Shown here: positions 1 to 64,000 of the stretch, one piece after another
Layout of the letters: every line of letters starts with the position of its first letter
How positions within the stretch are numbered: position 1 is the stretch's first letter
Assembly (NCBI RefSeq): GCF_000002425.4
Contig: NC_037267.1
Location: forward strand, 4,777,407 to 4,841,406
DNA: 64,000 nt
Direction of reading: 5' to 3'
DNA from: Physcomitrium patens
Taxonomy: Eukaryota; Streptophyta; Bryopsida; Funariales; Funariaceae
Notes under the pieces: generated by a model
Told to the model about the DNA's origin: nothing
What the model saw: the letters and a program-made list of their open reading frames with translations, nothing else
Database searches by the model: none
Made by a program: the position numbers and the translations under genes

Positions 1-1344
1 TACCACGCAAGTGATCTTGCCTCCCCCCCATAGTGAAAAAATGGACCCCCCTAGACGGCAGAACTTCCGCACTAGCCAGAGATAGAACTCCATTCGTAGT
101 TCGGTGTTGTATACTCGAAACTCCAACTCGTTGTAGCCGTGAGGCTTGGTAGACATTGGTGTGTCGGGAGGAAGAAATTCCAGTCGGATCTCGACACGGT
201 CACGGGCGTCTACATCATGCAAGAAAGTGAGAATTACCTTCCTTGGCGCTCGCCCAACTGAGAAATCTCCAAGACGCTCGAACTTTGCAGGAATATAGTC
301 TGCAAAGTCGATGTGCAGGCCTTTGAAGGCCCCGTGCGAGTTGATGAAGTCCATTGTCTGCAGTCTATGGCTCTTGCAGCCGAATATGAAGAGCCACCTC
401 TTTCCATCTACAAAGTATGGACTTCTATTCTTCTCCAGAGCAGCAAGAACTTGATGGAAATAAGGGATGGTGTTTTGTTCTATAAGATCATCCTCCACCC
501 CCGGAAGCTCTCGGAGGTCGATGATTCCAAGCCCGATATCACGAGCGCTCTCGTTATTCCATGCGTTGTCTTTCTACTTACTAAAGGTGTTCGTCCTCAC
601 ATCATAAGTCTTGTAATAGGCACACGCGTATGGCACCTGGAACCCGTTCTTATGATTCAAGAAAACTTTGAAGAACTCTGCTGCGGCCGGAGAAATCTGT
701 GCGCAGGTCTTGTTCTTGGACTTCAGTTGCTTCGCTTCAGCAAAGTAGGATTCTCCAGGCCGCTCAAGGAGGACGTTTATTGACGCACTCGTGATATTAC
801 GAGCCGTCTTGAACGCCTTCCACTTCTCATGAATGAGGTCGCCCTCTGCATTGATTAATCCCAAGCTTGGGTCTATGTTGTCGAGTTCCTTCTTCACTAG
901 CTGCTTCCTCTTCCTCCTCTCCACCCAGTCCTTCGTGCTATAGCAGCTCTCAAGCACAGACGAGATTGATTTAATCGTCACCTTTGGATAGGGGAACTTT
1001 CGCTTCTCCCCAGATTGGTTAAGAAGGTGTTTCGCGAGCCTCTCCAGATCATTCAGGCTCAAGTTGCCGAGCCACTTGAAGTACTCGCGCCTGAGCATGC
1101 AACTCTCCTGCTTCCAGTTCTCTTTCTCGTTGAACTTCGCAGAGGTGTCGGGGTTGTAGAGCTCCCCGTGGGCAGCACTGAAAATAACCTCACTCCAGAG
1201 GATGTAGATGGGCTCCGGGGCAGTGATGATCTTTAGCTCAATGACGAGCTTAAGCTTCTCCTCTGCACCCTTGGTGCGCGAAATTCTCAATGACTTGTTG
1301 ACGTCAATCAATGAGAACCTCAAAGTCATTGCTTTCTCGAATGC
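1..1344 (-). pseudogene. Downstream part of the leftward element gene; function unknown, runs off the left edge
   Basis: Leftward coding sequence lies on the far side of a probable intron (1345-1624). The first exon sequence after the acceptor begins A-F-E-K-A-M-T-L-R-F and stays open to about 574. Good coding-like sequence in another frame then runs to the window edge, so the gene continues outside. The 574-1329 part is charged and alpha-helical looking, with no motif I recognise. Near the edge a stretch containing WLVRKFCRLGGSIFSLWGG loosely recalls the core of DNA methyltransferases (an aliphatic helix, then G-x-x-x-x-x-x-x-G-G), but this is weak. GC content is far higher than in the retroelement DNA further right. 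The gene looks broken about once here. I treat it as part of the same mobile-element-like unit as the ParB-like region upstream. Confidence 0.5.
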
Positions 1345-1624
1345 CTGCGAGCAAATAGAAGAAGTTAAATATTTATTTTCTGAATCATAGCAAAGAATTC
1401 AATTCAAAAGAGGGAAAATAGCAAATCAGATCGAGTTGAGCTGATATCCTCTGAACAAGCCTTCATAATATCAGACTATTAAGTCACTCGAGAAATGTCG
1501 TCACATCAAAAATAATTCGACTGTGATGGAAAGTACAACCGTTCAGATCAGATCGACTCGATTTGATCCCAAGTCAAGATATTCACATAATACAAATCAG
1601 ATCGACTCGATCTGATTCTCTTAC
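1345..1624 (-). other. Probable intron of the leftward element gene, carrying three palindromes
   Basis: On the minus strand a strong donor (TTCAAG then GTAAGA) lies at 1625/1624. A strong acceptor, with a pyrimidine-rich tract ending CTCGCAG then GCATTC, lies at 1345/1344. The reading frame is open on both sides in the same phase. The 280-bp intron holds three copies of the element palindrome, at 1424-1445, 1547-1567 and 1594-1617. Confidence 0.6.
1424..1617. repeat. Intronic cluster of three 23-bp palindromes
   Basis: Copies sit at 1424-1445 (imperfect), 1547-1567 (nearly perfect) and 1594-1617 (perfect). They use mainly the A-type half-site AATCAGATCGA, one central base, then its reverse complement. 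Confidence 0.85.
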
Positions 1625-3108
1625 CTTGAATCCCTTCGTTCTACATTGAATGTCCGAAGCACTTCTCTTAGCTGTCGTGTCGGCGGCTATAATCTGGGAA
1701 GGATTCGCTGGGCATCCCATACTCACCCAAACCGATCATGCTCCCAGGATGTTGGTCGCCTATGACGGCTGTATCATCTGAAAGTGATTGATCCGATTGT
1801 AGTATGCTGATATGGACCTCAGTATCTCTGCATCGCTCGACCATACAATAAAGCAACTTCAGACGCGGAAGTCGCTCTTCACATCGTCATCAACCACGTT
1901 ACTCTCGTCGGTTATGACCCTACTGGCTGCAACACTGTGCTGCCCGTTAATGACAAAAAACTCTCCGTCTTTGATCTCCTCCCACGTTGTCGGCTTTGAG
2001 GTTCTGTTCGTGGGCATTACGCATAATGTTTGCGGGCCTTTCGATCGGGCAGGTTCATGAGATACACCACCATTGCATCAACGAGCTTGTCCTCTTTCGA
2101 TCGAATGTTGAACTCCGTAGGTACATCAATGAATTTATCTATGGAGATGCCCTTCTTTGTATTGACCGCGAAGATGTATGCATCTTCGCACTCTGACCAG
2201 AACTTCTTGTACACTGCGGTGATGTGCTTGAAGTCGGGCTTACTCTGGGGTTCATACGACGATGGAACGTCGGTCATCGCATCGGCAAGGGTCAGATGTT
2301 GAACCTCCGACACCTGGGAGCTACCCGAAGCCGCTCAACGATCTCCACAAGACGCAATGGGGCTACTTCTCGTCGATCCTCGCCCTGCAGAGCTGGACCG
2401 TGGCTTCGCTTTTCCCCGGCTGTTTAAAGGCGCAGGAGCTGCTGTATCGACCGAAGCTTGACTTCCACCTACTGCTCGAACTTCTCTCCGGACAGACCGC
2501 GGGACAACTAATAGTTTCTGCGCCTCTAGTTTACCTTTGATGACGGAGAAATCTTGCAGAAGTGAATTTATCTTGGTGCAGAGCCGCTTGCCAAAAGCTG
2601 GAGACCCGTCCTTCTCGTTGTAGTCCCCCCTGTCGATTTTTGCCTCGAGTTGCTTCACCTCTCCGCTGTATTCAGTGGGCTCGAGGCTTTCGAGGAAGGG
2701 AGACATTGTGAAGGGGATCCGCTTCGAGGGTATGAGAACTGTGAAGTGATATTCATCTGTGGGATCTCTCAAAACTCCGGTAGTTACGCACTTCACCAGG
2801 ATCATGTCGCCGTCTAAGTACTCAACATCCTTTACCCGCTCTGCTGTCGTGAGCTTCAAGAATGCTTGGCTTTTCTTGAATTTGAACAAAAACTGGATGT
2901 CGTGCGTGAATGGAATCATAGCTAGACTCCATGCCTCGAGCTCCTCTGGGTCAAAAAACTTCCACGAGGTTCCATAAATCAACCGCGGGTCGGTCTCGTC
3001 ATCGTCATCGGCACGCCGGTCGAGCTTATCCAAGTACATGGACAATAATGCCTTGATGTCCTCCATTTGCAACAGACGTAGAAGCAAACATGTCAGATTA
3101 TGTCCCAT
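1625..3108 (-). pseudogene. Leftward element gene with ParB/sulfiredoxin-like N-domain
   Basis: Minus-strand coding sequence begins at an ATG near 3064-3108. The first ~250 codons are acidic then mixed (D-D-D-D-E-T-D-P-R, later P-F-T-M-S-P-F-L-E-S-L-E-P) and end in a Ser/Arg/Gly-rich linker; I do not recognise this part. Next comes a ParB/Srx-fold pattern: ISIDKF-x-D-V-P-x-E-FNIR, a helix with V-D-A-M, then about 30 residues on FFVINGQHSVAAS (about 1935-1970). This matches the ParB N-terminal layout of beta strand, P-x-x-x-x-x-R, helix, then G-x-H-R-x-x-A, except that Ser stands where Arg is usual. ParB-N domains bind CTP or act as nucleases in bacteria; the role here is unknown. The gene looks broken, with about two or three breaks. 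It is transcribed away from the palindrome arrays. Confidence 0.55.
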
Positions 3109-3202
3109 CGACTTAATGACATAGTTACTCCAATGAACGTTTTAAACTCTTCTTACTATATCAAATGTATTATTGGACACAAGAACAATAATCTTATATA
3201 TG

Positions 3203-3414
3203 AAATCAGATCGACTCGAGCTGATTTATGGTCCTCGTATTGCGTAGGGTGTTCTATGTAGGCCAATGTTAGTATTTTGGAAAACAACGATTACGAATTT
3301 ATGATTTTAGTCAGGTTTTCCAATTGTATGATTCATCTTAATGTATTTTTAATGCCGAAATATGGAAATCTACTATATATTCTTTACGTCAAATCAGATC
3401 GACTCGATCTGATT
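3203..3414. repeat. Two isolated 23-bp palindromes upstream of the leftward gene
   Basis: 3203-3227 is a hybrid, with an A-type left half and a C-type right half. 3391-3414 is a perfect A-type copy. They lie about 95 and 285 bp upstream of the start of the leftward gene, where promoter elements would be expected. Confidence 0.85.
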
Positions 3415-3746
3415 CTTTGGTGTTATGCGTAGTAATTTTGTAAAGGATTCTGTACCGGAGGAAAGAGTGAACTCGGGGTACATGGAGTTTATGCGTCAAC
3501 GATGACGCTAGAATTATAAGTTTTCTACATTAGATTTAATTAAAATGGTGTCATTTTTTATGCTAATATTATACTTCATTTTATATTCCTATGTGAATGT
3601 AGTAATGGATATGCATTCAGCAATTTTTAAGAGAAGTTAACTTAATTTGTTTGGATTATGACTAATTATTCTGGCCTCAATAATATTTCGGTGCATAAAC
3701 TAAATCAGAATATTTGAAGGAGAATGTAGCTTCATGCGATTGAACG
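3415..3746. other. AT-rich spacer of the element
   Basis: No coding frame or repeat was recognised between the isolated palindromes and array I. Confidence 0.4.
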
Positions 3747-4265
3747 AATCAGCTCGAATCGAGCTGATCTTATTTGAAGACTGAATTCCTCCTTTTACGC
3801 GTTCATTGAAATGAAGCTCGTAGATCAGCTCGATTCGAGCTGATAGTATGTCGAAGCTATCGTAAGAATCAGCTCGAATCGAGCTGATGACATGTCGGGG
3901 CTATCGCAAGATATAGTTAGAGTTTAGCTCATGGTAGGTCGAACGATTGCAAGATTCAGAGTTTGTGCAGCTGATGGCTGGTAAGGGAGATTGCATGAAT
4001 CAGCTCGAGTCGAGCTGATGGCAGGTAAGGAAGATTGTATGAATCAGCTCGAGTCGAGCTGATTGCAGGTAAGGGAGATTGCATGAATCAGCTCGAGTCG
4101 AGCTGATGGCAGGTCAGAGCGATCGCACGAATCAGCTCGAGTCGAGCTGATGGCAGGTCAGAGCGATCGCACGAATCAGCCCGAGTCGAGCTGATCTTCG
4201 TCCACGTCAGAGTTTCTATTGCCATGTGTATGATAATAAGAAACTCCTGAATCAGCTCGGCTCGA
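3747..4265. repeat. Palindrome array I, about 44-bp period
   Basis: Copies of the palindrome (half-site AATCAGCTCGA, one base, reverse complement) begin at 3747, 3824, 3867, about 3910 (degenerate), 3954 (degenerate), 3998, 4042, 4086, 4130 and 4174, with a half-lost copy near 4248. From 3998 to 4174 the spacing is exactly 44 bp; before that it is 43-44 bp. The intervening 21-22 bp are also conserved (ATGGCAGGTAAGGGAGATTG and relatives). The array is therefore a true tandem repeat whose unit contains a palindrome, not a CRISPR array with unique spacers. Confidence 0.9.
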
Positions 4266-6513
4266 ATGAAACGACACTGATTTTGTAGAGAATTACCTGT
4301 GGAAACTAGATCTGCGAGATACTGATGACGTAAAGGCGCAACTGTGATTCCTCACGCGATGTGCGCCCGGCCGCGGACGTCCTCTTATTCTACCCTATTC
4401 GTTATCGTACGAATACAAAAACCGCGCACCGTGACACTACAGATCCAAAACAACACCAGGCAGTAAAGGAGGTCAATTTCACAACCAATAAATGAAATGC
4501 AACGTCAAACACAAATGTGATTGAAAACGAAGAGGAAGAGACCCAAGAATTCGACACCGTAGACAAATACAAGTTGGCACTTACAGGATGGGAACTTGCT
4601 GGGGAACAGGATGAGAAACGACGTTCTTTTCTATAAAATCTCAGTTTCAAATCATTCCTATAATGTGTGTACAGAAAGTGTATAATGACCGTTTTCTGAC
4701 ATTTCACAACAAAATCCAAATGATTGAAAACAAAACATGCCTTTAAATAAAACCAATTCTTCACACTAGCAGGTCGAACTAATACAATCAGTGGATTGCA
4801 TTTGGTTGTATATGTAAAGTTTTTTAAAAAGAATAATTTTAATTTACATGATTATTTTAAATTTCCCAACTTTTTTCATCTACTCCAATTTCTTAATCAA
4901 AAAACCATTCATGTCATTGCAAATACTACCTTTTCTTCCATTTCATTCTCAAAACTTGAATCAATGTGAATAAAAAAATACTAATTAATTACTCAAGTAT
5001 CACATTCAAGACATTCATTCATTTTGAACGTCTAATGAATAGTTTACTTTTAGTACATGAATAAAATAAGGAATTTTGAAGTTCCCAAATCAAATGTGAC
5101 TAATGTGACTAATGTGACTAATCCCACGACAACGGATTACTTATACTACTCACATTAACCTACAAACTTCAAAATTCCATAATATATTCATATCATGTTT
5201 ATAAATTAACCTTTATTATTTTAAATTATTCTTTCTTTTTATAAATTAATCTCAAGTCGAGGATAACTTTTCCATCTATAATAAAAATTTCAATTAAAAA
5301 TATAAGATCAATCAAAAAATCAATTACAGATATAAGATCAGTATTAAATTAAGACTATGAAAAGACTCAATTTAACGAATGTTGATATTATTGACATGCG
5401 CAATAATTTATACAAGATATGCATAATACAAGGACTATTACTTAATATGTTTTATTTTAGTTTTTCTTTTACCACATAATCGTATAAATATAGTCAATGC
5501 TATGCATTTAAGATGATTACATATCGACACATAAAATATCTGAAGCATATTTACTTTTAGAGGTATGCACACATTTGCAATGAAGGATTAAACAAACAAG
5601 TAATTCACTTGTCCTTCTTTCATATAATCATTTTATCACTTATCAAAGAATAAAATGTCATAGCAAGATAATTGATATATGAAGTAGCATACAAAATTGA
5701 ACTTGAAATATGAACGTTTTAGAAATCCGCATCCCACATCCCGATTGATGTCCTGTCAGCATCAATTCTCCACGGAGTCCTGCCCTGCAGCAACATACCC
5801 TCGACACCCAAGTATCGAACCGTGCCTGGATCCTTGGCATTGCCCCTGTCTATTGCGATGGACGGTTCAGATCTACTATGGAGGATCGACGGTGGATAAC
5901 GTCGTGCCCAGGGTAGGTGGGCTGCGTTGACTGCATTCCCGCAGAGTCAGTTCTGCCAATGTCAATCCTGTGTTTTGCATTCCTCTTTGCTCGCACTCTA
6001 GCTACATTCTTCGATTTGGCGGCTTAGTCGACCTCCAGTGTCCAAGTGGTATGCCCTCCGAACGTCCCTTCGTTTGTCTACTTACGATTGATAACGCACG
6101 AGCGCTAGAATTAATTTTGCTCTCATTCTCTGTTCTTGCAATTTCCAATTTTTAGGTGAGCTTCCATGTCTGAATTGAAGCGGGTTCCGATGTTGCCCAT
6201 TGTGTTGGTTTTCTTCTTATGTTTTGTACGTCTTCATGTCCAGCCGTTTGGACTGTTGCGGTCATCCCCCAGCAAGAGTAATGTATGGATTAGTCTTCTC
6301 TTTGTGCTCTCGTTTATTATATTTTCGGCGAGTGAGGTCCTGCAATGACCTAATGATGCGGAGGGGCATTTTTTTTCAATATAGTACTGTTCATCCAGAA
6401 TTCGGTACAATCTTGTCCTGCTACAGTAACACGTACCCATACAATTCCGCAATAGTGCAGATGACTCGCTTTATAACTATGTCTCTCTGATAATTTATAA
6501 TATGTCCTATGGA
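4266..6513. other. Spacer between the two palindrome arrays, no supported gene
   Basis: 4350-4400 is GC-rich. 4780-5700 is strongly AT-rich and holds a foldback at 5057-5197. 5700-6480 is more balanced, with several short overlapping frames on both strands but no codon pattern, motif or splice structure I trust. It could hold an untranslated leader or a small lost gene. Confidence 0.4.
5057..5197. repeat. Imperfect foldback of about 140 bp
   Basis: The left arm contains GGAATTTTGAAGTT and the right arm its inverse AACTTCAAAATTCC. Inside, TAATGTGACTAATCC faces GGATTACTTATACTACTCACATTA, closing near 5125. The left arm also contains three direct copies of ATGTGACTA. The shape is MITE or foldback-like; I saw no target duplication. 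Confidence 0.5.
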
Positions 6514-7674
6514 AATTAGCTCGACTCGAGCTGATTTTCTGAAAGGTCCAATACGTCCTCGTTGTTCAAAACTATTGTCAAGAATCAGTTGGAGTAGAAC
6601 TGATTCTATGAAAGGTCGACTGCGTCATTGTTATTGAATACAATCACCTAAAATTAGCTCGAGTCGAGCTGATTCTCTGAGACGTCCAGTAAGTCTTCAT
6701 TCAAAGGTATTAATGTCAACAATCAGCTCGAGTCGAGCTGATTCTCTGAGAGGTGTATTACGTCGTCGATATTGAAAACAAACGTTCAGAATCAGATCGA
6801 GTCGAGCTGATTCTATGAGAGGTCCAAAATTTTTGATTGGTCCAATACGTCCTTGTTATTGAAAACTGTTGTCTAGAATCAGCTCGAGTCGAGCTGATTC
6901 TCTGAGACGTCGAGTGCGTCTTCATTGAATAGTATTAAGGTCAACAATCAGCTCGAGTCGAGCTGATTCTATGAGAGGTAATTTACGTCCTCAGTACTAA
7001 AAACAATCGTTCAGAATCAGATCGAGCCGAGCTGATTCTTTAAGAAGTCCATATTTTCTGAAAGGTCCCATGCGTCCTTGTTATTAAATTTTTTTGTATA
7101 GAATGAGCTTAAGTTGAGATGATTCTATGAATGGTCCAGTTCGTCATTTTTATTGTTTTCAAAAATCTAAAATCAGCTCGAGTTGAGCTAATTCTCTGAG
7201 ACGTCCATTACGTCTTCATTCAAAAGTATTAATGTCAACAATGAGCTTGAGTCGAGCTGATTGTCTGAGAGGTGTATTACGTCGTCGATACTGAAAACAA
7301 ACGTTTAGAATCAGATCGAGTCGAGCTGATTCTCTGAGAGGTCCAGAACATCCTCGTTAAAGAAAACTAACAGCTAGAATCAGCTTCATTCGAGCTGATT
7401 CAATGACAGGTCCAGTTTGTCCTCGTTATTGAAGACCAGTATCCAGAATCAAGTCGAATCGAGCTGATTCTGTGTGAGGTCCAGTTCGTCCTCCTTTAAA
7501 TAACTGACAATCTGAATCAGCTCGAGTGGAGCTGATTTTCTGAGTGCTCTATTACGCCCTCGTATTGGAGAACCAATGTCCATAATCAACTTCAGTTGAG
7601 CTAGTTTAATTAGACGTCAGGTACGTCCTTGTGAGTGAATTCTAACATCCATTATCAGCTCGACTCGAGCTGAT
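6514..7674. repeat. Palindrome array II, 69-bp period with higher-order spacer pattern
   Basis: Seventeen palindromes begin at 6514, 6583, 6652, 6721, 6790, 6877, 6946, 7015, 7102, 7171, 7240, 7309, 7378, 7447, 7515, 7583 and 7652. Spacing is 69 bp, with 68 bp twice and 87 bp (69+18) twice. The 46-bp spacers start TCTGAGAGGTCCAGTACGTC or similar. They fall into types that recur in order: type B (…TATTAATGTCAAC) follows 6652, 6877 and 7171; type C (…AAACAAACGTTCAG) follows 6721, 6946 and 7240; the next type follows 6790, 7015 and 7309. Palindromes right after type C (6790, 7015, 7309) all carry the hybrid A-type/C-type half-sites, which confirms block amplification. Confidence 0.92.
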
Positions 7675-7795
7675 GTACGTGTCACGTATTCTTATCAGTG
7701 CGGAGATGTGCGCTGCCATTCGAAAATTGGCATTCACTGAAATGTGGTTCATCGTTTTGCTTTGTACAATTTTTTCTCATCCATACATGTCCGCT

Positions 7796-7817
7796 AATCA
7801 GATCGACTCGATCTGAT
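7796..7817. promoter_or_regulatory. Gene-proximal A-type palindrome upstream of the DUF7869-type gene
   Basis: A perfect A-type palindrome (half-site AATCAGATCGA) lies 144 bp beyond the last array II unit, just before the rightward gene. A-type copies occur only beside or inside genes here, and C-type copies in the arrays. A transcriptional or binding role is inference. Confidence 0.55.
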
Positions 7818-7837
7818 AAGTATGAATACTGCCTCTT

Positions 7838-10753
7838 GTGTCTGGATGTTGGCGTAAGGTTTCTTTCATCGTTTTGATGAAGTGGTTGTTTTTGTTCAGA
7901 GGACTCGTAAATGCTTCGGAATACAAAGTGTACATGGCTCATTCATCAGGGGATGATTTTGAGGACGCTGAATCCATCAGTCCTGCAATTCCCGAGTGCG
8001 AAGGACTTCCTCGGCGTCTGTGGATTACAAAGTGTGTGACCCTCTATAATGCACATGGAAAATTGGTAGGCAAGGGTACATGCCATAGTGTTAATTCTGA
8101 TCTTGTGCTTAGCGCTAATGGTCCTCTTGGTGACACTCAGGTTGCAGTCCACATTTGCAAAACTCATTCCCAAGATGATATCCTCCAAGATCTTGTGTAC
8201 GCATTTGTGGCGTGGCCTACAAAGTTAGTCCATTGCCATGGTGCTAGTCTCCACGACCACGAGGCTAAGGATAACTTCAATCAATTGCACGCAGCTCGGG
8301 CAAACTGGACGCTCTCAAAGTCCAAAAGGCCATATATGAATGGTATCCGAAATTCCTCTCAAGAGTCACCTCTAAAGTACAAAAAACTCCTCAGCGAAGA
8401 GTCTATCAACTTGGTGTCATGTAAAGTGTGCTGTATGAGGAACTGCGTGCAGCCTTTTCCAAGAGAGATGATTAAATCATTCCGCGAGCGAATGTATAAT
8501 GGATCTACATTCCAGTTCAGAGCCCATATGAAGTTAGATGTGCATAGGGCGGTTCATAGAGATGCAAGCGGGCGGAAGATGGTGACAGTGGAGGGGATCA
8601 CCGTGTGCTTGCGTGCATGGATGCATATTTCTGGGGTATCAGAAGCAACATTCTACTGCTACCAAGCATATGTAAAAGCTAATCGGGAGGCGAGGGACCA
8701 TGGCAACACTGGATTACCGAAGCCAAGGAAGCACACTGAACAAGCGACAGCTACGTTGAAGTGTATCCTCGAGAAGGAGACAGATCACATGCCACATCGT
8801 ACTTGCAGTACAAAATCTGGGGAGAAGATGGTTTCGATGATTCTCCTAGCTACCTTTCAATGGAAAGATCAAATTCCAAAAATCAATGAAGTTAATACTG
8901 CTTTTGGATTGAGGGAGGTCTCTTCTTCAAACTTGAGCAAGATCAGAGCATCTAGGTTTCCAGAATTCGATGTCAAAAGACCCGGAGATAATTTTGCACG
9001 ATGTGGTACCTGCGACAAGTACAAAGAACTAAGGAAGGGTGCCATTGGAGGATTTGAACAGGCTATGAAGTGGATGATGAAGTTGGAGAAACATCTTGGT
9101 ATTGCTCGTGCTCATAGGGAGTACTATTATGCTAAGCGATACTACTCGCAAACTTATCCCGATGAATGCGTGACAATCATGCATGACAAGATGGATCATG
9201 CCAAAACTACATCTCCGGTATTTTCACATAAGAACAAAGAATTGGATGCTTTGGTGAAGCTACCTGTATCTGTGACAGGCATAATTGCTCATGGACACGG
9301 TGACGTGCGTTATGCTCATTATGGATTGGATATCTTTCCCCATGATTCAAATTATACTATTGGATCGATGACAAAGTTGTTGCGTGATTTGGAGGAACCT
9401 CCAAAATCATCTTCCCGAGAATTATTTTTGGGCTCTGGATCTACAGCTCTATTTCGTAGCATTCTCAAGGGTGCGGAGATGTGCAAAACATCACTAGATC
9501 CACAACCTGAGAGATTAGTAGGAGCAACACCATTGCCACCCATTTTGAATGTGCAAATGGATAATGCCACAGGGAAGAACAAAAATAGATATATTTTTGC
9601 TTTTTGGTCCCTACTTGTGGCAAAGCGAATCTTTCGCGAAGTGTATGTAAATTTCATGATAGTAGGACATACACATGATGACATCGACGCCTTATTTGGA
9701 AGATGGAGCATGCTTCTGAAGAAAGAGAACTTCCCTACTATCCCTGCACTTATGAAGTCGTTCATGGACGTAGAATCTATTCCCACTATCCCTCATCTTA
9801 TCGAGGAGGTGTCGGATTTTAAAAATTTTATACTTGGATCTATTTTAGACAAAAGTGAAGTTCTTGTAGGTCACACAAAACCACAATAAGTCAAATTTTA
9901 CTTGGATGCAACAGGGTGTCCAAAAATGAAATACAAATTGTTTTATACCGATGTAGAGTGGCTAGGAGAGGAAGGAGCAGGCATTAAAATTTGGAAAGAG
10001 GATGCACAGGGATGTAGTTTGTGGCCTCGTGGTGAGCCATCGCCTGTTCCACAATGTACAATGACAGGTGTGGAGGATATTGAGAAAGGAATATCAGGGT
10101 TTGTGAAATATTGGGAGGATTTGTGCAATGTTGATGTCACTGGAGAGTATCGAAGACGGTATGAGCATTTGGTGGTGTATTGGCGTAACGTGAAGGATGC
10201 ATTGTATGAACCAATCATTCCTTGTAATGTTCTGAGAGAAGGTTTTTGGCCAATTACCCGTGTGAGAGAAAATCTTGCAGATCAATTATCAGATGATGGT
10301 GAGGATCATGAGGAATTTGGAGAAGATGATCCATATGTTGGTCCTCTGAGAGGTCGCCCACAACCATCTTTTAGGGTAGGTCGAGATGTTCAAGAAGGAT
10401 ATTTTGTTGCAATTCGACCTGCAGAAGGTGAAATACAACCAGTGTGGATAGCTAGGGCTTTGTCGAACCCAGATTGTAATCCTGAGAAGCCAAACTACAT
10501 TCTCATTCAGTATTTTCATCCGACCTTAAGAAGTGTGGATGTACAACAGTTCTATACAGGTTGGGATAGCGAGAGAGGTTTGCATTGGAAGATCGAAGAG
10601 AATGAACCTCCTGTTTGGGAAGAAACGAATGCTCTTATGACAGCGTGGTCACCACGAATCAGAAAGGACACAAGTGAATGCGTGATCAAAATTCCGGCTC
10701 CACAAATTGAAATAATCAAGCAGAGTCTTGCATCGTATATTAAAAATGTATGA
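7838..10753 (+). pseudogene. DUF7869-type putative RNase H-fold transposase/recombinase gene
   Basis: Two long frames, 683 and 283 codons, lie back to back and read as one gene-sized coding region with about one break. The first plausible ATG is near 7877, but a pyrimidine-AG acceptor-like site near 7895-7900 means an upstream exon is possible. The layout fits the DUF7869 family as I know it. There is a Cys cluster CKVCCMRNC-x-x-x-FP (about residues 195-207), R-C-G-T-C-D-K (389-394), a long helix, then D-x-M-D-H-x-K (450-455). These are followed by QMDNATGKNKN (573-583) and VGHTHDDIDALFGRWS (609-624). The spaced acidic residues suggest an RNase H-like D-D-D/E core; that role is inferred. The C-terminal part has G-Y-F-V-A-I…P-V-W-I-A-R-A-L…Y-x-G-W-D, like the chromatin-reader-like tails of such proteins. 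It diverges from the ParB-like gene across the palindrome arrays. Confidence 0.65.
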
Positions 10754-11200
10754 ATGAAATATACAAATTTGTCATTGTGATTTGAATATTCATATTTTGG
10801 TAACATAGTTTTTAAAATTTTATAGTATTGTGACAAAGGTAGTAGAACTCGTAGTGTATAATAAGTGGTTTTAGTTTGATTTAGTTTTATAGATAACTAT
10901 TGTAGATATTCCTTAACTATAGTTTTATATGTATACAAAAATTACTTGTATAAAGTTATATCAAAATATTTGATTAAGTTAGAGCATTGTTATTTTCAAT
11001 CACATCTGTATTTGACACCTTGCAAAACAATAAAAACTCTCATTTTAAAGGAAATTACTTATCACAAGTACTGAATTGCTACCTCATTGACCTTATTTGA
11101 CTATACATATAATCCAATTTTTGTTACTTCTATTTGATTGTTTTATTTTGAGAGATACCAAACCTCTCAAAATAATGAATATTGTGTTATAGATGCTTTT
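10754..11200. other. AT-rich spacer, no feature seen
   Basis: GC content drops sharply after the DUF7869-type gene. No terminal repeat of the element could be recognised, so its right boundary is not defined. Confidence 0.4.
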
Positions 11201-13640
11201 TAGAAATCCACATAGTTATTTCTTAGCTCCAAAAGCATCTCTTAATTTTTTTTTTATACCTCTTATGGATAGATTTTACAATAATAAATTGCATAGCTTT
11301 TCTTCCATCTCAATTATGAATCTTGGTATTATATGAACCATCATCTAAGACTCTAGTTTCTATTCTAGCAGTTGTAATATAATACTGACCAAGTATTACT
11401 AGATATGTAGCAGAGTTTTGCTCCACTTCTACATCTCCAATCCTAATCTTTACAGCTAAACAAGTTCCATATAAATCGCCTTATTGGTTGTTTGTAGCTC
11501 TAACTATCTAACCATGATTGATATCAATTGACCACTTTTTCTTCTCATATATCTGTCTTGATATGATGATTTCAAATCCATGATTAGCTAAGGCCAAAAT
11601 TGGATCTTTAGAGTCTCCCAACGTCACATATATCTCCGTAGTAGCTCTAAATTAATAAAGAACTAAATAGCTACTACTTCTCATTTCATCATTACTATAT
11701 TTAGAGTAAGTATTTACACAAGCTTCTCATACATTCTTCTTTATCTCGATAAATTTCAAAGATATGCATTCTATTTGATACTCTTCTATAGCTCCAACAT
11801 GTTATTATAAAGCCTCATTTTCCATATCAACTTTAATTCTAATTTTTGACAATGCAAATTATGCAAATATCTACTCTATCTCTTTTTCCTCATCCATAGT
11901 TATCCATGTATCTAATACTCCCACCATAATAGCTTCAATTTCCATCTATTTCTTCCTCTTTATCATATTGATGATCAATTCATGGAAATCTTTCTTGCCT
12001 ATATTAAGAACTTGTCTTAGAATGAATTGAATTATTGTATCTAAGATCTTTTCATCTAAAATATTCTTCATATCTGTAGATGATTCAATATCTAATTAAA
12101 GCTTATAAGCATGATTCTTATATTTAGGTTTTCTTGTATCATCTTTCTCCTTTTCTTTGTTCTCCTTCTACCATTCTTTTGATAATGGTGCACCACCAAG
12201 ATGAGTAGAAGAAGGAATCTTCTCTGATTTTTGCTCCTTAGAAGCTTCTTTATTTCTTGGAGAGCTCCTCTTAATTTTAGGCTCAATAACATCTTCTTTA
12301 TGAATAGCTCTATCTCTTTTTTTGTCAACCATAATATCATATAGATCATCATTATGTTTGTCTCTACATAAATATAATTTAATATTAATAGCATCAACTA
12401 GATCATTCTATTCAATCATGTTTTTGATAGCTTTAGCTTCTTTGATTATGACTTCTGTAGTTGGTAAGGAATTAGTCTTAACTACTTTTTGTTCTATTAT
12501 AATAGAATAAGACTCAGCTCTCTCTCCTTATTTAGCATTATTCTTTGATGTTTATTCCTCTATCAATTTTTTTATGCCACCTTTTCCAAAATTAGTTATT
12601 AAAAGGCTCATCTGATCCTTTGAATCTTATCTTGCCTTCTTTGAAATAAATAATACCATACTTGATTGAAACCTTATCACTGTTACACTCAACACACTTG
12701 TCATTTGGATTGTCACACCACATACATCTCTCTATAAATCTCTTTGAGCCTTCAATTGTCTTTGATGAATTTGCCATATGGGATTTCTTCAATTTAGTCA
12801 TTTCTACCTTCAAATCTTATATGTCCTTGATCAATTCTTTAAAAGTACTATCCTTAATAGTCTTAATCACCTTTTGAGGTGGCACTTAATTTTGAAATAT
12901 AGGCATTGGTTTCAACCTTGATATTAAATCACAACACTTAATTTTTTGTTGATTAATCAAAAGTCCCACTATCTCCTTTACTAGCCTCTAATTATTGACA
13001 AAACCACTCTTAGATGCCTTATTTGCTAGATAAAAGAGCAGCTTGTCTTCTAATTATTTATTAATTCATTGTAAGAATAACCTAATTTTTCTTGTTTCCA
13101 AGAGCTACTTTTCTTGTCGTGGTAATTGTCCAAACTTAGTCTCAAATTTCCTTCATTAATTCATTTGGAGCCATTTGATTCCTTGACCTTTGCTCAATCT
13201 ACTCCAAAAAAATCTGTTTTGTCATTCTTTCTAAGTCTTCTTAAAAAAATTCATCTTTCAAATGTTCTTCAAATTTCTTCCATGATATAGTCTGAGTATG
13301 CAATTCTTGCATCCTTTCTTTGATTTCTGGTACCATTGCCAAATCAAAGGTGGTAATCATCTTCATTTTTTAAACTTGATGCACCTTTATTTCATATGTA
13401 TAAATTTTGAGGAACTTAGTGATATTCATCCCATCAAACCATCCAATCTTATCCACTACTACTTGTAAAGCTTTGGTGGTATTCCTATCCTCTCCATGCA
13501 CATGTTGCCTTTTTTCCATAAATTGAGCAAATCCCTTGAAAAAATCATGGGCATCTATTCAACTTAGTAATACAAATTTTGATATTTGATCTCCCATCTT
13601 AACTTATTAAAAAATTTAGTGACTTAAGGCTTTTTTAATA
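11200..13640 (-). mobile_element. LTR-retrotransposon gag-protease fossil, leftward
   Basis: Minus-strand remnants in order: a gag start near 13600 (pattern GDQISKFVL then a helical capsid-like stretch with F-L-K-I-Y-T-Y-E); a variant zinc knuckle C-M-W-C-D-x-P-N-D-K-C-V-E-C near 12720; then K-G-I/G-I-I-Y-F-K-E-G-K-I and N-F-G-K-G-G. After this comes a lysine-rich linker, a helical block (12000-12100) and a retropepsin-like region near 11400-11600 (I-D-I-N-H-G, then K-I-R-I-G-D-V-E-V). This order matches a Ty3-like gag-protease. It is old, AT-biased and broken many times. No reverse transcriptase or clear LTR was seen. Confidence 0.6.
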
Positions 13641-14886
13641 GAAGCACTAATATGTCAGGGTAGAAAGAGTTTACTTTAAGAAAGTGTTGAACTTTTGGCT
13701 GCCACTAATTCCTCAATTAAGTCTAAGATATTAAAGTTCCAAATATATATATATATATTATTTTTTCTTTTAGGGCAATTATATCAATACATTAGCCTAA
13801 GTATAAAAAAAAGTTATTTAAATATATGATAAAATATCATAAAACCTTATATATCATTAAAAAAAAATTCCAAATTTTACCAATTCATATTTCACGATTG
13901 AAAAATCCAAACAAACTAAAATTTTACATGAAGTACTAATATAATTTCAACAACTACCGAAACAAATTTTAACTATAAATTTGTTATAAATTTTGAGATA
14001 TTACCAAAATCCTAACAATAGCTTCAAATCCTTGCTTATATATACATGTGTGTAATTTTCTTCATATATCACAAACTAAGTATTAAAATACTATGAATCT
14101 TTTATTTATATCTTTTCAACTTAATAACACATACTTATAGAATTTTGAACCAAAAATTCGTCTAGAAACTCAAGATATGGCTCCAACCATTACTATCAAT
14201 AAAATGACTCACTTACTCTCTTTGAACTACATGTGCTATCTTCAATGCCCTATAACTCCTTCATCTAGACTTAGAATTCATCAAATAGTATATGAAATAT
14301 GTAACTGAGAAAGTGTTTTCTTCAATCCTAGTCACCAATCCTTTGTTTCTCTCCGTAAGCATATATTATGTCCTAAAGAGTGACAATAGATATGAAATTG
14401 AACTTTGAGCACCTATAACTCCTTCATAAAGACTCCAAATCATACAAAATTTGCCCTCAAATCATATCCAAAAACCTAAAATTGTTGATCTTAGCCTCTA
14501 AAGCTCAAATGACCTCAAAAAAATCTTAATCTCTAATAAGGCCTCGGGCAGTCTCCTTGAAGTCTATTGGGCATGACATTTGACCACTAGAGATGAAGAT
14601 CATCACTCCTTGCCTTCATCCAACCATACTTTATTTTCATCCTTTCTAATAAGCCTCTTAATAGTTTAAACTTTCATCTTTTGACTCCAACCTTCTCTTA
14701 AGCTTTATACTAAATATCTAAATCCTACATAATATAAATACTATAATCAAAATAGATAAATCTCTAAATAAATTTTCTTATATTAATTCTCTTTAAATTT
14801 ACTTACTAACCATTCTAATCTACATCAAGATTTACAAATATAGTATATGTTTTAATTAATTTTTATATATTATAAGTAATTATAGT
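13640..14886. other. AT-rich stretch, probably retroelement flank, no gene
   Basis: It contains a short TA run near 13745-13760 and low-complexity DNA. It may include a decayed LTR or leader of the leftward fossil, but I could not pair any repeat. Confidence 0.35.
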
Positions 14887-15270
14887 ATGACAATAGTTAT
14901 CATGGTGGAGACCACCTCTAGAATCTTCTAGAAAAGTAATTATCTTGATTGGATCTACCATTAAGAATATTCTAAAAAAATCCAAGATACTTGAACAAAG
15001 TATAAATAGGACTAACTAAGGCCATTTAGGACATTTTGTCAAGTATGGCTTTAGACTCTTTCTCTCAATAAAGTTTGGTTTTCTTGTTCTATTCTATTTG
15101 ATTTTGTTTCATTCTATCTAGTTCTATTCTCTTTCACTGAGTCATATCTTTCATGTTTCTTTCTATTTAGTTACTTTCAAATTTTTTCTAGTGTCTTTAA
15201 TCTTATATTGTATTGAGGTCTTTATTATTATAGATTTGATAAGGTTTTAGACCTTAGAATATCTGATTCT
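14887..15270 (+). repeat. LTR-like block at the 5' end of fossil W
   Basis: It starts TGACAATAG, has a TATAAATAGG promoter-like box near 15000, and ends before the primer-site remnant. It does not resemble the LTRs of X, Y or the 3' LTR assigned to W. Confidence 0.45.
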
Positions 15271-16145
15271 ATTTTAAGTATACTTATAATATTAGAGCTT
15301 TATCTTTTTTTAATTAAGAGTAAAAAATTATTTTTTCTTCATGAGTCATAAGTATATTAGAAGTTAATGATTACTTTCTTTTAAATTGATATTATTATTA
15401 GAATTTTTTTTTTATTTTTAAGTCTTTTTTTTACTTATTTTAAGTAATATTAGACATCTTTATTTACTTAGTATTAGTATGGCAAAGATTGTTAAAATAA
15501 AGAATACAATGGCACAAATGCAAGAGCAATTGAGAGAATTAATACTTGTAATATATCAACTCAATTTATCACAACAAAAAGCAACATGATTAATTAGAAG
15601 ATATAGAGATGATTGGAGCTGCTTTAACATCTGCATCAAATTATATAATTTTTTTATAGTGGAACATTGTTCTAGCATAAAAAAATCAAAAATTATCTTA
15701 TTTGAAAAGTTTAATGGCACAAGATCAAAGTTTTGAAGATTTATTAATCAAGTACAAGTGGTAATTGAACTTCAATTCCAAAACTATCCAACTCCAAGAT
15801 CATAAGTTAGGTTTATTGGAATATTACTTTTAAGTTCTATATTATCATGATTTTATTTTTTTTTAAATAGCAAGATCCAATATTAGATAATTTAAATGCC
15901 ATTTTTGTCGAGATTTGATTCATGTATAGGAAATATGATGTAATTTGTATTACAATCAATAAATTTTATATCTTGTAATAAAACAATCAATCTCTAATGT
16001 TATATGCTTTAAAGTTTTGACAACTTGTAATTGATGTCAAGAGGAATGATATTGCCATCATTAACCAATTTCTTTATGAATTACAATAGAAGCTAAAAAA
16101 ATTGATACTCAACTTATCTAATCCTTAAATATTGAATTAAGCAAT

Positions 16146-16694
16146 TATCACAAATATATATCTATTACAATTATTATCTTGATAATATGAATAGGTAGAA
16201 GTAAGTAAAAATAGATTAATTTCATAATACCTCCTAAAAAAGATTCTTAGAAGCTTTTTGGATGCTATTTTGACTTTGTATGAATTTATAATTAATTTAT
16301 AGATTAGAAACTTGATCAACAAGCTAACTACATGCCATATGTGTTGGTAGCTTGCAAAATAAGCTAATTATATGGCATCCATATAAAAAATATACCTTGC
16401 AAGTTAAGATACGTGTCATGCAAAGTCAACACATTTTTGGAGGTTTTATAGAATGTTGCCACATAGATCTTAAGTAGATAGTATATATAGAGGTAAGAGT
16501 GAAGCTTGATTCACTCTTGTTAATTCCTTTCGTGCTTCTAATGTAGTTTCAAGTGTATCTAATTTTTTTGTCTTTTAAAAATAGTCATTTTAATTTTATT
16601 TTTAATATACATACTTCTTTAATTCTACTTTATCATATTTCTTTGAGAGAATTTTATTCATTTATTTACTTTCATCAAGTTTTTATCTTTGACA
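16146..16694 (+). repeat. 5' LTR of fossil X
   Basis: Begins TATCA and ends TTTGACA. Pairs with 25474-26059. Confidence 0.7.
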
Positions 16695-17838
16695 AATTGA
16701 CAAGTATATACTTATAATATGAGAATTTTATCTTTTTTTTATTAAAAATAGATTATTCTTTTTTTTTATAAGACTTAAGCATATTAAGAGTTGCAGATTA
16801 TCCTCTTCTAAATTGATATTATTCTTAGTATTTTTTCTTTATTTTCAAGTCTTTTCTTCTATTTGCCTTGAAAATTATTAGACATCTTTTATTCTTTAAG
16901 TATTATTATGACAGAGCTTCTTGAAATAAAAAGTGCAATGGCACAAATGTAACAGTAATTGAAGGAGTTAATGCTTACAATGCATCAATTCAATTTACCA
17001 CCACTTGGAGCAAGAAGTATAGCAAGGAGCAAAGATATAGAGATGACTACAGCTACTTCAACATTTGTACCAAATCATGTCTCTTCTCCTCTAGTGGAGT
17101 ACTCTTCCAATGTTAGAAAACCAAGGGTTGCACTACTTGACAAATTTGATGGCACAAGGTCAAAGTTTTGAGGATTTATCAATCAAGCACAACTTGTGAA
17201 TTAACTTCAACCTCAAAGCTATCCAACTCTAGAATGGCAAGATTCATTGGTACATTCTTTTCAGATTCACCACGATCATGATTTTTTTCTTTTTTTGAAT
17301 GATGAGATCTAATACTAGAAAATCTAGAGGCTTTTTTCGAAAAGTTTTGATCTATGTATATAGAATATGATACAATTTGTATTGCAATCAATAAGATCTA
17401 TATTTTGTAACAAGACAATTAATCAATAATATTATATACTTCACAATTTTGACAACTTGCAATTGATATTAAATAGAATAATATTGTACTTGTTAGCCAA
17501 TTTTTTTATAGATTACAATATGAGGTAAAAAAAATTGATACTCAACTTATCTAATCTTCAAACATTGAGTCAAGCAATTGATTTTGCTGTGAGGTGTGAC
17601 AATCCACTTTTTGAATTTTGATCTAAGAATTGCACAAGTACATCTTAATATTATTATGATTCAATAATAACATTAATATTTTTTCAACACATGCATTTGG
17701 AAGTAGAAGATATGTAAATTGATTCAATATATTTCAAACCACTTATTGAGTAAGTAAAGAGTCATTTTTGTCAGGAAGAATTATTCTTGTATTATTGAGA
17801 ACCTAAGCACATTGCTCAATATTATCCAAAGAAGCAGC

Positions 17839-18399
17839 TATCATAGACATACTCATGTAAGCCAGTAATTATATATACAAATAGGTAGAACTAAGTAAAA
17901 GTAGATAAAAATAAGTAAATTCTATAGTATTTGATATGAAAGCTTTCTAGAAGCTTCATAGACACTGCTTTGACTTCATAGGTATCTTTAAATGACTTTT
18001 TGGATTAAAAACGTAGTCAACAAGTTGGCCATGTGCCACACATGTTGTTAGCTTGAAGACCAAGCTAACTATGTGGCCCACAGATAGAAAAACTTATCTT
18101 GTAAGTCAAGGCATGTATCCTACAAAGTCAACACATATTGGAGGTCCTATAGAACATCACCATGTAGTTCCTAGTTAGATAGTATATGTAGAGACAAGAG
18201 TGAAGCCTTCTTCACTCTTAACAACTCTTTTCTTGCTTCTAGTCTAGTTTCAAGGGTCTCTAATTTTCTTATCTTTTGGCAATAGCCATTCCAGTTTTTC
18301 TTTCAATATATATACTTATTTATTTATATTTTGTTACCTTTCTTTGAGTGAAGGCTCACTTGTGTGAATTATTTTTTCATCGAGTTTTTGTCCTTGACA
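17839..18399 (+). repeat. 5' LTR of fossil Y
   Basis: TATCATAGACATACTC … CCTTGACA. Paired with the 3' copy starting TGTCACGGACATACTC. Confidence 0.75.
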
Positions 18400-19146
18400 G
18401 ATTGACAAGAGTATATCTACAATATCAGAGCTTTGTCTAATCTTGATTAAGAGTGGATTACCCATTTTTCTTGATAAGATATAAGCATATTAGAAGTTAC
18501 GGATTACCCTCTTCTAAACTGATATTGTCTTTAGTATTTTCTTTATTCTCAAGTCCTCTCTTCTATTTGTCTTGAGCAATATTAGACATCTTTTTTTTTC
18601 TAAGAGTTATCATGGCAGAACTTGTTGAAATGAAGAATGGAATGGCACAAATGCAAGAACGATTGAGAGAGTTAATGCTTGCGATGCATCAATTCAATTT
18701 ACCACCACAAGGAACAACAAGATTCACAGGAAGTGAAGATATAGAAATGGTTGGAGTTGCTCCAATATCTGCACCAAATCATTTCTTTTTTCCTATGGTG
18801 GAACGTCCTTCCAGTATTAGAGAACCAAGAATTGTCCTACCCTAGAAGTTTGATGGCACCAGATCCAAATTTCGAGGATTTATCAATCAAGTGTAACTTG
18901 TGATTAAACTTCAATCCCATAGCTATCCAACTCCAGGATCGCAAGTTAGATTCATTGATACGCTTCTTTCAGGTTCAGCACTATCGTGATTTTTATCTTT
19001 TCTTGAACGACGAGAACCAATATAGGATAATCTAGAGGCTTTTCTGACAGAGTTTCGATCCATGTATGGAGAATATGATGTAATTCGTATTGCAACCAAT
19101 AAGATCCATATTTTATGACAAGGCAATCGATCAGTAATGTTGTATG

Positions 19147-19706
19147 TGTCACGGACATACTCATGTAAGTGAGTAATTACATACACAAATAGGTAGAAGT
19201 AAGTTAAATAGATAAAAGTAAGATAATTCTATAGTATTTAATATGGAAGCTTCTTAAAAGCTTCATAGATGCTACTTTGACTTCACAGGTGTCTTTAATT
19301 GGCTTTTTGGATTAGAAACGTGGTCAATAAGTTGGCCATGTGCCACATATGTTGTTAGCTTGAAGACCAAGCTAACTATGTGGCCCACACATAGAAAAAC
19401 TTGCCTTATAAGTCAAGGCATGTGTCCTACAAAGTCAAGACATATTAGAGGTCCTATAGAACATCGCCACGTAGCCCCTAGTTAGATAGTATATATAGAG
19501 ACAAGAATGAAGCCTTCTTCACTCTTGTCAACTCCTTTCTTGCTTCTAGTTTAGTTTCAAGGGTCTCTAGTTTTCTTGTCTTTCGGCAATAGCCATTCTA
19601 GTTTCTCTTTCAATATACATACTTTTTTATTTATATTTTTTTATATTTCTTTGAATGAAGACTCACTTGTGTGAATTACTTTTTCATCGAGTTCTTGTCC
19701 TTGACA
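19147..19706 (+). repeat. 3' LTR of fossil Y
   Basis: TGTCACGGACATACTC … CCTTGACA, 560 bp. It keeps intact TG/CA-type ends. Confidence 0.8.
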
Positions 19707-21649
19707 GCAATACAACCATAAAATGAAGAATACATCCATCAAAAAAGATATTATGACAAAATATAAGTTTTTCTAGCTATAATTGGAACCGTGTAATTAT
19801 AATCTTGTATATCAAATAATGAAAGTCCTATTCTCTTTCCAAAATCCTTTCTTTGTTTTACAATAAATATTGCTTTAAGACCTAAATATCACAAAACCTC
19901 TACCTTATTAGATTCAAAAATCTCAATATATTTCTTAGATGAAGAATTTGATAAATGACATAGCATACTTTAAGTAAAGAAAACTAAAGCTATTCACATA
20001 GGAGTCATAGATGGTCATCCATTACCTTCAAAAAATATTACTGATGAAACTCTTCCCATAAAAGTAACAAATAATAGTCATAGTAGCTTTGTAATATTTA
20101 ATATTATTAGATCTCTTTCTAATCCAATTATTATAAATTTATCATAACTAAAAAAATATAATCCAAACATAGATTAAATCTTTCATAGTCTTGACTTTTC
20201 TGAAAGTATAACTAAGAGTATAGTTGATCAAGTAGAAAGTCATAAATTTAGTGCAATTAAACATGTATTTGTAGGTGCAAGAGCTTTTTTGCATGCTACA
20301 AAAGAATGATTACTTTGTATCATTTATATTGTACATGTTTCTAATGGTAGAAAGACTTCAAGTGGCATTTAAAGCCAATATCAAGATTTCAAGTTATATT
20401 TGAAAAGAAGAATATAAATATTCTATTAAAATATTGTCCCTATAACTACTCAATTGACCTTCAAGAAAGAATTTGATCACCATTTGGACCAATATATAGT
20501 TTATCACAAAATGAATTAGTTGAACTCAAACAGTATATTGAAGAAAATTTGGCAGAGAATTTCATACGCCATTTCAAAACTTCAGCAAGAACTTTAATTT
20601 TATTTATGAAGAAAAAAGATAGATCATTGTGGATGTGTATTGATTATTAAAGATTCAATAAAAATACCATCAAAAATAGATATCTATTACTTTTGATATC
20701 AAGACTTCTTAATTAATTGAATTAAGCTACAATCTATACAAAAATAGACCTATAAAGAACATACAATCTGGTATGCATCAAAAAAAGAGATGAACGAAAG
20801 ATTGTTTTTCAAACAAGCTATGGATATTTTAAATACAATGTCATGCCTTTTAAACTTATAAATGTATTGAAAACTTTTCAATATTTAATGAACGATGTTT
20901 TTTTAAAAAATTTAGATGAATTTACTATTTGTTACCTACATGACATCTTAATCTATTTTAAATATACAAAAGAACATAAACTTTATGTTTGTTGTGTATT
21001 ACAAAAATTAAGAAATGTAGTATTCTATGCTAAGATAGAAAAGTGTATATTCTATTCTACTCAGGTCGACTTCTTAGGATACATCATTTCAAATGATGGA
21101 CTTATGATGGATCCTAAAAAAGTTCAAATTATTATGGATTGGAAGTTCTCAAAAACAGTAAAAGATATCCAATATTTTTTGAGATTTGCCAACTACTACT
21201 AGATCTTTATCAAGAACTTTTCTAAAGTTGCAACTCCACTTATACATTTGACTTATAAAGACAAACTTCAATAGAATCAAGAAGCGGAAGTAGTATTTCA
21301 AGCTTTGAAGACAACTTTTATTTTTGCACCAATCTTATATCACATCACCTTTTTTAAGTTATTTTTAATAAAAATAGAGGCATCAAACTTTTCTTTAGAT
21401 ATTGTATTATCACAAATGGGAACAAATGATAAAATTCATCTAATAACTTTTTATTCAAAAAAAAATTCAATAGTCTAAATCAACTACAAGATTCATGACA
21501 AAAAACTTCTTGTAATTGTGGATTTGTTTTAAGAATAGTACTATTATCTATAAGGAGCTTTTAATCTAATCACTATTTAATTTGACTACAAGAATCTTTA
21601 ATATTTTATATCAAAATGTATTTTGAATTGTCACCAAGTTTGTTGTCGT

Positions 21650-23095
21650 ATTACATGAACTCTAGCTTAAGAATATATTAGGCACCTAGTTATAGAAGGT
21701 AGAATGAAAATCGAAACAACAAAATTTTAATTCTAATAGAATATTAAATAAATCTAATTAAATACTTAATAATATTAAGTAAGCTCTAATAAAATTCAAA
21801 AGAAACCTTAAAAGAATTACAAAAGAAATAATAAAAAATCTTAAAAGAGTTCAAAAGAAATCTACAATAAACCTTAAAAGAATTTCAAAGAAATCCTAAA
21901 GAAATATTAGAATAATCATCAATATATCTTAAATAAATCTCAATAAAATCTTAATTTAATATAAATTAAAATCCTAATGGACTTCAATCAAACCCTAAGC
22001 CAAAACTTAAATTTTAAATAAATTCTAAATCCTAAACCAAATCCTAGATAAATTTTAAAGCCTAAATCAAATTTTAGAAAAATCCTAAATTTTAAATCAA
22101 ATCCTAGAAAAATCCTAAATCCTAAACCAAATTCTAAACAAATCCTAAACCTCAATTCAAATCCTAGACAAATACTAAATCCTAAACTAAATTCTAGCCA
22201 AATCTGAAACCAATTCCTAGATAAATTCTAAATCTTAACTAAAATCTTAGATAAATCATAAATTCTAAATTAAATCCTAAAAAAATTCTAAATCCTAAAC
22301 CAAATCTTAAAAAAATTCTAAATCCTAAACCAAACTCTAAACAAATCTTTAATCCTAAACCAAATCCTAAGGTAGATTAGAACTCTAATATATATTGATT
22401 AAAGCATTGATCTTGCTTGAAAATTTATACACCTCTCAATCTCTTAATTAAAAAATAGTGAAATAAATTTAAAGATTATTGCACTTATCAAATGGAAAAA
22501 AAAAAAAAAAAAAACCCTAAAACCCTAAAACCCTAAAACCCCTAAAATCCACTTGGATATTGACCGGCCTCCTACTCCAATCTAAATATTGAACTTCAAA
22601 TACAAATATCTTCTTTTAAAATTATTTAATTATTTTAAAATTTTACATGTATATATAAAATTAATTCTATTATCTTTATACACAAATTTCACTCCAATCC
22701 AACTAAAGAATTGCTAAAAATATTAGAAATCCTAATTACCTCTCAAAATCTAATTTTTGAGACCTCAATCTTTTTAAAATTCAATAACCTTCAATTCAAC
22801 AGTTCGATCAAGCTTAAATTTATAATATATATTTCAAACAACTATTCTTATAAGTCTTCAAAATTTAAGCCATAGATCTACTACCAAACTCACAAAATTT
22901 TCTAAAATCTAATATCCATTTTATTTCACAATTTCTAAAATCATCCAAAACAACTATGACTTTACAAAGCTTTTATAAAGTCATTATACACTCAAATCAC
23001 CCAAAATTAATGCTTATATAAAACTTATCAAGTTTGCTCTCAAAAACCACTCTTCGACTTGCAAATAAATACTAGAGTTGCTATAGGTGCCCAGT
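21650..23095. repeat. AT-rich block interrupting fossil X, with degenerate CTAAACC tandem repeats
   Basis: The pol text of X stops around 21650 and resumes with the integrase zinc domain near 23650. Between about 21740 and 22400 the DNA is a degenerate tandem of AATCCTAAACCAAATCCTAG-like units. It is followed by an A-tract and four CCCTAAAA-like units (22497-22550). Short inverted ends are visible: GGCACCTA near 21655 and TAGGTGCC near 23080. The element class is unknown. Confidence 0.5.
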
Positions 23096-25473
23096 TTTGT
23101 ATCTTAGGATTTGATTTTGACCTAGGTTGATAATCAATCTTCTCCATGTATCAAAATTTGCCTTTTTGAATTAATTTTTGTTGAAACCAACTTTTTACTT
23201 CTTCTTACATATGCTCATATCTTTTAGTTTTCTATTCTATCTTATTTTGTCTTATTTATGGCCTTACAAAGTAAATAAAAGCCTATTGTATAAAAAATAG
23301 TATTTACATCTTCATTTTATTTTTTAAAACTATTGTCTATTTTTTAAGATATTTGCTACAATATTTGAAGTGAGATCTTTTATAATATAATAATTTCTTT
23401 ATCCTTTTCACCTATTATTTATTTTATATTGTGACACCATTGGAGCATGTTTATATTAAGATTTGGTTTTAAGATCACTTATTGATTCAAAAAATAATAA
23501 ATTTTATCAAACGCCCATTTTCAACATTCTTATCTTGTACAAAAAGAAAGAGACATAACTTTTGATCAACAAAGAATGATTTTCTTAAAGCCAAAGTATT
23601 TTCATCTTTAAACAATAAAATCAACATTGAATTTTGATTCAATCCTTGTCAAACAAAGTGTTCTTCAATCATGTCATGATTTTCCAACAATCGGATATTT
23701 TAAATACATTAAAACTTTAGAACTTAAATCCAAAGATTTTTGGTGGCCACAAATGTAGAAGGCAATGAAAGACTTTATCTAGTCATAAGATCTTTGATCA
23801 AGGTCAAAAACTCCTCCTCATCTATCCTATGAACTTCTTCAACCATGACCTATTCCAGAACAACCATGGTCTTCTATTTCTATGGATTTTATCATCGATC
23901 TTCAAATTTCAAATTCTTATGATTCTATGTTTGTAATAGTAGATTTTTTCACCAAAATTATACATTTTGTACCATGTATAAAAGCTATCATATGTGAAGA
24001 AATAGCTAAGTTTTTCCTTGATAATATCTATTCTTATTATAGATTGCGAAAGGATATTATATCAAATAGGAAAATTCAATTTGTATGAAGATTTTAAAGA
24101 ATACTTTTCAAGATTCTAAAAGTAGATATAAAACTATTTTTAGCTTTCCATTCTCAAAATGATGGATAAATAAAGGATGTAAATCAAGTTTTAAAGCAGT
24201 ATTTGAGGTGTACCATTAACTACCAAGAAGATGATTGGACAATTCTTTTGCCATTAGAAAATATTGCTTATAATAATATGGTACATTTTTCTACAGAATA
24301 AATGCCTTTCTTTGTTAATTATGGTTATCATCCATAACTTGATATTTTTGACTTTCAAAAGTAGATAATCTTATAGCAAAAGATTTGGCAAATCATTTAT
24401 TTGAGCTACATACAACAATGAAGGTGCACCCAAAAGGGCAATGCAGATGCTTATTATAAGGAACAATCTCATTTCTACGTTGGTGATAAGATATAGTTAC
24501 TTTGTTATAATATTAAAATAATTCATTTTTGTGAAAAATTGAATTATCATAGACTTAGATGATTTCTTATTTGTGAATAAGTGAATCTAAATGCTTATCG
24601 ATTACATCCATTAGAGTCTATGAAAATCCATCTTTTATTATACATGTCTCTTTTAGAGCCATATAAGACAATGAATATCCTAAGAAAAAGATAAATACCA
24701 TTATTTCCTATAGAAGTGGATAAAAATTAAGAACTTGAGGTAGAAGAAGGCTTAGATTCAAAGGAGTAGTGACATAGGTTGAAATATCTTATTCATTGGT
24801 ATAAATATAATATTATCAAATGTATATAGAAGTAAGTAAAAAAAATTATAAATACAGCAGAGAAGGTCAAATTTTTTTATTATCAACATCTATCAAAACC
24901 AAGATGAAGAATAAAAAACCTTTGCTATAAAAGAAACAAAATTTTAAAAAAATTATATTCTACCTTCTATTCTTATTTATAGTATCTATATAATTATGAT
25001 GTTAAAGACATAGAGAATCAATAGCCAATAGATTCAACTCAGGAACCATCATTTGCTAACTTATTGGATAAGACATTACGATTATTACAACCTTTAAGAC
25101 AATGTAATAGAAATGAAGGCCTTTAAAGACAACATATTCTTTCTTGAATAGATGGCAAGATACAATGCATTTGGTATCATGACTTGGGAAGAGACTTTCA
25201 ATGTTTAGTGATTTTATTGGATGTAGGAATAACTCATGATGGTATTATAATTTTTTTATTTGAAAGAAATTATGAAAGTTTCAACAATGATTAAATAACA
25301 TGGTGATCTTCTTGCTCTACAATGGAATATTATTGATGGCTAAGGAGACCTATTAACTATCTTTGAAGGAAACAAAACTTAGAATATGTGGCAAATATAA
25401 TTTGCTGCATGTTAGACTTCTTCAATATGTGATCATTGCTCCTTGTGGGACTTGTCCTTAAAAGGGGAGGTAA

Positions 25474-25479
25474 TATCAT

Positions 25480-25529
<50 letters not shown>

Positions 25530-26059
25530 ACTATAATTAGTATCTAGATAATATAAATATATAGAAGTATATAAAAATATATTAATTTCATAATATCTCC
25601 TAAAAAAGATTTTTAAAAACTTCTTAAATGATTTTTTGACTTTACTTGTGTTTGTAGTTAATTGATAGGTTAGAAACTTGATCAAGCAGCTAACCATGTG
25701 CCACATGTAATGGTAGCTTACAGAATAAGTTAACTATATGGCGTCCATATAGAAAATATACCTTACAAATTAAAATATGTATCATGTATAGTCAACACAT
25801 TTTTGGAGGTCTTATAGAACGTTGTCATATAGATCTTAGGTAGATAGTATATATAGAGGCAAGAGTGAAGTTTGCTTCACTCTTTTCAACTTCTTTCTTG
25901 CTTTTAATCTAGTTTCAAGAGTATTTAGTTTTTTTGTCTTTTGACAATAGCCATTCAAGTTTTTTTTTAATATACATATTTTTTTATTTCTACTTTGTCC
26001 TATTTCTTTGAAAGAATTTCATTTTTTTATTTGCTTTTATTGAGTTCTTATTCTTAACA
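25474..26059 (+). repeat. 3' LTR of fossil X with internal TA microsatellite
   Basis: Starts TATCATAG and contains a TA run of about 45 bp at 25482-25527, absent from the 5' partner. Ends near TTCTTAACA. Confidence 0.7.
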
Positions 26060-28939
26060 ACCATTGACTTTGTTGTAAAGTGTGATAATCAACTTCTTGA
26101 ATTTTGATTTGAGAATTATACAAGTAAACCTTAACATCTTTATAATTCAATAGCAATACCATTGCCTTCTTAACATATACATTTGGAAGTAAAAGACATG
26201 CAAATTAATATGGTACATTTTAAATCTCTTATTAAACAAGAAAAGACTTGATATCATCAAAAAAGATTGTGCTTGTATTTTGGAAAACCTAAGCATATTG
26301 CTCAATATTGTCTAAAGAAGCAACACAATTTCAAAGTAAGAAGTATGGCTATCAAAAGAAAAAATATGTCAAAAAATAACTTTCTTTAGCTACAATAGAA
26401 ATTATGTGATTGGAACCTTGTGTAACATCTAGTAAAGATCTTATGTTTTCCTCAAAAATCTCTCATTCTTTTAAATAGATGTTAGTTTAGAACCTAAACA
26501 TTACAAAGCCTTTGCCTTGTTTGATTCAAAAGCTTCAACTTGATTTTTAAATAAAAAGTTTGTTAAAAGATATATCATACTCTTAGTAAAAAAAATTATA
26601 CCTATTCATGAGAAGTCATAGATAGTCGTCTATTATCTTTTAGAGATATTACTCATAAAATATTTTTTATGAAAATAGAAATTAGTTGTTATAATAGCTT
26701 TTTTATATTTAATATAATTAAAATTCTCTTTAATCTATTTATTTTATGTTTATCATGGTTAGAAAAGTATAACCCTCAAATAAATTGGAATAATCATAGT
26801 TTTAACTTTTTTCAAAGTAAAACTAAGAATTTGTCAACCAAGTACATATTAAAAAGTCTAATGCAATTAATTTCTTATTTATACAAGCAAAAGCTTTCTT
26901 AAATGCTATAATAGAAAGATCAACTTGTATTATTTATGCCACATTTATTTTTAATGGTAAAAAGATATTAAGTGGCATTCTAAGCCAATATCCAAAATAT
27001 CAAGATATCTTTGAAAAAGAAATATAAATATTCTTTCTAAACATTGTCCTTATCATTGCTCAATTGATCTTCAAGAGGAGATTCAATTGCCATTATGACC
27101 AATTTATAGTTTATTACAAAATAAGTTGAATGAACTCAAAGAATGTATAGAAGAGAATTTAGCCAAAAAATTTATATGTCATTTAAAATCTCTAATAGGA
27201 ACACCAATCTTGTTTGTGAAGAAAAAAGATGGATCATTGCAAATGTGTGTCAATTATTTACGGCTCAACAAGATTACCATCAAAAATAGGTATCTTCTAC
27301 TCTTGATATTTAAACTTTTTAATCAATTGAATCAAGGTGAGATCTATACTAAAATAAATCTATAAAGAGCATACAATTTAGTATGTATCAAAAAAGTAGA
27401 TGAATGAAAAATTATATTTTGAAACATATATTGGTATTTTTGAATACAATGTCATGCTTTTTTTACTTACAAATGTATCAATAGCTTTTCAACATCTATT
27501 GAATGATGTCTTTTAAGAGTTTTTAGATGATTTTGTTTTTTATTATCTAGATGATATTTTAATCTATTCTAAAGGTACAAAAGATCATGAACTTTATATT
27601 TGTTATATATTAGAAAAATTTAGAACTATAACACTATATGCCAAGGTCATTACAACTTTTTAGTACTATGACATTTTAGATACAATAAGATTTTAGAGCT
27701 AATATCTAGAGATTTTTGGTGGCCTCAAATGTGCAAGACAGTCAAAGACTTTATATAATTATATGTCATTTGTTGTAAATGAAAAACTCCTCGTCATTAA
27801 TCTTATGGATTTTTTTAAGCCATATCTATTTATAAATAATTATGGTCTTTTTTTTCTATGGATTTTAACATGGATCTTTTAGTCTCAAGTTTTTATGACT
27901 CTATATTTATAATAATAGATTATTTCATTAAGATAGCACATTTTATACCATGTATAATATGTATCAAAGATGAAAAAATAGCTAAATTTTTTCTTGACAA
28001 CATCTATTGTTATTATAGATTGTCCAAAGATATTATATCAAATAGGAGGATTCAATTTGTATCAAGGTTTTAGAAAATCCTTTTTAAGATTTTAAAGGTG
28101 GACATAAAACTATCTTTGGCTTTCTATCTTCAAATTAATGGACAAATAAAGTTTATAAATCATGTTTCAAAGTAGTATTTGAAATATACCATCAACTACC
28201 AATACAATGATTAGACAACTCTTTCATCATTAGCAAAGTTTGCTTATAATAACATAGTATATTTTTCTTATTAACAAATACTTTTCTTTCATAATTATGG
28301 TTATTATCTATGACTTGATGCTTTTGGCTTTTTAAAAATTGATAATTTTATTGTAGATAATTTAACAAATTATTTATTTGAAATATAGAGTCAAAAAAAT
28401 CTTTGCCATAAAAGAAACATGGTTCAAAAAAGATTGCATTCTACTTTCTATCCTTGTTTATAGTTTTTGTGAATTTGTGGTATTAAGAAGATAGAAAATC
28501 AACAACCAAAAAATTCTATTTAAGAACTATTATTTTTGACTTATTAGATAAAAAATTACGATTGTCACAATCTTCAAGATGACATAATAGAAACAAAGTC
28601 CTTCAAGCATGACATATTGTTTTTTAAATAGATGGTGAATTACAACATGTTTGATATCATGATCTTTGAAGGAACTTTCAATGTTTGGTGATTTTATTAG
28701 AGATAGAAACGGCTCTTAATGGTATTACAAATGTGATGTTTAAAAAAAGTTATAAAGGCCTTAACAATAATCAAATAACAAGGTGGTCCTCCTACCCTAG
28801 AATGAGACATTATTGGTGGCTAAAAAGATCTATCAACTACTTTTAAAGAGAACAAAAATTAGAATATATGGCAAATATAATTTATTGCATCTTGGACTTC
28901 ATCAACATGTGATCACTGCTCTTTGTGGAACTTGTCTAC

Positions 28940-29437
28940 ATATATACATATTTATGCCAATAGTTATATAGATAATATAAATAAGTAGAAATAATTAAAA
29001 ATAGATAAATATAATAATATTTTATAGATAAGATTCTTAGAAGCTTTATAGATGCACTTTTATCTTTATATGTGTCGAAAGGTGATTAATAGGTTGAATA
29101 TTTGGCCGACAAATTAGCCATGTATTCTATGTATTGGTAGCTTAAGATTCAACCTGATCATGTAGTGTATGTATAAAAAACTTGCTTTACAAGTTAAGAC
29201 ATGTGTCTTACAAATTGAACATGTATCAAAGGTCCTATGAAACGTTGTTACATAGCTCTTAATTAGATAGTATATATGCTTTTAGCTTAATTTCAAGAGT
29301 CTCTAATTATCTTATCTTTTGGCCATAGCCATTTTAATTTCTTTTTAATATACATACTTTCTTATTTCTATTTTTTCATCTTGCTTTCAAAAGGTCTCAT
29401 TTATTTATTTTTTTTTATTGAATTCTTATCCTTGAAA
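28940..29437 (+). repeat. 3' LTR assigned to fossil W
   Basis: Homologous to the X and Y LTRs (AATAAGTAGAAATAATTAAA, TTGGTAGCTTAAG, TTAGATAGTATATATG). Ends near CCTTGAAA. Confidence 0.6.
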
Positions 29438-30486
29438 ATTATAATGTAAATAGGTTCTATCAAATTTTTTAAAAATATTTTTATATATGCTAAAAATATT
29501 TTTTTATTATAAAATATTTACATATATTTATATATATATATATAATAGTATCTTTCTTAATTAATATTCTTTATTTAATTAATAATACTAGTTAAAATAG
29601 AATTTATTTTTAAATTATAATTTGATTTTAAATTTTTTATATTTTTGATAATTTATATATATTAAATAAAGAATATAATCTTGATTCTAATATTCAAAAA
29701 CTTTAGTTTGCATTATAAAAATATTTTTTTTTGCTTTTTACAACATAAATAAGTAGAATTATTGCAATGTTAATTTTATTCAACTATATACATTCTAATG
29801 TTTTATGAATAATTCATTCACTTAAAACTCCAACTAGTTTATTGACAACTTTGGTCTTATAAGAGATAAACAAAGGTATTTGTTTTGGTCTTAATATTTT
29901 GTACAAATACATAAAAAGTAATTGCTTCAAATTTTGATATATATGAAAAGCTTATGAATCATCACCATTACTATTTATATAGTGTACCATAAGTTTTTTT
30001 CAATGAGAAAAAATTCATGATTAGTTTTCTATAAAGATGTTTAATAAAGCTGCAATAATGTATTGACTACTTTGTTAAATGGTAGATTGTTGCAAGATCT
30101 TAATTGCCTCTATGGAATGGATTTTTCAATGGATATCAAATAGACAATATTCATATTTTCTAATTCCTTATCTCTTGTAGTTTTATTGATAAAATATTAA
30201 AAAAAATGGTTGTATCAACTAAAAATTCTTGTTTTCAAGTTAGTATTAGAAGTGCTTGTATATTATTTCTAGTTGCAAGGGGCTTGAGATGCAATTCTTC
30301 CTAAGCTAATAACTTACACATATCTAAATATTTTAACTTGCTAGGATACACAAAACATTCTTGCAAAGTTGTTAGCTCTCATATGTACCAACTTGCTTTC
30401 AAGATTATATTTTAAGCTCAAATTAATTGTATTTACAAAGTTTAATATTCTTAAATTATCTAGTAAGATATTATGCACTTCAATAA

Positions 30487-30535
<49 letters not shown>

Positions 30536-31130
30536 TCTCATCTAATTAGTAACCACAATAGATAGAGATTTTATAAATTATGCAAGGTTTTATTATTTAT
30601 GTGAAATCATGTAATTTTATAATTTAAATTCAATATTATAGTTTACATTTCAATATTATAACCATTTGGAAAGAAAAAAATTAAATGATTACATGTATAA
30701 ATATATATATAGAAAGAGATATATATAAATTTTAAAAATTATCAATCAATATGACAAGAAAACAATTACCACCATATCAAGTACAATAACATTTCAAAAT
30801 GTCCAAAATGGATCCCAACAAACTACAACAATATAGATCCAAAATACAATTTATCAACCATATATCAATATGGTACACAATTTTCTACTTAAAATATATT
30901 TAAATTTTAAATTTTTAAATTAAATAATAAAATAAAATAATAAAATAAAATAAAATAAAATAACCAATTTCATCAACAATAAAGTTGGCATGGATCCCAC
31001 CAAAGTCTACTAAAAGAGACTGTAGTAAGTCGCTTGGTTTCATTTCTAGAGTGACAAAAAAAATCCTCAACAAGCATGCAATATGAACGTTAAAATGGCT
31101 CATAGTAGAATCCACACTATCATAGCGTCG
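29438..31130. other. AT-rich intergenic DNA
   Basis: No gene supported. Contains a TA microsatellite at 30491-30529 and AAATA/AAATAA repeats at about 30925-30962. Confidence 0.5.
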
Positions 31131-31624
31131 GCCACACTAATAGAGAGGATTTCGTATCATAACGGCGATCCCCATACAACTGCCCCAACGAAACAGACGC
31201 CATGAAACTGTAACTCTTCTGCATGCCATCGAAAGCCCTAATTTTCTCCACGTGAAGATTACGAAGCCCATTCGCAAGAGCAGGTTGTCGCAATGCGCCA
31301 TTTTGCGAGCTGGGGCCTCAGGTGAAAAGCCTCTCTGATTACGTTTCAGCGTTTTTAGACCGAACGAAGGTCTGAATTGGTGATTGATCAATGGTTGAGT
31401 CACGTTGAAACTCGGTCGATTCGTGATACACGTCGAGGTGGGTGGTGTTGTGCCTGGCTATGTGTCGATCGATTTCGTTTGCCAGCGGGTTTCTGGAGCG
31501 GAATCGGGCAGCTACGATGTGCAGATGAGTGATAACCGAAATAGTTGATGTCATGGATTAAGTAACTGTGTGTGAAGTTTTCTTGGCTGAGGTTCGAATT
31601 GCGACGACGCGGTAAAATTTCAGA

Positions 31625-32148
31625 ATGGAGCAAGATCTTACCCCAGGGTTTGCACAGAAGCATCGTATGGGAATGAACCCAGACAATCTGAGACGACGAG
31701 ATTCTAAGAGTCGAGAATTATTGGGTCCGTTTTTTGGGCAAGTAGCTGTCGCCTCGGCGCGGAATGTTCTCATCACTGGGGTAGAGAATTTGCAGAATGT
31801 GGACAAGATGCTGGCGGATAGAGTGGCGCAGTTCAGAGAGCGGAGGAAGCATTTGGAGTTGCTGCGAAACGAGAACGAGCGTCAAACCGTTTTGCAGCTT
31901 CTTGACCAACAGGCTCAAGAAGCGTCGAGCGCGAATTTCTCGCTGCAGTCGGAAGGTGACAGAAACTTTACTCATTGTTTCTACAGATGTTCTTCGGCTT
32001 TGAAAATTTTAGTGATACTTCGTCACATGCATACTGCGTTGAAAACTTGGCGACTAACATCTTTTCCTAGTTGCTGTTTGCAGATCTTACTGTGGATGCC
32101 AATTACGCGAACCAGAGTGAGGAGCTCCAACATCTGAAGGATGAATGA
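31625..32148 (+). CDS. Small two-exon gene of unknown function, 131 aa, coiled-coil
   Basis: Exon 1 is 31625-31955 and exon 2 is 32084-32148. The intron has a GTGACA donor and a TTTGCAG acceptor. The joined frame is open and ends at TGA, giving 131 residues. The N-terminus is basic (M-E-Q-D-L-T-P-G-F-A-Q-K-H-R…R-R-R-D-S-K-S-R). Residues about 60-105 are rich in charged residues, Leu and Gln, with heptad-like spacing (L-A-D-R-V-A-Q-F-R-E-R-R-K-H-L-E-L-L), so a coiled coil is likely. I recognise no family. Base composition is host-gene-like and the upstream 500 bp are GC-rich, as for an expressed gene. It could be the conserved start of a longer coiled-coil protein. It converges on the ARMC8 gene. 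Confidence 0.55.
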
Positions 32149-33240
32149 GAGAAGAAATTATCTTTGAACTTCACTCACGGTTCCCCGTCAACTTCAGTAA
32201 CTTCCGCCGTTCTCGTCCAGAAACAGTTCTCATTCTCCAGGAGAACCTTGGACATTGAACATGATATCCGTTCACATATGCTTTAGGCAATAAAGGCTTT
32301 TGAAAAGGAGAAGAGGTTGAGAGTCAATTAATGAATCGGATTGTCAATTTGAGATTAATATAGGCAACAATTTAAAATTACGAGGACAATACATTTCCAG
32401 CTTTGTACACACCTGATCAGGAGGATCCTACAGTTCAAATATTCAATAATGAATCCCGGATTCAACACGGGTTTTTGTAAAATACAAACCTGGACACAAA
32501 TAGATGCATTGGGCTTTGAAATGCATCGGGTCATACAGAATCCTAATTCTCACTGAAATAATTGATACCAAAAGCCCAAAGCACATGCTTAGAGACTTAT
32601 CTTCGACAATAATGATAGAACTAAACGGGACCAAGTGATACAGCCAAACCCAACGATAAGCTACAATGCCTCTAAATCCTACGCCGCAGACAAGCCAAGC
32701 TCAGACAGCTACTATACAACACTATCTGGAAGGCGGCTGCTTCACTCAGTCACTAAAACCGACCTCAGACACTAAAAACCGATATCTGATGCCGCTTCAA
32801 GACTTCACCACCATGGTCATATTTTGAAGCTGGGTAGTTCCCTCTGCAGCTGCAAAGGAAGAATCATGACCATTCATTAACACGCAACTAATTCACTCTA
32901 CACACGGTTCAATAATGAAAGCACAATTCACCAAGCTGTACACTTAAAAACTCACAAAACAAGACACGTCAGAAGACCGACTTACCTTAATATGTACATC
33001 AAGATACTAATTTTTTGGTCATGGCATCAGATATATAGATGGGCTTCCTTAAAAATTCCCATTACAAGCACTAGCAAGAACTTAGGGCCTGGGTTACTTG
33101 GGGGAAAAAACCCATATCTCGACTGCACACACCGAAAACCCAGGAGGCGAACCACCCACTACATTTCGTACTGAAATCATGCGAAGGGGGATGCTGGAGG
33201 TTCCGTCAGCAAAAATAAGCGCTTCCTTCATAACTGCAGA
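32149..33240. other. Convergent 3' ends of two genes
   Basis: Probably the 3' untranslated regions of the small gene (+) and of ARMC8 (-). No further coding region is supported. Confidence 0.4.
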
Positions 33241-36200
33241 TCAGCGTCCCGAAGAGGTGGTAACAGTTGCAGGCGTGAAGCATTCCAAAGCTGATTTCAC
33301 GTGATACTGCATGATTACAAGGACCATTGGTTACAATAATTGCGTCTTCTTATTCGCAAATCAACCTGAGAAAATGTGCTTTTGATTGCAGACATACTGA
33401 AACACATTCGAAGTTACAATCCTAAAAAGAGAATGATACTACAGATAACGAGAGTATTATATTTTTACTAGAGAAAAAGAGAATAAAATTCTTACTTTGA
33501 CGTCCAGACATGAATCATCTACCATCTTGCGTAGCTGGGCCTCCACCCCTGCTTCCCGTAGCCTCATCACACGTGAGCTAATATCACCTCCAGCAGGGTC
33601 CAAAAGGTTGATGATGCACACCACAGCAACAACTCTGAGCTGAGGATTGCTCATGTCTTGCAGAAAACAAATTAGCCAGGAACTTTTGTTTCCTGAGCGA
33701 GAACGAAGGACTGACGCCAGAACAGCCTCCTTGTGCACCTCACTTCCACATGCTACGTTGTTCATTACATAGAGGGCCTAAGCAATACAACGGTCGGATC
33801 AACATAAGTGTTATCTCGTACACTAATCTCAACAACATAAACTTACTGTCTCAGAGTATTATCTCGACGTAGTCACAAAACAAAGGCAAATCTTCAGGTA
33901 AAACATTTACTAATAATCTACCTCGCAGTCATGACTTCACTTACGTGGACAAACAACTATCAAAAACAAACCACCAAGAACTAACAAGGAGAGGGAAAGG
34001 TTACAAGAGTTCACACCTGCACAGATACCTCTAGACGATGATTGGTGAGCTGCTTCTCTACAGCCTGAAATAACATACTTCCATCAGAGAAGATTTGTTC
34101 TATAAAATCTGGATCTCCGTGAACAAGATTCCGTACAAGAGAGACTGCTTGCTCCTGCACTTCCTCTTCAGGGTCTGAAAAGAATGAACCAAATCATTTC
34201 AGTTAGATATAACCCAAGGGAACATCTTCAATTTACCACGGCTGTACCCTCTGCAGTTGAAACCTTTCCTTGGATATGAAAGGAGTCTACTGAATAGGTA
34301 CTTATTGGTCAACCCTAGCAACCCTTGTGAACAGAACAGAAAGTATGATCAATACAGAAAGAGAACATAATTTACCTCGAATGAGATCACACAAAGTGGA
34401 AACTGTTAGCTCAGCCATTACTCGACGCTTTACCGTGACGTCTGCCATGAAGAGTAAATTCTTTAAGGCCAAAACTGCATTCCGCCTTAAGGTATGATCC
34501 ATAGATTGCGACAGATTCGTGAGCTGGGCAATCCCATCAGTTTGCATAAACACCAACTTTTGCGGAGTGAAATCAAGGACTATGTTTCCCACCACAGTCA
34601 AGGCTGCACCCTGCATAGCAAGTATATTGAAAATTAATCATTACGCATTACTCCCAAATGGAAGCTTCTCGACCAGAAACCAGAACAAACATTGTCATAA
34701 CTAACAAAGATAAGCTACATCAATAGCAAATGTAATAAACTTGATGCACAAAGAGCATCCATTCTTTGTTAAAAATGCTCTCTACCTGGACTCCTGGACA
34801 AGGATCGTTCATAAGTTGCAACAGCGGCCGTACAAATTGTTCGCTTGCCAAGCTAGTGCGCAGGTTCTGTTGCAAACTTCCACATCAATTCTTAGTCTCT
34901 GCTGCAAAATTCAAGAGTTGAAAACTTGTAGAGGAAAGGTTGACATCGAGAGTCTACTAACTACGAGGATTTGCTTTAGTAATGGTGCAAGTTGTTGTAC
35001 GTGTGCTTAAAAAATAAAGAAAACAAAGAAAACAAAGAAAACAAAGCTGTACTTCGATACAAGTAAACGACAATCAAAACAACTGTTCACGTTAACTCCT
35101 GCCGAATCCAGAATCAGCCATGCTAAAGAGCAACTTGGTTTGATTGCGAAATAAAGGGTCTGGAGGAACAGGTGAAGCACAACGAACCTTGACTGAGCGG
35201 GAAAGACTCGCAATACAAGAACAAGCGGCCACCTTAACCCCTTCACAAGGATGTCGCAATGCCGCAACAAGAGAACCTTCAACCTGCAAGCCACCATCAT
35301 TGATCAAAGTCAGAACTAACTAGCACAATAGCTGGTCAGCTCGTCAGTGATATTTCATTGAACTGAAAATATCCACTGAAAATTCACTTTCTTTGGTTTA
35401 GGACAAAATAACAACCTCTTACTGCAGTCAAGCAAACACTCGTATCCAAGAGAGATAATAGGGACGGGAGATAATAGGTAGGGATATAAGATCCGGCGGT
35501 TGAAAGGAGGTAACCAGAACAGAATCGAAACAGATAAGCTAACACTATGAAAAAAACCTAAAAAGATGACTAACCGATGAACGAAGCACCAATGAGGCAG
35601 CCAAAGCCAGAGAGGATTTTAAACTTTTTCCAATCCTAACACCATCCAGCCCTACTTCGATTAGTCCTAGACGACCAACTACTTCGGACTGCCGTGCGAA
35701 CTATCTATTCATCTAACAAGCGAGTGATTTAGAAATAATATAAAGACAGGAACAGGGTGTGTCTGAGGTATGCAACACGTGAAGCAATTGTAGAATTTCC
35801 ATACCGAAAAGAGGCTATCCAACAAGCTCTTTCCAGTGTTGGGCTTATATATAATTTAAACTTTAACACTAATATTATCCTTCAGGCAGAAAATCTCGTA
35901 TTAATAACCCTAACCTTCAACTCCAGAAGCTGCCGTCTGCTCTCCTCAAGTTTAGCACAGAGTTCTGTAAGCCCCCATAGAACTCCCTCCAGCTGCTTAT
36001 AAGGAACTTCCTCTCGAAGTAAGAACTCGGCGAGCTTTTCAATTGCTTTTTTTTCAGCGGCAGCTTTCTGCAACTCTTCGTTGTTCGCCACCAAATCAGC
36101 TAATACACCTGAAACAAGTACCGAGTACCAGAATGATACACATATTATTCTTGAACCAAATCGTGACTCAACACCTGCATTGTCGGTTACTAAGGGTAGC

Positions 36201-37149
36201 CAGAAAAAGAGACCGTCCAAACTCTACTGAAACATTGACTAAGCTATGCTTATAACGGTTTTTTTAAATGATAAAACAATCAAATATGACTTCATGAATA
36301 AACATTGTTAATTTGTCAAAAATGAAATTATTGCCACGAATTTTGTCCTAGATGAAATACCTGGAGAATCCTCTCCAGCTTGACCAGCCTCTTCCAGTAA
36401 CTTCATCAGAATGCCCAACATAGTAGCTCGTACTTCACCCTCTTGTGCGTATCCACCAGGACAAGCCTTTCCAATGTTTGCCAGGCACATGCATGCCAGC
36501 AGTCGGGATAGTGGAGACTTATCTTTGATAAGCCTAATGATCGAAATCAAAGCATCCCCATTGTGCATCTTTATCACCGTTTCTGATATTTGCTTATTAT
36601 TTTTCGTTAACGCTGCCAAGGCATCTAGAGCGGCTTCTCGAATCTTAGTAGACCCTGCCAATAGGCTAACAAGACTCTGAAGACCGCCAGCGTCCGCTAG
36701 AGCTTGCTGGTGCTCCTTAGATTCACAACACCTAGCAAGAACACGAGCAGCGACTTCTGATACATTCTCATTATCATGATTCAGAAGCTGCAGAAGCAGT
36801 TCCATGCGATGTCCTTGAAACATGTCGCTCTTTGGAGCCAATGGTGAGTGAAAGATCATCTTCAGTGCGCGAGCACAAGTTTCCGCAACCTGGATAATAC
36901 ACATCCGTTAAAAATAAAAAATAAAAAATAAAAAAGCTGATAGTTCCTTGACTCAGCTTCAAGGCTTCGGCAACTCGCCGAAACCTATCCTAGTAAGGCA
37001 CATCCTGAATAGACGAGAACATAAACCCTAACAAAGTTCATTGAACATTTGGTACCATTCCAGCAGGAAGCATTCTCGAAAATCGCTAACAGTAGGGGAA
37101 CTCCTCAGCATATTGCAAAATAATGCTGAGCCTCACCATTTACAAAGAG

Positions 37150-37192
<43 letters not shown>

Positions 37193-37595
37193 TAGGACCA
37201 TGTGAGAAATAATTAGGTTGCGAGTAAAAAGTTACACAAGTACGAGAGGTTGAGTACGCTGATGACAGTACCTTCGTGTCCCCATTCTGCAGCATTTTTA
37301 GCAAGTGTGGCAAAACGCCGCTATCTAGAACAGCTCTAACTCCCGCATCAATCCCACAGGCGAAGCTTCCCACGGCGGCAGCTGACTGCACTAACAGCGG
37401 AATCTCTGTGTCGCTGGCCAAAATCTCTACAACCCGCGGTACGGCCCCCAACTTTATGTAGGAAAGTTTTTTGGTCTTATTTCCGATTATTTGATTTTTC
37501 ACATCCCGCAGTGCCTTGAGCCTGGCCGTGTTGTCCAAAGAGCTCAAGCTCTCCACAAGATCTTCCGGCCGAGCCCATGTTGCTGAAGCTGGCAT
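33241..37595 (-). CDS. ARMC8: ARMC8/GID5-like armadillo-repeat protein (CTLH/GID E3 ligase scaffold)
   Basis: Nine coding exons on the minus strand: 37595-37272, 36889-36361, 36108-35915, 35283-35188, 34866-34786, 34610-34376, 34174-34017, 33777-33496 and 33306-33241. All introns are GT-AG, phases match, and the joined frame is 654 residues, close to animal ARMC8. It starts M-P-A-S-A-T-W-A-R-P-E-D-L-V-E-S-L and carries armadillo repeats throughout (for example A-A-V-G-S-F-A-C-G near residue 75, L-L-A-C-M-C-L-A-N-I-G near 250, A-V-L-A-L-K-N-L-L-F near 455). ARMC8/GID5 is known to scaffold the CTLH/GID ubiquitin ligase, in yeast holding the substrate receptor GID4. Intron 1 carries a 40-nt A-tract. 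Family assignment rests on repeat pattern, length and N-terminus. Confidence 0.88.
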
Positions 37596-40019
37596 TTTCG
37601 CTCACTTAATCCACTTAACACTCAATGTGTTCCGAAGTGAGAAAGGAAAACACTGAGCAACTCTACCTTCACAATCTGGCCTCTCTCAAGCAGCGATCTC
37701 CTCCATCTCACCCCCACTACTACCACACTACATCCACAACACCTCCACTACAGATAATATGACCTAAAACGTCCAAAAATCCTCTCCTCAACGACAAAAT
37801 AACCGACAAACTCAAAAATGGTAACGAAACAGAAAAACTGCTCCAACTCCAACGCAGTTTCGCGTTTAATGGAAAATCCAACTGCTTTTCACCACTCACA
37901 CCCCAGCATCAAACATCCGGGGCACCACTTCAGAAACCAATACCATTAGATGCTGGCTCCAACTCTCGGACCGCCCGAAAAAACACAAACCCCAAATATA
38001 ATAACAATTTAATCTTGTATTTTTAAATAATAATAATAATAATACAATGAATCTATATTTCCAGGACGAGGAACTGTCAACTGCACCGCTCACTCCCAGA
38101 CTCAGCGAGCGAATCCGCTCCGAGAATCCGAGCCGGCCAGTGGAAATCAGAACACGCAACGAAGAAACCGAATCCAAGGAAGGGTATGGAAATCCCGCAC
38201 CACAACAGCCGCGACGGAAGCAGTGCAGTAGCAGCAACAGCAGCAGATGAGAGAGGGATCCAGAAGGGGCAACAGGATTGTTTGTCCCAGTGGCAACACC
38301 AGCATAGCTAACTACACTATCAGTTGGTTGAGTAGTAACTTACTACCCCACCTCCCCCTTCCCCCTTCTCCTTGAGTGGCGTTAATAGAAGTTTCTCGTT
38401 CCGGGGATTGTTGACCCCGCGCTCTTGCCCACGGGTGTCGCCTCCCCTCGCGCGTGATGGTGGTGGCCCATGCCGGGAACTCTCGTTCCTCGTTTTTGAG
38501 AGGATCCGCCCGTGCGCCCCCCGGGTGTCGACGTGGCGCATCTGGACAGCTGTCCGTCGTGGTGCCCGGCTTCTCCGGTCGTTTTTGGGATGGAATATTC
38601 TGAGCATCTCGTGAGTTTGGTGTTCTCCGGTGGTGGTTCGACTATTTTACCCATATATAATATGTTACCAGAGAACACCATATAGTTAACCTCCATTTTA
38701 TTCTTCTTCTTTTTTCTGTTTGTCTCTTTTTTTTTGCCCTGGGAATTAGTATCCCAAATGTTGTTCTTTCTGTGAAGCCCTTGGATTTCAGGTATATTTT
38801 GGTGCTTTATTTGTGGTTAGTTCAGTACTCTTTCAATTTAGATGCAAAAGCCTTTCATGATAGTCATCATGTTGAATAATCTTACTTTGATAAAAATAGA
38901 CATGTATTTGTCATGAGTTATTCTTCTTGAAATGCTTTGGTTGAAATGTTTGGTGTATGCAAGTTTTTATTTTTTATTATTATTCCTCATTTGTGTGTTG
39001 TAAACCATAACTTATCCATTATGCAAGATATTTGGGACGATTTATATTTTGTAATAATTTTAGTTTTATAAATTAATGTTTTGAATGTTAGACAAAATGA
39101 TGAATTGATGTAAATATATATATATATATATATATATAATGTCTATGTTTTTTTTTTGTTGTACACATGAATACACAAAGCCACCATAGTAAGACATTGA
39201 ATTTTTAAGAAACTAGTTTAAAAGGTCACACACAGAGCAACGAAGCAATACAATTGTAATTACAAGGTTCTGTCATGTGCAGACAGGAATATGTGTAAAC
39301 ATGTATTTTGATACAGAAATAAACTTCTGGTTATTTTTAAAAATTGCGTGTTTTCTACCATTCACAATTGAATATATATAGATATGTATAATCAATGTTT
39401 TAATTAAAAAAATATTCCGGTTTTAAAATCCATTCATTTATCAATACCACTATATAAATTCATACTCAAATACATATGCTTTTACATTCTTTTTGTTGAT
39501 GGTAGTATGGAACTACTCAGTTGTATTGAATTTACTAACTTTTCACTTGTACACACTATAATGTCTCCTTTTCTTTTAGTTTCTTTTCTTTATGTAGATG
39601 TTGACAAAATTGATAATAATAAGTTAGTGTGAATGAAATTTAAATGCATTGTCCATTTAAAAGTAGATATTTCACAACTTTAAGGTGCTTTGATTGTTGT
39701 GGAAAAAAAAAAAAAAAAAAATGGAATCGTATGCATGTACACAACTTGATTTTGTAAAACAAACAACAAGATTTATAGTTTTTTTTTTTTTTTTTTTTTT
39801 CTTTTTTCTTTTTTCTTCATATAATCTTAAAACATCAGTGTTTTTGAAAAATGAGACATTTAAATTAAAAAAAATACTCTTTGTAATTCGTTAATATTAT
39901 AGGTTGAAATGCAATAAATAAAAACGAAGCAATACATGTAAGTGATCAAATGCACTCATTTAATGAGAACAGAATTAATAAAGCAATCTAATCGATTTGT
40001 CTGACAAAATACACTTTCT

Positions 40020-40056
<37 letters not shown>

Positions 40057-40600
40057 TTATTCATACATACTTGTTTATGTGTATATATACTTATTTATAT
40101 AGCTTTCTAAAAAAATTGAGTCATACTTATTTAGTCATAAAAATCGAGTAGAAAAACTAAACGTTATTTCCAAAATAATTGTGTTCCATCCATGTTGATT
40201 TATTTTTACTTACAAAGACTCGTGTATTCTACGTGTAGAAGTATTCATTTGTTCATGATATCATTCTTTCCAAAAACACAACAAAATGTATCATCCAAAT
40301 TAAAATAAAATGCTATCCGTTCATGCAAATTGTCACGAAAAGTATTGGCATTTGAATGACCATTACTAATAAAAATTGATTCCAAATGATAAAAAAGGAA
40401 AATTTCTACATAACAAAGAAACACCAAAGAAGTAAACAAAGGACATAACCAACCAACCAATCCCTCACTGAATAACCATAGTTATACGTTCACTTAATCA
40501 ACGAGACTATCAACAAAACTTCGCTCAAACATATTCCAAGTAGTAAAGATGGCAACCTAACTCAGTTGTGCACAAAAATTGTAAAGAGGGGGAGTGGTAT
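37596..40600. other. Intergenic: ARMC8 5' region, a GC-rich island, then AT-rich DNA
   Basis: 37600-38270 probably holds the ARMC8 promoter and 5' leader. 38350-38620 is an unusually GC- and CpG-rich island without a convincing gene. 38700-40560 is AT-rich, with TA runs at 39114-39139 and 40025-40052 and A/T homopolymers near 39702-39720 and 39780-39800. Confidence 0.45.
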
Positions 40601-42516
40601 CCTCTGAGCGGGCCCATTAGCCCATCGATTCAGACAATCCACGTGGCAATGAGATGACATGGACATTATGGATGACGTGGGCCTCAAGGAGGCCCACTTA
40701 GACGCCGCGTTCGCCTGGCTTCCTCATGAAGCCTTCAAATGCAACGCCCTCACGGAGGAGGCGGGGAAAGCACGCTCCGAGATGACGCCATGTGGAATCG
40801 ACGACGCTGGAGCTCCCTTTCAGGTTCCCGCTACTATCCAGTACGAACATTCATCGCCATCAGGGCAGCGGGACGTTCGAATTGGAACCGGGGGGTTTTG
40901 AATCAACAGCCCCTCTTCTCCTCACAAAACCGAATGGGTTTCGGTGCTGCGGGGGCGCCATTTTTGTCACCCTCAGCCCGCCCTTCCCTCCCTTTCCTTC
41001 CAGCCCCTACCTTCAGTCACGTTGCCGTTGCTCATCTTCTCGCTTGCCTGACTCTACGCTTCTATTGCTAGCTCGTTGCTTATTTTATTGTTTTTTGTCC
41101 TTCGTTTGTCGATGCATGGCGGTGAATTTCGCAGCAGCGGTGAATATTTGGCGAGCGAGTCGATCTGATGGCGATTTAGGTTTAAGGTGGCTGTAGGCTG
41201 TGAGATTCGGGGTGTTGTGAGGACTCAGCGAGGGGCAGACTAGTTCACGAGGTGATTTGATTACTCCACCCTCCTGTCTGGTTCGAGGAGTGCATTGATG
41301 CGTTTTGGTGTATGTGTTGGAGTGGAAATCCCGTATGGTTGATTGTTGTTTTTGGCATTATTTTTTTTAATTCTATTTTCGAAGTTTACGGGGTTTCGGT
41401 GGGGGAGGAGGCCATGTCGATGGATTTGTGGATGGTTGGAAGGCAATTCTTGGAGATGTTGAGGTTTCATGAGGCGGAGGGGGGGTCAGTGTTTGGTTGA
41501 ACGAGGATGCACGAAATTAGTATCGAGCGGCATTTGGGAGGCTGGGGTGGGAGCTTGTGTAGATCGAGGGGATTAGTTTGATGGAACTGATCGCGAGTCA
41601 TTGCTGGTCGTTCGTCAATCTAGTGTAAATCGATCTTCTCTCTTTCAAGTTCATGCAAGGGGGATTTACCAGTGACCAATTATTCTGACGGAGAGCATGT
41701 TTTTGGGAGAAAATCAAGATGGTCGATGAAGAATCTTCAGTTTTTTTCGGTTGCAGACAGGGTTGCAGAGAATACAGTCACTTGTTGCCCCTGTTGTCAA
41801 ATAAATTGATGCTTCTTTGAGGTAGTTAATTTTGGGGTTGGATACCCACCCTGGTAAGTAGCCGTAACTTAGTGATCCAGTCGTTTTTAGAGCTTATTGT
41901 TTAGAACGATCGTGGCAGTAAGGGTTGGCGGTATATTTGCATGGTCGGTTCACGTGAATTATTTGTTGATTACGTTTCCTGGCAAATTTTCTGCCATCTT
42001 GACTCAACCTGAATGTGCAATGGTCAAGCAACATTTGAAACTATGTTGTTCACCATCTTCACCGCATAATTGTACTTTGTAAGGATCTTTTGTAGAATAG
42101 AATCTGTGATAATTAGGGCTTTGTCAGTACATTAGCCCAGAAATATGCTTTGCAAGTTTTAATGATTACACAATGTTCAGACCAATATTTTGTGCTCTTC
42201 TGTTCAAAGAAATACATGGAGGCAGTCCGACAGAAATACCTCTCGTTGAAAATCTGAATTGTTTTTCAGACGCTCATAAACGACGTACGAGCCCTCCAAT
42301 TTCGACTCTTCAAAGCGTCTGATGAACAAACGTGAGTAACAAATCGTGTTTGTGCAGCTCCTTCAGAAGCACGGACTAGTCTTCAAGCATCAACAGAGTG
42401 AGAAGTTATATTACTGTGCAATGTTCCTTCCGAGTAGCGCTGATTCGCACCCAAGTTGAATCTTGATAGGGAAGGATTAGTTCCGTGGGTCAGCAGGGTG
42501 ACGGACTGCAGCCACA
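40600..42516 (+). promoter_or_regulatory. Probable promoter and 5' leader of the SUMO protease gene
   Basis: GC-rich DNA from about 40600 turns into a CT-rich stretch (40960-41110) typical of plant transcription starts. Several short frames occur, but none has supporting structure. A spliced 5' leader is likely but not resolved. Confidence 0.35.
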
Positions 42517-45500
42517 ATGTTCGATCGTGGGTCTCGAAGTAAGAAAATTGAGGTTGCAAAAGGCGTTGATATTTCTGCCTTTAATTTCGAGATGGAGCTG
42601 GAGGAGGAGCGAGTTCCTTCCACAACTTACCAGTCCGGGTTTCACAACTACTTCTTTCCCGCTGTCGGTGAGTTCTCTGTCGTTCTGTACTTTGGGTAAA
42701 TCGATTTTGAGGGCGCTGGTCATTTGCAATAATGATCGGACTCCAAGTAAATTCTTATCTCAATGGCAGGCCGAAGGAAGCCAATATTGACTGTGACAAG
42801 TTCTGTACCAAGGTCAGAGAGGCATACGCAACGGCTTGGGATGTCTGAAGATGAGAATCAGGCAAGTTATCTTAGCAACTCTCCACGTTAGCACTTGAAG
42901 AGCCTACAGCGTGGTGCTGCACATATCTTATTTTATATCTTTTGCAAAGTATGCACAGATATGCCTAGTCTATCTAGCACGCAAAGTTGACTCGTTACGA
43001 GCATGCGGCCGCTTTGTTTGTGTGTAAATTGTCTTTCTATTGTAGGATAATTTGTTTCTTACTCTGTTCTAAACCCATCTTTCCGTGTGTGCGTGCCTGG
43101 AGCTATGATGCCAAGGTATTCATGGCTTTCACCCGCCTAATGTACTTACAGTACATTGGGCGATGCACTGTAAGCTCATGCACACAGTGCACAGAAGCCA
43201 AACTTTGGGATGGTTTCGCATTTCTAAGATGATAGTGTTGTGGAAGTGCGGAGTTCAGGCGTTCATGATATCTAATCATGATCATTTAGTATTCTTCGCA
43301 TTGCCGGATGAACTGATCCTACTTTGTTTGCTGACTGCTTGCAGCAAATAAGTTCTTCAAGCTGCACTTCTAAACAAGAAATGCCCAGGAACAAAGAATT
43401 TACGAGCTTCTCCAACTCTAACCAGGTGATTGTGACTGCTTCTCGTGCAAGGCTTAATCAACACTATGGACGGTTTGTGACTGTAATTTTTTCCGCAAAA
43501 CACGTTGAAGTGAAGCAAGCAAAGGAGATACTATCCAGAAAATGGCAACGAGAAGACCTTTGTGTGTTTAAGAGCTTTTACAAGTTTCATGTTGAGAACG
43601 TAAGTGTGGGCATTGATAGATTAGATGTTCTATATTGTGCTGGTCGCGTATAGGAATTACTTTCTGATTGGAGCTTGAATTGTTGTCTCACCGATGTGAA
43701 TGCAGAAGTTGCTTTTGTATATTGAATGTAGAATTTGCTTATTCCAGAATAGTGGTTCAATACTTTTGTATATCAATCTTCTCCTATTTTATTTCCTAAC
43801 TCTGAAATGGTTTGCAGGCAGACGAGAAAGCACTTATTGTTTTACTTCTGCATAAGCGAAGAGTTTTTGGGCGTTGTTCTAATTACGAGTGTACAAATCC
43901 CAGTGGTAAATATTCCGAACCTTTATGAACTTTTGTTCTCGCTCGCTGCATTGGTCACATGTGAGTCTTGTGACAAGAATTAATTTCGCACGCCTATCCA
44001 AGGGGAATTTTTTTTGTCGCTTAAACGAGGTTAAAGTTGAGATTATGCTATTTGATTGTTGTAAAAGGAACCATTTCCTTGTTCCCTCCTCCGCTGGCGT
44101 CAATGTTAACCTTGTTCGTGGTTCATTATCTCCACTAGTTGCTGATGGTTACATGCTAAGATAAGGATGAAATTTTAAGAGCATCATGCCGTATAAGTGC
44201 ATTCACGTCAATACACTAAGACGATTTGCATTTTGGTTCCTTGTGTAGATTTGACGGAGTCTCTGGTGATGGAAATAAAAAACGATACGTGGAAAGATCA
44301 GCAGCGACAAATTTTTGAATTGTCTCGAGGCTATCGAGAAGTCTGGAAACGTATTGAAATGTATGGGTTCTCTATAGATTTTTCTAAAGGGTTTCTTCTG
44401 AGGAGCAAATCTCATCTTTCTAAGTATCGGTTTTTAGTCTTTTCAAGTGTTCCCTGTTACTTAGGACACCTATATCAGTCCTCTGTTTTAGTGGGTAGCT
44501 TCTAACTTTGATGACTGTATCATCATGGGAATCATACATGGTGTTTTCCTGCCAACCGTGATTTGAACAAGTGATAGAGCATATGTGACGGAGATACTAA
44601 TTTCAGAATAATCTTCTGTACTCATCTATAGTGTTTTTGTCTTCGATGTTCATCAGCGAAGAAATGCTGAAATACAAGAAGAAGTTATCAAGAAATCCTT
44701 TTGAAGAATTATCACTCAACAGGAGTCTTATAAGGTTTCTCGAAGTTGTTGAGTTTTTTTTATGATGTCTAGAGTTCTTGTTGTAGTTGAATTGTTAAGA
44801 GCTTGATTGTCAGTCCTCTTCAGTCTTTTCCTACTAATGCGGTTACAAACAAGACCCTAATGTCTTGTGCTCGGTTTTTGGATTAATCAGCGCACTTTTT
44901 GCTTTTGTAGATCTTGTTTCAATTCTTTGAGGTTTTGGGACTGAGGTACACCAACAATGTGCTATTGAATGGGCAGGAATCCTGAACCAGATATATCCGG
45001 AGAAATGTTCTCACCTTCGGATAGGTCAGAATTTTGCTAAATCCTGATCTCGGCATTTGATATATTTTTTGCCTTAAGTTTCAATGAGTTAAAAGTGTTA
45101 TCGTGTATAGTTTGTGGTTTTTAAGTTGTCAGATCTATAGTGGTCGTGAACTGATTTTCCTGGCTGATTGTTCGCAACAGGCTTAAACCAGAGTCACGCA
45201 CTTTTGAAACTCTAGTGTACCCTCCAGGTGACCCAGATGCTGTTACAATTACATCAAAGGATGTGGACGTACTACGACCAGTGGGATTTTTGAACGATAC
45301 TATTATTGATTTCTATATAAAGTAAGTTTAGAGTTTCATTAGGAAGCCACAGTTTTGGATGTACAGTAGTGCTTTGAGTACATGTGACAACATCCTGCAT
45401 TAGAAGGATTTACATTGAAAGTATTCGAATCTTCGTTTATAGATTATATACGTTTTGCTCGTCTACTCGTCTTGTCTATCTTTTATTGCATTTAATTATC

Positions 45501-46943
45501 CCATACTTGCGTAATGCAGATATTTACAGAATCAGCTCTCCAGCAAGGACTTGGGTAGATTTTATTTTTTCAACAGCTTTTTCTTTAGAAAGCTTGTTGA
45601 TTCCAGCAATAAATACACTGGCCCTGATCGAGGCAAGGTCGTTTATGACACAGTGCGTAAGTGGACTCGTAAGGTGTCCTTGTTTGAGAAGGACTACGTT
45701 TTTATTCCTGTTAATCAAAGGTGCAATTTCTTTCAGCTTTGTGTTCTGCATAAACTTCGTTTCTGTTGTGTCATTTGCAATGGTTATAGAGTAGTCCCCA
45801 TAAATGTACACAGACAAGAAAAAGAGAAGAACAGAAAGAGTAACCTTCCCCTTCTCCTCCTTTCCTTCTTTTCCTCTCTTTTACTGGGTGGGTGAGAGTG
45901 TCTTAATTAATAAAAAAGTCGATACATTGCGGACAATTTCTTACATTAGTATACTGTGGAAATTGCAGTGAAGATTTAGCCATTTTGCTTCAATGTGCAC
46001 CAGACCTATTAAGGATTTGCGTGGTTCTGCTCTTATGTTGTGGTTTGCGCACCTTGGATTTGCAGTTTACATTGGAGCCTCATTATTGTGTGTCATCTTG
46101 GTGCTCTGAGGAGTACACCTGGTGAGTGAATCCTCTTCATTGATGCTTGGTTCTCTTCAATTTGTTTGGGTTTGTCTATCGAATTTAAAGGTTCTGTTCT
46201 CAAGAGACACCTCTGATTCGTACTAGCGCTCCTTGACAGATGAAGGCAGGGGCACACCTTGTATTCTGCATCTGGATTCCATGGAAGGGAACCATGATGA
46301 TATCGAAGAGCACATCCGAAAGTAAGCCAATGGAAGTGGCATCTGTCATTACTGTATTTGCTTGACCTGTACCTTTTTTGATCGATTTTACTACTGATTT
46401 CTACAAATCACTTGAGGGCATGCATTCTTCCAATTGTTTATGGGTTATGCGAATGGCTCTAATTCGTATTGTTATGTTGGTGTAGCTACATCGTACAAGC
46501 ATGGATGGAGGAACACCAAAGTTCAGCCAACCACTCTGCATCAAAGGAAATAATTTCCCAAATGAAGTACAAAGTAGCGACAGTACGTTGATACAAACAA
46601 AACATTTCGTCTGTCTTTACTTGTACCATCAGAATGCTTGAATTACGACTACAAAAGGTCTGTATTGTTCTTATGCTGCATGCCTTTCAACTCCCTTGCT
46701 GGTGTTCGCAGGTCCCGCAACAAATCAACCACTGTGATTGTGGAATTTATCTCTTGCATTACGTAGAACTCTTTCTTAAGGAGGCTCCTAAGCACTTCAA
46801 TCTTGCTTCATTTGAAGGGTTTCCGTACTTTGTGAGTGGATTTTCTTCCCTCTATATCATCCTGTCATCTTGGTTTGCGTACAGCATTTGTCCAATCTTT
46901 AGTAATGGAGTGAATTCGCTTAGATACTGGTATTTTCTGATGA

Positions 46944-46977
<34 letters not shown>

Positions 46978-47619
46978 CCCTCGTGCTACATATTTAACCC
47001 TTTTCTTGGCATGTGACAGCTTACAAGAACTTGGTTCAAATCATCGGAAGTGTCAGCCAAGCGCAGTGCGATTCGAAACCTGCTCATGCAACTCCATGAA
47101 GGGTCCCCTTCAAGTGGTTCAGATGTACAAACCACGCCCCAGCAAAGGGCCCAGGAACTCCAAGTCACCGACGAGAATGATCGTTCTATCCCTTCCAGTA
47201 GCAAAACTATCCATACCGATCTTGTGGTGTCACTACAGGTACAAATCCAGGAAGAAGTGCATAGTGCTAGAATGCAATGTACTTTACCTGAAGGTGGCGT
47301 CAGCATTGAAGCTACGATAGTAGACCTTCATAGCGACGACGATGCTGTTGAAGAGTCTCCCGTATGTGACTCGCGAACTTTAGATTTTACGGATGAGAAG
47401 TATTCTCCTTCCTCCTCTACTTCAGCCCATTTACACATCACATCTCCTGTAGCTTCTAAGAATACTCCCATAGTCCCTAATAGGTCCCATGGGGTAATTG
47501 GTAGTAATGATTCGGAAAGATTATCTCATTCAGCAGATTTGGTAGTCCTTGGCAAACAAAGACATCCGTTCCCCTTGGATTGTGATGCTAATGTAAAGAG
47601 AAAACTTAGAAGAGTGTAG
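42517..47619 (+). CDS. Ulp2-type SUMO protease (C48 cysteine peptidase)
   Basis: Fourteen coding exons: 42517-42667, 42770-42861, 43345-43599, 43818-43905, 44249-44360, 44657-44734, 44977-45024, 45181-45321, 45520-45720, 46066-46121, 46240-46321, 46486-46582, 46712-46831 and 47020-47619. All phases match, giving 706 residues. The C48 domain (about 282-505) shows L-R-P-V-G-F-L-N-D-T-I-I-D-F-Y, catalytic His about 391 in L-H-W-S-L, Asp about 420 in H-L-D-S-M, and Cys about 477 in P-Q-Q-I-N-H-C-D-C-G. The oxyanion Gln is about 471. The enzyme removes SUMO from proteins, mostly in the nucleus. The wide spacing between exon 10 (His) and exon 13 (Cys), with an insert, fits the Ulp2/SENP6-7 side. 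The tail has a SUMO-interacting-like I-V-D-L-x-S-D-D-D. Intron 2 appears to be GC-AG; intron 13 carries a 32-nt T-run. Confidence 0.88.
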
Positions 47620-49654
47620 CGTTTTGTTGGATTCTATTGTAAATTTATCGTCGAAGTCGTAGAGCATCGACTTCTGTGCCACGCAAACATTGTAGCATTG
47701 TTATGAGGTGTAAGACCCAAGATGCCATGTACCATGAGGCAGGTTCTTCGAGGTACGACGACTGAGAACATTCACCCCGAATGCCACTGAACTTGCCTTC
47801 GAGTAAAGTATTCCAGCGGCTTGGTTTTCTTTCTCCGATAATCGAAGGGCCACTTTTTCACTGAATTGAGGTCCTGTATCACTCTCTTTGAATACAGTTG
47901 TAGCCTGAATATTATTGCACACTAGACATCTCTACTTTCGAGGACCTCATTCTTCTTCAATTCTGGACCGTGATCCAACAAAGAACCCCACTAATTCCAC
48001 CATCTGACGCGGTGTATTAGTACATTCGTATTACTGGTTTCACTTGCCGCTTGTGTGCAGATCTAAACTTACTTGTCACACCGTATTTGTGAAGCAGAAC
48101 GCTGGGAGTCACGCTATTGGTGTGCAGGTTGCCTCGTAAGTGTGGCATTTCCATTCTAAGCTCAAGCAGCCGATACCTCGTGTGTGCGCGAAATAATAAT
48201 CTGAGTAGTCGATGCATTCAATCACGTCGAATACCATCGAAACGCTGGGCGAGAGGAGAGCCGCCGCAGCCAAGGCTACAGTGCGCAAGTGTGCCCCCCA
48301 TTGCAACCGGCGATTCAAGGGGTGATGAGGGGTGTAATGCCCTTGAATCGCTCGGAGAATTGGCTCAGTCCCGAGAACTTGCAGGAAACTGCGCCTGCTC
48401 CGTCGCCATCGCTATTAATTACGGAAGATCTCTATCCGTCTCCGCCTTTCGCTCGCTCCGCAACCACTCTCCGCCTCTCCCTCGCTTCATTACCGAGTCT
48501 TGCCTCCAGATTTTGGTCCACGGACCATGAAGACTTCGCTTGCCTAGTCGAAGGCTCTGTTTCTCTGCCCTTTTCTTTCCAGTCTTCTCGAAGCTCCGTA
48601 CGCACCGTCCATGGCCTCTTAGTCCTTTTCTGTAGCTCTCTCAGTTCCATTTTAATTTTCCTATTGGTGCGATCACGAAGGTTTTAACTGCAGTTGGCAT
48701 TTCTTTGATTACGGACAATGCGTGTGTAGCTAATGAGTTGGATTTTGAGTTGTGAGTGAGTGATGCATAGGGATACGGGAAGTGAAAGGAGGTTGCGTCC
48801 TTATGAGTGCATTATTATTGCGGTGCAGTACAGTTCGTCTTCAGCTTTCGAGGCGTAATGTTTACGGCCTAATGATTACTGAACTTCAATTGCACTGTTA
48901 AGTGTTGGGGCTATTAAGTTCAGCTATGAAGGTTCTGTGGCACCGGGCATTTCATCCAGTCAAGAACATTGCTTTCTCGCGCGGCATTTTTGTCAGCCAC
49001 GGATGTTCGGTTCGGAGAAGTGCAGCATTATCGATGGTGTGGAAGAGTGTACGGATGTGAGCTGTCCGCTTCCGCTGTATTTCTTTGTGAAAGAAGTAGT
49101 TGGAGCTAGCGATGCTGAAGCTTTTTCAGTGATACAGCTGCTAGGTCCTTTGAGAAGAACATCAATAGTGTGCTTTTTTCTTTGAACCGGAGGTCACTAT
49201 CGGTTGGAGTATTCTGGGATTGAATAACTTGTTAGCTACTCCGTGTATTGTTTTTTTTGGTGCTCTCGTAGTGTTCTATGAAGGCACTTTTCATGAACTT
49301 TAGCCTTCATTCACTCGCGATAACCGATGTACAGACACTGTCACGCACACGTCACAGCCTCCGCTCAAATTGTAAGTATACATAGTTTTCACTCCGTTTC
49401 GTTATAGTTTGCCTACCGATCATAGAAAGATGTTGCAATGCAGATATGAAATGTGAATGCAAATAGATGGATGTTTACTGGAGCCGTTAATCTTGTGGTT
49501 AGCATATCACATTAGCTTCGTTTTCTTTCTAGCTGTCTTCTTGCTTGGGAACATTGGAGAGTCATGAATCCTGTGAACTGAATTGATGTGCAGAGTTACA
49601 TGTTGAATTGGTAAGGGAGTTCCAGTGAGCGAAGTAGACTGTTTTGATTTCAAA
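47620..49654 (+). promoter_or_regulatory. Intergenic region with probable promoter and 5' leader of AUG5
   Basis: 48240-48620 is GC- and CT-rich (repeated CTCCGCCTCTCCCTCGC-like text), as expected for a transcription start. 48620-49650 probably contains a 5' leader, perhaps spliced. No coding region is supported. Confidence 0.35.
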
Positions 49655-52600
49655 ATGCAATCTGATGGTAGTATACAAGCGGAGACAATTCTGAAATGGC
49701 TTCAACAGGAAATGGGATATCAGAATCCACCCTCGGTGGACTTTTTGCGCAGAATTTGTAGAGGGAACATGATCTCCGTCTGGAATTTTTTGCTGGAGAG
49801 AGTGAAGTCTGAAAAGACAAACGAAATGATTCGGCGCAACTTTGTCATCCATGGCACTAAAATCCCATCAACAGTCATTCCTATAGATGAGAGCCTGAAG
49901 GTAAAACATGGTGCCGCTGAGAGCAAGAAGGAAGTCTTAGAGGACCGGTCAAAGACTCATAAAAATGATAGAGAGGTTTTCAGAAGAGACGGGACTTTAG
50001 TGAAGAGTACACCAGCCAGAGAGAAGAGGAGTAGGTCATCCGCACGAACCCTGATAAAAGATTTGCCAGAAAAGGAGAGACAAGTTGACAGAGTGCTGCA
50101 GTCTGAAGGAGCGGAAGATTCTCGGGAAATGGCCATGCGGGATAGAGATGTTGCAATGGCTGAAGTGGGGAGGTTGAGGGTTGTAATCGATAGGTTGGTG
50201 AAGGAAACCAAGTCTCGCATGACTGACGTTACGATGGAAGAGGGTGAACGGCAGCGAGTGTTGGATGAAAGATCTAATTCCAGGTTTGTGCACTTTCTGT
50301 ATTGCGTTAGATATATTGTAGCCTTCAATCGCCATCCTCCCTAAGTGGAAAGGCTGCTCTCTTTGCTTTAATTAACACTGCGTCGCAGTAAACTGACTTA
50401 GAATTTCAGAAAAGTTATTAGGACCAATTTTTTATTACTTAGTAACTTACTCCAAACCGCAGATTCTCGTTCAATGGTAGTGAATTGTTTAGCGTAAGTC
50501 TTGTTGCCGGTGTAGTCCATGAATCGCCCTACTGATTGGCCACTAAATGGAGATTTGGAGTGATTCGGGTGGTTTGTACTGCGATGCACCTCCACATTTC
50601 ATGCGTGGATTGGTTTTTAGGAAATATTACTTATGTGATTGTTCGTAGACATAAGCAGGTGTTGCTGGAATCTTGCATGCAACGGGCTGAGCAGACGACT
50701 CGTATTTTTACTGAGTACTCATGTCGACTTCAACCATATGTGGAGCATGCTAGAGAGGCACAAAGAGGGAAAAATGTATGCTCTGATTTAAATCCGGACT
50801 TCACGCCTGAATCAACGAAGGTTGGCCAGTCAGCTAATCAGCTTCTGACTGAAATTGCACGAGATGAGGCCGTCCGACAAGCGTGTGAAGCTCTGGCTGA
50901 GGATCTAATGCATACGATAAAGACGACCTTTTCTGCTTATGGTGGTGAGAGAGGCAACCTGGATCATACCCAGCTTGAAGTCGCTAAGCTTGGGTTTGAG
51001 GTGGATGGGGATAGTATACCTGAGGAGGTGCAGGAGACTGCACTTACGTTACTGAAAAATCCCCATTTACTACTCCAGGCTTTAGCTGCACATACCTCAC
51101 GAATTGTTGCAGCCATTGCCCGAGAAACTGAGGATATTGATATTCGAGCTGATGCAGAGCGTCTCAGGTTGAAATTCAGTCTATGTAATTATACGTTTGA
51201 GTGGTCATTGTAATCCGTGCACGTCATTCAAGGTTGTATTTTGTGTGAAGTTGTAAATGAAATGGCAGGAATGTAGATATGCGACCAACTTTAATGAGAT
51301 TTAGAACCAGACATTTGACACTGTTATCATCTGATACGCAGGTATAGATTTGAAAATAATAGAGTTGTGGAGGACGTTTCCGGTGAAGTGGATGATTCAC
51401 TGATTGGGAGACGGCGCAGCAACAGAGGCACTAGCAAGAGTTCTTTCCGTCAGCTTCTAGAAAGACAGGTCTATATTTGCAATATCCAGTACTTCAAAAA
51501 ACCAGACAATTGTAGTGTTTGTAGGCAGCCTTACTCAATCAAGTAAGCCCATGTATCTGGTACATTTTCCTTCAATGACTTTAAGAACAGAAGGTGATCT
51601 TTAAACCTCGAACCGCATGAGGGATCGGGTGTGTTGTGTCCACAGTGGGTTTTTTCGCATTAGTCTTGTTTGTTTTCTAACGTTATTTCTACTTTATTTT
51701 GCAGAAAGCTCATGTTCAGCAATTTATGGCCACCGAAGATGCCTTGAATCAGGTGGCGCAAGCCAAAAGAATGACCAATGAACTCATTAGGCGGGTACGT
51801 GGTACTGATGCCGCACCCTCCGCGACCAGCTCAGATGTACAAAATTCTGGAAGTCTGCGTCAACTTGAGGTAGGGCGTACTACTGTAGTCTCCTTACTCT
51901 ACGATGTCTGTTTTATTAAGTTGTTGAGGTTGTATGCTGAAGAGCAGGTGTCTGTTCGTCTTTTGATATTTATCTCTGTGGAGCTAGTGTTTTCTTTCCT
52001 GATGAATACATGAGATGTCTATTCTGCACTTTTAGATAAATTTCTACGCATTACCTTATTTACCATCGTATGGTAACTCTCAGTCCATGATGATCACAGT
52101 CTGTTTGATTCCTTGAGCCTGTGCTGCAGCTGGCAGTTTGGGCCAGAGAAAGGGAGCTTGCAGGAATGAGAGCAAGTGTTAACACCATCAACTCTGAAGT
52201 TCAGCGCTTGCAAAAGATGTGCGAGGAGCGAAGAGATGCTGAGGAGTCCCTACAGGAGAAATGGAAGAAGATTGAAGAGTTTGATGCCAGGCGGGTGGAG
52301 CTTGAATCGATCTATACATCCTTGCTGCGTGCAAACACGGTATCTGTCTTCTCAATTATACCTAAAGTTACAAATGTCATGGATTGTGAAACTTATGAAG
52401 AACATCTATTCAAACATCGATATCGTTCATTAAAGCTTTCAATATTTCCATAAAGAAAGTATATTATTATTGCATCAATATGCATGTAAATACCTTCATG
52501 GAAATGGGATAGAAGAGCATGAAGTAATGAGTCGTTAAGGACGTGCTGAATATAGAATGTTGATGCGTCGGCAGGCAGCTGCCGCTTCGTGGGAGCAACA

Positions 52601-53962
52601 TGCCAGAGTAAATAAAGAACGATCCGTCATTACGATTTTACCCATCTTTGAGTCAGCTCAGAACCAAGCAAGTACTGCTCGTGATCTACTGGAGCGTGAA
52701 GTTGCAGCATTTCAGCGAATTCCTGACAGTCGGCCGTACATGATGCCAGCTACTTCTCAGGTATCCTTATTAGCATGCCTCAGCATACGTTTGTCCTAGT
52801 GAATGTGTTGCCCCTTGCGACTGTAGTAATTGGTTTGAGCTTAAGGTTCTGGTCGAAGTGGTGCAATATGCACTGAAGTACACGTATTGAATGCATTCTT
52901 GTAAACACCTCGCTTAAATTTTATGTATGCATCGTTGCCCTAGGCTTTACTGGATGCAAGAGGAGCAGCTTCAAATGCTGGAACTCAAGCTATTGTAGCT
53001 GCTGAAAGACATGCAGACATGCTCACAGCAGAGGCTGGAATCGGAGACCCTTCTGCTGTTCCCACGACCTGCCGTATTTCAGCTGCTCTGAAGCACAAAT
53101 CTGGTATGACAATTAAGTTTTTTAATCATGTTAAGTACTTAATCACGTTTCATAGCCATGGAATTATGTTGAACTTAAGTGATCGGTTTTACTCGTTAAG
53201 CTAAGTTTCTTAGAGTGCTAATCGTCTAAGCACAAATTTGTAGCAAGCTTTTTCGAGGTAGAATTGCTCATCTATGAATTGTTACAGAAGCAGAGACTGC
53301 GGACCCTGGCTTGGCGTCGGTTTTGAACTCTATGCGGTTCTTTTTGCGGCCTGGAGGTTCACCAGGAACCGCCCTTGAAGACCTTGCCAAAACTTTGAAC
53401 AGAGTGCAAACGCTTAGAGACTTAGTAGGCAATGGCCGCGAATTGATTGCAGCAGCCGATGCATCAACGCCAAAGTACGAGAGGTACTATACTTGCTGTA
53501 TAAGATTCGTAACATTCTCTATCCTCGTTTAAATGTGTTTACTATAGCCTAAATCTTGGCTGCACAGGACTGCTACGCATTGTATAGCGGAAGCAATAAA
53601 GCAGGAGAAGGTTGCACTAGAGGAATGGCTTCCACAGCTGAAGCTTGCAGTGCAAGACGCCCAGCAATGCTTAGAAGATTGCAAGCGTGTTCGAGGGCTT
53701 GTAAGTTTCCTCCGCCGCTTCAATTCATTGGCAATTGGCCCATTCAGTAACAGCATTAGAGCTCGTAAGAAGTATTTAAGATTTTTTCTCTCGTGCGAAA
53801 AGTGTCTCATATATGGCTGTTTGATACTGACAGGTCGAAGAGTGGTGGGAGCAGCCAGCATCTACTGCTGTTGATTGGATTTTAGTGGATGGACAAAATG
53901 TTGCTGCTTGGCTTGCTCATGTGAAACAACTACAGACGGTCTTTTATGAACGACTTTTGTAA
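49655..53962 (+). CDS. AUG5: AUGMIN subunit 5 (HAUS5 homologue)
   Basis: Ten coding exons: 49655-50283, 50649-51167, 51342-51468, 51705-51869, 52130-52339, 52575-52760, 52944-53103, 53288-53483, 53568-53700 and 53834-53962. All are GT-AG and in phase; the product is 817 residues, close to plant AUG5. The N-terminus ([20 protein letters not shown], then G-Y…[14 protein letters not shown]) and the C-terminus ([15 protein letters not shown], then V-D-G-Q-N-V-A-A-W) are family hallmarks. The middle is largely coiled coil. Augmin binds existing microtubules and recruits gamma-tubulin to branch new ones in spindle, phragmoplast and cortical arrays. HAUS5 belongs to its HAUS1/3/4/5 half. I chose the ATG at 49655 because the conserved N-terminus begins there. 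Confidence 0.93.
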
Positions 53963-55250
53963 TTTATGATCTGCCTGATTGGATAAGAAAATCCTTTTGT
54001 AACAATGTTGAATTTTACTGATGACTTTCCCTTTGCTTCTCATTCATTTCTGCTTGGAGCTGAAATTTCTTATTATCAAGTATTGATGGAAGTATGGGTT
54101 GAATATGAGCCTCCTGGCAATCCGACGTAAGTTCTCAACTTTTAACGACCACCTCATTTTGCATTGCGAGGGACTAAATCTTACCAGGACCTTAGAGTAA
54201 GTACAGGCCATCGACCCAGTATCGATTGTCTAACTTTATCAACAGGTACGATTAGCTGATCTTGTGAAAATTCAACGCACATCACTCGAAAGTCATTTTA
54301 ATGATCCATGTATTTCGAGTTTTTAGACGATGAACCATGTGGTACCATTACATGGAAGACGATACGTGTATGATGTTCTGGCTAATAACTGAGGTACAGT
54401 AAAAGTATTTTCTCGTACTCTCAGAATTTTGTGAGGCTATAATGACATTCGAGCACAAATCATTTCAGGAATTAGAATGAGAATGCCAATCAGCTTTGCT
54501 AATCGGTAGGCTTGTCCAGAATATATAGAACTTGATTTGGTAAGGGTCACTCATTACCGTGTCCAGCATTCTGTATTTTCTTAAACAGTACTCGTAGTTG
54601 ATTGTCGCGTGTTTGCAATGCACCTCTTCTGTTTTCTGGGAACGATGTGACAGACCACTCTATCTGGATTGAAGACATGGCAGCACACGCTGACTAGTGC
54701 TGGTCCCTTCTGATGATCAATCAGCAAAATCCAGAGGGTGGGCTGTTGATTGGGTCCACGAAGGATGGCTTACTGGTACGGGCAGCCGATTATGAAAATC
54801 TGGTTAAGCAACAGGACTATATTTCCATCCAGATTCTCTTGGGTGATCCAGTCGTGGAGGGGGTGTTTTGGAGACTCCCATTCGTCGCAATTCTGAAGAC
54901 TACCTTCCGATCAGTGAGCGGTAAGATGACACTTTGGTTGATTGCCCCCGATCTCTTCGACACAGTAGAAAAGCATTCACTCTGCACGTTCTGCCATCTT
55001 CCCCCACATTTTCTTGGTCCTGTTCCTTCAGATGCTAGTGGTATTGGAAAAGTTCTTGCATTATTGTTTGACGTCCCTCATGGTGTCGAGTTTTGGTCAT
55101 CGAAAAGAGCATCAGATGTGTACATAATATATATATCGCTTCAGTCCACTGGAGCAGATTTTCTACCTGGAATTTACACGGAGGATTACAAATATGTTCT
55201 TGTAGCAACACACCAATGTTGTTTTTCAAAATTTTAAGTTAACTCTACCT
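53963..55250 (+). other. Region 3' of AUG5 with an unexplained 174-codon frame
   Basis: It probably includes the AUG5 3' UTR. A frame at 54713-55237 (starting M-I-N-Q-Q-N-P-E-G-G-L-L) is open for 174 codons in fairly balanced DNA, but I recognise no domain and see no splice partners. It may be chance or a lost gene. Confidence 0.3.
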
Positions 55251-56900
55251 ACATAGTGATTTGAAAATCCAACTTATGCTATTCTTTTTATTTTTTATTT
55301 TTTTTCAATTTATAACAGATAATCCAAACATGTTTGTTAAAAGAAAACAATTTTACATGCTAAAAGATTCAAAATAAATTAGAATTTTATATAATTCACA
55401 GTTTTTACATATAATGTATTTTGTGTTTTTATTCTTGTATTATATCATAAATTATAATTATTTTATTTGTGTCTCTTTAATTTATGATTGGTAAAAGGTG
55501 GCTAAACTTTGCAATATTTCTTCTCGATTATAAATAAATTGGTAAGTTGGTAATTACTTTTGTTGTCAAATAAATACAATAGATTGGCACGAACTAGACA
55601 TGAGCTACATAGTCACTAGATAATATACTTATTGCCTATCCACTATCTCAATTGTATGTCTTTAGACATCCATTTGGAGTATACTATTTCTTTCAAAAGA
55701 TTTGCAAACAATGTTTTATTCTGTTTGTTATAAACTAATACAAAAGGCTAAATATCTTATATTACATTTTAATTTTAATATTTTTTTCTTATTTTTTTGT
55801 AGATTGAAGGATTATTTTGTACATATTATCCAATATAGAATGTATTTCTGACATATTCTTTAAGAATAAATGGTAACTCTCTTTTTCTTACTCCACCATC
55901 CTCCATAGCAATACACCAAAGTAGTGACTCCCCCACTAAATTTGAACACTTAAACCCTAAAATGAATGAATAAATAAATAAATAAACTATTCTGAGCTTT
56001 TAGTGTCAAAATAATCCACGCAGTTACTGAATGAAGCCTGGGTAAAGCTCGTCACGGTCCGGATGATAATCGTTCATCCTTGAGTCCCAAACTGGAAGCA
56101 GTTGGAAGATGAAAAACATCCATCCTGCCTCTCACCCTTTCGAATTAGGGTTTGGAACTGAAGCATTTGTAACACCTGCACCGCAATGCTATGTGAGAAT
56201 ATTTTTATGTAGGATTGTTGTTCACGGATTCCGGTTCTGGTGAGGGTCGTAACATGTGGGAAAAGGAGGTTACTGACTTGGGTTTCTTTTTCTCTTTTTT
56301 TCTTTTTTTCTTTCTGTTCCGGCATCTCCAATTGTGCCGCATCAGATGAGCTGAAGAACAGGGTGTGCGTGTCTAACGAAGTGAAGCAGGAGCAGGCTCA
56401 ATTCAGTATGATCTTGTTTCCCGTGCTGTGTTTATCTTCCACTTTTGCTTGAAACTCACGTCTACATCACCCAGGAAGTCTTCATTTCAGTCACTGTCGA
56501 TTGTAATTGTATTCGTGAAGTTGTTTGGAGTTGTTGTGAATCTAGTGTTTGTTACGGTGGATTTTGTTAAGCTGATGTATGCAATGGAAGCCCTAAACCT
56601 GAACCGCAGTAGGATGAATAGGTTGAGTGCGTCGAGGTCTTTGCGAAATGTTGGTAGGCAGCGAGAACGATGGTGGACTTCATGATGTTCGTCGAGTGTG
56701 GGAGTTCCTGTGCGCGGCTTCTCTGTTGTGTTTTTGTAATTTCATCATTTTATGCGCTGGTATTCATGCCGAGGCTATACTTATGTAAAGGAATAGCTTC
56801 ATCAAAATTGTGAATTTTTATCAATTGTTGATAATTGCCCTACTGTGCAGATGGTAGGCGTCTGTTCATACGCAAGATTGGATTTTGAGCCGTCGTAACT
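55250..56900 (+). other. AT-rich DNA, then probable 5' region of the G-patch gene
   Basis: 55250-56000 is AT-rich with nothing recognised. 56040-56900 is more balanced and carries a T-rich tract (56285-56315). It probably holds the promoter and leader of the next gene. Confidence 0.35.
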
Positions 56901-58208
56901 ATGTCTGGGTCTTCACGGGACAACTCAAATGATTTGTGTAGAATTTTTGTCAAAGGGGCTGAACAAGTAACGGTTTCAAAGAAGAGAGCGAGGGATGTGA
57001 ATACGGCGCGCGGTGCTGCTGCTTTTACAGCTGAAGAGTCGACTTCCTCCTATGGTAATTTTGGGGGCTTGCCTTCAAACTTCCAGTCAAGAACACCGTC
57101 AGGCAGGAACTCACAATCGCTTTTGGGGAGTTCCAGTAGGCCTCTTGAAGCAAGTGGAAACAATGAAGCTGCCTCTGTCCGTTCAGATCCTCTGCCGGAA
57201 TCAAATATCGGCTTCCAGGTGCTTGGTTATTCTTCTACTGTAGCGATACTTGAACCCCTCCCTCTTGTTGTAATATGCAGTGCAATGCACTATCGTGACA
57301 TTCGTGTTCAGGTCCATATGAGCTTTAACTTCCTATTTTTCTACTGCACTGAGTTATCTGAATTGGATTGGTGTTTTTGTGTTATGTAGACACTAGTTTA
57401 TTTTTATTTTGCGAGTCGATTTTTGCAGTGACTTGAAGCCTGGCAGGAGCCCATTGCTTCTAGTGCATACAAATGCTTGTGAGATCCAGTGTTACACCTT
57501 TCAGTGATTGTCGAAGCAGCATCGCTAAAAGCAGCATAGTGCAAACAAACAAACAAACCTCGTTGGAGGTCCTTGTTTGTGAATATTGTGAGTACTGTGC
57601 GGTTAAAGCTGATAGTTTGAGATTGTGACAAATTTGTGGATGCAGTTACTCAAGAAATCTGGGTGGAAGGAAGGTACAGGTCTTGGTGTAGTAGAGCAGG
57701 TACTATCACCTTGAACCCCCTTTTGATTGATAAACCCATGCATAATCTGTCTAACATCAAGTAAACTTCTTGAGAACTAGGCATCGAAATAGATTCTTTC
57801 AGAACAGACATGTTTGTTTATACTATGTCTGCAAATATTCAGTTGGTGCGCAGATTAAGCTTCCTCAAACATGATATAGGAATTATCCCTTGAGTTCTAG
57901 GGGTTTCGTAGCATATCGGAGCATGTATTTCGGCGAACCGAGGGTTGTAATTAGCACTTTTACGACAACGATGTGCTTACTTTGCAGGGCAGGTTGGATC
58001 CAGTCGAGAGCTATTTGAAACAGGATCGGCGGGGTATTGGGGCGGATTTGAAGAAAAACAAGTCAACGATGAGCTCTGAAAACAGGCAAAATCGAAAAAA
58101 TGCTGTTAAAGTAAGTACTTTTGCAAGATCATTTCTTGAGTAAATGGTGCCTAGGATAGCACAATTTGTTTGATAAATATGTAGGCAATTTGTTTTCCAG
58201 TTTCACTT

Positions 58209-58299
<91 letters not shown>

Positions 58300-58546
58300 A
58301 AATAACTCGAATGTATAATCTCGTGGAAGCTAATGTGTAGGATGTTCTTTACTCCAAAGTCTAATCTAGTAGTAGTGTGTGTCTCATAGATAATACTTTG
58401 AATTTCATGAACAGGAGCCGGCAGATGGTAAAAAGGAGAAGGTCTTATCAAAAAAGGCGAAGAAAGCACTTGCTATAGCTGAACGTGAACGAGAACATGC
58501 CCTTGCTGCCGCTTTTTACAGAGAATTTTGGCCTGAAAACGTTTGA
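56901..58546 (+). CDS. G-patch domain protein, 208 aa
   Basis: Four coding exons: 56901-57218, 57646-57699, 57988-58110 and 58415-58546. All junctions are GT-AG and phase 0, giving 208 residues. Residues 1-100 are Ser/Asn-rich and low complexity. The G-patch (about 103-145) reads [18 protein letters not shown], then E-Q-G-R-L-D-P-V, then R-R-G-I-G. The tail is strongly basic then helical ([23 protein letters not shown]) and ends [11 protein letters not shown]-patch domains bind and stimulate DEAH-box RNA helicases or RNA; this layout resembles the GPANK1/GPATCH-like plant proteins. The exact helicase partner cannot be told. Intron 3 contains a very long TA microsatellite. Confidence 0.85.
58211..58299. 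repeat. Long (AT)n-(GT)n microsatellite in an intron
   Basis: About 37 AT units (58211-58284) are followed by about 7 GT units, inside intron 3 of the G-patch gene. Confidence 0.95.
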
Positions 58547-59339
58547 TGTGACCTTCAATTGTACAGCGTTTTGTAAAATATGAGGGCATTGATTTATATA
58601 CTCAAATTAATCATAATGATTCATTGTATTACCAACGTGGCTTATCCTCGCGATTGTCGATGTGGCCAAAATGGTATTCGTTCACAACCTGTGTCCATGT
58701 TATCGAGACACGTCCCATGTTTATTTTTTAGTGTCTTGCGTATTCGTCCATGCCGCAGAGTTTCAATGAAAAATTATTAGCGAAATGTTTTGTGACTCGG
58801 AGTACAAGCATAGTGAATGCATGAATTTTGTAACGATGAGTGACTCTCTTCACCAAAGGTTAGCCTCTATTATTGTGAACTCAGGTGTATGATTACAGTC
58901 TTTTAACAACACATATCTGAAATCACAGGTCATTACTGTCCTCAGTGATGCTGTGGAATCAGAAGCTCATGTGATTTGGTAGCTGGAAACGTTGGGGCCA
59001 ATCACTGTGCAAGCGTTACATTGTAATTGAATTCTGTACATCTATCTTTGGAACCTTTAGTATTCCTCTAGAAATGAAGTATTGATTGATCACATTAGGT
59101 AGTGTAATCAATAAGTGGGTAGTGAATTGGTGGGTTCAATTGTGATTGAAATGCAAATGTTCCACTCTCATTTGCAGAGATTCACAACTCTAAGCTTCAA
59201 TGATATATCCACTAAACTATAATTATCAAACATAACATTAGTATTTAAATTCGCTTCCTCATTCATTTCCTAGCTACCTTGTCTTTTCCATTTAATTTTG
59301 CACACGCACACACACACACACACACAGAGATAGTTAGAC

Positions 59340-59370
<31 letters not shown>

Positions 59371-61141
59371 CAGATATTTGTCTGAATGAGCAGGAATATG
59401 AAACCCAAATCATATCATGTTGTGAGCCTTAGAATCATGACACCATATGGTCCAGGTTGTTCACATCTCACCAAACAATTGTGTCCTTTGCAGACAGCAG
59501 GAAATATGTGTGGGCTTTAAATAGCTTCCCTTCAAAGATAAGCTACAGAACCAACTGATATATAGAGAGAGTGAGATTGTTTTACTTGGAAATTGATGAC
59601 CACACATGGGCCTGCATTAGAGACCATGACTGTTCCCCACTCACACCCCATCCTCATTTTCTTAAATAAATAACCCATTTGAACTGGGTCATTGGGGAAC
59701 TACAGACAACTTGGACTTGCTTCTTCTCCTACAAACACTATTCGAGAAAGAAAAAAATAGCTTGGCAACCATGGCACTCTTTCCATATCTGGACTTTGTG
59801 ACCATGTTCCCCTATTGGGCTGCGAGCCAACCCTTTCACCCCTTGACCCTTCAAGGAAAGGGGGCTATTGGTAATCATATGACCTTTTTTAAGATGGTGT
59901 GAGGGACTTGTTATTTTGGATATTTTGAAAGATTGTGTGTGTGTGTGTGTGAGTGTGTATGTTCTTTTCTCTAGATAATGTAAAGGGTTTGAATTGGATA
60001 TCCTAAGAAACTATATCTTTATAAAATTAATGAGTAATAATGTTATTTGTAGATGGATTGGAATCATGTGGGAAAGGCCTACTAGTTGTTCACTAGAGTT
60101 TTTGTACTTTTTTACTTTATTCCATTCCTTTTGAGAAAATAAGGAAGAATTAATCCATTGTGTGCCCATGAATCCAACACATGGCTTTTAATTTCTTTAT
60201 ATTTTCCAATACTAAAAAAGAGGCCCACTTTCAAGCACCCTTTGATTTACTTGAATGCAAGTGTCATAAATCAAATCAATTATCAAGTTTCACAGGTGTT
60301 TCATAAAGATTAAGCTGTAGTCATTATCAGAACCAAAATGTGCAAAACAATGATTCTCGCCAATAATAATATTAGATTTACAATGAGAACCATGTAAAGG
60401 GATGCAGAATCTAAGAGTGGAAGCCATGAATGAGAAACTTCAAGTGAATCTTGACAAATAGTAACTAAAACACTAACTTCAAACAATCAATGGCTAAAAA
60501 GTTTCATACTTGTTCAAAGATGCACCAAGTTTGACATTAAAGCAAAAAACTCAAACAAAGGAGAAAGAACATCAACAATGGTACATTCTGTATTTTATGA
60601 CAATTAATTATTCTATAGATGGCCAAGGTAATTATATCATGATTCCAATATGAATACAATGATCATTGTTGGTTGTGTGTAGGACACCGAAAGCTTTTTT
60701 CTTTGTATACTAGAGTTGCATTCTACTCAATTTTGATGATAAGCACGCCATGTCCAATGCCATGTTTGCCTTTATGGTGGAAATATGAGAATTGCAATGG
60801 TTCACAACTTCTTCGGATTGGGGACCAATTGAAATAGTTGCCATTAGTATGTAATCAGGGATATATATATATATATATATATAGTTCATTCTCAAAGCAC
60901 AAAGGAACTTTTTGTGTTAGGACAAACCACCACAAAAAGGATACGAAAGTGTATGGTTTCTATTCAAATAGCACATTGACTTTCATACAAGCTATGCTTT
61001 TGTCCAAGCCATAGCAAAAGGAACAAGAACTAATGCATGATGATTTTTGAAGTTGCCCATGCTTGTATCATATTTATGGTTATTAGTTTACAAAGAAAAA
61101 GACATCTTTGTGTGAGAGTGACCAACATTGAATATATAAGA

Positions 61142-61197
<56 letters not shown>

Positions 61198-62150
61198 CTG
61201 TATACGCTTTCATAACTCAACTTATACTCATTATCTTCTATTAAGAATGGGAGTAAGCCCCACAAGAACTCCTACTTATTCACTCACACTTCTAACACAT
61301 ACATCATCCCATGTGGTAGAGGCTCCTTTGGGTTTCAGACACAGTGCGTGAGTGTTTTTTTTTACCTTGTGCCCTCTAAACTAACACTAAATAAACCAAC
61401 CCTAAAATAAACACAAAAAATAAATAAATAAATAAATAAATAAATAAACATATAAAACACTCACATGGTGTTGGATTGGCAGTCCACTACATGAGCCACA
61501 GTAATGGAATCAGCATCCACCACTGGCACAGTGACATGTGTCAGAAGGACCCAGTAATGCTGACTTGGGACAGTGTGCCTCTCCCCCCATTGAGTTCCCA
61601 CATGTGAATGGGGGAGGGAGGGTCAAGGGTGGTGGCATGTATATATATATATACATATTATGGGGCTGGGCTGGGCTTAGGGTTAAGGGGGGCAATTGGG
61701 CACGGGGGCCAAGGATGATTTGAATCTGGAGTTGGAACAACAAAAGGTGTATGTGTGGGTGGGTGTTCTTTGATTAGGGTTACACCACCACCACCACCAC
61801 CCATTTGACCCACCCACAGTGCAGGGCAGTGAGAGAGAGAGGGAGGGAGGGAGAGGATCCCATGTGAAGTGAGACTACATCACCAACACCAAATGATACA
61901 ATATAACATAATATACTATAAATAACTCAAATAACTGCACTTTGACCAAACATGTTTATGGTAAGCAGTTACAATGTGGTAATTTTTGAGAGTATATATG
62001 TAGTGTTGAGAACAAAGCCTTGAGGAGTAGGAAGCGGATTGTGATGTAGTCTGTGCTGCAATGGAGTTTCAGGTTGAGAATCATGTTGTTGCTACATATA
62101 CTGTGAGTGGAAAGACACACTTGTGGAGAATTGTTTTTGCTTTATTTTAT
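58547..62150. other. Simple-repeat-rich intergenic DNA, no supported gene
   Basis: Contains CA (59301-59325), TA (59347-59370), GT (about 59935-59950), TA (about 60860-60883), TA/GT (61142-61197), AAAT (about 61420-61445), TA (about 61637-61652), CAC (about 61783-61802) and GGGA (about 61835-61853) tracts. Short frames (for example 43 codons from 59771) lack support. The mixed composition and C-rich stretches might mark a promoter or non-coding transcript. Confidence 0.45.
61580..61621. repeat. Short inverted repeat (hairpin)
   Basis: CTCTCCCCCCATT faces AATGGGGGAGGGAG across a loop of about 15 nt. Nothing shows that it is transcribed. Confidence 0.5.
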
Positions 62151-63747
62151 AGGAAACTCAGGAGAGACAAGCTGCAAAATTTTGATATTATTTCCACATT
62201 GCACTGCTGCTATAATGTGTGCACATTTTAAATAGAAGAACTTGTATGGAACATATAACAATTAGATTTTTAAGATGAAAAAAAAATACCTTGCTCAAAA
62301 ATACTAAGAGTAAGACCAAAATTCCAACAAAATAATATGAAAATTTTAAAAATACCAAGTTCTTAATGTAGGAATACATGTTGATCTACCTATGGTTGGA
62401 ATTAAAAGCCAACAACCAAAGGAAGTCTTTGTTGACACAATTTTATATAAAAGAGTAAAAAGTTGGAATGTTAGGATGTCTTAGAACCTAATCTAAATCC
62501 ACTTGAACCGAATATGTAAGAGCAAGGCACATAATTTGAATTGTACAAAGGATAGTATAAAACAAGAGTAAGAACAAGTCTTGATCAAAAAAGAATCCTA
62601 AGATATAAATGATTATTAAGAAGTAGCAACAATCAAAACTACAATAAAAATAGGCTAGTTACTTGAATAAAGGACATATTTAAAAAGAAAGTTTCACATG
62701 TGATACCAACAATAGAATAAATGCACCAAGAAAAAAAAATCCGAAAATGAAATTATTAGCAATTGAATATTTTAATTAAAAACACCACTTGCTATTTGCA
62801 AATGCTAATATAGAAGTTGGAATTCTATAACACATGAGCAATTCAATAAACAATCAATTGATGTTACACGTTGAAGTGATCCAAATGTAAGAATAGTAAC
62901 TAATAGTTTCTACTTAAGAATGTTGGCACAAAGAAGCCATAACAATTGGCTATAGCTCTCCAATAAATTCCTCGCTAATAAGATGCTATTACATGCAGAA
63001 GTTGGTGTACAAGACAATGGTGTAGAAAGGATGATAAATACAAAGTTGAAACTTTTTTTTCAACCATACATTAAGCATATTGTAATAGAAAACATATACG
63101 CATTCAATAATAATATGATTAATATTTATGAATGCATTGAGTCTTAAAAAATTGTATTTTTACATTGATGGTAGTAAATATGGACAATCATTTTCAGTTC
63201 TTTCAACTTTAAAAACACTTAAGAATAATTAGGCTATCACAAATAGAAGTGAGTAGATTTAATCTCTAATAAGAAAAAAAGAATTGTAACAACAGACTCT
63301 CTTATCTATAAATGTAAAATATTATGCCCACAATATCAAAATATTTTAAGTGATTAAACTTTTACAACTGTGTTAATGATATACAATATAGTTGCAAAAA
63401 AAAAAAATCTTTTGAGAGTACATGATTTATAAAAATAGAATAAAAAATTGTTGTGGCCAAAACTCAATTTTATATCTTGAAGATTTCACCAACAGATGTG
63501 AAGAAATCTAATAGTATTGGAGCCAAGGAGTTATACACTTTTATGTCTCTATAAATAAAGGATTTAGTAGAAAATGTTGAATTATTGATGGAAATAAAAT
63601 AATACAGATTATTCTTTAAAATATTATTAAAGTTACATTAAAAGTAACAAAACATTTAATTGATTTTAGTATGCAGAAAAGAAAACAGTAAAGAGCAACA
63701 TGAGAATATATGCTTAATACTTGATATGATTGGTTCCAAAAATGTAT

Positions 63748-63787
<40 letters not shown>

Positions 63788-64000
63788 TTCATTTATATTC
63801 CAGAAATTTATGAGGATACTAAATTCTCTAATCACCTTCCCAGACAACTCCATCACAATTTAAAAAAACTCTTTCTACAAAATCTTTATACAAATTAAAC
63901 TAATTCAAATTCAAAGATTTTTTTATTCCAATGAAATATTTACAAAATGGGGCAATGGACACAGTGAAAGACATATTAAGAAGAAACTCATAATATTTAT
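62150..64000. other. AT-rich DNA to the right edge, no feature except a TA run
   Basis: No coding frame or repeat family recognised. A TA microsatellite lies at 63752-63784. Confidence 0.45.

What the first reader, a model, noticed from the sequence alone, without database searches (positions are those of the whole stretch)
1..10753. Possible undescribed element: ParB-like gene and DUF7869-type gene diverging from palindrome arrays
Seen: two divergent multi-domain genes, both GC-richer than the surrounding DNA, are separated by about 4.7 kb. That interval contains two highly regular arrays of one 23-bp palindrome, and the same palindrome sits in an intron and just upstream of both genes. Known: DUF7869 proteins are widespread in plants, algae and animals and look like RNase H-fold recombinases; ParB-N domains belong to bacterial partition and DNA-processing proteins. 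Inference: the palindromes are binding sites for one of the two proteins, and the whole is a single mobile or self-maintaining element. I do not know a named transposon superfamily with this set.
Basis: partly seen in the sequence, partly recalled or inferred. Interest (0 to 1): 0.88.

Follow-up and report, generated by a model that had tools for sequence, protein, structure and literature searches.

The report
Moss transposon carrying palindromic binding arrays
This is the right-hand three quarters of a 15-kilobase jumping gene of the moss Physcomitrium patens that carries two large genes and dozens of copies of one DNA palindrome, probably docking sites for its own regulator, much like the way some Arabidopsis transposons escape silencing.

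Summary
The genome is that of the moss Physcomitrium patens. The feature is most of a 15.27-kb DNA transposon running from 4.1 kb left of the window to base 11188, with 25-bp terminal inverted repeats and a 4-bp target duplication (identical in 7 of 8 copies with both ends found; the window copy matches at 3 of 4 bases). All 7 copies examined carry a divergent gene A, DUF7869 gene B and palindromes; in one only the start of A was fetched. Of 45 palindromes none lies in a coding exon; a third array (11 units, 31-bp period) sits in an intron left of the window. In contigs I take for mis-binned moss-like DNA, 13 of 13 core sites in 4.8 Mb lie beside A or B. Two further loci keep the core but change the arms. 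Gene A ends in a NIF/FCP1 domain; its 'ParB' label is unconfirmed. Best mechanism: an element-encoded protein, probably A, binds the palindromes and keeps the element expressed, as VANC does for VANDAL transposons. Binding and anti-silencing are inferred.

The parts
1624..3068 (-). Gene A exon 1 (N-terminal part and the VINGQHS motif that suggested ParB); interrupted by stops and a frame change in this copy
1347..1623 (-). Gene A intron 1 with three palindromes (1424, 1546, 1595); the one next to the splice donor recurs in relatives
1..1346 (-). Gene A exon 2 (weak match to the last part of N6/N4 DNA methylases in one relative); the gene continues left of the window through intron 2 (31-bp palindrome array) to a NIF/FCP1-like domain
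3204..3414 (.). Two palindromes upstream of gene A (3204-3226, 3392-3414)
3747..4196 (.). Palindrome array 1, 44-bp spacing
6514..7675 (.). Palindrome array 2, 17 sites, 69-bp spacing (two of 87, one of 68); by eye it lies in a predicted 5' intron of gene B in one annotated gene model (P0002)
7796..7818 (.). Single palindrome upstream of gene B
7934..10753 (+). Gene B, DUF7869 protein (PF25273), presumed RNase H-fold transposase; one in-frame stop at 9887-9889 in this copy
11164..11188 (-). Right terminal inverted repeat (25 bp); the left one begins about 4.1 kb left of window base 1
1..11188 (.). Part of the transposon that lies in the window (whole element: G000:C15:4773325-4788594, 15,270 bp)

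Best explanation
It is one copy of a 15-kb terminal-inverted-repeat DNA transposon. Shown: the ends, the 4-bp target duplication, the multicopy unit, and the association of gene A, gene B and palindromes in the copies examined. Inferred, in falling order of certainty: gene B (DUF7869) is the transposase; the palindromes are binding sites of an element-encoded protein (about 0.85); that protein is A (about 0.6), a multidomain protein with a C-terminal NIF/FCP1 (RNA polymerase II CTD phosphatase-like) domain; A bound at the arrays in its own introns and upstream of both genes keeps the element transcribed, counteracting host silencing, as VANC proteins do for VANDAL elements in Arabidopsis (about 0.5).
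For: Boundaries: similarity stops 433-450 bp past gene B in the 21 pairs of 7 copies; of 15 pairs of 6 copies on the left, the 10 among the five copies with enough flank stop 1242-1250 bp past gene A, and the 5 with C8 run to the end of its 592-bp stretch. Terminal repeats AACCCAATATTC.../AACACAATATTC... and 4-bp duplications identical in 7 of 8 copies with both ends found. 13 full-span gene B copies at 94-100% identity among 49 matches. Palindrome 20-mer: 179 + 185 strand-matches in 470 Mb, reversed control 0; the 100 rows listed (of 364) all lie within about 17 kb of a gene B copy. 0 of 45 sites in coding exons: 15 in gene A introns, 29 between the two gene starts, 1 past gene A; three arrays with different spacers and periods but the same palindrome. 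Intron-2 array varies from 7 to 12 units among the 6 copies where it was fetched. Other genome: the palindrome scan alone fetched gene A relatives (E to 3e-157); 13 of 13 core 15-mers lie on A or B contigs, reversed control 0. Arms differ by locus while most of the core is kept. In VANDAL21, motif-bearing tandem repeats lie in introns of VANC21 and VANB21 and upstream of VANA21, and VANC6 targets carry a different motif (PMC5735166, passages read).
Against: No binding, expression or methylation data. Gene A shares no detected domain with VANC. The NIF signature reads DLNG in the copies seen, where the second acidic residue of the usual signature (recalled) is Asn, so phosphatase activity is doubtful. 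The DUF7869 catalytic fold was not recovered by structure search. Both A and B contigs carry palindromes, so B is not excluded as the binder. One gene A contig (C74) has no match to the core 15-mer and carries a variant dyad instead, two of whose five copies also depart from the core. A genome-wide gene A search did not complete, so solo A copies are untested.
Confidence: 0.6

Rival explanations
1. The palindromes are sites for the transposase (protein B), used to assemble the transposition complex, like subterminal repeats of CACTA elements (recalled).
Against: The sites are internal: nearest to the left end about 1.2 kb, nearest to the right end about 3.4 kb. 15 of 45 sit in gene A introns.
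Confidence: 0.2
2. A ParB/parS-like partition or spreading system that keeps an extrachromosomal form of the element.
For: Palindromic site clusters resemble parS (recalled); the motif VINGQHS recalls ParB-N proteins.
Against: No significant ParB profile match, and the 8 copies with both ends found are integrated, 7 with an identical target duplication. A ParA-like gene was not searched for.
Confidence: 0.05
3. The palindromes act in RNA: hairpins in introns and leaders that control splicing or processing.
For: 15 of 45 sites are intronic, one next to the intron 1 donor in many relatives.
Against: 29 of 45 sites lie between the two gene starts and 1 past gene A; a dyad whose arms change together is equally expected of a protein site; tandem amplification with unrelated spacers is not needed for splicing (inference).
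Confidence: 0.08
4. An unrelated satellite or chance cluster next to two host genes.
For: Tandem structure.
Against: (association in two genomes, shared boundaries, target duplications).
Confidence: 0.01

Closest known systems
VANDAL transposons and their VANC anti-silencing proteins (Arabidopsis; PMC5735166, passages read; PMC10398659, abstract read)
   Same: Multi-gene transposon of a land plant; short motif in tandem repeats in introns and upstream of the transposase gene; motif differs between families; repeat number varies between copies.
   Different: Other transposase (DUF7869), no VANC-type domain found, motif is a 23-bp dyad rather than a 9-base motif, 4-bp duplication; no proof here of binding or anti-silencing.
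Sola superfamily of DNA transposons (recalled: DDD transposase, 4-bp duplications; Repbase lists Sola1-3, PMC4455052, passages read)
   Same: 4-bp target-site duplication; transposase presumed RNase H-fold.
   Different: Relationship of DUF7869 to Sola transposases not tested (no Sola sequences at hand; the founding paper is not held). Two large genes and palindrome arrays.
Fungal DNA transposons that encode a TET/JBP dioxygenase (PMC12730594, search listing and start of abstract only)
   Same: DNA transposon that carries a second gene which may act on host silencing.
   Different: Other cargo gene and other host group; palindrome arrays there were not looked for.

Membership tests
TIR DNA transposon (cut-and-paste type) | Terminal inverted repeats shared by copies | tested here: met
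   25-bp repeats; right one found in 13 of 13 copies (0-2 mismatches), left one in 8 of the 12 for which a stretch was fetched
TIR DNA transposon (cut-and-paste type) | Target-site duplication of fixed length | tested here: met
   4 bp identical in 7 of 8 copies with both ends; the window copy 3 of 4
TIR DNA transposon (cut-and-paste type) | Encodes a DDE/D RNase H-fold transposase | tested here: inconclusive
   DUF7869 match E 1e-39 and invariant Asp/His columns; the catalytic fold was not recovered
VANDAL/VANC | MULE-type transposase and VANC-type domain (domain names recalled) | tested here: not met
   Pfam scans of A and B proteins list neither
VANDAL/VANC | Family-specific motif repeats in non-coding parts of the element | tested here: met
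VANDAL/VANC | Protein binds the motif and removes silent marks | not testable with these tools
   needs binding and methylation assays
Sola superfamily | 4-bp duplications (recalled) | tested here: met
Sola superfamily | Transposase sequence similarity | not tested
   no Sola sequences available
ParB/parS partition | ParB-N domain | tested here: inconclusive
   Best hits DUF6551 E 0.063 (1 of 36 members) and phrog_22099 E 0.028 (2 of 36); gene A model pLDDT 42
N6/N4 DNA methylase | Motif I region | tested here: inconclusive
   PF01555 E 0.033 in one of two relatives; hhalign P 0.003 and 0.012 in the expected register but probability only 4-11%, controls P 0.33-0.58
N6/N4 DNA methylase | Catalytic DPPY-type motif | tested here: not met
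   none seen by eye in exon 2 of the copies aligned
NIF/FCP1 phosphatase-like | Pfam NIF domain above cut-off | tested here: met
   PF03031 43.7-56.1 bits in 4 of the 6 proteins scanned (P0121, P0122, P0124, P0126; the other two are a partial A relative and a B protein), cut-off 21.8; 53.8 bits in the MAG relative

The most novel reading that the evidence does not exclude
A previously undescribed bryophyte transposon family has evolved, independently of VANDAL/VANC, a sequence-specific self-recognition system: a chimeric protein (methylase-like and CTD-phosphatase-like parts) bound to dyad sites that multiply as tandem arrays and whose arms co-evolve with the protein in each lineage, so that the element switches on its own copies only.
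Probability: 0.45. Interest if true: 0.9.

Novelty: new variant of a known kind. Interest (0 to 1): 0.8.

Why it matters
DUF7869 proteins are numerous (211 hits) and the domain is named only as one of unknown function; here one is tied to a defined transposon with ends and target duplications, in a laboratory model moss. If the palindromes are read by protein A, this would be a second, unrelated case of sequence-specific anti-silencing by a plant transposon, and the locus-specific arms give a ready-made test of protein-DNA co-evolution. In the held library, a search for DUF7869 found 0 papers, and the listings of the searches with Physcomitrella/Physcomitrium transposon terms (titles and starts of abstracts seen) show no description of it.

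Full report
What the window is. Gene B finds named proteins of the moss Physcomitrium patens at 82-94% identity and gene A at 86-92%. The window lies in a 470-Mb genome at G000:C15:4777407-4841406, and that genome encodes the P. patens protein P0001 at 100% elsewhere.

The observation. Gene A (minus strand, from about 3068) and gene B (plus strand, 7934-10753) diverge. The palindrome occurs 32 times at 1424-7818 with up to 7 mismatches (31 with up to 6, none of them elsewhere in the window), with 0 expected in shuffles of a stricter scan. Taking 10 kb to the left, gene A continues through four more match blocks to about 2.84 kb left of the window, and intron 2 holds a third array of 11 palindromes at an exact 31-bp period. 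Over -3300 to 8200 there are 45 sites, 0 in coding exons; the three arrays have different spacers and periods, and in each the palindrome is more conserved than the spacer.

The proteins. Gene B matches DUF7869, as do most of its listed relatives, many of about 940 aa. Gene A in its longest relatives is about 1550 aa and ends in a NIF/FCP1 domain (PF03031; 4 of the 6 proteins scanned, the other two being a partial gene A relative and a gene B protein). An exon 2 stretch matches the last part of N6/N4 DNA methylases weakly (E 0.033 in one relative) and in the same register by profile comparison (P 0.003 and 0.012, probability only 4-11%, controls P 0.33-0.58); the catalytic motif is not seen. 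The ParB label rests on the motif VINGQHS and was not confirmed. The window copy is decayed: one in-frame stop in B, several stops and a frame change in A.

The element. The own-genome search found 49 gene B matches, 13 spanning the whole protein at 94-100%. Seven copies were examined, chosen by gene B. All seven have a divergent A and 28-44 palindromes (4 or fewer mismatches); in C21 only the start of A was in the fetched stretch and about 11 kb extra lies between the arrays. On the right, similarity stops 433-450 bp past gene B in the 21 pairs. On the left, 15 pairs of 6 copies were compared: the 10 among the five copies with enough flank stop 1242-1250 bp past gene A, and the 5 with C8 only run to the end of its 592-bp stretch. 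Those places hold 25-bp inverted repeats. The 4 bases outside are identical in 7 of 8 copies with both ends found; in the window copy they read ATGG and ATAG. Whole element here: 15,270 bp, to window base 11188. A 125-aa ORF past the gene A stop is open in 5 of 5 copies read.

The palindromes belong to the element. A 20-mer of the palindrome has 179 and 185 strand-matches in 470 Mb and 0 for the reversed control. Only the first 100 rows are listed; all 100 lie within about 17 kb of a gene B copy; the other 264 were not seen. Array 2 with its upstream site counts 18 in 7 of 7 copies, while the intron 2 array counts 7-12 in the six copies where it was fetched.

Other lineages. A scan of 257 billion prokaryote bases for the palindrome alone gave 9 loci. 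Two, in a MAG labelled Synechococcales, encode gene A relatives broken up like an intron-bearing gene, E down to 3e-157; palindromes lie upstream (L009), between match blocks (both) and downstream (L006). I take these contigs as mis-binned eukaryotic DNA. The same MAG has a full-length gene B relative at 53%. All 13 sites of the core 15-mer in its 4.8 Mb lie on three contigs that hold A or B, reversed control 0. A third gene A contig, C74, has no such core 15-mer; it has five sites of another dyad, TTTATCCTCGANTCGAGGATAAA or close to it, one between exons 1 and 2 and four upstream (contig orientation inferred from locus lengths). The gene B contig has three sites like GTTTAGCTCGANTCGAGCTAAAC. 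In protein databases, 14 gene A exon 1 ORFs run past the splice site: by eye 10 show the translated palindrome at the same place, 2 a degenerate form, and 2 end inside it. Four longest-contig lengths are shared between gene A relatives (52 hits) and the 120 gene B relatives listed of 211, which I read as the same contigs.

How it works. Shown: one mobile unit whose palindromes travel with it and are kept. Inferred: gene B moves it, and protein A reads the palindromes to keep the element on. The closest parallel is VANDAL21, where VANC binds a motif that forms tandem repeats in introns of VANC21 and VANB21 and upstream of VANA21, and where VANC6 has another motif (PMC5735166, passages read; PMC10398659, abstract read). 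The parallel is in layout and dynamics, not in protein family.

Noticed in passing
left of window, -3640 to -3263 (L012 6360-6737, minus strand): A 125-aa ORF between the gene A stop and the left end is open in 5 of 5 copies read: a possible third gene or a late exon of A.
   Followed up: partly
L001, L002, L003, L004, L007 (Kiloniellales MAG), L008 (Bosea), L005 (Caulobacter): Near-identical dyads (GATCAGATCGANTCGATCTGATC; in Caulobacter a perfect match to the moss form), one strong site per locus, in high-GC bacteria, five of them in one MAG; possibly a bacterial operator.
   Followed up: no
L006, L009, L011 and contig C74 of G001: A MAG labelled Synechococcales contains contigs with gene A and gene B relatives, gene A apparently with introns: likely mis-binned eukaryotic DNA.
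   Followed up: partly
G000:C19:292564, C19:82039, C3:25495017 and others: Distant DUF7869 relatives (about 36-47% identity) in the same moss genome, perhaps other families of the same kind; their palindromes were not examined.
   Followed up: no
G000:C21:3971880-3974696 copy: About 11 kb of extra sequence between array 1 and array 2, probably a nested insertion.
   Followed up: no
11189-31000: AT-rich stretch (GC 0.20-0.35) with no ORF of 170 aa or more right of the element, then GC-richer sequence from about 31 kb.
   Followed up: no
1424-1617, 3204-3414, 7796: Sites nearest the genes have at least one GATC-type inner arm (CAGATCGA; 6 of 6), array sites mostly CAGCTCGA: perhaps two classes of site.
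   Followed up: partly
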